Positions 1 to 37,678 of a DNA stretch of 37,678 bases are shown one piece after another. The position numbers and the translations under genes were made by a program. This DNA is from Oceanidesulfovibrio indonesiensis. Its GTDB lineage: Bacteria > Desulfobacterota > Desulfovibrionia > Desulfovibrionales > Desulfovibrionaceae. The first letter of the stretch is position 1; each line of letters starts with the position of its first letter. Below the pieces are notes generated by a model that was not told the origin of the DNA, ran no database searches, and saw only the letters and a program-made list of their open reading frames with translations. The stretch is taken from positions 1-37,678 of the forward strand of contig NZ_QMIE01000022.1 of the NCBI RefSeq assembly GCF_007625075.1, in the 5' to 3' direction.

Positions 1-140
1 AAGGCCAGGCATACAAACTGGCTCCACCGGGTGAAAATGCGTGGTTGGCGTCCGCTGGAGTGCTTGCGTTCAAGGCGCTCAAAATCATGTCTGGGGATCA
101 AGGATAGCAGTTGAGAAAGGATTGTGTTATGGTGTGCCAC
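1..140 (-). CDS. IS4-family transposase (DUF4372 N-terminus), 5' fragment
   Basis: Reading the minus strand from GTG at 140, 46 codons are open to the window edge. The product begins MAHHNTILSQLLSLIPRHDF and continues with a Gly-Arg-Gln-Pro-Arg stretch and a Phe-Thr-Arg-Trp-Ser-Gln-Phe stretch. This is the pattern of the DUF4372 domain that opens many IS4-family DDE transposases. The catalytic DDE part lies outside the window. An AAGGAG Shine-Dalgarno sits about nine bases before the GTG and supports this start. Whether the full gene is intact cannot be judged here. Confidence 0.75.
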   Translation of the reverse strand, partial: MAHHNTILSQLLSLIPRHDFERLERKHSSGRQPRIFTRWSQFVCLA

Positions 141-212
141 GTCCAAATTCTCCTTTTGTGTGAGTTGCTTAGACACCAATTCCATAGCACAAATCCTGGA
201 GGATTTGGACGT
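139..212 (-). promoter_or_regulatory. Foldback hairpin over the transposase ribosome binding site
   Basis: Bases 139-160 and 188-212 form an imperfect inverted repeat of about 20 pairs; the outer 10 pairs (139-148 with 203-212) are perfect. On the minus-strand transcript, the arm nearer the gene contains the AAGGAG Shine-Dalgarno and the first base of the GTG start, so pairing would hide the start site. Comparable leader structures limit read-through expression of IS10, IS50 and IS231 transposases. The same function here is inferred. Confidence 0.6.
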
Positions 213-500
213 TTTTCTTTGGGCTTAACCGGACAGCAATGATGCCAAATAGTCGGTTCCGGCACCAAGCCTCGATCCGCCCTCAACCCCCAGATTTTCG
301 CGCAATTTAGAATCTTAGCCCAACCATCAGTCGTCTGGGCTGGCATCCCGTGGTCGCTGTAGCGGCCGGAATTCTCCTGTCCGCCCCACCCAGCGGTGGC
401 CGATTGACAAGCTAGAGTAAGTCTCCCTTGACAGTTGCTCGGCATGGAAATCAGGAACTCTCCAGAGTTGAATTCGTGAAGACCATAGGCCGCTTGAATC

Positions 501-608
501 GCGCAAATGTTTTATGCGCTTTAATGCGCAAAAAAAGTATAAGCTTCATAAAAAAATATCTGTGAAGACAGTATGTTGCTATTCTTTGCGCAAATAGAAC
601 ATGCGCAT
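501..608. promoter_or_regulatory. Cluster of TGCGCA-centred sites, possible activator binding sites
   Basis: Five GCGC-centred elements lie within 110 bases: GCGCAAA at 501-507, ATGCGC at 514-519, ATGCGCAAA at 524-532, the perfect palindrome TTTGCGCAAA at 585-594, and the palindrome ATGCGCAT at 601-608. They lie just upstream of a candidate sigma-54 promoter, where enhancer sites for an AAA+ activator would be expected. The repetition is seen directly; the protein that binds is unknown. Confidence 0.4.
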
Positions 609-612
609 TCGA

Positions 613-628
613 GGGAATACTTTTTGCT
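613..628 (+). promoter_or_regulatory. Candidate sigma-54 promoter of the signalling island
   Basis: GG at 614-615 and GC at 626-627 have the required 10-base separation, and the -12 part is TTGCT, as in the consensus. The -24 part is GGGAATA, a weaker match to TGGCACG. The predicted transcript would start near 639, about 110 bases before the first receiver gene. Confidence 0.45.
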
Positions 629-748
629 TATTGCTTGTATTGAACGCTGAAGAGACGCCGGAACGTTGGTCGCTGCTGCTTCGTTCAGTATGAAGCTTGG
701 TACGCGTTTTTCGGGCTCCTAAACAGAAAAAGCAGCGAAGGAGGATCT

Positions 749-1129
749 ATGGCTTCTATTAACGTGCTCTTGGTCGACGACGAAACAGAGTTCCTTGAGC
801 TCATGAGTAAGCGTTTGAGTAAGCGAAACGTGAACCTCGTCACTGCGGAAAGTGGCGAGCAAGCGCTGGAAATTTTACGGGCTAAGAGTTTCGATGTCGT
901 TGTCCTGGACGTCAAAATGCCGGGCATGAGCGGCATCGACGTCCTGCGAGAAATTCGGCGTTCAAAGCCGGATGTTGTGGCCGTTATGCTCACAGGCCAT
1001 GCCGATCTCGATTACGTAGAGGAAGGGTTGGCTCTCGGGGCCTTTGACTATCTTATCAAGCCGGTAGCCTTCGACGAACTCTTTGCCAAAATCACAGATG
1101 CTTGGCGCAAGCGGCGCAACGAGTTTTGA
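749..1129 (+). CDS. Single-domain response regulator (CheY-like receiver)
   Basis: This is a 126-residue protein made only of a receiver domain. The acidic pair Asp10-Asp11, the phospho-acceptor Asp54, Thr82 in the LTGH motif and Lys104 before Pro are all in place, so it should accept phosphate from a histidine kinase or a phospho-His protein. No DNA-binding or enzymatic output domain follows. The start has a strong AAGGAGG nine bases upstream. It is the first gene of a run in which the PEP-synthase-like gene begins 20 bases after its stop. With no output domain of its own, it probably acts by binding a partner, and the adjacent PEP-synthase-like protein or kinases are the obvious candidates (inference). 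Confidence 0.9.
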   Translation: MASINVLLVDDETEFLELMSKRLSKRNVNLVTAESGEQALEILRAKSFDVVVLDVKMPGMSGIDVLREIRRSKPDVVAVMLTGHADLDYVEEGLALGAFDYLIKPVAFDELFAKITDAWRKRRNEF

Positions 1130-1149
1130 TATCCTGCGGGGGTGAGGTC

Positions 1150-3741
1150 ATGCAGTTGCGAGGATGGCTTGAGCGGTTGTGCGCCAAGGTGAACCCGAAA
1201 AGGGAGCCCCTTGACTCAGAGGCGTTGGAAGAGTTGCGACGTAAACATAATGCGCGCTGTATTGCCTTCAAACTTCTTATCGCAGCGAACAATCAAGCAC
1301 TTGAAATCATGTCGGATATGGAGAGCGCTCAAGAGGGTGAACGACTTTTCGGCATGCATTACGTCCGCAGCCAGTGTGCGCGTGTCCTTGCAAACGTTCA
1401 TCAGATCCTTGTTCAGTTCCAGGATCTTGGAGGCCCATGTCCGGAACTGTTCGAACAGTTTTCGATCATCCAGGGCAAAATTTACAGTGAACTTGCTTCT
1501 GCCTCGCGAGCGAGCAGCGGACCGTTATTGTTGAACATCTCTGATGTCTGGCGTGAGCATGTGGACAGCGTCGGCCCCAAAGTGGCGAGTCTTGCCCACG
1601 CTGCCCGAAGGCTGAATTTGAACACTCCGGAAGGGTTTGTAGTGACTGCTCAGGCCAGCGACGCATTTCTCGGACGAGAGGAACTTGCATCATTCATAGA
1701 TGCGCGTATCCAGGCGGCCGATGTGAACCGCCCCGATGAGCTTTTCACAATGAGCTCGGCCATCCAGCAAGCCATTCTCAAATCCAATTTACCGGAGGAA
1801 GTACAGTCCCAGATAAAGGAGGCCGCAAATAAGATTCAAGCCAAATTCGGCGACAGTGTGCGCTGGGCCGTGAGAAGCAGCGCTCTTGGCGAAGACCTGC
1901 TGGAGGCTTCTTTCGCTGGTCAGTACCGCACCGTGCTCAATGTCCCAACTGAGGATATTGCAGAGAGCTGCAAGCAAGTCATCGCGAGTAAGTATGGCGT
2001 CACGGCCATAAGCTACCGGTTGGCAAAGGGCGTTGAAGAGGAAGACGCCCAAATGTGCGTAGCCTGCATGCGGATGGTAAATGCCGCTTCCGGAGGTGTC
2101 GTTTACACACAGGACCCTCTTGGAGATCATCCGGGACGGATGATCATAACGGCGGCACTCGGCCTGCCCAAGTCGGTGGTGGATGGCGAGGCGCAATCCG
2201 ACATCTTTATTCTCGACCGGCGTACCCTGGAAGTTGTTGAAAGCAATGTAGCACTGAAACGCTCAAAGCTTATCTGCGACCTGGAGAGCGGAATCCAGCA
2301 GGTGGAGATCTCCCAGGAAGAAGGGGCGAAAGCTTCCCTCGGGGAGATGGCTATCGAGCTCATCGCGAGATCTGCGCTCCGTTTGGAACAGCATTTTGGC
2401 CACCCGCAGGATGTGGAGTTCGCTTTCGACCAAGAAGGGCAGTTGTACATTCTACAAACCAGGCCTCTTCAGGTTCACGAGAAGGTTGTTGGAAATGCCC
2501 CCCAGCAAGTACATGAGGATGCGGAAGTGCTGGTTTGCGGTGGCATGACAGCGAGCCAGGGTGCGGCTGCCGGTGAAGTATTCATCCTCCGCAAAGACAT
2601 CGACGCAGTGCGTTGTCCGGACAAGGCTGTGGCAGTGACGAAAATGGCTTCGCCTAGATGGGCTCCGCTGTTGCATCGGATATCAGCTCTGGTGACTGAG
2701 CAGGGGACTGTAGCAGGTCATCTCGGAAACGTGGCCCGGGAGTTCAATGTACCAGCGATTTTTGGGTTGAATGGATGCGTCGAAAAGCTGGAGAACGTCG
2801 GGCTTGTAACTGTGGATGCTGACTCCAGAACAATTTACGCAGGCATGATTTACGAGCTGCTCCGGAAGCGGCCTCATAAGCCACGCCCCATGCTGGGTTC
2901 TTCGGTCCATGAGAGACTCGAACGGGTGATGCAACACATTGCACCGCTGAATCTGCTTGATCCCAAGGCATCGGATTTCGCTCCAGCCAATTGCAGTACG
3001 CTTCACGACATTACTCGATACTGTCATGAAAAAGCAGTAGGGGTCATGTTTTCGAGCGAAAAAGATCAATATGGTTTGCATCAGTTGAGCAAGCAACTTT
3101 TTCACAAAGTCCCTATGCAGTACTGGGTGATCGATCTGGGCTGCGGGACAACTGGAGAGGATAGAGGTAAATTCATTCTTCTTGAAGACATATTGAGCAG
3201 GCCCATGCTGTGCATTTGGGAGGGCATGACAGCGAAACCGATGGAGTCCGCTCCAATTGACATGAAAGGATTCATGTCTGTGCTGACAGAGGCGGCTACT
3301 AACCCGAACCTGGAAGCTGCATCTGAGTCGGGATTTATGATGCGCAACTATTTCATGGTTTCCGATGAATTCTGCAACCTCCAGTCACGTTTCGGATTCC
3401 ATTTCTGCACAGTGGAATCCTGCATGGGAGATATTGCTGCTGAAAATTACGCGGCCTTCCAATTTAAAGGTGGAGCTGCAGACATGCGGCGGCGCGTACT
3501 GCGTGCTGAAATGATACGCGATATTCTGGAGGAGTTCGATTTTCGTACGGAGGTGAAACAGGACGCCCTCTTTGCACGGATCGAAGGTTTAGACAAAGAA
3601 GCCACCGGGAAGAGGCTCAAAATATTGGGATATATGATTATACATACACGACAGCTGGACATGGTTATGGCGAACGCAACTGTAGCTGCATCAAAAAAAG
3701 AATCCATGCTACAGGATGTTTACAAGATGCTCGAAAAGTAA
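1150..3741 (+). CDS. PEP-synthase-like protein with non-standard C-terminal domain
   Basis: This 863-residue protein has three parts. An N-terminal helical segment (about 1-125) is followed by the ATP-binding domain of PEP synthase / pyruvate phosphate dikinase (about 130-440), with a VGPK loop, an RSSALGED motif and a QDVEFAF...LQTRPL motif. A phospho-histidine swivel domain (about 460-580) has the likely catalytic His524 in a GTVAGHLGNVARE context. The PEP/pyruvate TIM barrel expected next is absent. In its place are about 280 residues shared with the second copy at 8065, including an FKGGAAD motif. I chose ATG 1150 because a GGGGGTGAGG ribosome site precedes it; the longer frame would need TTG 1102 inside the preceding gene. 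It probably autophosphorylates with ATP; its acceptor is unknown. Membership of the superfamily is clear; true PEP synthase activity is doubtful. Confidence 0.85.
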   Translation: MQLRGWLERLCAKVNPKREPLDSEALEELRRKHNARCIAFKLLIAANNQALEIMSDMESAQEGERLFGMHYVRSQCARVLANVHQILVQFQDLGGPCPELFEQFSIIQGKIYSELASASRASSGPLLLNISDVWREHVDSVGPKVASLAHAARRLNLNTPEGFVVTAQASDAFLGREELASFIDARIQAADVNRPDELFTMSSAIQQAILKSNLPEEVQSQIKEAANKIQAKFGDSVRWAVRSSALGEDLLEASFAGQYRTVLNVPTEDIAESCKQVIASKYGVTAISYRLAKGVEEEDAQMCVACMRMVNAASGGVVYTQDPLGDHPGRMIITAALGLPKSVVDGEAQSDIFILDRRTLEVVESNVALKRSKLICDLESGIQQVEISQEEGAKASLGEMAIELIARSALRLEQHFGHPQDVEFAFDQEGQLYILQTRPLQVHEKVVGNAPQQVHEDAEVLVCGGMTASQGAAAGEVFILRKDIDAVRCPDKAVAVTKMASPRWAPLLHRISALVTEQGTVAGHLGNVAREFNVPAIFGLNGCVEKLENVGLVTVDADSRTIYAGMIYELLRKRPHKPRPMLGSSVHERLERVMQHIAPLNLLDPKASDFAPANCSTLHDITRYCHEKAVGVMFSSEKDQYGLHQLSKQLFHKVPMQYWVIDLGCGTTGEDRGKFILLEDILSRPMLCIWEGMTAKPMESAPIDMKGFMSVLTEAATNPNLEAASESGFMMRNYFMVSDEFCNLQSRFGFHFCTVESCMGDIAAENYAAFQFKGGAADMRRRVLRAEMIRDILEEFDFRTEVKQDALFARIEGLDKEATGKRLKILGYMIIHTRQLDMVMANATVAASKKESMLQDVYKMLEK

Positions 3742-3743
3742 GA

Positions 3744-5408
3744 ATGGGACCAGCAATGGTGAAGCGTAACTACAGAAGGCTGCGTTGGAGGCTTATTTGG
3801 GCAATCATCGGGTTTTCCATGATTCCTTTAATGGGCCTTGGCTTCGTGCTTTTCGATAAGTTCGACAGTGCGTACGAAGAAAAGGCCGAGCAAAATCTCA
3901 GAACTATAGTCGATAATAAGCAGCGGGCCATTGACTTGTTTCTTAAAGAAAAGGTTTCTTTCCTTAAAACTCTTGCATATAGCTATACATTCGAAGAGAT
4001 AAATGATGACCAAGCTATTGCGGGATTGTTCAGAAATATTGAATCGAGTTCTAATGATTTTGTTGATATAGGGGTGATAGATTCCAGGGGGATGCATGTT
4101 GCTTACAGAGGGCCATATAGTGTTGCCGACGTGGATTATAGTGAAGAGCGTTGGTTTTTCGAGGTCATGTTGCGAGGTGTCTATGTAAGTGACGTGTTTA
4201 TGGGGTTTAGGAATTTCCCTCACTTCATTATTGCCGTGCAGCGCAAAGAAGGCGATAAATTTTGGATACTTCGAGCCACAGTGAATCTGGAGGTTTTCAA
4301 TTCACTTGTTCAGACTGTTCAGATCGGCAAGCGTGGCGATGCATACCTTGTAAACAAGGACAATATTCTTCAAACACCATCACGTTTTCGGACTCCAGTG
4401 TTGACTGAGAGCCGAATGCCGGAAATGCCGACACGTTTTACTGGCGTTGCAGTCGAAAAACGCATGATCGACTCCGAACCCAGACTCCTGGGAATGACAT
4501 GGCTCAGTACCGTTGACTGGCTGCTTGTGATCAGTGAGGACCCGCGTGAAGAGATGAGTCCAATGATCAAAGCGGAGTTCAATGCTTTTCTGGTTTTCCT
4601 TGCAGGTACGATAATAGTGTGCATTGGCGCAGTGTTTGTGACCAACCGTATGGTGCTAAAGATCATGGCGGCGGACAAAGAAGCGGCGGCTCTTGATGCT
4701 TCACTTCTCCAGTCCAACAAAATGGCTGCGTTGGGCAAGATGGCCGCAGGAATTGCACATGAAGTAAATAACCCTCTTACACTAATTCGCGAGAGTGCGG
4801 GGTGGGTTAAAGATTTAGTTGCAGAAGAAGATCCTGCAGCCATAAAAAACTACGACGAAATCAATCAAACATTGGACAAGATAGATCGACATGTAGAGCG
4901 CGCAAAAAGTGTGACGCACCGCATGCTCGGGTTTGGCAGGCGTATGGAGCCGCGCCAGGAAGGAGTAAATGTAAACACTATAGTCAACGAAACACTAAAA
5001 TTTCTTGAAAGTGAGGCTTTGTATCGAAATATTGAAATCGACAAGAACTTTGATCCTAACATTCCGCTTATTACCAACGACCCCATTCAAATGCAGCAGG
5101 TTTTTTTGAATGTGATAGATAATGCCATTGACGCTATCGACCACGATGGGACAATTACTTTGCGTTCTGGTGTCACAAATGAAGGAAATGAAGTTTTCGT
5201 ATCTATCTCCGACACCGGAAAAGGTATCCCCCCAGACCAGTTGGAAAAAGTGTTTGACCCGTTTTATACGACCAAAAAAGTCGGCGAGGGCACGGGGTTG
5301 GGACTGTCGATCGTATTCGGAATTCTCGAGCGACTCGGCGGGCGCATTTTTGCGGAAAGTAAGGTAGGAGAGGGTTCAACGTTCACAATAACCTTTCCGT
5401 TTGGATGA
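3744..5408 (+). CDS. Membrane sensor histidine kinase with Cache-like periplasmic domain
   Basis: The product is 554 residues long. A transmembrane helix (about 17-37) is followed by a periplasmic region of about 240 residues that looks like a double Cache ligand-binding domain, then a second helix (about 282-304). The kinase core has the H-box GIAHEVNNPL with phospho-accepting His339, an N-box (NVIDNAIDAI), and G-boxes SDTGKGIP and GTGLGLSI. There is no attached receiver. It starts two bases after the PEP-synthase-like gene, so they are almost certainly co-transcribed; ATG 3756 is an alternative start four codons in. The gene is visibly richer in A and T than genes right of 8065, which may mark transferred DNA. 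Its ligand is unknown. Confidence 0.88.
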   Translation: MGPAMVKRNYRRLRWRLIWAIIGFSMIPLMGLGFVLFDKFDSAYEEKAEQNLRTIVDNKQRAIDLFLKEKVSFLKTLAYSYTFEEINDDQAIAGLFRNIESSSNDFVDIGVIDSRGMHVAYRGPYSVADVDYSEERWFFEVMLRGVYVSDVFMGFRNFPHFIIAVQRKEGDKFWILRATVNLEVFNSLVQTVQIGKRGDAYLVNKDNILQTPSRFRTPVLTESRMPEMPTRFTGVAVEKRMIDSEPRLLGMTWLSTVDWLLVISEDPREEMSPMIKAEFNAFLVFLAGTIIVCIGAVFVTNRMVLKIMAADKEAAALDASLLQSNKMAALGKMAAGIAHEVNNPLTLIRESAGWVKDLVAEEDPAAIKNYDEINQTLDKIDRHVERAKSVTHRMLGFGRRMEPRQEGVNVNTIVNETLKFLESEALYRNIEIDKNFDPNIPLITNDPIQMQQVFLNVIDNAIDAIDHDGTITLRSGVTNEGNEVFVSISDTGKGIPPDQLEKVFDPFYTTKKVGEGTGLGLSIVFGILERLGGRIFAESKVGEGSTFTITFPFG

Positions 5409-5457
5409 GAAATCCAGCACTTCAGGAAAGCCGTGCGTCATGTGAAGGAGAACACTT

Positions 5458-5859
5458 ATGGAAGAGACCTCTCCCAAAATTCTCGTTGTCGATGATGAAG
5501 TCGATTTTCTTGAGTTATTCGTCAAGCGCTTCCAAAAACGTGGACACAACGTAGCAGCAGTCGAAAGCGGGCATGAAGCCCTCGCGTATCTGGAAGAGAA
5601 TCCCGTTGATGTCGTGGTCCTTGATGTAAAGATGCCAAGGATGAACGGTATCGAAGCCCTCAAGGAGATCAAAAAGCGTCACCCTTTGGTGGAAGTAATT
5701 ATGCTTACAGGGCACGGGTCCGTCGAGTCCGGAATCCAGGGAATTAGCCATGGCGCCTACGATTATGTGATGAAGCCGTTCAATCTGGAGGACCTCGTCT
5801 ATCGCATCGGCAAGGCTAACGAACGTAGACAGTTGCTTCTTGGTGAGTCGATAGGATGA
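5458..5859 (+). CDS. Single-domain response regulator (CheY-like receiver)
   Basis: This is a 133-residue receiver-only protein with Asp12-Asp13, phospho-acceptor Asp56, Thr84 (LTGH) and Lys106-Pro. GAAGGAG lies just before the ATG. Its stop overlaps the start of the next histidine kinase by four bases (ATGA), so the two are translationally coupled and are the likeliest cognate pair in the island. The last 20 residues form a charged helix with no separate output domain. Confidence 0.9.
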   Translation: MEETSPKILVVDDEVDFLELFVKRFQKRGHNVAAVESGHEALAYLEENPVDVVVLDVKMPRMNGIEALKEIKKRHPLVEVIMLTGHGSVESGIQGISHGAYDYVMKPFNLEDLVYRIGKANERRQLLLGESIG

Positions 5860-6872
5860 GCAGGAAATGGGCATGGGGCATACCGGGGTTGATTCATCCG
5901 GAATTATTCCTTCTTGCCTCGTTGCGCGGGGTGCTATTCCATCTGGTATTGGTGCCCCTCCTTGTGGTTTTGTCCTGCCTCATGGCTGGAGGTGGACTGA
6001 GTGCGACGACAGTCTTTTTTGGAGTTGCAGGAGGATTGGCCGTTCTTGGATCGGGGCTTATGCAACTCCATACGGCCTCGAAGGCATTGCGTCGCTCATC
6101 GATTCTCGACGAACAACTCATGCAGTCGCGCAAGATGGCGGCCATCGGCGAGATGTCCTCTGGCATAGCCCATGAGATCAATACGCCGCTGGGCGTCATT
6201 ACCCAGGAAGTCGAATGGCTCCGGCATCTTGCGCAGGAGAAGGGGATTGGAGCCGAGGAAGAGTTCAAAGACTCCCTCGATCAGATCGAAAGCCAGGTGG
6301 CACGGTGCACGGAGATCACCCACGGGATGCTCAACTTTGCCAGGGCAATGCATCTCGTTGAGCAACGTACCGACGTCAATCGTCTTGTGGAGGATATGGT
6401 TCGCTGGGTGGAGCGTGAAGCCGTGGAAAGGAACATCCATTTTGAGCGACGCTACGACGCATTGTTACCCGAGATTGGCACCGACGCCCCTATGCTGCGG
6501 CACGTGGTCCTGAACCTTTTGAACAACGCAACTCAGGCCGTGGACCACGACGGCACAGTCATTGTGACCACTGCGCGGAACGATGCCGACCATATATTAA
6601 TCCAGGTGGCGGACACTGGACCAGGGATTCCACAAGAGCATCTCGAATCGATTTTCCACCCGTTTTTTACGACGAAACCTCCAGGCAAGGGTACAGGTCT
6701 CGGTCTGTCCATTTGTCTCAGCATAGTCACCAAGCTCGGCGGCACCATCAAAGTGGAGAGCAAGCTGGGTAAAGGGGCCACATTCACCGTACGTTTGCCA
6801 TTCGGGCAGGCTCAGGCAAAAGGGCCGGAGACGAGTAAGAATGCAGAGAATCCAAAACATCTCGGCCAATGA
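5856..6872 (+). CDS. Membrane histidine kinase with short two-helix anchor
   Basis: This 338-residue kinase has two closely spaced hydrophobic segments (about 17-45 and 50-70) with almost no periplasmic loop, then a full kinase core. The H-box GIAHEINTPLGV carries His106, the N-box is NLLNNATQAV, and the G-boxes are ADTGPGIP and GTGLGLSI. Without an external domain it probably senses the membrane, a partner protein or a cytoplasmic signal. Its core is clearly similar to the kinase at 3744, which suggests duplication. It is coupled to the receiver at 5458 by the ATGA overlap. Confidence 0.88.
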   Translation: MSRKWAWGIPGLIHPELFLLASLRGVLFHLVLVPLLVVLSCLMAGGGLSATTVFFGVAGGLAVLGSGLMQLHTASKALRRSSILDEQLMQSRKMAAIGEMSSGIAHEINTPLGVITQEVEWLRHLAQEKGIGAEEEFKDSLDQIESQVARCTEITHGMLNFARAMHLVEQRTDVNRLVEDMVRWVEREAVERNIHFERRYDALLPEIGTDAPMLRHVVLNLLNNATQAVDHDGTVIVTTARNDADHILIQVADTGPGIPQEHLESIFHPFFTTKPPGKGTGLGLSICLSIVTKLGGTIKVESKLGKGATFTVRLPFGQAQAKGPETSKNAENPKHLGQ

Positions 6873-7042
6873 TGCCGAGGTTTGTATGCGCGTCAGTATT
6901 CTGCGGTTGATGTAGGTCCACAAACGCGAAGTCTGCGGCGTGAGGAGTGTGGAAGAGTTTGCGGGAGCACAAAGTCACAAATGCCTTGCTCCAGTAACTA
7001 ATCTCCAACAATAGTTGCGAATGGAGCGGATGGGAGGCTGTA

Positions 7043-7459
7043 ATGGCAAAAAGTTACCGTATATTGGTGGTGGATGACGAAGCAGTGTTCCGGAATAATC
7101 TTCTCAGAATGCTTAACGCCAAAGGTTATGAGGCTGAGGGGGCGGCGAGTGGCGAAGATGCTCTGCAGGCAGTATCGCAGGGCGATTTCGACGTGGTGCT
7201 GCTCGACCTGAAAATGCCTGGAATGTCTGGGGAAGACGTCCTGAAGGGCATCCGTGAGTCAGGCTCCGATGCCGAAATTATCGTACTCACCGGCCACGTT
7301 ACCCTGGAGGGGGGCGTTTCTCTTATCCAAGAAGGAGCATTCGACTACCAGGTCAAGCCAATCACGCAGGCTCTGCTGCTCGACAGCATCAAGCTCGCCT
7401 GCGAAGAACGTGAACTTAAACGGTTGCTCGACAGCGATGCGGCACAACCTTTGACGTAA
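7043..7459 (+). CDS. Single-domain response regulator (CheY-like receiver)
   Basis: This is a 138-residue receiver with Asp11-Asp12, phospho-acceptor Asp55 in LLDLKMPGMSG, Thr83 (LTGH) and Lys105-Pro. The upstream GGGAGG fits the ATG. A 170-base gap separates it from the kinase gene before it; I see no clear promoter or terminator there. It has no output domain; the last 25 residues extend the final helix. Confidence 0.9.
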   Translation: MAKSYRILVVDDEAVFRNNLLRMLNAKGYEAEGAASGEDALQAVSQGDFDVVLLDLKMPGMSGEDVLKGIRESGSDAEIIVLTGHVTLEGGVSLIQEGAFDYQVKPITQALLLDSIKLACEERELKRLLDSDAAQPLT

Positions 7460-7646
7460 GCGAGGACCATGAAGGACGTTGTGCCAGCTGCTTCATTTGA
7501 TGGCTATCTTCATATTACTACATCGCTAATGTCTTCTGACTACGCCAAAGTTGAAGGCCTCGTGAGGGATCTACCCGATCGTGCTCTTTGGCGGCCGTTA
7601 TTTTGCGGGTCTCAAATAGTCTTTCGAGACGTGGAGGGTCAGGATA

Positions 7647-8054
7647 ATGAAAATAGAGGTGCCAAACGTCAGGGTTCTTGTGGTGGACGATGACGAACGT
7701 TTCAGAACCAATGCAGTAAAAATTCTATCAACATTGGGATTTGCTGTGGAAGGTGCCGCAAGCGGAGCCGAGACTTTGGAACGGATCATGGGCGAGGAAT
7801 TCGACGTGGTCGTTCTTGATCAGAAAATGCCCGGCATGAGCGGTGTGGAAACGCTGGAGTCCATGCGAAAAAAGGGATGCACGGCAGAGGTGATCATCCT
7901 GACAGGACATGCTTCCGTGGATGATGCCGTTATGGGCATGAATCTCGGAGCGGCAGATTATCTCCTGAAGCCAGTCGCTTCTGAGCAGATCGCGGAGAAA
8001 ATTATTACCGCTTACGAAAGGAAAGTGGATAAAGCTCGGAAACTCGGAAAGTGA
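7647..8054 (+). CDS. Single-domain response regulator (CheY-like receiver)
   Basis: This is a 135-residue receiver with Asp14-Asp15, phospho-acceptor Asp58 (VLDQKMPGMSG), Thr86 (LTGH) and Lys108-Pro. It resembles the receiver at 7043 closely, including an EGAASG stretch, so the two look like duplicates. The 187-base gap before it holds no gene I can support. It ends 10 bases from the convergent PEP-synthase-like gene, with no terminator visible between them. Confidence 0.9.
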   Translation: MKIEVPNVRVLVVDDDERFRTNAVKILSTLGFAVEGAASGAETLERIMGEEFDVVVLDQKMPGMSGVETLESMRKKGCTAEVIILTGHASVDDAVMGMNLGAADYLLKPVASEQIAEKIITAYERKVDKARKLGK

Positions 8055-8064
8055 GACATGTCGA

Positions 8065-10647
8065 TCAGCTACGGGCGTCCGAGAGGTCATATCGTCCTGC
8101 GAGGAAGCACTCGACGGCATGTTCGACGCTCTGCTCGCTGTTCATGAGCATGTCCATCTGCCGGGTAAAAATAAGCAAGCGCCCCAAGGCGTCCAGGCGC
8201 TCTTCCGTCTCCTCCTGTTCGTATTTCTGATAGCGGGCGACCACTCGATCGCCTGTTGCTTCCACATCGAAACCTAGGTTCCCGAGAATCCGGGCAATTG
8301 CCCGTGCGCGCCGGTTGCGCCGCATTTCATCAGCGGCCCCACCCTTGAATTCGAAGTTCACATAGTTTTTGTTCACCGTAAGGCCGCAGTAGGCGTCAAT
8401 GATTCCATAATGGTAACCCACTCGCGAGCTGAAATTCACATACTTTTCCGAAATGAGCGCATAGCTGCGATCTCCGAAGCGCTCGTTCGCAAGGTTCGGT
8501 GGAGAGAGCACCTGCTGTGAGAGCACTGAAAGAAATCCTTTCAGGTGGATTGGCCTGGGTTCCCGGCTCTGCAGGCCCTCGTGCATCATTCCTTGCAGCA
8601 ATGCCCTGAAGGGAACGGAACGGATAGAATCCAGGGGGACGTTGCGATGACCGGCATACTCGGGGGCGACACCATCACCGAGATCAATAAGGTAAAGGTC
8701 AAAAGGAACGGGCGCATCAAGTCGAACTGTCAGGCTGCTTTGATGTGACGTGACGTCGTTGATGGAGAACATTTCGGCGTAGGATCGCTCGTGTGCGTAA
8801 CGCATCACATCATGCAATGTTTTGCAGTTCTCCGGTGTGAAATACTTGGATTTCGGATCAGTCAGGGTGAGCGGAACGATTAGCGCGGCAAGGCGTTGGA
8901 GTTTTTCATGGACAGGAGTTCCCTTCATTATGCTTTGTCTCGACGAGGATCCTTTCAGCAGCTCGACTACCTTGCCGGCATAGATGCGCCGCGACCACGC
9001 ATCCACGGTTACGATTTCGCCGTCCTGGAGCTTTGATGTGGCATCGTGCGTGTTGAGCAAAGCTGGCACTTTGAACTCTCGGGCAAGCGATGCCATGTGC
9101 CCGGTGACGCTTCCGGAGTCCGTGACCACGGCTGCCGAGTTCCTCATGATCACGACATATTTGGGCGATGAGTGTCTTGCAACGAGAACGGCTCCGGAAG
9201 GGAAGTCCGCGATGTCCTCTTCCCTCTCCACATGGCGCACGGGGCCGCAGCCTACTCCGGGGCAAGCAGCTTCGCCGCCCTCCAAAAGCACTTGGTAACC
9301 GGGAACTGGCTCGGCCCGCGCGATGCCTTTGGGGGGCGTCAGGTCTATCCCGAGAGGTCGAGTCTGCAAGAGAACAACTCTGCCTTTGCGATCAAATGCC
9401 CACTCGGTGTCCTGTGGACATCCATAGTGCGTTTCCAGCAAGGTCGAGAATTCAGCGAGTTGCATGATCCGGGACTCGTCAAGACATGGGGCATCGACCA
9501 GTTCCAGGGGCACCGGCCGTTCCTCCACGCCGCCTTCAGGTTTCGAAATGAGTTGGACGACTTTGTGTGATACTTCTCTGCTCAGCAGTTGAGCCGTTGC
9601 TTTGCCGACCCGGTATGTGTCAGGCGAAACCACGCCATCCACAGCGTAAGGGCCCAGCCCCCAAACGGCATTGATCAGGACGTTATCGTCCGCAGGGTTG
9701 TAGGGGTGGCGGGAATACATGACTCCGCTCGCGAGTGAATCCACCATCTCGAGACAGGCGACGCTCATGGCTGTTTCTTCTAGAGGGACGCCCTTGTACA
9801 GCCTGTATGAAATGGCCCGGGGGGTGAAAAGGCTCGCAAGGACCATGAGATAGCTTGTGAGCAGTCGTTCCCGCGTAACATTGAGGATGCTTAGGTATTG
9901 GCCGGCATAGGAGAGCTCGCTGTCCTCTCCCACGGCGCTGCTGCGCACCGCCACGCCCGATACGCCGGCTGCTTCGAAGTGCACCTCCCAGGCATGTTCG
10001 ATTTCCGCGGCCACATCTGGCGGGATGGACGCGCTGAGAATCAGGCGTTGAATATCTTCACTGCCCTGGATCATGCTCTTCGTGTCGTCCGGAATGATCT
10101 CCTGGGAAATCGACTGAATGGCATCGAGGATGTCGTTGTGCGCCAGGATATCCCTGTACGCGGCTGTCGTGATGGCAAATCCCCTGGGGACGGCAAGTTC
10201 AAGAACGGTCGACATTTCGCCGAGATTGGCGTTCTTGCCCCCGACCCAGTCGACGGAATTTTTATCGATAGAACTGTAGGGCATGACATAGGGAATGTCG
10301 CCAGCTGGGTGCTCGGGGGACACGACGTCACGGATTTGCGCGTGCAATCGGGCTGCTGTCGTTTCGAGCGCATGGTAGCGTCCCCCGGACATGCCGTTCA
10401 AGCTGGCTACGATTCGGGACCCATGGAAGGTTGCGCGGGCAGCCTGGGAACGCAGAAAAGCCGTGCCAAAAATGGTTTCCCCGGTCAACGCATCCTGCAA
10501 TTCGGCTATGATCTGCAAGAGTTCGGAATTTGATTCGAGAAGATCTCTGAAATTATTATACTTGTCCTTGAATGACTCGACAATGCGCTGCTCATCTTCC
10601 GGCGTGCCGGCCCGAAGTGAGAACAATGAACGAAATTTCTTGAACAT
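8065..10647 (-). CDS. Second PEP-synthase-like protein with the same non-standard C-terminus
   Basis: This is a paralogue of the protein at 1150, about 860 residues long. Its ATP-binding domain is nearer to the family consensus (VGGKNANLGEM, RSSAVGED, QDTEWAF...LQTRPL). The swivel domain has the likely phospho-histidine in GSVTGHMASLARE at codon 517. The TIM barrel is again missing and replaced by the shared domain (DPKSKYFTPENCKTLHD, NFEFKGGAAD). I prefer ATG 10647, which has GGTGG five bases upstream and gives an N-terminus like the paralogue; ATG 10659 would add four residues and lies four bases after the preceding stop. It forms an operon with the sigma-54-type regulator upstream and is convergent with the receivers. 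ATP-driven autophosphorylation is inferred from the motifs. Confidence 0.85.
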   Translation of the reverse strand: MFKKFRSLFSLRAGTPEDEQRIVESFKDKYNNFRDLLESNSELLQIIAELQDALTGETIFGTAFLRSQAARATFHGSRIVASLNGMSGGRYHALETTAARLHAQIRDVVSPEHPAGDIPYVMPYSSIDKNSVDWVGGKNANLGEMSTVLELAVPRGFAITTAAYRDILAHNDILDAIQSISQEIIPDDTKSMIQGSEDIQRLILSASIPPDVAAEIEHAWEVHFEAAGVSGVAVRSSAVGEDSELSYAGQYLSILNVTRERLLTSYLMVLASLFTPRAISYRLYKGVPLEETAMSVACLEMVDSLASGVMYSRHPYNPADDNVLINAVWGLGPYAVDGVVSPDTYRVGKATAQLLSREVSHKVVQLISKPEGGVEERPVPLELVDAPCLDESRIMQLAEFSTLLETHYGCPQDTEWAFDRKGRVVLLQTRPLGIDLTPPKGIARAEPVPGYQVLLEGGEAACPGVGCGPVRHVEREEDIADFPSGAVLVARHSSPKYVVIMRNSAAVVTDSGSVTGHMASLAREFKVPALLNTHDATSKLQDGEIVTVDAWSRRIYAGKVVELLKGSSSRQSIMKGTPVHEKLQRLAALIVPLTLTDPKSKYFTPENCKTLHDVMRYAHERSYAEMFSINDVTSHQSSLTVRLDAPVPFDLYLIDLGDGVAPEYAGHRNVPLDSIRSVPFRALLQGMMHEGLQSREPRPIHLKGFLSVLSQQVLSPPNLANERFGDRSYALISEKYVNFSSRVGYHYGIIDAYCGLTVNKNYVNFEFKGGAADEMRRNRRARAIARILGNLGFDVEATGDRVVARYQKYEQEETEERLDALGRLLIFTRQMDMLMNSEQSVEHAVECFLAGRYDLSDARS

Positions 10648-10663
10648 CGCTTCCACCATCGCG

Positions 10664-13270
10664 TCAGGCGCCGGTTCGGGTGTCCTTCACAACAATATAC
10701 CGTGTGGACGGTCCCCGCCCCTTTTTGAACAGCAACCCCTTGGAGACCATATCCTGCAAATCGTAGTTGGCAGTTCGTGCGGATATTTGGCTGTCCAGCA
10801 GTTCTTCATATTCGCTTCTCGTCACGCTTCCCATCTGCTGGATCCGGGGCCACGCCTTTTGTTGCCGGGGATTCAGCATTTCGTGCGTGTCTGGTAACAG
10901 CCTTACTCGCTCCGCAGGAGCGGAAGAGGCATCCTCCACGGAAGAAACAGAGGCTTCACGGCCGGGCGCAGGGTGCACTTCATACGGGGTGTCATCCTGA
11001 TGCTGCTTGAAGATATAACCGCTGTCATCCGAAGAGGTGGGGGCGCGCATGTCATTAGGTGCATCCGGGTCCAGGAGAAGCTCCTCTACCTGGATAACCT
11101 GCCCTTCGGTCATCACAGCAGCGCGGGTGATGCAATTACGCAACTCTCGAATGTTGCCGGGCCAGTTGTAGGATTTCATTCTTTCCAGCGCGCCTTTGCT
11201 CAAGGTCAGATTATCTTTGCCGGTTATACGCTCCGCCTCATGCAGAAAATGCATGGCCAGAAAAAGGAGATTCTCGCGATGCTCGCGCAGAGGCGGTGTG
11301 TGGACTGTAATGACTTTGAGGCGGAAGTAGAGGTCCTCCCGGAAAAGTTTGGCCTCGATGAGGTGGCGCAGATCGATGTTCGTGGCCGCGATGACCCGCA
11401 CATCCACTTCATGTTCCTTGTCGCTCCCGAGTGGCTTGACTTTGCGCATGGCGATAGCGCGCAGCAATGCCTGCTGTACCCGCGGTGAGGCGACCTGAAT
11501 CTCATCAAGGAACAAAGTACCGTCGTGCGCCTCGAGGAAGGCGCCCTTCCTGTCGCCCTTGGCTTCGGTGAAAGCGCCTTTCACATGGCCAAACAACGTG
11601 TCCATAAGCAGATTCTCGTCGAGCTCCCCGCAGTTGATGGAGATCAGCGGCTTGCCACGGCGGCTGCTATGGTTGTGTATGGCTTCGGCGGTGAGTTGCT
11701 TGCCGGTTCCGGTCTCGCCAACGATGAGCACGTCCACATCGACCTTGGCTGCTTTGAGTATCTCTGCGCGCAGGGTGTCCATTCGCGGGCCCAGCCCCTG
11801 AATCTCAGGCAATGGGTTCAACGCGGACGAGGACATGAGCGCCTGATAGCTTTCGTCGAACTCAATGGGCTCGCGAAGGTTTTCCGATTTGATGCGCATG
11901 TCGCGGATATGAATCTCTTCCATCTGTTTGCGCATGGTAAGGAGCATCTTGTTTATTGCATCCTGCAAGGATGTGGTTTCGTAACCGGCCCTGGAGATGC
12001 GGATCGGTTCGAGTTTCCCGGAAGCTTGAATATTTTGGACGGCTTTCGTCAGTTTGAAAATCGGTCGGGTGGCATACCTGCTCAGGAAGAAAATGACAAT
12101 GACGGCGAGCATTGAAGCGGCAAGGGTTATGAGAAACATGACATCTACGTGCTTGTATCCTGCCGCCATGGTCAGCCGGCTCCTGTCTTCGAAGGCGATT
12201 CCGTTCCAAATGACCGGAGGGCTGTCCAGGGATGGCTTGAAATACACCGGGGCAAACGCCGTACTGTGCTCCTTGTGGAAGGTGGCGCCGGGTACGTCCT
12301 CAGGATATGGAATGACCCCCTGCTTTCCTTTCTGGACCTCGGAGACCATTTTCCAGAAACGCTGGCAGTTTGAAGCGGGCCGGAAGGCGCTGTCCAAGGC
12401 GGGCATGCCCATGGTGCCGTCGCACTCCGCGCGCAGTTTGTACGTGGAAAGCTCCGGGTCCTGCTGGCCTTCGTCATCGGACTGGAAAAGTACCCAGCCA
12501 TCGGTTGTGAACACGTAGCTGAAGCGTATCTCGGAACTCCGCGCATAGGCCCACAGCGGGGATGCGGTGGAGTTGTACAGAGTCAGAATGTCGCGGATCG
12601 CCTTGGCATCGAAAGCAAGCACAAGAAAGCCGCTCAATGAACCTCCTTCCATGACAGGGGTAACCATCTGCCAGATATGGATACTGAGCCTGTTGTTGGC
12701 ATTCCGGTCGTAAGGGAATGGAAGCTGCGCCCTTTCCAGCGGAGATATCCAGACGGAACCATTCTGCAATTCCTTGGCGTGCTCATAGAACTCCATGGGG
12801 TCCGGGGAGATATCGTTGATCCTGCGAGCGGGGAGCTCAACGATGCGATCATCATGCTGGACAACGAATGAATGATGATCGCCAGTGAGCGAGATGAATG
12901 CCATGAATGGATATTGGTGACCGCCGACACGATTGATTCGCAACAGGTAATCGCGCAACGAGATGTTGTCTGCGTGACTCTGCGCGGCATAGAGAAGGTC
13001 CTGCTTGGCGTCCTCCAAAAATGCTTCAAGAGCGTGGGCTTGCCCCAGATTCTGAACCTGGATGTTTCGCTTCAGAGCGACAGCGATGAAATCCGCTGAA
13101 ATGCTGTAGGTGAAATAACCTGTTACGGCGAGCAGCAGAACCAGGGCCGGAACAAGCGTGATGAGGAGTTTGCTGGCGAGCGTTTTATAGCTGAAGCGTT
13201 GCGTCAACGGGATAAGGCTGAGCAGGCGATAATTGGTGTCGAAGAATCTCACAAAAGACTCCTTGGACAT
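10664..13270 (-). CDS. Membrane-anchored sigma-54-dependent AAA+ regulator
   Basis: The product is 868 residues long. Transmembrane helix (about 34-54), a large periplasmic sensor region (about 55-375, Cache-like), a second helix (about 377-399), HAMP-like linker, then the sigma-54 AAA+ domain (about 490-720). Walker A is GETGTGKQ (518-525) and Walker B is GTLFLDEI. The sigma-54 contact loop reads GAFTEA at 565-570 instead of the usual GAFTGA. No Fis-type helix-turn-helix is seen. Instead the last 70 residues resemble a winged helix (LNPRQQKAWPRI..., then LQDMVSKGLLFKKG). ATG 13270 has no Shine-Dalgarno; GTG 13252 has AAGGAG six bases upstream and may be the real start. It probably couples an external signal to the divergent stress-protein/exporter promoter at 13376. 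Confidence 0.88.
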   Translation of the reverse strand: MSKESFVRFFDTNYRLLSLIPLTQRFSYKTLASKLLITLVPALVLLLAVTGYFTYSISADFIAVALKRNIQVQNLGQAHALEAFLEDAKQDLLYAAQSHADNISLRDYLLRINRVGGHQYPFMAFISLTGDHHSFVVQHDDRIVELPARRINDISPDPMEFYEHAKELQNGSVWISPLERAQLPFPYDRNANNRLSIHIWQMVTPVMEGGSLSGFLVLAFDAKAIRDILTLYNSTASPLWAYARSSEIRFSYVFTTDGWVLFQSDDEGQQDPELSTYKLRAECDGTMGMPALDSAFRPASNCQRFWKMVSEVQKGKQGVIPYPEDVPGATFHKEHSTAFAPVYFKPSLDSPPVIWNGIAFEDRSRLTMAAGYKHVDVMFLITLAASMLAVIVIFFLSRYATRPIFKLTKAVQNIQASGKLEPIRISRAGYETTSLQDAINKMLLTMRKQMEEIHIRDMRIKSENLREPIEFDESYQALMSSSALNPLPEIQGLGPRMDTLRAEILKAAKVDVDVLIVGETGTGKQLTAEAIHNHSSRRGKPLISINCGELDENLLMDTLFGHVKGAFTEAKGDRKGAFLEAHDGTLFLDEIQVASPRVQQALLRAIAMRKVKPLGSDKEHEVDVRVIAATNIDLRHLIEAKLFREDLYFRLKVITVHTPPLREHRENLLFLAMHFLHEAERITGKDNLTLSKGALERMKSYNWPGNIRELRNCITRAAVMTEGQVIQVEELLLDPDAPNDMRAPTSSDDSGYIFKQHQDDTPYEVHPAPGREASVSSVEDASSAPAERVRLLPDTHEMLNPRQQKAWPRIQQMGSVTRSEYEELLDSQISARTANYDLQDMVSKGLLFKKGRGPSTRYIVVKDTRTGA

Positions 13271-13271
13271 G

Positions 13272-13287
13272 GGGTTTTGCGAAACCC
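13272..13287. promoter_or_regulatory. Inverted repeat upstream of the sigma-54 regulator
   Basis: GGGTTT (13272-13277) and AAACCC (13282-13287) flank TGCG. The site lies directly before ATG 13270 and about 90 bases upstream of the sigma-54 promoter at 13376, so it could be an enhancer or an autoregulatory operator. Its core TTTGCGAAA resembles the TTTGCGCAAA palindrome at 585-594. Confidence 0.4.
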
Positions 13288-13375
13288 GTTTACAGCATAA
13301 TCCGGACAGTGCTGATGATCCTACGCTCTTTCAGGTCTTTGTCAGTAATCACGCAAGCCGTCAAGCATCTCGCAT

Positions 13376-13391
13376 TGGTATGGCAGTTGCT
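13376..13391 (+). promoter_or_regulatory. Sigma-54 promoter of the stress-protein/exporter operon
   Basis: TGGTATG, four bases, then TTGCT: GG at 13377-13378 and GC at 13389-13390 are 10 bases apart. The match to the relaxed consensus TGGYRYR-N4-TTGCW is complete. Transcription should start near 13402, 50 bases before the universal stress protein gene. The divergent neighbour encodes a sigma-54 activator, which strengthens the call. Confidence 0.7.
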
Positions 13392-13451
13392 AAACGTGGG
13401 TGTGGTTCGCGTTGGAAATTGCATGAATCCATCAATGAAAGGGAGTTGAGG

Positions 13452-13892
13452 ATGGTCACCAAGCAGAACGGGAAAAAGATTTTGGTGGCGATGGACAATT
13501 CGGAGTTCGCCCAGCAGGCGCTCAGCGAAGCTATTGGTTACGCCAAGTGTAGCAATGGTACGCTGAGCGTGCTGAGCGTGGCGCCGATACTCGGGGTGCT
13601 CGAAGAAATGCCCCCTGGCATCACGGACAAGCTCATCGCCGAAGCGCAAGTGGTTGTGGACAAGGCCAAGGAAACGGTGCGGAACGCCGGACTTGAACCC
13701 GACGGCACTGTTCGCCAGGGAGCCTCCCCCGCTGAGGAAATCGTGGCCTACATCCAGGAGTACGGTTTCGATCTCGTCATCGTGGGCAACAAAGGAAAAT
13801 CGAACCTGGGACGGTTTATCATGGGAAGCGTTGCCGAACGCGTCGCTGCGCACGCGCCATGTTCGGTCTGGATCGTCAAGCAACAGGATTGA
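13452..13892 (+). CDS. Universal stress protein (UspA family, ATP-binding type)
   Basis: This 146-residue protein consists of one Usp domain. It opens with the beta strand KILVAMDNSEF and closes with the nucleotide-binding motif G-x2-G-x9-G-S (GNKGKSNLGRFIMGS), marking it as an ATP-binding member. I chose ATG 13452, preceded by GGGAGTTGAGG, which gives the normal family length; an earlier in-frame start at 13233 would lie inside the divergent gene. It heads a six-gene run with the TauE-type exporter, and small Usp proteins often accompany transporters as regulators. Its partner here is not shown by the sequence. Confidence 0.9.
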   Translation: MVTKQNGKKILVAMDNSEFAQQALSEAIGYAKCSNGTLSVLSVAPILGVLEEMPPGITDKLIAEAQVVVDKAKETVRNAGLEPDGTVRQGASPAEEIVAYIQEYGFDLVIVGNKGKSNLGRFIMGSVAERVAAHAPCSVWIVKQQD

Positions 13893-13906
13893 GAGGAGAT
13901 ATCAAA

Positions 13907-14209
13907 ATGAAGGCAAAGCGTATTGGATTGTTCATCCTCGCTTTCGCGGTAATTCAGGCGCTGCTTCCTGGGTTGCTGATGGCGGCAGGAGGCCCCGCGA
14001 CCGACCTGGTCGTCGTGGCTGACACGAGGCGTCTGGATTCCGGGATACTGCTGTACTTCGCGGATCTCTACAACACGAACCCGACGCTGATGGCGATCTG
14101 GGCCGTGGTGCTTACCGCCGCATACGGGTGTTTCCTCGGCTTCCTCATGGACTTCCTCATGGCTCGGACGGGTCTTGATCTGAAGTCCCGAAAGATCGTG
14201 GAACACTAG
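13907..14209 (+). CDS. Small two-helix membrane protein, unknown function
   Basis: This is a 100-residue protein. A signal-like or membrane helix (about 7-27) is followed by an exposed segment of about 35 residues, then a second hydrophobic helix (about 61-83), and a charged tail. GAGAGGAG sits before ATG 13907. It lies 14 bases after the Usp gene and 16 before the exporter gene, so it may be an accessory subunit of the exporter (inference from position only). I do not recognise a domain. Confidence 0.75.
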   Translation: MKAKRIGLFILAFAVIQALLPGLLMAAGGPATDLVVVADTRRLDSGILLYFADLYNTNPTLMAIWAVVLTAAYGCFLGFLMDFLMARTGLDLKSRKIVEH

Positions 14210-14225
14210 GAGAGGAGATACGGAA

Positions 14226-15272
14226 ATGATGGAAAGCGCAAGCTGGCTATATATGTACATGCCCGTGGCCGGAGTCTACATCTTCTGGCCCGGCCTGGTG
14301 CTCATTGGATTCTCGGTGGGCGTCATCGGAGGCTTTTTCGGCATGGGCGGCGCCTGGATGGTGACTCCCGGATTGAACATCCTCGGCTTCCCCATGGCGT
14401 TCGCCATTGGTACGGACATCGCCCACATCGCGGGTAAGTCCATGATCTCCACGATCCGGCACTCCAAGTTCGGAAACGTGGACTATAAACTAGGCGTAGT
14501 CATGCTTGTCGGCACCATGGTGGGCATCGAGATCGGCGCCCAGCTTGTCATGATGCTCGAAAGGATGGGCATGGTCGGCGACGTCGTGCGGTGGGTCTAT
14601 GTGGCCTTCCTGGCGCTTATCGCGCTCATGGTGTTCAGCGACTACGCCAAGGCCAGGAGCAAGAAGAAGAAGGGAGAGGCCGACGGCGAGCACGGTACCG
14701 AGGGCTTTACCTGGTACAAGACTCTCCACAAGATCAAGATCCCGCCGATGATGCATTTCAAGGCATCCGGCTTCACCTGCTCCGCCTGGCTGCCTATCGT
14801 CGTCAGCCTGCTGACTGGTATCCTGGCGGGCTTCCTGGGCATCGGCGGCGGACTGCTGCGCATGCCGGCGCTCATCTACCTCATCGGCTGCCCGACCCAC
14901 ATCGCGGTTGGCACGGACCTCTTCGAGGTCATGATCTCCGGCCTTTACGGCGCCTTCACCTTCGCTCTGAAGGGCCGCATTGAGCTGGTCGCCGTGTTCG
15001 TCATGCTGACCGGCGCCGCCATCGGCGCGCAGATCGGCACCGTGGCGACCAAGTATGCCCGCGGCTACGGCATCCGTCTCATGTTCGGCGCCGCCGTGCT
15101 GTGCTGCATGATCTCCATCATCCTGAAGCAGTTTGGTTACGGAACAGCGGCAGCCGCGCTTATTTTGGGCACCATCGGCATCATCTGTCTGCAGATCATG
15201 AAGGTGATGTTCGTCGGCGCCTATCATGAGTTGCGTGACAAGAAGAACCAGCCCGCGCGCAACGCGGAATAA
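14226..15272 (+). CDS. TauE/SafE-family anion exporter (sulfite exporter type)
   Basis: This is a 348-residue integral membrane protein with about eight to nine hydrophobic helices. It shows the two-fold internal repeat of the TauE/SafE family: GGFFGMGGAWMVTPGL near residue 35 and AGFLGIGGGLLRMPAL near 205, each followed by an IGTD or VGTD motif. A charged cytoplasmic loop (KARSKKKKGEADGEH) lies between the halves. The family exports sulfite, sulfoacetate and related organosulfur anions. In a sulfate reducer, sulfite or another small oxyanion is plausible, but the substrate cannot be read from the sequence. ATG 14229 is an equally possible start. Confidence 0.88.
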   Translation: MMESASWLYMYMPVAGVYIFWPGLVLIGFSVGVIGGFFGMGGAWMVTPGLNILGFPMAFAIGTDIAHIAGKSMISTIRHSKFGNVDYKLGVVMLVGTMVGIEIGAQLVMMLERMGMVGDVVRWVYVAFLALIALMVFSDYAKARSKKKKGEADGEHGTEGFTWYKTLHKIKIPPMMHFKASGFTCSAWLPIVVSLLTGILAGFLGIGGGLLRMPALIYLIGCPTHIAVGTDLFEVMISGLYGAFTFALKGRIELVAVFVMLTGAAIGAQIGTVATKYARGYGIRLMFGAAVLCCMISIILKQFGYGTAAAALILGTIGIICLQIMKVMFVGAYHELRDKKNQPARNAE

Positions 15273-15292
15273 GGCAATCTGAGGATACGACC

Positions 15293-15628
15293 ATGCGAAT
15301 TATCAAAGCACTGGCGTTGGCTGTCATGCTGACCGCGCTCCTCCTCCCGGCGACTGCATTTGCAGCGGAAGTGGCCCAGGGAGAATGCGTGTCGTATGAC
15401 GCGGAGAACAAGATCATTGTCATCGAAGAGTATGACACAAACTTCGATCTGGAAAACCGGTATGGCCATCCAACCGGCATCATCACCGAGTTCGATGCGA
15501 CTTCCGCCAAAATTGGCATTTTGCCGGAAGAAGGGGACATCCTGCGCATCGCGTTTGTCGTCGAGGGCTCCAAAAAGATGGCTCTCAAGGTGATGAACGT
15601 GACGAAACAGGATCTCATGGCGAAGTAG
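15293..15628 (+). CDS. Small exported protein, unknown function
   Basis: This 111-residue protein has a clear signal peptide (residues 1-24, cleavage after AFA) and a mature part of about 87 residues, predicted to be mostly beta strand (CVSYDAENKIIVIEEYD, GDILRIAFVVEG). It lies 20 bases after the exporter gene with GAGGATACGACC before the ATG. It is probably periplasmic and functionally tied to the exporter. The fold is not recognised. Confidence 0.75.
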   Translation: MRIIKALALAVMLTALLLPATAFAAEVAQGECVSYDAENKIIVIEEYDTNFDLENRYGHPTGIITEFDATSAKIGILPEEGDILRIAFVVEGSKKMALKVMNVTKQDLMAK

Positions 15629-15639
15629 GACCCCGGAAT

Positions 15640-15680
15640 GGGCTGGAGTCGCCTCCTAACCCCTGGGGTGGCTCCAGCCC
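15640..15680 (+). terminator. Hairpin after the exporter gene block
   Basis: Arms GGGCTGGAGTCGCC (15640-15653) and GGTGGCTCCAGCCC (15667-15680) pair over about 12 of 14 positions. No T-run follows, so it may only slow or partly end transcription, or stabilise the 3' end of the upstream message before the last two genes. Confidence 0.5.
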
Positions 15681-15714
15681 CCTCAACCCCAAACCCTTGT
15701 GAAAGGAGTAGGCA

Positions 15715-15948
15715 ATGACCGGTTTGAATACTCGCCAGAAAATAGCGGTTCTGACAATGGACGTCCTGTTGCTCCTTGAGTTAACCTTGTGCGTCTACTT
15801 CAGCTACCAGGACAAGGCCAACATGCCGTATCTCTTCATGCGTTCATACATTCCGCTGTGTCTGGGCACGCTGATCACCTTCAAGATTCTCATCCACAAG
15901 CTGCGCACCAAGGAGATTGAATCCGAAGTTGCGTGCAGCGAAGCCTGA
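15715..15948 (+). CDS. Small two-helix membrane protein, unknown function
   Basis: This is a 77-residue protein with helices at about 11-30 and 43-60 and a charged tail. GAAAGGAG precedes the ATG at good distance. It lies between the exporter hairpin and the larger membrane protein that follows. No family is recognised. Confidence 0.7.
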   Translation: MTGLNTRQKIAVLTMDVLLLLELTLCVYFSYQDKANMPYLFMRSYIPLCLGTLITFKILIHKLRTKEIESEVACSEA

Positions 15949-15974
15949 TACTAGAGATTGCTCTGAGTGCGCCC

Positions 15975-16796
15975 ATGAAAAACATCCGCTTCAATCATAT
16001 CGCTCTTTTTGTATTATGCATGCTGTTGTTTGCGATACTCGACTCCTGCCAGGGCATGATCGAGTCATCGGGCGTCATTCGAGTGGTCATAGGCTCCAGC
16101 GCACCAGTTAGTGGAAAGCTTGATTCAACTTTGCCCGATCTTGAACGCCTCCGGGGAATCGGCAACAGCGAGGAGGCGCTCGAAGAAAACCTCACCTATA
16201 CGACTGATTATGAGTTTGTGCGTATTAAATTTTTGGAACTTACCGGCCGCCTCTGGCGCGGTGATTTAAGCGTTCCGGATTACGCGAAGCCGGGAGAATT
16301 CAAGCTGATTGTGCATCAACGCGGGGTGTCAGTGGAAGAAGACACGCCGACGTTTACGGTGCGAATGTTCCATGATGAGAAAGCGCTGCAAGCGGATTCC
16401 TCAACATTTACGGAACAATTAATCGGCATCAAGCCGTTGTGGTTCGTGATTATCCTTCTGCCGCTTGGTATTTTTTCAATCTACCTTGCGTACAAGCAGA
16501 ACTCCGAACTTGATGTCATGTTAGAGCAGAAAGGTCTGGGACCCATCTACAAGCTGGCAAAACGCAAGCAGAATTGGGAGGTTGTATTCGGTCTGGGTAG
16601 CAAGCACGGTATCAGCACCGGTCAGGAACTTTATATTGTGGATCAAGTCATGAATGTCCGTGCTGGCATTGTTGCGCAAAAAGTGGAAGAGGAAGCAACC
16701 ACGTCTGAAGTGCCCATCGACACGGATATCAAGCCCAGCTACTATATTGTCAGCCAGCCGCCAGACCCACACCAGGACAAAAAAGTTACGAGTTGA
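15975..16796 (+). CDS. Two-helix membrane protein with periplasmic and cytoplasmic domains, unknown
   Basis: From ATG 15975 the product is 273 residues. It has an N-terminal hydrophobic segment (about 8-24), a periplasmic region of about 140 residues, a helix (about 167-187, VIILLPLGIFSIYLAYK), and a cytoplasmic C-terminal domain. The last part has a GSKHGISTGQELYIVD stretch like the small beta-barrel domains seen at the end of FlgT- or CsgG-type proteins. Cys25 in LDSC is a poor lipobox. The ribosome site is weak; GTG 15933, overlapping the preceding gene, is the alternative start. It closes the exporter gene run. Confidence 0.65.
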   Translation: MKNIRFNHIALFVLCMLLFAILDSCQGMIESSGVIRVVIGSSAPVSGKLDSTLPDLERLRGIGNSEEALEENLTYTTDYEFVRIKFLELTGRLWRGDLSVPDYAKPGEFKLIVHQRGVSVEEDTPTFTVRMFHDEKALQADSSTFTEQLIGIKPLWFVIILLPLGIFSIYLAYKQNSELDVMLEQKGLGPIYKLAKRKQNWEVVFGLGSKHGISTGQELYIVDQVMNVRAGIVAQKVEEEATTSEVPIDTDIKPSYYIVSQPPDPHQDKKVTS

Positions 16797-16882
16797 CCTC
16801 ATAATACTTTGAACTCGTGGTGAGGCGTGCTGAGTTCGAGCCAGCAGCGCTCTGCTTCTAAGAAATTGAGTCAGAACGTCCG

Positions 16883-18577
16883 CTATCCCACCTGCCAATC
16901 CACTCGCGAGGCGATCTCGCGGGAGAGGTAGTCGAGCCCTGCGCCCGTCTTGGCGGAGACGGGGATTGCGTCCGGGTAGCGATTGCGGCGCATCTCCCTG
17001 GTTTCCTCGTCTACAGTGTCCCATTTGTTGAGCACGGTAATGCGCGGGGTCTCGTGCAGGTCCATGTCGCGCAGGATGTCCTCCACCGCCTCCACCTGCT
17101 CCTCCAGCTCAAGGTGGCCGGCGTCGGCCACATGCACAAGCAGATCGGCCGATTCCAGCTCCTCAAGCGTGGCCTGGAATGCTTCCTTGAGCTCCTCGGG
17201 GAGCTCTCGGATGAAGCCGACGGTGTCTGTGAGAATGAGCTCGCGCTCTTCGGGCACGCGGAGCCTGCGCGTGGTGGGGTCCAGCGTCGCGAAGAGCTTG
17301 TTTTCCGCGAGGACTTCGGACTGGGTCAGCGCGTTCAGAAGGGTGGACTTGCCCGCATTGGTATAGCCCACCAGGGCCACCACCGGCACGCCGGCCTTGG
17401 CGCGTCGGGCGCGGATGGCGCCGCGCTGCTTGCGCAGCTTTTTCAGCTCGTCCTTGATGCGCGTCATGCGGTCGCGGATCTTGCGTCGGTCCAGTTCGAG
17501 TTTGGTTTCGCCAGGTCCCCGGCCGCCGATGCCGCCGGTGAGGCGCGAGAGAGCCTTGTTGCGGCCTACGAGCCGGGGCAGGGTGTACTCCATCTGCGCC
17601 TTTTCCACCTGGAGCTTGCCGGCGCGGGAGGTGGCGTGCTGGGCAAAGATGTCCAGGATGAGCTGAGTGCGGTCCAAAACCTTGCGCTCGGTGATGTCCG
17701 CGAGGTTGCGCATCTGCGCCGCGGTGAGTTCGCGGTCGAAAAGCACAAGGCCGGCCCGGGCGTTAAGAGCCGCCACTTCGAGGTCGGCGAGCTTACCCTT
17801 GCCGAGCACGGTCTTGGGGTTGGGCTTGGCCATGCGCTGGGACACCGTGCCCGCCACCTGCACCCCGGCAGTTTCGGCCAGGGCGGTGAGTTCCCGCAGG
17901 GAGGCGTCCTGGGCCGACTTGGGCAGGTTGGAGACATGCACGAGCAGTGCGCGGCTCTCCTCGCCCATCGTCACGCGGGTTTCGGCTTCCTCGCTGCGCG
18001 ACCACTCGTCTTCAAGCGCCTCGGTGAGCGAGGCAAAATCCACATCCACCTTGTCCCAGGGGAAGTCGAGCACACGATACGGCTCGTCTTCGCCCAGAGG
18101 CGCACCTACCTCAGAAACCGGCGGCGTGCCGCTTTCGGGCAGATCCGGCAGCCCGGGCAAGAGGTGCGCCACTTGCACCCGCTCCGGCATGCCGTGCGGA
18201 CCGAGGCGGAGGCAAGCGAGCGAATCCAACCGCAGGAACACGAGGTCCATGAGGTCTTCGCGCGTGAGCGGTTCGCCGTGGACGTGCGTGTGGAGCAGAC
18301 GCAGGCCGCGCAGGCGGCCGGCTCCCAGACGGCTGCGGGCGAGTTCGGGGATGAGGATGGAGTCCGGTCCGCCCACCAGCACGTGGCGAGGCCGGCCCTG
18401 GCGATCAATCAGCAGACCGATCTGCCGCCCTACCGAGGCAGAGAGCGCGGCGAGTTCCCGCGCCTGGTCCAGCGTGTACCCTCCGTCGTTGGGGTAACGG
18501 CGGTGGGATAGACGCGACAGGGCCTTGAGTTGGCTGGGCTTGAGCCCCTGGGTGTTGCCCTGAACCTTGGCTGCTAT
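16883..18577 (-). CDS. hflX: Ribosome-associated GTPase HflX, apparent ATA start
   Basis: This is a long-form HflX of 564 residues. The HflX N-terminal domain is followed by a glycine-rich linker (LTGGIGGRGPGETKLELDRR) and a GTPase domain with G1 GYTNAGKST (404-412), G3 DTVGFI and G4 NKWD. It binds the large ribosomal subunit and splits or rescues stalled ribosomes. Family-typical sequence (GNTQGLKPSQLKALSRL, RRYPNDGGYTLDQARELAAL, IGRQIGLLIDRQGR) lies upstream of the first ATG/GTG/TTG codon, GTG 18382. The only well-placed start is ATA 18577, with AGGAGG eight bases upstream. It follows purH by 32 bases, so they are likely an operon. Confidence 0.88.
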   Translation of the reverse strand: MAAKVQGNTQGLKPSQLKALSRLSHRRYPNDGGYTLDQARELAALSASVGRQIGLLIDRQGRPRHVLVGGPDSILIPELARSRLGAGRLRGLRLLHTHVHGEPLTREDLMDLVFLRLDSLACLRLGPHGMPERVQVAHLLPGLPDLPESGTPPVSEVGAPLGEDEPYRVLDFPWDKVDVDFASLTEALEDEWSRSEEAETRVTMGEESRALLVHVSNLPKSAQDASLRELTALAETAGVQVAGTVSQRMAKPNPKTVLGKGKLADLEVAALNARAGLVLFDRELTAAQMRNLADITERKVLDRTQLILDIFAQHATSRAGKLQVEKAQMEYTLPRLVGRNKALSRLTGGIGGRGPGETKLELDRRKIRDRMTRIKDELKKLRKQRGAIRARRAKAGVPVVALVGYTNAGKSTLLNALTQSEVLAENKLFATLDPTTRRLRVPEERELILTDTVGFIRELPEELKEAFQATLEELESADLLVHVADAGHLELEEQVEAVEDILRDMDLHETPRITVLNKWDTVDEETREMRRNRYPDAIPVSAKTGAGLDYLSREIASRVDWQVG

Positions 18578-18609
18578 GTTCCGACCCTCCTGAATTGCGA
18601 ATAAATACG

Positions 18610-19206
18610 TTAGGCTTCATGCTCCGCGAGGTACGACGCGATCATTGCATCATACGCTGAAACGGCGGCGAATGTCTCGGCAGCCAGCTTTTTGCGCAGC
18701 GTCAAGGAAACGGCGCCGTCCTTCTGGATTTCGTCGACGATGGCGGCGTAGTGGTCCGGGCCGGGAACCACGAGCATGGAATGGAAGTTTTTGGCTGCGG
18801 CGCGCAGGAGTGTGGGGCCGCCGATGTCGATTTGCTCCACGGCCTCGTGCAGGGGCAGCTCTTTCTTCGCTGCCTCGGCAAAGTTGTAGAGATTCACGCA
18901 GACGAGGTCGAAGGGTTTGATGCACAACTCGGCCAGGGTCGCCATATGCTCGGGGTTGTCTTTGTCCGCGAGTACGCCGGCGTGGATGGCCGGATGCAGG
19001 GTTTTGACACGGCCGCCCATGATCTCCGGAAAGCCGGTGACCTGACTGACCTCGGTGACGTCGAGCCCTTCACCGGCCAGCAGCTTGGCGGTGCCGCCGG
19101 TGGAGACGAGTTCAACGCCGGATCCGGCGAGGTTACGTGCGAAATCGGCGAGACCGGATTTATCTGTGACGCTGAGAATGGCGCGCTTTATGACGAGACG
19201 ATCCAT
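18610..19206 (-). CDS. purH: IMP cyclohydrolase (stand-alone PurH N-terminal domain)
   Basis: This 198-residue protein contains only the MGS-like cyclohydrolase domain of PurH, with RAILSVTDKSGL, STGGTAKLL, GGRVKTLHP and IDIGGPTLLRAAAKN motifs. It closes FAICAR to IMP, the last step of de novo purine synthesis. The AICAR formyltransferase domain normally fused to it (full PurH is about 520 residues) is absent, so a separate enzyme must supply that step elsewhere in the genome. ATG 19206 has GGAGAA upstream; a longer frame to 19284 lacks family sequence. It lies upstream of hflX. Confidence 0.9.
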   Translation of the reverse strand: MDRLVIKRAILSVTDKSGLADFARNLAGSGVELVSTGGTAKLLAGEGLDVTEVSQVTGFPEIMGGRVKTLHPAIHAGVLADKDNPEHMATLAELCIKPFDLVCVNLYNFAEAAKKELPLHEAVEQIDIGGPTLLRAAAKNFHSMLVVPGPDHYAAIVDEIQKDGAVSLTLRKKLAAETFAAVSAYDAMIASYLAEHEA

Positions 19207-19320
19207 GGAAGTTCTCCGCAGGTAAGAAACATGAAAAACGACAAAACGCACCAATGGACTGCCACGAACCCTTGCAGGTTGCAAGAGTCCGCATGCACCC
19301 GGTGCATTGGATAGGGCTCT

Positions 19321-19350
19321 CCGGCCCCCTCGCGCCAGTGAGGGAGCCGG
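19321..19350 (-). terminator. Hairpin downstream of the TPR gene
   Basis: CCGGCCCCCTC (19321-19331) pairs with GAGGGAGCCGG (19340-19350), 10 of 11 pairs. It lies 44 bases after the stop of the minus-strand TPR gene. There is no U-run on either strand, so efficient intrinsic termination is uncertain. Confidence 0.45.
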
Positions 19351-19393
19351 AAAACCCCGGAGGGGATCGCCTGCGGAGACGGGACGGGTCGTT

Positions 19394-19960
19394 CTAGACG
19401 GCCGTCACCTGCTCGTAGAGCTCGCGCGCAGTCTGGTGTCCGGGCTCGTGCTCAAGGATGATCTCGAGGTGGCGTCCGGCTTCCGTGGTCTGCCCGAGGC
19501 TCACGAGGCAACCCGCAAGGGTGTAGCGCACATCGCTCTTCATGGGATCCACGGCCAGACACTTTTCGAGCATGGGAACCACGTCCTCGAGGCGGTCCAG
19601 CGTGTAGCCCGTCTGCACGATGCCGAACAGCGCCACATGATTTTCCGGGTTGATGGCGAGGGATTCGACGAACCTGGCATATGCTTCGTCCAGATTGTTC
19701 TGCTCCATGCGCACCAGGCCGATGCCTGCCAGGGCCTTGTCGCTCGCTTCCACGGCGGCGGCGCGCTGGTACAGGTCCAGGGCTTCGTCCAGCTGGCCTC
19801 GCTGCACGGCGATTGTGGCCAGACCCATGTACGGGTCGGCGTGCACGCCGTTGGAGGAGGCAGCTTTTTCGTAGTACTCCTGGGCTTTGTCCAGATCGCC
19901 CATGAAGAGGTAGCACTCGCCCAATTCCTTGTTGATTTCGTAATCCAGATTTTCGCTCAT
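19394..19960 (-). CDS. Tetratricopeptide-repeat protein
   Basis: This 188-residue cytoplasmic protein is built from about five TPR repeats covering residues 10-180, for example LGECYLFMGDLDKAQEYYEKA and LVRMEQNNLDEAYARFVESL. Such repeats are protein-binding scaffolds. There is no signal peptide or catalytic domain. ATG 19960 has GGAGGGG upstream, whereas the longer frame above it has a non-protein-like composition. It is divergent from the flagellar operon and has its own near-consensus sigma-54 promoter in the shared region, so a motility-related role is likely (inference). Confidence 0.85.
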   Translation of the reverse strand: MSENLDYEINKELGECYLFMGDLDKAQEYYEKAASSNGVHADPYMGLATIAVQRGQLDEALDLYQRAAAVEASDKALAGIGLVRMEQNNLDEAYARFVESLAINPENHVALFGIVQTGYTLDRLEDVVPMLEKCLAVDPMKSDVRYTLAGCLVSLGQTTEAGRHLEIILEHEPGHQTARELYEQVTAV

Positions 19961-20073
19961 GATTCCCCTCCGTTGGGAATGTCCGCACCCGGCCTGGAGC
20001 CGGATTCGGATCGTCTTCGCGATCCTTCGCGAATCGTGTCGCGTGGTTTTCGTGCAAACCTGTGCACACGCGA

Positions 20074-20089
20074 TGCAATCGCCGGGCCA
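20074..20089 (-). promoter_or_regulatory. Sigma-54 promoter of the TPR gene
   Basis: On the minus strand the sequence reads TGGCCCG, four bases, TTGCA, with one mismatch to TGGCACG-N4-TTGCA. GG (20088-20087) and GC (20076-20075) are 10 bases apart. Transcription should start near 20063, about 100 bases before the TPR start codon. Confidence 0.65.
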
Positions 20090-20190
20090 AAGCCCGCGGA
20101 GTTGCGGCGTGGGCGTTCCTGCGTCGGTACGACGGCATGGAATGCCGGGCCGTACTGCCTGGGGCAGTCTTAGCAAGGGTTATACCAAAA

Positions 20191-20200
20191 CTGTATGTAT
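20191..20200. promoter_or_regulatory. Possible activator site upstream of flgB (shared 10-mer)
   Basis: CTGTATGTAT lies 127 bases upstream of the GG of the flgB sigma-54 promoter. The identical 10-mer lies 129 bases upstream of the GG of the EF-hand gene promoter at 26689. The shared distance suggests a common enhancer-binding protein, perhaps a flagellar regulator. Confidence 0.4.
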
Positions 20201-20316
20201 CTGGTTGTTCCACTCAGGATAACACGTATCGGACAGGGTGCCGAAAACTTGAGCAGTTACATGGGTGCGCGTTAGGTTTGGAAAATAAAACTTGTAAAAT
20301 CGGTATGTTGGTGCTG

Positions 20317-20332
20317 TGGAACGGGTTTTGCT
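20317..20332 (+). promoter_or_regulatory. Sigma-54 promoter of the flagellar flgB operon
   Basis: TGGAACG, four bases, TTGCT: one mismatch to the sigma-54 consensus, with GG (20318-20319) and GC (20330-20331) 10 bases apart. Transcription should start near 20343, 74 bases before flgB. Sigma-54 control of early and middle flagellar operons is common in proteobacteria. Confidence 0.7.
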
Positions 20333-20416
20333 ATTCAGTTGGCGAACCCGAAGCGTGTCCGCCAGTAACCGTGTGCACGACTTTGAGGCAACAACCACCG
20401 AGTCCGAGGAATAGTC

Positions 20417-20827
20417 ATGAAAAGTCTCTTTCCACAGCACATGCAATTAGTCGGGAAGGTCATGGACATGCGGCTGCAGCGTCAAAATGTCGTCATGAGC
20501 AACCTGGCGAACGTACGCACCCCTGGCTACAAGGCCCTCCGACTGGAGTTCGAGGAGGATCTGCAAGCCGCCCTGGGCCGGGACGCCAAGGGCAAGATGT
20601 CTCGTACCGAGGGCGATCATATGCCGGCAAAGTTCAGCCCAGAAGGGTTCGGTCCGGATTTTCACCGTACTTTCCAGCCCCACGTCGTCCACGGTGACGA
20701 CTCTGTGGACCTCGATAAGGAAGTGGGCGTCATGAGCAAGAACAGCATGATGTACAACGCCTTGGCCACAGTGCTGAAGAAGAATTTTGAAGGCCTGACC
20801 AAGATAATTCAGGAGGGTCAGAAGTAA
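20417..20827 (+). CDS. flgB: Flagellar basal-body rod protein FlgB
   Basis: This 136-residue rod subunit forms the proximal rod just outside the MS ring. The N-terminus has the rod-family signature around NVVMSNLANVRTPGYKA (residues 24-40), and the C-terminal helix (MMYNALATVLKKNFEGLTKII) is the usual packing helix. There is no signal peptide, as expected for a substrate of the flagellar export apparatus. GAGGA precedes the ATG. Its stop shares one base with the flgC start (TAATG). First gene of the operon. Confidence 0.95.
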   Translation: MKSLFPQHMQLVGKVMDMRLQRQNVVMSNLANVRTPGYKALRLEFEEDLQAALGRDAKGKMSRTEGDHMPAKFSPEGFGPDFHRTFQPHVVHGDDSVDLDKEVGVMSKNSMMYNALATVLKKNFEGLTKIIQEGQK

Positions 20828-21264
20828 TGGACTTCATGACTGCATTTGACATCGGCGCCTCGGCGCTTTCGGCGGAACGGACCCAGATCAACATCACGTC
20901 CATGAACCTGGCGAACGTCAAGACCACCCGGACGCCGGGCGGGGGACCATACCAGCGCAAAGCCGTGACGCTGGCGGCGGAGAATGTTGACTCGCCGTTC
21001 AGCGTGCACATGAAATCCGCGCTGGATCGCGAGCTCAGGGGCGTGCGCGTCATGGACATCGCCAGGGACCAGCGGCCGTTCAAGCAGGTGTACGAGCCGG
21101 GCCACCCGGACGCCAACCAGGAAGGCTACGTCCTCTATCCGGATATCAACGTGGTGGAGGAGATGACCAACATGATGACGGCATCGCGCGGGTACGAGGC
21201 GAACGTCACGTCCATCGAGACCATCAAGAACATGTTCAACAAAGCCCTCATGCTGGGGACGTAA
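20827..21264 (+). CDS. flgC: Flagellar basal-body rod protein FlgC
   Basis: This 145-residue rod protein has the family N-terminus (FDIGASALSAERTQINITSMNLANVKTT) and the C-terminal motif around VVEEMTNMMTASRGYEANV, which ends nearly all FlgC proteins. It assembles with FlgB, FlgF, FlgG and FliE into the rod. Its start overlaps the flgB stop, indicating coupled translation. Confidence 0.95.
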   Translation: MDFMTAFDIGASALSAERTQINITSMNLANVKTTRTPGGGPYQRKAVTLAAENVDSPFSVHMKSALDRELRGVRVMDIARDQRPFKQVYEPGHPDANQEGYVLYPDINVVEEMTNMMTASRGYEANVTSIETIKNMFNKALMLGT

Positions 21265-21287
21265 AGCTCGAATAGGGAGAGGACGCG

Positions 21288-21617
21288 ATGGCCATCAACA
21301 ATATTGCCATGAATGCCTACAAGACGGCGCTTCAGGACGGACAAAAGCTTGCCGGGCAGGCTACTTCCAAGAAGGCGCATAGCGGATCGGGCGAGAACAA
21401 CAGTTTTTCCGCAACCATCAAGGATTCCCTGGCCAAGGTCAACGACCTCCAGCAGGAGAAAGCCGGGATGATCGAGTCCTTCGCCTCCGGCGAAAAGCAG
21501 AACGTCCATGAACTGATGATTTCCCTGCAGAAGGCGTCCGTCGCCATGTCCATGACCTCGGCGGTGCGCGGCAAGGTCATGGAGGCGTACAAGGAAATCA
21601 TGCACATGCAGTTCTAG
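21288..21617 (+). CDS. fliE: Flagellar hook-basal body complex protein FliE
   Basis: This 109-residue protein links the MS ring to the rod. The central stretch (FSATIKDSLAKVNDLQQEKAG) and the C-terminal region (VHELMISLQKASVAMSMT...VRGKVMEAYKEIMHMQF) match FliE. It lies 23 bases after flgC with GGGAGAGG before the ATG. Confidence 0.93.
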   Translation: MAINNIAMNAYKTALQDGQKLAGQATSKKAHSGSGENNSFSATIKDSLAKVNDLQQEKAGMIESFASGEKQNVHELMISLQKASVAMSMTSAVRGKVMEAYKEIMHMQF

Positions 21618-21624
21618 AGCCGCG

Positions 21625-21654
21625 TAAGCTGAATAAGGCTTAGAGCTTTTTATA
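21625..21654 (+). terminator. Weak hairpin with T-run between fliE and fliF
   Basis: TAAGC (21625-21629) pairs with GCTTA (21638-21642), or AAGCT (21626-21630) with AGCTT (21644-21648), followed by five T residues up to about 21651. In the middle of an operon it would be at most an attenuator or an RNA-processing site. The surrounding 70 bases are unusually AT-rich. Confidence 0.3.
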
Positions 21655-21687
21655 AAATTATATGCAGTAGTTGACTGGAGCGAACTC

Positions 21688-23304
21688 ATGGCCAACCTCT
21701 TCCAGGCAGGACTCACCCGGGCGAAGCAGTTCTGGGGAAGCACCAACGCGGCGCAGCGCATCTTCATCATCGGCCTCAGCATTGCCGTCATCATTGCGTT
21801 TGTGCTGATGCTCGTCTGGCTCAACGCGCCCAACTATAAAGTCCTGTATTCCAATCTGCATGCCGAGGACGCCTCCCGCATCGTCGAGACCCTGAAGAAG
21901 GACAAGGTCCCCTACAAGCTCGTGGACAACGGCGCCACCATCATGGTGCCGGAACACAGAGTGTACGACCTGCGTCTCAAGGTGGCGGGCGAAGGCGGCC
22001 TGGTGGGCGAGGGCGTGGGCTTCGAGATTTTCGATGAGCTCAAGGTCGGCCAGACCGATTTCGTGCAGAAGATCAACTACCAGCGTGCGCTGCAGGGCGA
22101 GCTGTCGCGGACCATCAGCGAGTTTCCCGAGGTGGAAAAGGCGCGCGTGCATCTGGTCATTCCCCGCAAGAGCCTGTTCATCGAGGAACAGGCCGATACA
22201 TCCGCATCCATCGTGATCGGTCTCGCCAAGGGACAGGAGCTCGACAAGAAGCAACTCATGGCCATCGTCAATCTCGTGGCCATGAGCGTGGAAAATCTGT
22301 CCAAGAACCGTATCACCGTGGCCGACACAAGGGGCAAGGTCCTCTACGCGCCCGATGAAGAAGGCACCCTGGAAGGCCTCACCACCTCGCAGCTCGAATA
22401 CAAAAAGCAGGTGGAGGGCAATATCGAGCGCCGCATCGAGGAGATGCTCTACCCGATCATCGGTCCTGGTAAGGTCATCGCCAAAGTCAACGCGGATCTC
22501 GACTTCAGCCAGGAGACCGTGCTCAAAGAGCTGTACGACCCGGACAGCGCCGTGGTCCGCAGCGAGCAGCGCAGCGAGGAATCCACCCAGGGCCAGGCCA
22601 ACACCGAGGCCGGCGTGCCCGAGGCCAACTTCCGCGGCGACGGTATTGCCGGGGCTGTGTCCACGCAGCAGTCCACCCGCGAGACGCGGACCACGAACTT
22701 CGAGATCAACAAGGAAGAACGACGGATCGTTGAGCCTCTCGGCAAGTTGCACCGTTTGTCCGTGGCCGTTATCGTGGACGGGACGTATGAGAAAAACGAG
22801 GAGACCGGAGAATACGTGTTCGTGCCGCGCAACCAGGAAGAGATGCAACGCATCACCCAGCTCGTGCGCAGCGCCGTGGGTTACGAGTCCGCGCGGGGAG
22901 ACAGCATCGAAGTTTCATCCATCTCCTTTGGTGGACCCGACATCGCCATGGACCGCAGCCTGCTGGACAAGCTGCTCGACTCGCTGCGCAGTTCTCTGCG
23001 GCCCATCCTCATCTTCCTGACCATCGTCGTGTTCCTCATCGTGGTGGCGCGGCCGGTCATCATGGCTCTCATCCGGCCCCGCGTGGAGACGGAGATGGTG
23101 GAGGGGCTCGAAGGCCTGCCAGAAGGCGAGGAGCGACTTGCGCTCATGGAGGGCGATCTGGAGGAGTCGGAAGCCATCGACGCCCTGCGCAAGATCGAGG
23201 ACATCAAGGCCCATGCGTTGCAGATGAGCGAGCAGAACCTCGACCAGGCCGTCGCGATCCTCAGAACCTGGATGAAAACGCCGGAGGCGGCAGCACGTGC
23301 CTGA
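21688..23304 (+). CDS. fliF: Flagellar MS-ring protein FliF
   Basis: This 538-residue inner-membrane ring protein has a transmembrane helix (about 25-46), a large periplasmic ring-building region with the YscJ/FliF-type domain (YKVLYSNLHAEDASRIVETL; EFPEVEKARVHLVIP), and a second helix (about 435-456, PILIFLTIVVFLIVVARPVI). A cytoplasmic tail follows and should bind FliG. Length and layout are normal. An upstream GACTGGAGCG fits ATG 21688. Its end overlaps fliG by eight bases. Confidence 0.95.
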   Translation: MANLFQAGLTRAKQFWGSTNAAQRIFIIGLSIAVIIAFVLMLVWLNAPNYKVLYSNLHAEDASRIVETLKKDKVPYKLVDNGATIMVPEHRVYDLRLKVAGEGGLVGEGVGFEIFDELKVGQTDFVQKINYQRALQGELSRTISEFPEVEKARVHLVIPRKSLFIEEQADTSASIVIGLAKGQELDKKQLMAIVNLVAMSVENLSKNRITVADTRGKVLYAPDEEGTLEGLTTSQLEYKKQVEGNIERRIEEMLYPIIGPGKVIAKVNADLDFSQETVLKELYDPDSAVVRSEQRSEESTQGQANTEAGVPEANFRGDGIAGAVSTQQSTRETRTTNFEINKEERRIVEPLGKLHRLSVAVIVDGTYEKNEETGEYVFVPRNQEEMQRITQLVRSAVGYESARGDSIEVSSISFGGPDIAMDRSLLDKLLDSLRSSLRPILIFLTIVVFLIVVARPVIMALIRPRVETEMVEGLEGLPEGEERLALMEGDLEESEAIDALRKIEDIKAHALQMSEQNLDQAVAILRTWMKTPEAAARA

Positions 23305-24298
23305 TCAACTCACAGGACACCAGAAGACGGCCATACTCTTGCTGGCCATGGGCGACAAGTTCACGTCGGAGATGTTCAAACGCATGGACCGCTCCGAGAT
23401 CACAGCCGTCTCCCGCGCCATGGTCGACCTGGAAACAGTACCACAGGAAGCGGTGGAAGAGGTGGTGCGCGAGTACCACAAGGCCCTCGTCACCGGACAG
23501 GACATGATCCAGGGCGGCGGCGATGCGGTCAAACGCCTGCTCACCAAGAACCTGGACAGCGAGACGGCCAAGTACATCATGGACGCCCTCGACCTGGACC
23601 ACGGCCCGGCGCCGTTCCGCGAACTGGAGAACATCAGTCCGCGCATCCTTTCCCAGATTCTCAGAAACGAGCACCCCCAGACCCTGGCGCTCATCCTCGG
23701 CCATCTCCACCCGGACCAGGCAGCCGAACTGCTCCAGAACCTGCCGTCCGGCGTGCGCCCGGAGATACTAATGCGCCTGGCGCGGCTCGAAGCAGTGCCC
23801 GAGGACACGCTCATGGAAGTGGACAAGGTGCTCCAAAGCCAACTTATCGCCATGGGTGGAAAAGAAGGCAAGAAAGTGGGCGGCGTGCAGGCCGTGGCGG
23901 AAATCCTCAATGCCGTGGATCGCGCCACGGAAGAGGAAGTCCTTTCCGAGATCGAGGAGGAATCCGCGCAGATGGCCGAAGAAATCCGGAACCTCATGTT
24001 CGTGTTCGACGACATCAAGGGGCTGGACGACCGTCACATCCGCGAACTGCTCAAGGAAATCTCCAACGAGGACCTCACTCTCGCGCTCAAGGGCGCGTCC
24101 GAAGACCTTCAGGAGAAGTTCTTCTCCAACCTCTCTGAACGCGCCGCCGCCATGATCCGCGAGGATCTGGAAATCATGGGTCCGGTGCGGCTCTCGGACG
24201 TGGAGACCGCGCAGCAGTCCATAGTCAAGACCGTCCGCCGTCTGGAGGTGGAGAACCGCATTCAGATATCGAGGGGCTCGGGCGATGTCTTCGTCTAA
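23297..24298 (+). CDS. fliG: Flagellar motor switch protein FliG
   Basis: This 333-residue rotor protein of the C-ring interacts with the stator and with CheY~P-responsive FliM. Family sequence is clear: QKTAILLLAMGDKFTSEMF at the N-terminus, the EHPQTLALILGHL middle-domain motif, and the C-terminal charged helix (LKGASEDLQEKFFSNLSERAAAMIREDLE) that meets the stator. The start is GTG 23297 inside the end of fliF, with GGAGG nine bases upstream. Confidence 0.95.
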   Translation: MPDQLTGHQKTAILLLAMGDKFTSEMFKRMDRSEITAVSRAMVDLETVPQEAVEEVVREYHKALVTGQDMIQGGGDAVKRLLTKNLDSETAKYIMDALDLDHGPAPFRELENISPRILSQILRNEHPQTLALILGHLHPDQAAELLQNLPSGVRPEILMRLARLEAVPEDTLMEVDKVLQSQLIAMGGKEGKKVGGVQAVAEILNAVDRATEEEVLSEIEEESAQMAEEIRNLMFVFDDIKGLDDRHIRELLKEISNEDLTLALKGASEDLQEKFFSNLSERAAAMIREDLEIMGPVRLSDVETAQQSIVKTVRRLEVENRIQISRGSGDVFV

Positions 24299-25169
24299 CG
24301 CCTCAGCGGACCAGAATGCCCGGACCGGCAAGGTCATCATGGGCGGCGTAGTGCGCAACCTGGCCGGAGCCCCGGAAAGCCCTGAGCAGCGCCAGCGTTC
24401 CATATGGGACGAGGCAGCCGAGGCGGAGTATCTCACACGGGTCAAGGCGCGCGCCGCGGACAAGGCCCGAGAAGTGCTGCTGGCGGCCCGCGAGGAAGCG
24501 GCCGAGCTACGCCGCCAGGCCGCGGACGAAGGCTACGAGGAAGGCGTCCGGCAAGCCCAGGACGAGCTTGTGCAGGCGCATCAGGAAATGGCTGAATCGC
24601 TGGCCAGCTCGCTTGCCGCGGTCAGCGAAGGTTCCATCGCCATATGGCGCGCCTATCGCGAAGAACTCGTGCTCCTCGTGCAGCTCGCAGTGGAGAAGAT
24701 AATCGGCATCACACTGGACGCCAGCCGTCGCGAGGTGATCCAGGCTCTTCTCGACGAAGCCGCCGCCAGGCTCGAAGCTTCTCAGGGGCTTGTGCTGCGC
24801 GTCCACCCGGAGGACAAGGAAACCCTTGAGTCCATTCTCGAGGCATTCGCGGATCGTTATCATACCCTGCGCAACTGGCGCGTCGAGGGCGACGGTTCCA
24901 TGACGCCCGGCGGACTCAAGGTGGAAAGCTCCCTGGGCATGGTGGACAATTCGTTGCAGAGCCGCCGCCAGGTGGTGCAGGATGTGCTGGATTCCCTGGA
25001 ACTGCCTGAGACTGAGGCGGAGCGGCAGGCTCGCGAAGAGGTGGAAGCCCGAGCAGCGGAATCCGCGGCGCAAGCCGCTGCCGAACAGGCCCCGGTCGAA
25101 GATGCAACGCTTGAAAACGGCGAAGCCGCTGCCCAGGAGCCGGCTTCCGGACAGGAAGACGACGCATGA
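24285..25169 (+). CDS. fliH: Flagellar export apparatus regulator FliH
   Basis: This is a 294-residue cytoplasmic protein. An Ala/Glu-rich coiled coil (about 45-125, with an AREEAAELRRQAADEGYEEG repeat pattern) precedes the conserved FliH/YscL C-terminal domain (about 130-235: AVEKIIGITLDASRREVI, GGLKVESSLGMVDNSL). It holds the FliI ATPase inactive and docks it at the export gate. The last 50 residues are an unusual Ala/Glu/Gln-rich tail. Starts inside the end of fliG; overlaps fliI by four bases. Confidence 0.9.
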   Translation: MSSSNASADQNARTGKVIMGGVVRNLAGAPESPEQRQRSIWDEAAEAEYLTRVKARAADKAREVLLAAREEAAELRRQAADEGYEEGVRQAQDELVQAHQEMAESLASSLAAVSEGSIAIWRAYREELVLLVQLAVEKIIGITLDASRREVIQALLDEAAARLEASQGLVLRVHPEDKETLESILEAFADRYHTLRNWRVEGDGSMTPGGLKVESSLGMVDNSLQSRRQVVQDVLDSLELPETEAERQAREEVEARAAESAAQAAAEQAPVEDATLENGEAAAQEPASGQEDDA

Positions 25170-26491
25170 GCCTGACCCCGGCCGCCGCGTCGCGCGTCCT
25201 TCAGTCCACTCGGCCGTGCCGTTCCTACGGCAAGGTCTGCAAAGTGGTGGGCATGATCGCCGAGGGGTGCGGCGTGCGAGCCCCCCTGGGCACGGTCTGC
25301 TCGCTCATTCCTGACGGCGAGGGCGCAAACGGCAGCGAAATCGCCGCCGAGATAGTTGGGTTCAAGGATAACGCCGTGCTCTTCATGCCGTATGGCGACA
25401 TGCGCGGCATCCAGCCCGGATCGCTCATCCGCAGCGATGGCGCGGCGCCGCTCATGCCTGTGGGGGAATCCTTTCTGGGGCGAGCCGTGGACGCATTCGG
25501 CAGGCCGCTGGACGGGCACGCCGGTTCGGTTGCCGCCGACGATCATTATCCACTTTTCGCCGAGCCGCCCAATCCTCTTTCCCGCCCCCGCATCGCCGAT
25601 CCCCTGGACGTGGGCGTCCGCGCCATCAATGGCCTGCTCACCCTGGGCAAGGGCCAGCGCGTGGGCATCATGGCAGGCAGCGGCGTTGGCAAATCCACCC
25701 TCATGGGCATGATGGCCCGCTACACTGAGGCCGACATCAACGTCATCGCCCTGGTGGGCGAGCGCGGCCGCGAGGTGGTGGAGTTCATGGAAAAGGATCT
25801 CGGTCCCGAGGGCATGGCTCGCTCCGTGCTTGTGGTGGCCACGTCCGATCAGTCGCCGCTCGTGCGCATGCGCGCGGCCTACGCCGCCACGAGTATGGCC
25901 GAATACTTCCGCGACCAGGGCAGGAACGTTCTGCTGATGATGGACTCCGTGACGCGTTTCGCCATGGCGGGACGCGAGGTGGGCCTTGCCGTGGGCGAGC
26001 CGCCCACATCACGCGGATACACGCCGTCCGTATTCTCGCATCTGCCCAAACTTCTGGAGCGCGCCGGGCGCAGCGAAAAGGGCACCATCACCGGCATCTA
26101 CACCGTGCTCGTGGACGGCGACGATTTCAACGAGCCCATAGCCGACGCCACACGCTCAATCCTGGATGGGCACATCGTGCTCACTCGCGACCTGGCCGAC
26201 AAGGGCCATTACCCTTCCATCGACGTGCTCAAATCCGTGAGCCGCCTGCGCGGGGATGTTACGCCGGATGAAGTTCAGCAGGCCGGCCGCAAGGCGCTGC
26301 GCCATCTCGCCACCTTCAACAAGGTGGAGGACATGGTGAACATCGGCGCGTACTCCCAGGGCTCCAACCCGGAGATCGACAAGGCGTTGCAGATGGTCGG
26401 GCCTCTGAACGAGTACCTGCGCCAGGCCGTGGGCAACCCGGCCGATCTCGAAGCCAGCTTCCAGGCCCTTACCAAGCTCGCCGGGTCATAA
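25166..26491 (+). CDS. fliI: Flagellum-specific export ATPase FliI
   Basis: This 441-residue F1-beta-like ATPase energises substrate release at the flagellar export gate. Walker A is AGSGVGKS (170-177, Lys176), with the Walker B region RNVLLMMDSVTRFAMAGREV and the type III ATPase motif VGEPPTSRGYTPSVFS. ATG 25166 overlaps the fliH stop (ATGA). No fliJ gene follows, although FliJ usually comes next. Confidence 0.95.
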   Translation: MSLTPAAASRVLQSTRPCRSYGKVCKVVGMIAEGCGVRAPLGTVCSLIPDGEGANGSEIAAEIVGFKDNAVLFMPYGDMRGIQPGSLIRSDGAAPLMPVGESFLGRAVDAFGRPLDGHAGSVAADDHYPLFAEPPNPLSRPRIADPLDVGVRAINGLLTLGKGQRVGIMAGSGVGKSTLMGMMARYTEADINVIALVGERGREVVEFMEKDLGPEGMARSVLVVATSDQSPLVRMRAAYAATSMAEYFRDQGRNVLLMMDSVTRFAMAGREVGLAVGEPPTSRGYTPSVFSHLPKLLERAGRSEKGTITGIYTVLVDGDDFNEPIADATRSILDGHIVLTRDLADKGHYPSIDVLKSVSRLRGDVTPDEVQQAGRKALRHLATFNKVEDMVNIGAYSQGSNPEIDKALQMVGPLNEYLRQAVGNPADLEASFQALTKLAGS

Positions 26492-26526
26492 GCGGACGTC
26501 TGCGCCGCTCCATGATCATTTATCGT

Positions 26527-26601
26527 GGATGATTCATCCTGCGAGGTGATCCGCCATTGTCTGTATGTATATTGAACAGGCATGGATACATTCTATACAT
26601 A
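26527..26601. promoter_or_regulatory. Inverted repeats and shared 10-mer upstream of the EF-hand gene
   Basis: GGATGATTCATCC (26527-26539) is a perfect dyad around one base. Further on, TATGTATA (26564-26571) and TATACATA (26594-26601) are exact inverted copies 22 bases apart. The 10-mer CTGTATGTAT at 26561-26570 is also found upstream of flgB. These lie 90-160 bases upstream of the sigma-54 promoter, a typical enhancer distance. Confidence 0.4.
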
Positions 26602-26688
26602 TTCTTGGTGCGTCAAATTAATGGTCGGAGTGTGTGGGTATGGGCAACGGTTCGGAATAATGAAGCATTATCAAGATTGAACGGGTGT

Positions 26689-26704
26689 TGGCACAGCGCA
26701 TGCT
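26689..26704 (+). promoter_or_regulatory. Sigma-54 promoter of the EF-hand gene
   Basis: TGGCACA, four bases, ATGCT: two mismatches to TGGCACG-N4-TTGCW, with GG (26690-26691) and GC (26702-26703) 10 bases apart. Transcription should start near 26715, just ahead of the AGGAGG ribosome site. Confidence 0.65.
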
Positions 26705-26735
26705 TTTATCTAGACCAAAACAGGAGGAAACAAGC

Positions 26736-27185
26736 ATGCGCAGACATCTCACCATTTTCGTAATGGCTCTGACCATCATCGCTCTCTCTGTTCCGGCGAT
26801 CGCCATGATGGGCGGCGGGGGCATGGGCGGGTCCAGCCGAGGCGGCGGCCACATGGGCGGTTCCAGCGACAGCCTGAACGACATCATGATGAACCGCAGC
26901 AACAGCCATATGGGCAACGCCCAGGACCACTATCAGGAGCACATGGGAGCCACCGGCCAGGAGCATGACCAGTATCACCAGGAGCACATGGGCTACGGCC
27001 AGGGCAGTGCCCGCAACGACAACGCCGTCGGGCAGTCCTTCCGCCGCGGCGACGTGAACCGCGACGGCGCTCTGGACATGAACGAGTTCCACCGCGCCTT
27101 TCCGGACATGACGCATCAGGAATTCATGAATATGGACGCCAACCAGGACGGCGTGCTCGATCACAACGAGTGGACCAACCGCTGA
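26736..27185 (+). CDS. Exported EF-hand calcium-binding protein
   Basis: This 149-residue protein has a signal peptide (about 1-23, ending VPAIA). A Gly/Met-rich segment and a His/Met-rich segment (repeated HMG and QEHMG units, about 24-95) follow. Two EF-hand loops end it, DVNRDGALDMNE and DANQDGVLDHNE, both with the acidic residues at positions 1, 3, 5 and 12 or their usual substitutes. It should bind calcium in the periplasm or outside; the Met/His region could bind other metals. AGGAGG precedes ATG 26736. It follows the flagellar operon but has its own sigma-54 promoter. Confidence 0.85.
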   Translation: MRRHLTIFVMALTIIALSVPAIAMMGGGGMGGSSRGGGHMGGSSDSLNDIMMNRSNSHMGNAQDHYQEHMGATGQEHDQYHQEHMGYGQGSARNDNAVGQSFRRGDVNRDGALDMNEFHRAFPDMTHQEFMNMDANQDGVLDHNEWTNR

Positions 27186-27226
27186 GAGTTCCACGCCCCG
27201 TCTCCATATACGAGCACTCAGAGCAG

Positions 27227-27262
27227 GCGCCGCCATCATCGCGATGGCGGCGCTTTCTCGTT
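27227..27262 (+). terminator. Intrinsic terminator of the EF-hand gene
   Basis: An 11-base-pair GC-rich stem (GCGCCGCCATC at 27227-27237 with GATGGCGGCGC at 27243-27253, five-base loop) is followed by TTTCTCGTTT. It lies 42 bases after the stop codon. Confidence 0.8.
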
Positions 27263-27577
27263 TGGCCTGAGAAAAGGCAGCCCCGATCTCATGCCGGGCA
27301 GCGGCATGAACGCGCCGGGATTCGTTTCCGCAGATCCTATGCATGCTGAGAGTCGCAGCCCGGCCGAACGCGAAAATGAAATATCAAGTACATTCCGGGG
27401 GGACTTCATACTCGGCTCCTCCTCTTTGTCCGCCGGTGGGGGCGGGATATCGTGTTTGGAATTGTGAAGCGCGATACACAAGGAACACAGCCCGAACTCT
27501 TCCGGCATTGCGTGTTCGCACGCCATGCACCGACCGGGAGCGGAACCGGGTAATCCGAACCGATGAGGAGGAAAGCA
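27263..27577. other. Gene-free region before the cytochrome gene
   Basis: I see no gene here. A small hairpin CATGCC/GGCATG lies at 27290-27308. No convincing sigma-54 or sigma-70 promoter is visible, although one must lie here if the cytochrome is not read through from the EF-hand gene. The ribosome site AGGAGG at 27565-27570 belongs to the cytochrome gene. Confidence 0.5.
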
Positions 27578-29032
27578 ATGCGACTATGCACACGCCATCT
27601 GTTGATCGTGGTCTGCCTTGCCTCGCTGATCGCCGCGTCACCCGTTGCGGCGCGGGCGCAGGACAAGGATACGAAACCCCTGGCGCCTCACGAAAGAATG
27701 GGCATCCCCGAAGATGTTGATCCCATCGCCGAAACCTACATGCCCGTGGTGATCGAAAAGGACTTCGAAACCATCATGGAACAGGACGTGGCCGACAAGC
27801 CGGACGTCATGAAACGGCAACAGGAACTGCTGGAACGCCGCTATGATCTTTCGGACAATCCATCCGACGTCATGATGTCGGCAGGTCGTAAGGCCGTGCA
27901 GCAGGGCGTGCGCGTCAAGCTGCCTGAAGGCATGACATGGGACAAGCTCGCTGAGATGCCCCCCGAAGAGATAAAGGAAAAGGAGCTCTTTCCGCGCGGG
28001 TTCCTGCCCCTGCCGCACGTAAAGCACGCGGTGGGCGGCCAGGTCTTCCCGCAGGATCAGATCGACGAGATCCAGAAGCTGGAGCAGCGCTCTCTGGAGC
28101 GGTTCGACGTGGACTTCGACATCCCCGAGCACTTCCTGCCCGAATTCCCGCCGCCCATCTTTCTGACCACGCGTCCGGACCTTGGCGACGTCTCCCAGGG
28201 CAAGCTGCTCTCCATCGACAATTATTATGAGATCATGAACGGGATTCTGACGCCGGTGCAGATGGAAGGTCTGCGCCTGCTGCTCACTCCGTTCCCGCAG
28301 CAGCAGTTCAACCAGACCGAGGACCGTAAGGTGGAGAAACCCAGCCTGGGCGTCTCCTGTCTGGACTGCCACGCCAACGGCCACACCAACGGCGCCTTCC
28401 ACCTGAACCCGGACACCCGGCCGCAGGTTGCGCGTCTGCGTCTGGATACCGTGAGCCTGCGCGGCATGTTCAACCAGCAGATCCACGGCTCCAAGCGCTC
28501 GCTGCGCTCCATCGAGGACTTCACGGAGTTCGAGCAGCGCACCGCGTACTTCGACGGCGACCACGTGATAGCGGCCAAGAAAGGCGTGAACCTGCCGGAT
28601 CGCGCCAGCCAGGTGGCCATGATGGCGCAGATGCAGAACATCTTCAACTTCCCGCCCGCGCCCAAACTGGACGTTTTCGGCAAGCTCATTCCCGAAAAGG
28701 CCACGGAAAGCGAGCTCAAGGGGCAGGAGTTGTTCTTCGGCGACGCCAAATGCGGCGAGTGCCACCCGGCGCCGTTCTATCTGGACGACAAGATGCACGA
28801 CCTGCAGGTCGAGCGCTTCTACAACTTCCAGATGATCAACGGCGAATACATCATCGCCGAGGGGCCGATAAAGACCTTCACCCTGCGTGGCATCAAGGAC
28901 TCCCCACCGTACCTGCACGACGGCCGGCTGCTGACCCTGGAGGACACGGTGGAGTTCTTCGCGCTGGTGACAGGCGTGAAGCTGAACGCGGAGCAAAAAA
29001 AGGACCTCACGGCCTTCATGCGCGCGCTGTAG
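27578..29032 (+). CDS. Di-haem cytochrome c peroxidase-like protein (MauG/CcpA superfamily)
   Basis: This 484-residue exported protein has a signal peptide (about 1-28, cut near ARAQ). It carries two haem c sites, CLDCH at 261-265 and CGECH at 392-396. The C-terminal part has the peroxidase-family signature around TLRGIKDSPPYLHDGRLLTLEDTVEFF. True bacterial di-haem peroxidases carry the first haem within the first 100 residues; here about 230 cysteine-free residues precede it. Peroxide reduction or another oxidation in the periplasm is possible. I chose ATG 27578 because AGGAGG precedes it; ATG 27563 lies before that site. Confidence 0.87.
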   Translation: MRLCTRHLLIVVCLASLIAASPVAARAQDKDTKPLAPHERMGIPEDVDPIAETYMPVVIEKDFETIMEQDVADKPDVMKRQQELLERRYDLSDNPSDVMMSAGRKAVQQGVRVKLPEGMTWDKLAEMPPEEIKEKELFPRGFLPLPHVKHAVGGQVFPQDQIDEIQKLEQRSLERFDVDFDIPEHFLPEFPPPIFLTTRPDLGDVSQGKLLSIDNYYEIMNGILTPVQMEGLRLLLTPFPQQQFNQTEDRKVEKPSLGVSCLDCHANGHTNGAFHLNPDTRPQVARLRLDTVSLRGMFNQQIHGSKRSLRSIEDFTEFEQRTAYFDGDHVIAAKKGVNLPDRASQVAMMAQMQNIFNFPPAPKLDVFGKLIPEKATESELKGQELFFGDAKCGECHPAPFYLDDKMHDLQVERFYNFQMINGEYIIAEGPIKTFTLRGIKDSPPYLHDGRLLTLEDTVEFFALVTGVKLNAEQKKDLTAFMRAL

Positions 29033-29088
29033 ATTGGATTGAACAAGAATTGACGCGCAACGCGTCCGCGTGGAGTGGGATTATGAAG

Positions 29089-29117
29089 CCGGGCCGGAGT
29101 TACTCCGGTCCGGTTTT
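29089..29117 (+). terminator. Intrinsic terminator of the cytochrome gene, overlapping the convergent mscS end
   Basis: An 11-pair stem (CCGGGCCGGAG at 29089-29099 with CTCCGGTCCGG at 29103-29113, one G-T pair, three-base loop) is followed by TTTT. The loop is the TAA stop codon of the convergent mechanosensitive channel gene, so half the stem is coding on the other strand. Confidence 0.8.
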
Positions 29118-30239
29118 ATCGTTTCCTTCTGCGAGACGCTGGGGCTTGTCGGATTCCGCGGACTCTTCCGAATCTTTCTCCATATCCAGGTTCCCCTCCT
29201 CAATCCGCACTCGCGGCAGGGCCCCGGGCTGCTCGCGCCGCAGGTACTCGATGAGCCGTTCCCGCACCAGGCAACGCAGGTCCCAGGCCTTGGGGCCGCT
29301 CGGAGCGCTCACCAGAGCGCGCAGCTCCAGAGTTCGTTCCCTGGCCTCGGTCACCTGGAGGATGGCCAGCCGGCCGTCCCACAGTTCCCCGGCATCCTCC
29401 TTCACGATGCGCATCAGTTCGGTGCGCAGGCCATCAAGGTCCACCGTGTAGTCCGCATACAGGAAGACAGTGCCCAGGATGTCTGACCGGGTGCGCGTCC
29501 AGTTCTGGATGGGGTTGTCGATGAAATAGGTGATGGGCAGGATGAGCCGGCGTTGGTCCCAGACGGCCACCACCACGTAGGTGAAGGTGATTTCCTCGAT
29601 GCGGCCCCATTCCCCTTCCACAACCACGACGTCGTCTATGCGGATGGGCTGGGTGAGGGCGATCTGCACGCCGGCGAAGACCGTGGCGATGGTCTTCTGC
29701 GCCGAAAACCCCACCACGATGCCCACCACGCCGGCCGAAGCGAGCAGGCTCGCACCCACGGCGCGGACCGAGTCGAAGGTCATGAGCGCTGCGGCCAGAG
29801 CGATGATGATAACGAGCACCACCACGATGCGTTTGAAGACCTTGAGCTTGGTGACCATCTGCCGCGCGCGCAGGTTGTCGCGCTTGTCCAGGTCGAGCCG
29901 GGCAAGCATGAGGTCCTCGCCCAGATTCGCCGCCGCCACGACGATCCAGGTCAGAGCCGCTATCCAGAGGATGGCGAAGATGTGGTCCGCCGCGGGTTGT
30001 ATATGCTCGGGCAGTGGGGCGATATTACGCGCCAGGAGCATGCCGATGAGCATGAGCCCGAGGCGCACAGGCTGGCGGAGCCAGCGCACCAGCAGGTCGT
30101 CGATAAGGAAAGGAGTGGCTGCGGCGGCGTGTCTGGCGATTGCGTGCAAGACGGCGTGCGCCGCCAATCCGGCAAGGATGCCGCCGAGCAGGGCAAGGGG
30201 CGGGATGAACCATGCGGACAATGCGAGCTGGAAGTCCAT
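29100..30239 (-). CDS. MscS-family mechanosensitive ion channel (larger form)
   Basis: This 379-residue membrane protein has about five N-terminal helices (first at about 10-30). The pore helix region (VGASLLASAGVVGIVVGFSAQKTIATVFAGVQIAL, about 160-195) leads into the MscS beta domain (TQPIRIDDVVVVEGEWGRIEEITFTYVVV) and the cytoplasmic alpha/beta domain. It should release solutes on osmotic downshock. The start has a poor ribosome site. It lies 79 bases after the second mscS gene on the same strand; the last 30 residues are charged. Confidence 0.9.
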   Translation of the reverse strand: MDFQLALSAWFIPPLALLGGILAGLAAHAVLHAIARHAAAATPFLIDDLLVRWLRQPVRLGLMLIGMLLARNIAPLPEHIQPAADHIFAILWIAALTWIVVAAANLGEDLMLARLDLDKRDNLRARQMVTKLKVFKRIVVVLVIIIALAAALMTFDSVRAVGASLLASAGVVGIVVGFSAQKTIATVFAGVQIALTQPIRIDDVVVVEGEWGRIEEITFTYVVVAVWDQRRLILPITYFIDNPIQNWTRTRSDILGTVFLYADYTVDLDGLRTELMRIVKEDAGELWDGRLAILQVTEARERTLELRALVSAPSGPKAWDLRCLVRERLIEYLRREQPGALPRVRIEEGNLDMEKDSEESAESDKPQRLAEGNDKTGPE

Positions 30240-30318
30240 CCAAATATACTACACGGGTTGCGGACTTTCGCGCAAGGTTGAGTCAGAGCAGGCGAAAAGG
30301 AAGCGAACCGTGCGCGGA

Positions 30319-31209
30319 TCAATCCTCCTCTGATTCCTTGACGATCCGCAGGGGCTCCTTGAAGGTGTGGGTGCGGTAGGGGAAGGGGATTTCCACGCCG
30401 GCCCTGTCCAGAGCGGACTTGATGGCCGTGACCACCTCGCCCCGGGAGCGTCGCACTTCCAGCGGCGTGGAATTTGTCCACCACGCCACCTCGATGTCGA
30501 TGCTGCTGGAGCCGAAGCCGTGCGGGAAAACATGCACGGGCTTGACCGGATCGATAGTCTTGCAGTCCTTGAGGGCTTCCTGGATGACCTGCACGGCGTT
30601 GGCCACGTCCTCGCCGTAGGCCACGCCGGTCATCAGCACCACTCGGCGGGAACGGTCGTACGTCAGCACGTTCACGGGATTCTTGAACAGCGAAGCGTTG
30701 GGCATGACCACGATTTCGTCATCCACGGTGCGGATGATGGTCATGCGCACCGTGACGTCCTCCACCTTGCCGGTGATGCCCTGGCACTCGATGAAGTCGC
30801 CTTGCTCGAACGGGAATTTCCAGAGGATGAGGAACCCGGCGAAGAAGTTCTCGAAAATGTCGCGGAAAGCGAAGCCCACGGCGATGGAAACCACGCCCAA
30901 AGCGCCGAGTGCCCGAGTGGGCGTGAGCCCTGGGAAAACGACCATGGCCGTCAGCAACAGGCCCACCCCCCACAGGCCTGCGCTGAGCATGCGCTCGATG
31001 AGCTGCTTGAGCGAGCCGCGCATGCTGGATCTCGCCAGGCTGCGGCTCACCATGCGGATGATGATCCGCTCCAGGATCCAAACGACGAGCAGAACCAGGA
31101 GGCCCGCCGCGATGAACGGAAGGTAGTTGAGGAAATCCTCCCAGATTGCGCGGAGCGTCTTGTCTATCTGCTCCCAGATGAAGGCCGGCTCGAAGAGCGT
31201 CTCGTCCAT
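30319..31209 (-). CDS. MscS-family small-conductance mechanosensitive channel
   Basis: This 296-residue protein is close to the size of E. coli MscS. It has three transmembrane helices (about 28-50, 75-95, 100-130) with the pore helix GALGVVSIAVGFAFRDIFENFFAGFLIL, then the beta domain (GDFIECQGITGKVEDVTVRMTIIRTVDDEIVVMPN) and the C-terminal cage domain. It opens under membrane tension. It is 24 bases downstream of gpmA and probably co-transcribed with thiC and gpmA. Confidence 0.92.
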   Translation of the reverse strand: MDETLFEPAFIWEQIDKTLRAIWEDFLNYLPFIAAGLLVLLVVWILERIIIRMVSRSLARSSMRGSLKQLIERMLSAGLWGVGLLLTAMVVFPGLTPTRALGALGVVSIAVGFAFRDIFENFFAGFLILWKFPFEQGDFIECQGITGKVEDVTVRMTIIRTVDDEIVVMPNASLFKNPVNVLTYDRSRRVVLMTGVAYGEDVANAVQVIQEALKDCKTIDPVKPVHVFPHGFGSSSIDIEVAWWTNSTPLEVRRSRGEVVTAIKSALDRAGVEIPFPYRTHTFKEPLRIVKESEED

Positions 31210-31233
31210 GCAGTGGTCCCGTGCTCGCTCGGA

Positions 31234-31980
31234 CTACTTCTGCGTGGCCTGCTCGGCCACAGCCTTGGCCCGGGCCGCGATCTCATCGGGATTGCCCAGG
31301 TAGAAGCTTTCGATGGGTTTGAGCTTGGCGTCGAGCTTATAGATGAGCGGCACGCCGGTGGGGATGTTCAGCTGGGAGATTTCTTCGTCGCCCATGTTGT
31401 CCAGGTATTTGACCAGGGCGCGCAGGCTGTTTCCGTGCGCGGAAACGAGGACGCGTCTGCCCGAGGCTACGGCCGGAGCGATCTCCTTTTCCCAATATGG
31501 AACGGCGCGGGCCACCGTGTCCTTGAGGCTTTCGCAGCGGGGCATTTCATCGTCGGTGAGGTCGGCATAGCGGCGGTCGTGGCCGGGGTGGCGTTCATCG
31601 TCCGGCTCCAGCGCCGGCGGCGGGGTATCATAGGAGCGCCGCCAGGCGAACACCTGGTCTTCCCCGTACTTTTCGCGCATCTCGGCTTTGTTCAGACCCT
31701 GCAGAGCGCCGTAATGGCGTTCGTTGAGCCGCCAGTGCTTGATGACGGGCAGCCACATGCGGTCCATACTGTCCAACACTATGTCCAGCGTTCGGATGGC
31801 CCGCTTGAGCACCGAGGTGTAACAGACATCGAAATCGTACCCGCCGTCGGCAAGGAGTCTCGCCCCCTCTTCCGCCTCCTGGATGCCCAGGGGGGTCAGG
31901 TCCACATCGGTCCAGCCGGTGAAGCGGTTTTCCATGTTCCAGGTGGACTGGCCGTGTCGAAGCAGGACGAGTGTGTACAT
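31234..31980 (-). CDS. gpmA: 2,3-bisphosphoglycerate-dependent phosphoglycerate mutase
   Basis: This is a 248-residue enzyme that interconverts 3- and 2-phosphoglycerate in glycolysis and gluconeogenesis. The catalytic RHG motif is at the N-terminus ([10 protein letters not shown], His9); ERHYGALQG and [10 protein letters not shown] (second catalytic His) are present. Length matches the dPGM type. AAGGAG precedes ATG 31980. It lies between thiC and mscS on the same strand. Confidence 0.95.
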
Positions 31981-32012
31981 GGGGAGAAACTCCTTGCGTT
32001 TGGCGTAATGTA

Positions 32013-33290
32013 TCACATGTTGTCGTCGAGCATGCGGATCGCGCAGAACTTGCCGCACATGGCGCATTCTTTCTCGGTCTTGTGCTCTTCGCGGCGGTGC
32101 TCGACCATGAGCGGATCCAGCGATGCCGCTGCGAGGCGATCCCACTCCAGGGACTTGCGCGCCTCGGAAATTTCACGGTCGCGGGCCACGGCCTCGGGGC
32201 GGCCCAGGGCCACCTCGGCAGCCTGCGCGGCGATGCGCGAGGCGATGACCCCGGCGCGGACGTCGGCGGCGTCCGGCAACGTGAGATGCTCGGCCGGAGT
32301 TACATAGCACAAAAAGTCGGCGCCGGACATGGCCGCAATGGATCCGCCGATGGCTCCGGTGATGTGGTCATACCCAGGGGCGGAGTCCGTGACCAGCGGG
32401 CCGAGGACATAGAGCGGAGCGTTGTCCACAAGGCGCTTCATGGTGGCGATGTGCTCGGCCACGAGGTTCATGGGCACGTGGCCGGGCCCCTCGATCATCA
32501 CCTGGCAGCCGGCTTCACGGCCCTGGCGGCCGGCATCGGCCAGCACGATGACCTCCTCCCACTGCGCGGCGTCGCCGGCGTCTGCTCCGGCGCCGGGACG
32601 CATGCCGTCGCCCAGGCTGAGGGTCACGTTGTGCTCGCGGCAAATCTCCAGCACCTCGCCCCAGTGGGTCAGCAGGGGGTTCTCCTCCTTGCGGCGGGCC
32701 ATCCAGCGCGCGGTGATAGAGCCGCCGCGTGAGACGATGCCGAGCACCCGGCCTGCGCTCTCGGCCAACTCGACGGCGCGGCGAGTCACGCCCACATGCA
32801 GGGTCATGAAGTCCACGCCCTGTCTGGCCTGGGACTCGATCTCCTCAAGGAACTCCCGAGGCTCGAAGTCCGTAGGGTCGCAATCGGCGTCCGTGCGCTT
32901 CTTGGCCAGGGCGTAAAGCGGCACCGTGCCCAGGGGCAGGGGGCTTTGCCGCAGCATGCCCAGTCGGATGCCGTCCAGGTCGCCGGCTGTGGACAGATCC
33001 ATGACGGTGTGCGCGCCGGCGTCCTCGGCCGAAGCGAGTTTTCGCATCTCGCGTTCGGCATCGTTCAGCAAGGGGGATGTGCCGATGTTCGCGTTCACCT
33101 TGATGGTTGCAGGGCGGCCCACGAGGGTGGGACGGACGTTCGAATGGTTCGGATTGCCCAGAAGCACCATGGTGCCGGTTTCGATCCCGCGGCGTATGGT
33201 GTCGGGGTTCAAGCCTTCGAGGGCTGAAACGGCTTCGCTGGATGCTTCGAGCAAGGCGCCAAGCGCCGAGTTTTTGGATATGAGAGACAT
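32013..33290 (-). CDS. thiC: Phosphomethylpyrimidine synthase ThiC (short form)
   Basis: This 425-residue radical SAM enzyme converts AIR to HMP phosphate in thiamine synthesis. Family motifs include [12 protein letters not shown]-like sequence ([10 protein letters not shown]), the [10 protein letters not shown] region, SLGDGMRPG and EGPGHVPMN. The C-terminal iron-sulfur motif is CAMCGKFC, with three residues between the second and third Cys. The N-terminal extension of enterobacterial ThiC is missing, as in many anaerobes. ATG 33290 has GGAGCG upstream. I see no TPP riboswitch in its leader. Confidence 0.95.
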
Positions 33291-33441
33291 GGTTCGCTCC
33301 GTTGAGGTTTCAGTGACGGATGAACACGTTACACCCAAACCGCTGGGCTTTCCAGAACACGGGGCGGAGAAATTTCGAGCCGAGTCTTGCCACCTGCCGC
33401 TGCATCATTAAATATAGAGACGAACCAAGCCCAAAAAATGC

Positions 33442-33494
33442 AGGAGTTCTCCGCTTGCCAAGGAAGTCGGCTTTCTGTAAGAGAGAACTCTTTT
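33442..33494 (+). promoter_or_regulatory. Leader hairpin with T-run upstream of rpmE
   Basis: GAGTTCTC (33444-33451) and GAGAACTC (33483-33490) are exact inverted copies, with the pairing extendable by two bases, followed by TTTT at 33491-33494. The structure lies 36 bases before the rpmE start. It could be an attenuator or an L31 autoregulatory leader, or the end of a transcript from upstream. Confidence 0.4.
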
Positions 33495-33530
33495 GCAAAT
33501 TTCACCCAATCTCCACATGGAGAGAGTATC

Positions 33531-33749
33531 ATGAAAAAAGAAATCCATCCCGAAGTTTACAAGGCTACTGTCCACTGCGCCTGCGGCTATGAGAGCCAGA
33601 TGCTCTCCACAAAGGGCGAGGACATCGAGGTCGAAATCTGCTCCAACTGCCATCCGTTCTTCACTGGCAAGCAGCGTTTCGTGGACACCGCGGGCCGCAT
33701 CGATCGTTTCCGCAAGAAGTACGCAAAGTTCGAGAAAGGCGCCAAGTAG
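33531..33749 (+). CDS. rpmE: 50S ribosomal protein L31 (zinc-binding type)
   Basis: This 72-residue protein matches L31 along its full length: [42 protein letters not shown]. The four cysteines (CxC and CxxC) form the zinc site of the C+ type. It joins the large subunit to the small one at the bridge near the central protuberance. GGAGAG precedes ATG 33531. It starts the run to prmC. Confidence 0.96.
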
Positions 33750-33768
33750 CAGCGTGCGGAAGCAGCAC

Positions 33769-34827
33769 ATGGCGAACCCTTTTGCCTTCTTGCGCCGGTT
33801 CTCCGGCATACTCGTTGCGCAGGCGAGCTCCATTGGCGGCCAGGCCGTCATGGAGGGCGTCATGATGCGCAATACGGACAAGCTGGCCATAGCCGTGCGC
33901 AAGTGCGACGGCTCCATCTATGTGGAGACGTGGCCCTGGTTTTCCCTCACCGACAGGTTCCCATGGGTCAAAAAACCGTTTCTGCGCGGTTTTCCGGTTC
34001 TCGTGGAAACCCTGGTCAACGGCATCAAGGCGCTCAACTTCTCGGCCGTTCAGGCCGCGGAAGACGCCGAGGACGAAGAGGGAGAGGGCGGACTCAAAAC
34101 GTGGCATCTGGTGCTCACGCTTTTCTTGTCCGTGGGCCTGGCGTTGGGGCTGTTCGTCGTTGTGCCGCATCTGTTTTCGCTGGGCATGCAGTATATGGGG
34201 CTTGGCAGCGACATGGACGGCATTTCCTTCCATGTCTGGGACGGCTTCTTCAAGCTCGCCATCTTCCTCGGTTACATCGTGGCAATATCCTTCGTGCCGG
34301 ACATCCGCCGCGTGTTCCAGTATCATGGCGCGGAGCACAAGGTGATATGGGCGCACGAAAAGGGGGAGCCCCTGACCCCGCTGTCCGCCAAGGCGTTCAG
34401 CCGGCTCCATCCCCGGTGCGGCACCACGTTCCTGCTCTTCGTGCTCTCGCTGTCCATCGTGCTGCACACCGTGCTCGTGCCGCTCCTTCTCCAGATCTAC
34501 GATCCGTCGGGCACGGTTGTTCGACACCTGTACATCGTGGGGGTCAAGCTGCTGCTCATGGTGCCAATCAGCTGCATGGCGTACGAGCTCATCAAGTTCG
34601 CCGGCGCGCGTCCGGGCAATCCGCTTTGCCGCGTGCTCAGCGGCCCCGGCCTGGTGTTGCAGAATCTGACCACGCACGAACCCGACGAAACCCAGCTCGA
34701 AGTCGCTCTGGCTGCGCTCGAAGCCGCCCTCGGCACGTCGGCCGAGGAGGCCGTGGCCGTCGAGGCCTTCCGGAACGAAGACGCCGAGTGTCTCGCCCAG
34801 GGTGCCAACGTGGCAGGGAGCGCCTGA
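33769..34827 (+). CDS. DUF1385 membrane protein
   Basis: This 352-residue protein of the DUF1385 family has the signature SSIGGQAVMEGVMMRN near residue 21, then about four to five transmembrane segments (from about 110). It also has the family motif FQYHGAEHKVIWAHEKGEPLT and LHPRCGTTFLLFV. The function of the family is unknown. The weak GGAAG before ATG 33769 is the only ribosome site. It lies 19 bases after rpmE and three before prfA, an arrangement common in related bacteria. Confidence 0.92.
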   Translation: MANPFAFLRRFSGILVAQASSIGGQAVMEGVMMRNTDKLAIAVRKCDGSIYVETWPWFSLTDRFPWVKKPFLRGFPVLVETLVNGIKALNFSAVQAAEDAEDEEGEGGLKTWHLVLTLFLSVGLALGLFVVVPHLFSLGMQYMGLGSDMDGISFHVWDGFFKLAIFLGYIVAISFVPDIRRVFQYHGAEHKVIWAHEKGEPLTPLSAKAFSRLHPRCGTTFLLFVLSLSIVLHTVLVPLLLQIYDPSGTVVRHLYIVGVKLLLMVPISCMAYELIKFAGARPGNPLCRVLSGPGLVLQNLTTHEPDETQLEVALAALEAALGTSAEEAVAVEAFRNEDAECLAQGANVAGSA

Positions 34828-34830
34828 TCC

Positions 34831-35904
34831 ATGTTCGCCAAGCTCGAAGGCATTGAAGCCAAATTCGAAGCGCTTGAAACAGAGCTCTCCAATCCGGATA
34901 TCTACTCGGACCAGGAGAAGTTCAGACGCGTTTCCAAGGCTCACTCCGAGCTCAAGGAAGTCGTGGACGTCTACCGCGAGTACCAGCGCCTGACGCAGGA
35001 ACTGGCGGACAACAAGGAACTCGCCAAGGATTCCGATCCCGAGATCCGCGCCATGGCCGAAGAAGAATTGCGGTTGATCGAAGAGCGCCTGCCCGAACTC
35101 GAAGAGCGCCTCAAGGTTCTGCTGTTGCCCAAGGATCCGCTGGACGAGAAGAACACCATCCTGGAGATACGTGCAGGCACCGGCGGCGAGGAAGCCGCGC
35201 TGTTTGCCGCGAATCTCTTCCGCATGTACATGCGTTTTGCCGAGACCATGAACTGGCGCGTGGAAATCATGCATTCCCACGAGACCGATTCCGGCGGGTA
35301 CAAGGAGGTGGCGGCGCTCATCCAGGGTGACAGCGTCTACAGCTGGCTCAAGTACGAGGCGGGCACCCACCGTGTTCAGCGCGTGCCGGCCACGGAGTCC
35401 CAGGGCCGCATCCACACTTCGGCTGTCACCGTGGCGGTGCTGCCCGAGGCCGAGGAGGTGGACGTGGATATCAAGCCGGACGAGATCCGCGTGGACGTGT
35501 TCCGTGCTTCAGGCCCCGGCGGCCAGAGCGTTAACACCACGGACTCAGCCGTGCGCGTCACGCACATCCCCACGGGCATCGTGGTCAGCTGCCAGGACGA
35601 AAAATCGCAGATCAAGAACCGCGTCAAGGCCATGAAGGTCCTGCGCTCCCGAATCCTGCAGATGGAGGAGGACAAGCGCCAGGAAGAAGAGGCCGCCAAC
35701 CGGCGCGAGCAGGTGGGCACGGGCGACCGCTCCGGTCGTATTCGCACCTACAACTATCCGCAGGGCCGCGTCACCGACCACCGCATCAACTTGACGCTCT
35801 ACAAGCTCGAGGCCTTCATGGAAGGCGATCTCGAGGAAATGATCCGCGCTTTGGCTTCGCATTACCAGGCCGAATCCCTGCGCGCTCAGGCCGACGCCGC
35901 CTGA
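34831..35904 (+). CDS. prfA: Peptide chain release factor 1
   Basis: This 357-residue factor reads stop codons UAA and UAG. The codon-reading PAT motif is at 186-188 and the peptidyl-release GGQ motif at 230-232, in [20 protein letters not shown]. Length is normal for RF1. GGGAG lies 10 bases before the ATG. It is followed by prmC, whose product methylates this GGQ glutamine. Confidence 0.97.
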
Positions 35905-35924
35905 TCCCTCATCCCTTCTTCAAG

Positions 35925-35942
35925 GACGGCGGCAGCGCCGTC
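35925..35942 (+). promoter_or_regulatory. Hairpin directly before prmC
   Basis: GACGGCG (35925-35931) and CGCCGTC (35936-35942) form a perfect seven-pair stem with a GCAG loop, ending two bases before ATG 35945. The only Shine-Dalgarno-like sequence (AAGGA at 35922-35926) overlaps the left arm, so folding could limit prmC translation or bring the site nearer the start. Confidence 0.4.
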
Positions 35943-35944
35943 GT

Positions 35945-36859
35945 ATGTTCCGGTCCATGATGCCGATCCCGACCACTGTGCGCGATGCGCTGGCCGCTGC
36001 CGGTCGCCGGCTCGCGGTTGCGGGCGTGGACTCGCCCGGCCTTTCGGCGCGTCTCCTGCTTGGTGAGGTTCTCGGCCTCGATGATCTGGGGCTCGTATTG
36101 GCTGCCCATCGCGAACTTAGCGACCCAGAGGTTGCCGCGTTCCATGCGTTGCTCGATCGCCGCGCCGCCGGAGAACCAGCCGCGTATATCCTGGGCCGCC
36201 GTGAATTTTATGGTCTGGACTTCGCCGTGACGCCGGCCACGCTGGTGCCGCGTCCGGAGAGCGAGCATCTGATCGAAGAGGCGTTGACTCATTTTTCGGA
36301 TACGGAGACGGAGCTGCGCTTTGCCGATCTGGGCACGGGATCGGGGTGTCTGGCCGTTTCCTTTGCCGTACACAGGCCCGGCGCCGTGGGCGTGGCTGTG
36401 GATCGTTCTGCAATGGCGCTCATGACGGCGCGGCAGAACGCCAGGACGCATGGCGTGGCCGGGCGAGTGCTGTTCGCACAATGCGACTTCGGCGCTTTGT
36501 GCGTGCAGGATGCGAGTGTAGACCTCGTCCTTGCCAACCCGCCCTACGTGAGCGCCTCCGAGCATGAGACTCTCTCGCGCGAGGTACGGGACTACGAGCC
36601 CAGGACGGCGCTGGTGCCGTCCGAGGGTGGCGGCGGCAGCGGTCTGGAGGCCCTCGTTTCGCTCTTGCCAGAATCGCGGCGTGTGCTTAAGGTAGGAGGC
36701 TTGCTGGCGTGCGAGATCGGTTGGGAACAGGGCCAACGAGGCCTGGAGTTGGTCCGCGCAACGCGCCTGCAGGGTGGCCGCCGGTTCGAGTCGAGTCGAA
36801 TCATTCAGGATTTGGCGGGTCGAGACAGGGTGCTCGTTGCGGTGGCCGGGTGCGAATGA
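35945..36859 (+). CDS. prmC: Peptide chain release factor N5-glutamine methyltransferase
   Basis: This is a 304-residue SAM-dependent enzyme that methylates the GGQ glutamine of release factors. The SAM-binding motif is ADLGTGSGCLAVSFAV and the catalytic NPPY motif is at 198-201 (VLANPPYVSASE). The N-terminal helical domain is typical of PrmC/HemK. The start is uncertain: ATG 35945, 35957 and 35960 are all possible, and none has a clear ribosome site. It follows prfA, its substrate gene. Confidence 0.94.
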   Translation: MFRSMMPIPTTVRDALAAAGRRLAVAGVDSPGLSARLLLGEVLGLDDLGLVLAAHRELSDPEVAAFHALLDRRAAGEPAAYILGRREFYGLDFAVTPATLVPRPESEHLIEEALTHFSDTETELRFADLGTGSGCLAVSFAVHRPGAVGVAVDRSAMALMTARQNARTHGVAGRVLFAQCDFGALCVQDASVDLVLANPPYVSASEHETLSREVRDYEPRTALVPSEGGGGSGLEALVSLLPESRRVLKVGGLLACEIGWEQGQRGLELVRATRLQGGRRFESSRIIQDLAGRDRVLVAVAGCE

Positions 36860-36861
36860 GG

Positions 36862-36884
36862 TTTTTTCGAACGTTTCGAAAAAA
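36862..36884 (+). terminator. AT-rich hairpin after prmC
   Basis: TTTTTTCGAA (36862-36871) pairs with TTCGAAAAAA (36875-36884) over ten positions with a CGT loop. It lies directly after the prmC stop. The stem is weak in GC and no T-run follows on the plus strand, so termination is uncertain. Confidence 0.45.
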
Positions 36885-36900
36885 AATTGCATTCCACCCC

Positions 36901-36929
36901 TTGCGTTTTGAAAAGAGCAGGGGTATAGC
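36901..36929 (+). promoter_or_regulatory. Sigma-70-type promoter of the tRNA-tuf operon
   Basis: TTGCGT at 36901-36906 and TATAGC at 36924-36929 are 17 bases apart, giving a start near 36936, about 10 bases before the first tRNA. Each box has three or four matches to the consensus. Confidence 0.5.
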
Positions 36930-36945
36930 TCCACGTTCTTGACGC

Positions 36946-37021
36946 GCTGGCGTAGCTCAATTGGCAGAGCAGCTGATTTGTAATCAGCAGGTTGCGGGTT
37001 CGAGTCCCATCGCCAGCTCCA
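36946..37021 (+). tRNA. tRNA-Thr (TGT anticodon)
   Basis: The cloverleaf has acceptor GCTGGCG paired with CGCCAGC, D-arm AGCTCAATTGGCAGAGC, and an anticodon stem CTGAT/ATCAG around TTTGTAA with anticodon TGT. The T-arm is GCGGGTTCGAGTCCC-like, and CCA is encoded. First of four tRNAs. Confidence 0.96.
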
Positions 37022-37030
37022 GGAGATTAT

Positions 37031-37116
37031 GGAGGGGTTCCCGAGTGGCCAAAGGGAACAGACTGTAAATCTGTCGGCGTATGCCTTCGGAGGTTCAAAT
37101 CCTCCCCCCTCCACCA
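37031..37116 (+). tRNA. tRNA-Tyr (GTA anticodon)
   Basis: A class II tRNA of 86 bases with a long variable arm. Acceptor GGAGGGG pairs with CCCCTCC; anticodon stem AGACT/ATCT region encloses CTGTAAA with anticodon GTA; T-arm GGAGG TTCAAAT CCTCC; CCA is encoded. Confidence 0.96.
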
Positions 37117-37171
37117 TATTGTTGACAAGGCTGTAGGAGGCCGAGGGCCGCAGAACTACGGCTGCGTGAAT

Positions 37172-37248
37172 GCGGGAATAGCTCAATTGGCTAGAGCATC
37201 AGCCTTCCAAGCTGAGGGTTGCGGGTTCGAGTCCCGTTTCCCGCTCCA
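37172..37248 (+). tRNA. tRNA-Gly (TCC anticodon)
   Basis: Acceptor GCGGGAA pairs with TTCCCGC; anticodon loop CTTCCAA has anticodon TCC; T-arm with GGTTCGAGTCC; CCA is encoded. Seventy-seven bases. Confidence 0.96.
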
Positions 37249-37294
37249 TTCCGCCAGCCGCGCCGCTCGCCTCCTCCAGTCCGAATATAGGTAG

Positions 37295-37370
<76 letters not shown>

Positions 37371-37498
37371 TCAAAGAGTCAGTAGGTCCGCCGGCGTCGG
37401 AGAGGTTCCGCCCGGTCGAATCTTCATGAGGCGCTGCCAGGTCCCGATGGCCGGCAGCAAATAACCGAATAAGGAATTCGAGCTCCAGGGGGTATCTC

Positions 37499-37678
37499 AT
37501 GGGCAAAGCCAAGTACGAACGCAGTAAGCCGCACGTCAACGTGGGCACCATCGGCCACATCGACCACGGCAAGACCACCCTCACGGCGGCTATCACCAAG
37601 GTCCTCTCGATGAAGGCCGGCGGCAAGTTCATCGCCTTCGACGAGATCGACAAGGCCCCCGAGGAAAAGGAGCGCGGC
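37499..37678 (+). CDS. tuf: Elongation factor Tu, 5' fragment
   Basis: The first 60 codons of EF-Tu run off the right edge: [20 protein letters not shown] followed by the P-loop IDHGKTT and the switch-I region start. EF-Tu brings aminoacyl-tRNA to the ribosome. An AGGGGG lies before ATG 37499. The four tRNAs just upstream are likely co-transcribed with it. Confidence 0.97.

Follow-up and report, generated by a model that had tools for sequence, protein, structure and literature searches.

PEP-synthase-like proteins recur beside output-less receivers, histidine kinases and an anion permease in sulfur-respiring bacteria

A gene island of Oceanidesulfovibrio indonesiensis, in which two PEP-synthase-like proteins (termed here, with their relatives, PEPS) are encoded among output-less receivers and histidine kinases, is best explained as one version of a module that is widespread among sulfur-respiring bacteria. 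The association of PEPS, kinase and receiver with an anion transporter suggests a new way of switching bacterial uptake on and off. The island lies in the window, by which is meant the whole stretch of 37,678 nucleotides that was analysed.

The island and the adjoining operon

The first-pass annotation described nine signalling genes at 749–13270, namely four receivers, two histidine kinases, two PEPS and a membrane sigma-54 activator, and Pfam searches bear this out (Table 1). The Response_reg domain spans the whole length of each receiver (94–114 bits); by sequence the receivers carry the Asp/Thr/Lys set, whilst the kinases have both HisKA and ATPase domains. Since the four receivers are only 38–44% identical to one another in pairwise comparisons, they are not recent copies. 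The open frame of PEPS-A opens at a TTG codon (1102), although the alternative ATG at 1150 is the more likely start, because it lies 20 bases after the RR1 stop codon and is preceded by a GGGGTGAGG stretch. Just to the right of the island is an operon encoding a universal stress protein (USP), a small membrane protein and a TauE/SafE permease (13452–15272), which the earlier reading had missed, as it had two further PEPS/receiver/kinase/TauE clusters in the same genome.

Table 1. Features of the island and of the operon to its right
Feature	Coordinates	Strand	Support
RR1, single-domain receiver, directly upstream of PEPS-A	749..1129	+	Response_reg 111.5 bits
PEPS-A	1150..3741	+	PPDK_N 290 bits; PEP-utilizers mobile domain (PF00391) 52 bits; no barrel domain (Pfam)
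PEPS-A C-terminal domain, without known family	2881..3738	+	residues about 580–863
HK1, membrane sensor histidine kinase	3744..5408	+	dCache, HisKA, HATPase_c (Pfam); 2 predicted membrane spans
RR2, single-domain receiver	5458..5859	+	Response_reg 113.7 bits
HK2, membrane histidine kinase	5856..6872	+	HisKA, HATPase_c (Pfam); 4-base overlap with RR2
RR3, single-domain receiver	7043..7459	+	Response_reg 94.3 bits
RR4, single-domain receiver, convergent with PEPS-B	7647..8054	+	Response_reg 100.2 bits
PEPS-B, second family member	8065..10659	-	PPDK_N 306 bits; mobile domain 68 bits; no barrel domain (Pfam)
Membrane-anchored sigma-54 activator, without receiver domain	10664..13270	-	Sigma54_activat 199 bits; 2 predicted membrane spans
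Candidate sigma-54 -24/-12 promoter of USP-TauE operon	13376..13391	+	2 mismatches to pattern
Universal stress protein (USP)	13452..13892	+	PF00582 104.6 bits
Small membrane protein, about 100 aa	13907..14209	+	open frame
TauE/SafE (TSUP) anion permease, recurrent PEPS partner	14226..15272	+	PF01925 148.2 bits

Architecture and conservation of the PEPS family

Judged by sequence, the PEPS are a distinct and uncharacterised family, in which a variable helical N-terminus is followed by a dikinase ATP domain, a His swivel domain and a C-terminal domain of ~285 aa that replaces the PEP/pyruvate barrel. In PEPS-A (AlphaFold model pLDDT 87.8), these are the helical N-terminus (about residues 1–118), the PPDK_N ATP domain, the swivel domain with H524 and the C-terminal domain (about 580–863). 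It had been proposed that both window copies lack the barrel and keep the ATP-binding motifs and the swivel histidine. Both points hold: Pfam finds no barrel domain in either copy, and the two copies share the invariant residues. The ATP-site residues K144, R242, E248, D249, E423, Q436 and R438, which we take to be catalytic, are identical in 77/77 aligned PEPS; swivel H524 is likewise kept in all 77, and D421 in 76/77. In a second set of 88 members, fetched by whole-domain search and not by pattern scan, the seven residues, D421 and the swivel His are each kept in 85–88 (H524 in 87/88).

The two sets differ in what they say about the C-terminal domain. The 77-member alignment, 73 of whose members had been picked up by a peptide scan based on that very domain, has 47/284 of its positions conserved at the 95% level, alongside 15/107 in the swivel and 37/316 in the ATP domain. 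The corresponding values in the 88-member set are 26/284, 10/107 and 34/316, and the view of the C-terminal domain as the most conserved part of PEPS was dropped, as here it is about equal to the other two; the N-terminus is the most variable part (2/118). No match to the C-terminal domain was found in Pfam or NCBIfam at E ≤ 1, nor any better than E 0.26 when its profile was compared with solved chains. The whole PEPS model aligns to chains of rifampin phosphotransferase (RPH), whilst the C-terminal domain alone (model pLDDT 84.7) has no PDB match at E ≤ 0.001, a result that does not prove a new fold; its best VIA-align hit is red chlorophyll catabolite reductase (132 residues at 4.4 Å), at a Z of 5.5 that is commonly reached. 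A barrel hidden by divergence is not supported by these searches. In the 88-member set, which is free of pattern-scan sequences, D620, H626 and D837 of this domain occur in 88/88, H619, R623, H751 and R785 in 87/88 and D805 in 86/88, with R747 and R834 less fixed (74/88 and 79/88). This polar core appears to be kept in the manner of an active site and looks like a dedicated acceptor site.

The N-terminus is helical in the model, although it does not have the make-up of an HPt domain (a helical bundle with a conserved phospho-accepting His): no conserved histidine was found in it in the 77-member alignment, where N47 is its sole polar residue kept in 95%. Nor was a fusion of PEPS with a receiver or kinase found among the frames checked, which included long PEPS frames of up to 1833 aa; no frame held both domains. 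Three long-frame extensions were rejected as natural fusions, as that of L180 runs antisense over other genes, that of L179 is unrecognised sequence and that of L185 is a LamG-like tail scoring below curated cut-offs.

Conserved neighbourhood and a proposed mechanism

Two overlapping sets of PEPS loci from the window's phylum, mostly strong matches, were examined over 5 kb on each side, with 10 true PpsA loci of the same phylum as controls. A single-domain receiver is present in 35/37 and 28/32 loci, a receiver with a kinase in 33/37 and 23/32, and both with TauE in 28/37 and 18/32, versus 0/10 controls in each case (for the 32-locus set, p = 7e-7 for the receiver, 3e-5 for TauE and 8e-4 for the kinase); the controls have a longer receiver protein in at most 3/10 and a kinase in 1/10. 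In a second phylum, receiver and kinase lie near PEPS in 12/20 loci. TauE is absent within 5 kb in 7/37, 8/32 and, in the second phylum, 15/20 loci, and no receiver, kinase or TauE was found within 5 kb of L086 and L093 or within 4 kb of L186 and L187. In 45/150 cases, the first recognised gene upstream of PEPS, at no more than 400 bases and on its strand, encodes a receiver. Two-component genes are numerous in sulfate reducers, and common gene types might cluster by chance in such kinase-rich genomes. The counts contradict this explanation, which is extremely improbable: true PpsA loci of the same phylum have no single-domain receiver, the density of such receivers in the 37-locus set drops from 4.4 per 10 kb at 2–3 kb to 0.37 at 8–10 kb, and the pattern recurs in the second phylum. 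The conserved neighbourhood on which the first-pass annotation had staked its interpretation is thus found in both phyla, beyond chance.

A DNA-binding output for the receivers was rejected, as 294/380 receiver-domain frames of the loci are shorter than 190 aa and have no kinase or sigma-54 domain; the phospho-Asp is kept in 286 of these 294 single-domain receivers, and all four tested positions in 259. The family was found in 146/395 genomes of the window's phylum and 27/100 of the second. The dissimilatory sulfite reductase gene dsrA is present in 139/146 PEPS genomes versus 51/249 others in the former and in 23/27 versus 18/73 in the latter, both comparisons being uncorrected for kinship.

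Genetic evidence comes from the Desulfovibrio ‘nitrate cluster’ (DVU0251–DVU0245/Dde_0597–0605; PMC4001038). A sister cluster in the same genome as the island (L010) encodes TauE, a 204-aa protein, a PhnD/PtxB-like protein, a histidine kinase, a response regulator, a PEPS and a dual-specificity phosphatase, an order that matches DVU0251 to DVU0245 (PMC4001038, Table 3) and is not that of the window cluster. DVU0246 has PPDK_N plus the mobile domain, DVU0247 is a receiver and DVU0251 is TauE; isolated insertion mutants of these three genes and of DVU0250 were nitrate-resistant, and loss of the PEPS-type or receiver gene mimics loss of the permease (PMC4001038). Simple polarity on TauE is an unlikely cause, as TauE precedes the PEPS and receiver genes, all on one strand, in L010, L191 and L192 (TauE scoring low in the latter two, at 54 and 35 bits). 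Other mutants are less uniform. In D. vulgaris the kinase gene DVU0248 carries a pseudogene annotation, and a mutant in it had little or no advantage, which leaves the kinase step unsupported in this cluster; the DVU0250 mutant was low in the pool and resistant alone, and the DVU0245 mutant was inhibited, whereas mutants of the G20 homologue had high fitness (PMC4001038). DVU0246 is listed at 2235 bp (PMC4001038), shorter than the 819–839 codons of L010, L191 and L192. The parts of PMC4001038 considered here assign no role to the PPDK-like protein.

The functional tie of PEPS with output-less receivers and kinases that had been proposed is supported by the conserved neighbourhood and by the phenotype that receiver and PEPS-type mutants share (PMC4001038); what that interpretation left out is the TauE/SafE permease, a recurrent PEPS partner. 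We tentatively propose, at somewhat less than an even chance, that PEPS is switched by the receivers, phosphorylates an acceptor at its C-terminal domain and thereby enables TauE/SafE transport. Membrane histidine kinases would sense an outside signal and phosphorylate the output-less receivers, which would switch PEPS by docking on it, most likely at its helical and variable N-terminus. PEPS would use ATP to phosphorylate its own swivel histidine, like PEP synthase and rifampin phosphotransferase, and the swivel domain would hand this phosphate on to an acceptor bound by the C-terminal domain, whereupon the permease, presumably for a sulfur oxyanion, would gain the ability to transport. That PEPS are a new class of two-component output, in which receivers switch an ATP-driven dikinase whose C-terminal domain phosphorylates a conserved acceptor, permitting or energising a secondary anion permease, is a bolder and more doubtful version. 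Such a system would parallel PTS-style control but be fed by ATP, and would occur mainly in sulfur respirers.

The polar set of the C-terminal domain also resembles a small-ligand site, and other barrel-less dikinases act on small molecules (RPH, PMC4844700; HpeHI, PMC12167813). PEPS might accordingly be a metabolic kinase for the imported anion or a derived compound, with the two-component genes regulating the pathway without touching it; the dual-specificity phosphatase that follows PEPS in 5/5 loci of the nitrate-type clade would fit. Single-domain receivers need a protein target, however, a receiver is the closest recognised upstream neighbour of PEPS in 45/150, and receiver and PEPS-type mutants have a phenotype in common (PMC4001038), all of which makes this rather unlikely, if still a serious alternative. 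Less likely again is the earlier reading, by which PEPS autophosphorylates with ATP and its swivel His feeds the receivers. The conserved neighbourhood and near-invariant swivel His suit it, VadK sets a precedent for a dikinase relative that serves as a regulatory phospho-histidine protein (PMC13400623), and the apparent dispensability of the nitrate-cluster kinase in D. vulgaris leaves room for another phosphate source (PMC4001038). Yet most clusters already hold histidine kinases (33/37, 23/32), phosphate on the receivers would still need an output, the acceptor-like C-terminal domain would be left unexplained, and the N-terminus, besides lacking a conserved histidine, varies more than any other part of PEPS, which is what would be expected of a docking surface.

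A transcriptional role is suggested for PEPS-B, which follows the sigma-54 activator (GAFTEA in place of GAFTGA by sequence) at a distance of 4 bases and falls in a 22-tip clade of the PEPS tree. A receiver-less activator occurs within 4 kb in 10/22 members of that clade versus 2/128 others. Across the whole window, sigma-54 promoter matches are not above chance (54 versus a mean of 69.6 in shuffles), so only position and recurrence count as evidence. Where TauE, or USP and TauE, diverge from the activator and there is room between them (the window, L055, L056, L144, L184 and L189), sites scoring 10–12 of 13 were found in 6/6 regions; among 400 random windows, a score of at least 10 occurs in 33 and one of at least 11 in 9. 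Five further regions, truncated by locus ends, scored 6–8 and were set aside. In the window, the PEPS-B/activator pair probably has the further role of driving transcription of the USP-TauE operon, which diverges from it. That this pair is a transcription switch and nothing else, with PEPS-A in an unrelated role, is very unlikely, given the invariant residues common to both copies and the scarcity of such activators outside the PEPS-B clade.

If correct, the proposal of receiver-switched PEPS would explain the target of many output-less receivers in sulfate reducers. It would also assign a function to a conserved domain, present in two phyla, that has no family or fold match, and would link the expenditure of ATP to the control of anion uptake, with which dissimilatory sulfur metabolism begins. 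The so far unexplained nitrate resistance of souring bacteria would become a testable pathway.

Comparison with known systems

PEPS share the ATP domain and the swivel histidine, with their main residues, with PpsA and pyruvate phosphate dikinase, but differ in the domain that replaces the barrel, the extra helical N-terminus and the neighbourhood. Against the PpsA model NF005057 the two window copies score 321 and 356 bits (cut-off 598; the genome's real PpsA, 1155.5), and against the rifampin phosphotransferase model NF041857, 198 and 231 bits (cut-off 999). With rifampin phosphotransferase and HpeHI they appear to have in common a dikinase-type ATP chemistry without the PEP barrel, the swivel His feeding another acceptor domain. 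The domain order differs from that of RPH, whose His domain is C-terminal, and no sequence or fold match was found for the acceptor domain. VadK is likewise a barrel-less dikinase relative, reported to act in regulation and to autophosphorylate on histidine (PMC13400623), and the residues for such autophosphorylation seem to be present in PEPS. It is described as truncated to ATP and His domains (PMC13400623), whereas PEPS add a large conserved C-terminal domain and a receiver/permease context.

The window and nitrate clusters both combine a TauE permease, a sensor kinase, a receiver and a protein with PPDK_N plus the mobile domain. Unlike the nitrate cluster, that of the window contains four receivers together with two kinases, two PEPS, a sigma-54 activator and a USP, and it yielded neither a PhnD-like protein nor a phosphatase. 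The USP–TauE operon in turn resembles DVU0542–0545, in which a USP, a putative sulfate exporter and a small membrane protein are under a two-component regulator (PMC10102598). There, a DNA-binding response regulator takes the place of the window's membrane activator, and the parts of that report considered here describe no PEPS (PMC10102598).

Domain organisation and conservation of the PEP-synthase-like proteins

All nine genes that the first-pass annotation placed at 749-13270 were borne out. The two PEP-synthase-like proteins among them, PEPS-A and PEPS-B, are built alike from four parts. A helical N-terminus is followed by a dikinase ATP domain, then by a swivel domain that carries the phospho-histidine, and last by ~285 C-terminal residues (the C-domain). 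The PEP/pyruvate barrel is absent, as previously described, but it has not merely been lost, since the C-domain replaces it. This region had no matches in Pfam or NCBIfam and, modelled alone (pLDDT 84.7), no significant match among solved structures. The model of PEPS-A, taken from the ATG at 1150, has a mean pLDDT of 87.8 and finds its best solved matches in PEP synthase, rifampin phosphotransferase, HpeI and PPDK; its N-terminus forms three long helices (residues 23-115).

The residues of the ATP and swivel domains are retained across PEPS members, which very probably makes these proteins, as judged from sequence, active ATP-dependent phospho-histidine proteins. Conservation of the C-domain is about that of the ATP and swivel domains, and H619, D620, R623, H626, H751, R785, D805 and D837 (PEPS-A numbering) are each kept in 86-88 of 88 members, a set that did not come from the C-domain peptide scan. 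Sequence varies far more in the N-terminus, where the aligned members share no conserved histidine. Because the polar residues of the C-domain are kept whilst the N-terminus varies and lacks such a histidine, the C-domain would hold the phospho-acceptor and the N-terminus would dock the receivers.

Recurrence and distribution of the module

The C-domain peptide scan yielded 299 relatives, of which the best 80 were used; 37 of these loci have 5 kb on either side. Within that distance a single-domain receiver was found in 35, a kinase in 33, the anion permease TauE in 30 and all three in 28, and L086 and L093 have none of them. A further 39 loci were picked, chiefly strong matches spread over different genera; 32 of them have 5 kb on both sides, and the corresponding counts were 28, 23, 24 and 18; the source genomes of the two samples overlap. 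Of 13 control loci encoding true PpsA, ten have that much flanking sequence; none of the ten contains a single-domain receiver or TauE, one contains a kinase, and longer receiver proteins occur in at most three. The co-occurrence of PEPS, receiver and kinase genes proposed earlier therefore recurs in other genomes, including 12 of 20 loci from a second phylum (receiver 13, kinase 14, TauE 5). Gene order was counted for 150 distinct PEPS, many near a cut locus end: the nearest recognised gene upstream (same strand, ≤400 bases) codes for a receiver in 45 cases and for a sigma-54 activator without a receiver domain in ten, 91 have no recognised gene in that interval, and a kinase comes next downstream (same strand, ≤1200 bases) in 28. 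Many loci also encode, between TauE and PEPS, a membrane protein of ~230 aa, for which the searched loci gave 77 frames; in L009 this protein is without a Pfam match.

In the window's genome four C-domains were found, two in the window and one each on C5 and C11, where the PEPS copies also adjoin TauE, receivers and kinases; its true PpsA has no TauE, receiver or kinase within its 15-kb stretch. An ATP domain accompanies the C-domain in 93/93 frames (82 loci and the window). PEPS occurs in 146/395 genomes of the phylum sample, 101/149 of the family sample (up to nine copies per genome) and 27/100 of the second phylum, probably Nitrospirae. One genome of the window's genus has three consecutive copies within ~6 kb (G404:C1:2846867-2852943). 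Presence of PEPS goes with sulfur respiration. The sulfite reductase marker dsrA, present in 190/395 genomes of the phylum sample, was found in 139/146 PEPS-positive versus 51/249 PEPS-negative genomes, and in the second phylum in 23/27 versus 18/73, counts that ignore kinship and include some incomplete genomes.

In a tree of 150 members, PEPS-B belongs to a clade of 22 tips (support 0.997), in which 10/22 members have a sigma-54 activator without a receiver domain at ≤4 kb, versus 2/128 elsewhere, many loci being cut at an edge. A nitrate-cluster-type clade (five members) and a clade of long PEPS with an extra tail (four members) each have support of 1.0; PEPS-A falls among the remaining members. 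Variants of 1056-1124 aa with an additional C-terminal tail occur at L182, L185, L186 and L187, the tail of L185 being LamG-like (weak Pfam matches), and L186 and L187 have no recognised partner within 4 kb; frames of similar length occur at L204, L205 and L212.

The TauE operon and its sigma-54-like site

Features of the window by position
Feature	Position	Strand	Remarks
Sigma-54 activator	10664-13270	-	GAFTEA replaces GAFTGA; C-terminal tail winged helix-like rather than Fis-type helix (by eye only)
-24/-12-like (sigma-54-like) site	13376-13391		In front of USP-TauE operon
USP, small membrane protein, TauE/SafE operon	13452-15272		Divergent from activator; just outside 749-13270
Probably secreted protein (111 aa), small membrane protein	15293-15948		3' of TauE; weak DUF4881 match of the 111-aa protein, below cut-off
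HflX-like GTPase	16883-18382	-	GTP-bdg_N, GTP-bdg_M, MMR_HSR1
Sigma-54-like site	20317-20332	+	One mismatch; ~85 bases 5' of flagellar rod-type gene
FliF, FliG, FliH, FliI-type ATPase	to ~26.5 kb		After flagellar rod-type gene
tRNA genes (Thr, Tyr, Gly, Thr)	36946-37370		Four, consecutive

Sigma-54-dependent promoters follow a -24/-12 consensus, against which these sites were scored. Five other loci have the activator pointing away from TauE, with or without USP, and in each the upstream region likewise contains a site that matches 10-12 of 13 positions; among 400 random windows, 33 score at least 10 and nine at least 11. The sigma-54 targets reported for D. vulgaris include nine operons that encode TSUP or PSE transporters (PMC4641369).

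The nitrate cluster and related systems

The sister locus L010 of the window's genome (C11:117000-133000) has the gene order of the Desulfovibrio nitrate cluster as given in part of PMC4001038, including a PhnD/PtxB-like protein (PF12974, 190.6 bits) and a phosphatase; a phosphatase follows PEPS in 5/5 loci of the nitrate-type clade. Passages of that paper report isolated insertion mutants in DVU0251 (TauE), DVU0250, DVU0247 (receiver) and DVU0246 (PPDK_N and mobile domain) that grow in 100 mM nitrate as they do without nitrate but show no benefit on nitrite. In G20, mutants of the homologous genes were highly fit on nitrate, with mild sickness of G20 mutants on thiosulfate mentioned, and a leaky thiosulfate transporter was proposed (PMC4001038), a reading repeated in a passage of PMC9723548. 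Loss of either the receiver or the PEPS-type gene mimics loss of TauE, which suggests that the permease depends on both for its function. Polarity would explain the likeness differently; at L010, L191 and L192, however, TauE comes first with receiver and PEPS downstream on the same strand, and loss of the latter should therefore not silence TauE. Against a need for both genes stand, in the same passages, the kinase DVU0248, annotated as a pseudogene and whose mutant gains little or nothing, the uneven behaviour of DVU0245 and DVU0250, and the listed length of DVU0246, which falls short of that of its apparent relatives (PMC4001038).

The individual parts of the PEPS, receiver and TauE module are of known kinds. 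Among the literature matches listed, only PMC4001038, in the passages concerned, links a PPDK-type protein with both a receiver and TauE; neither the C-domain nor the combination of parts is described in those matches or in passages of PMC10102598, PMC5840216, PMC4215793, PMC4641369 and PMC3333781. Two barrel-less dikinases offer precedents: VadK, reported as a regulatory phospho-histidine protein (PMC13400623), and HpeHI, reported to phosphorylate small molecules (PMC12167813).
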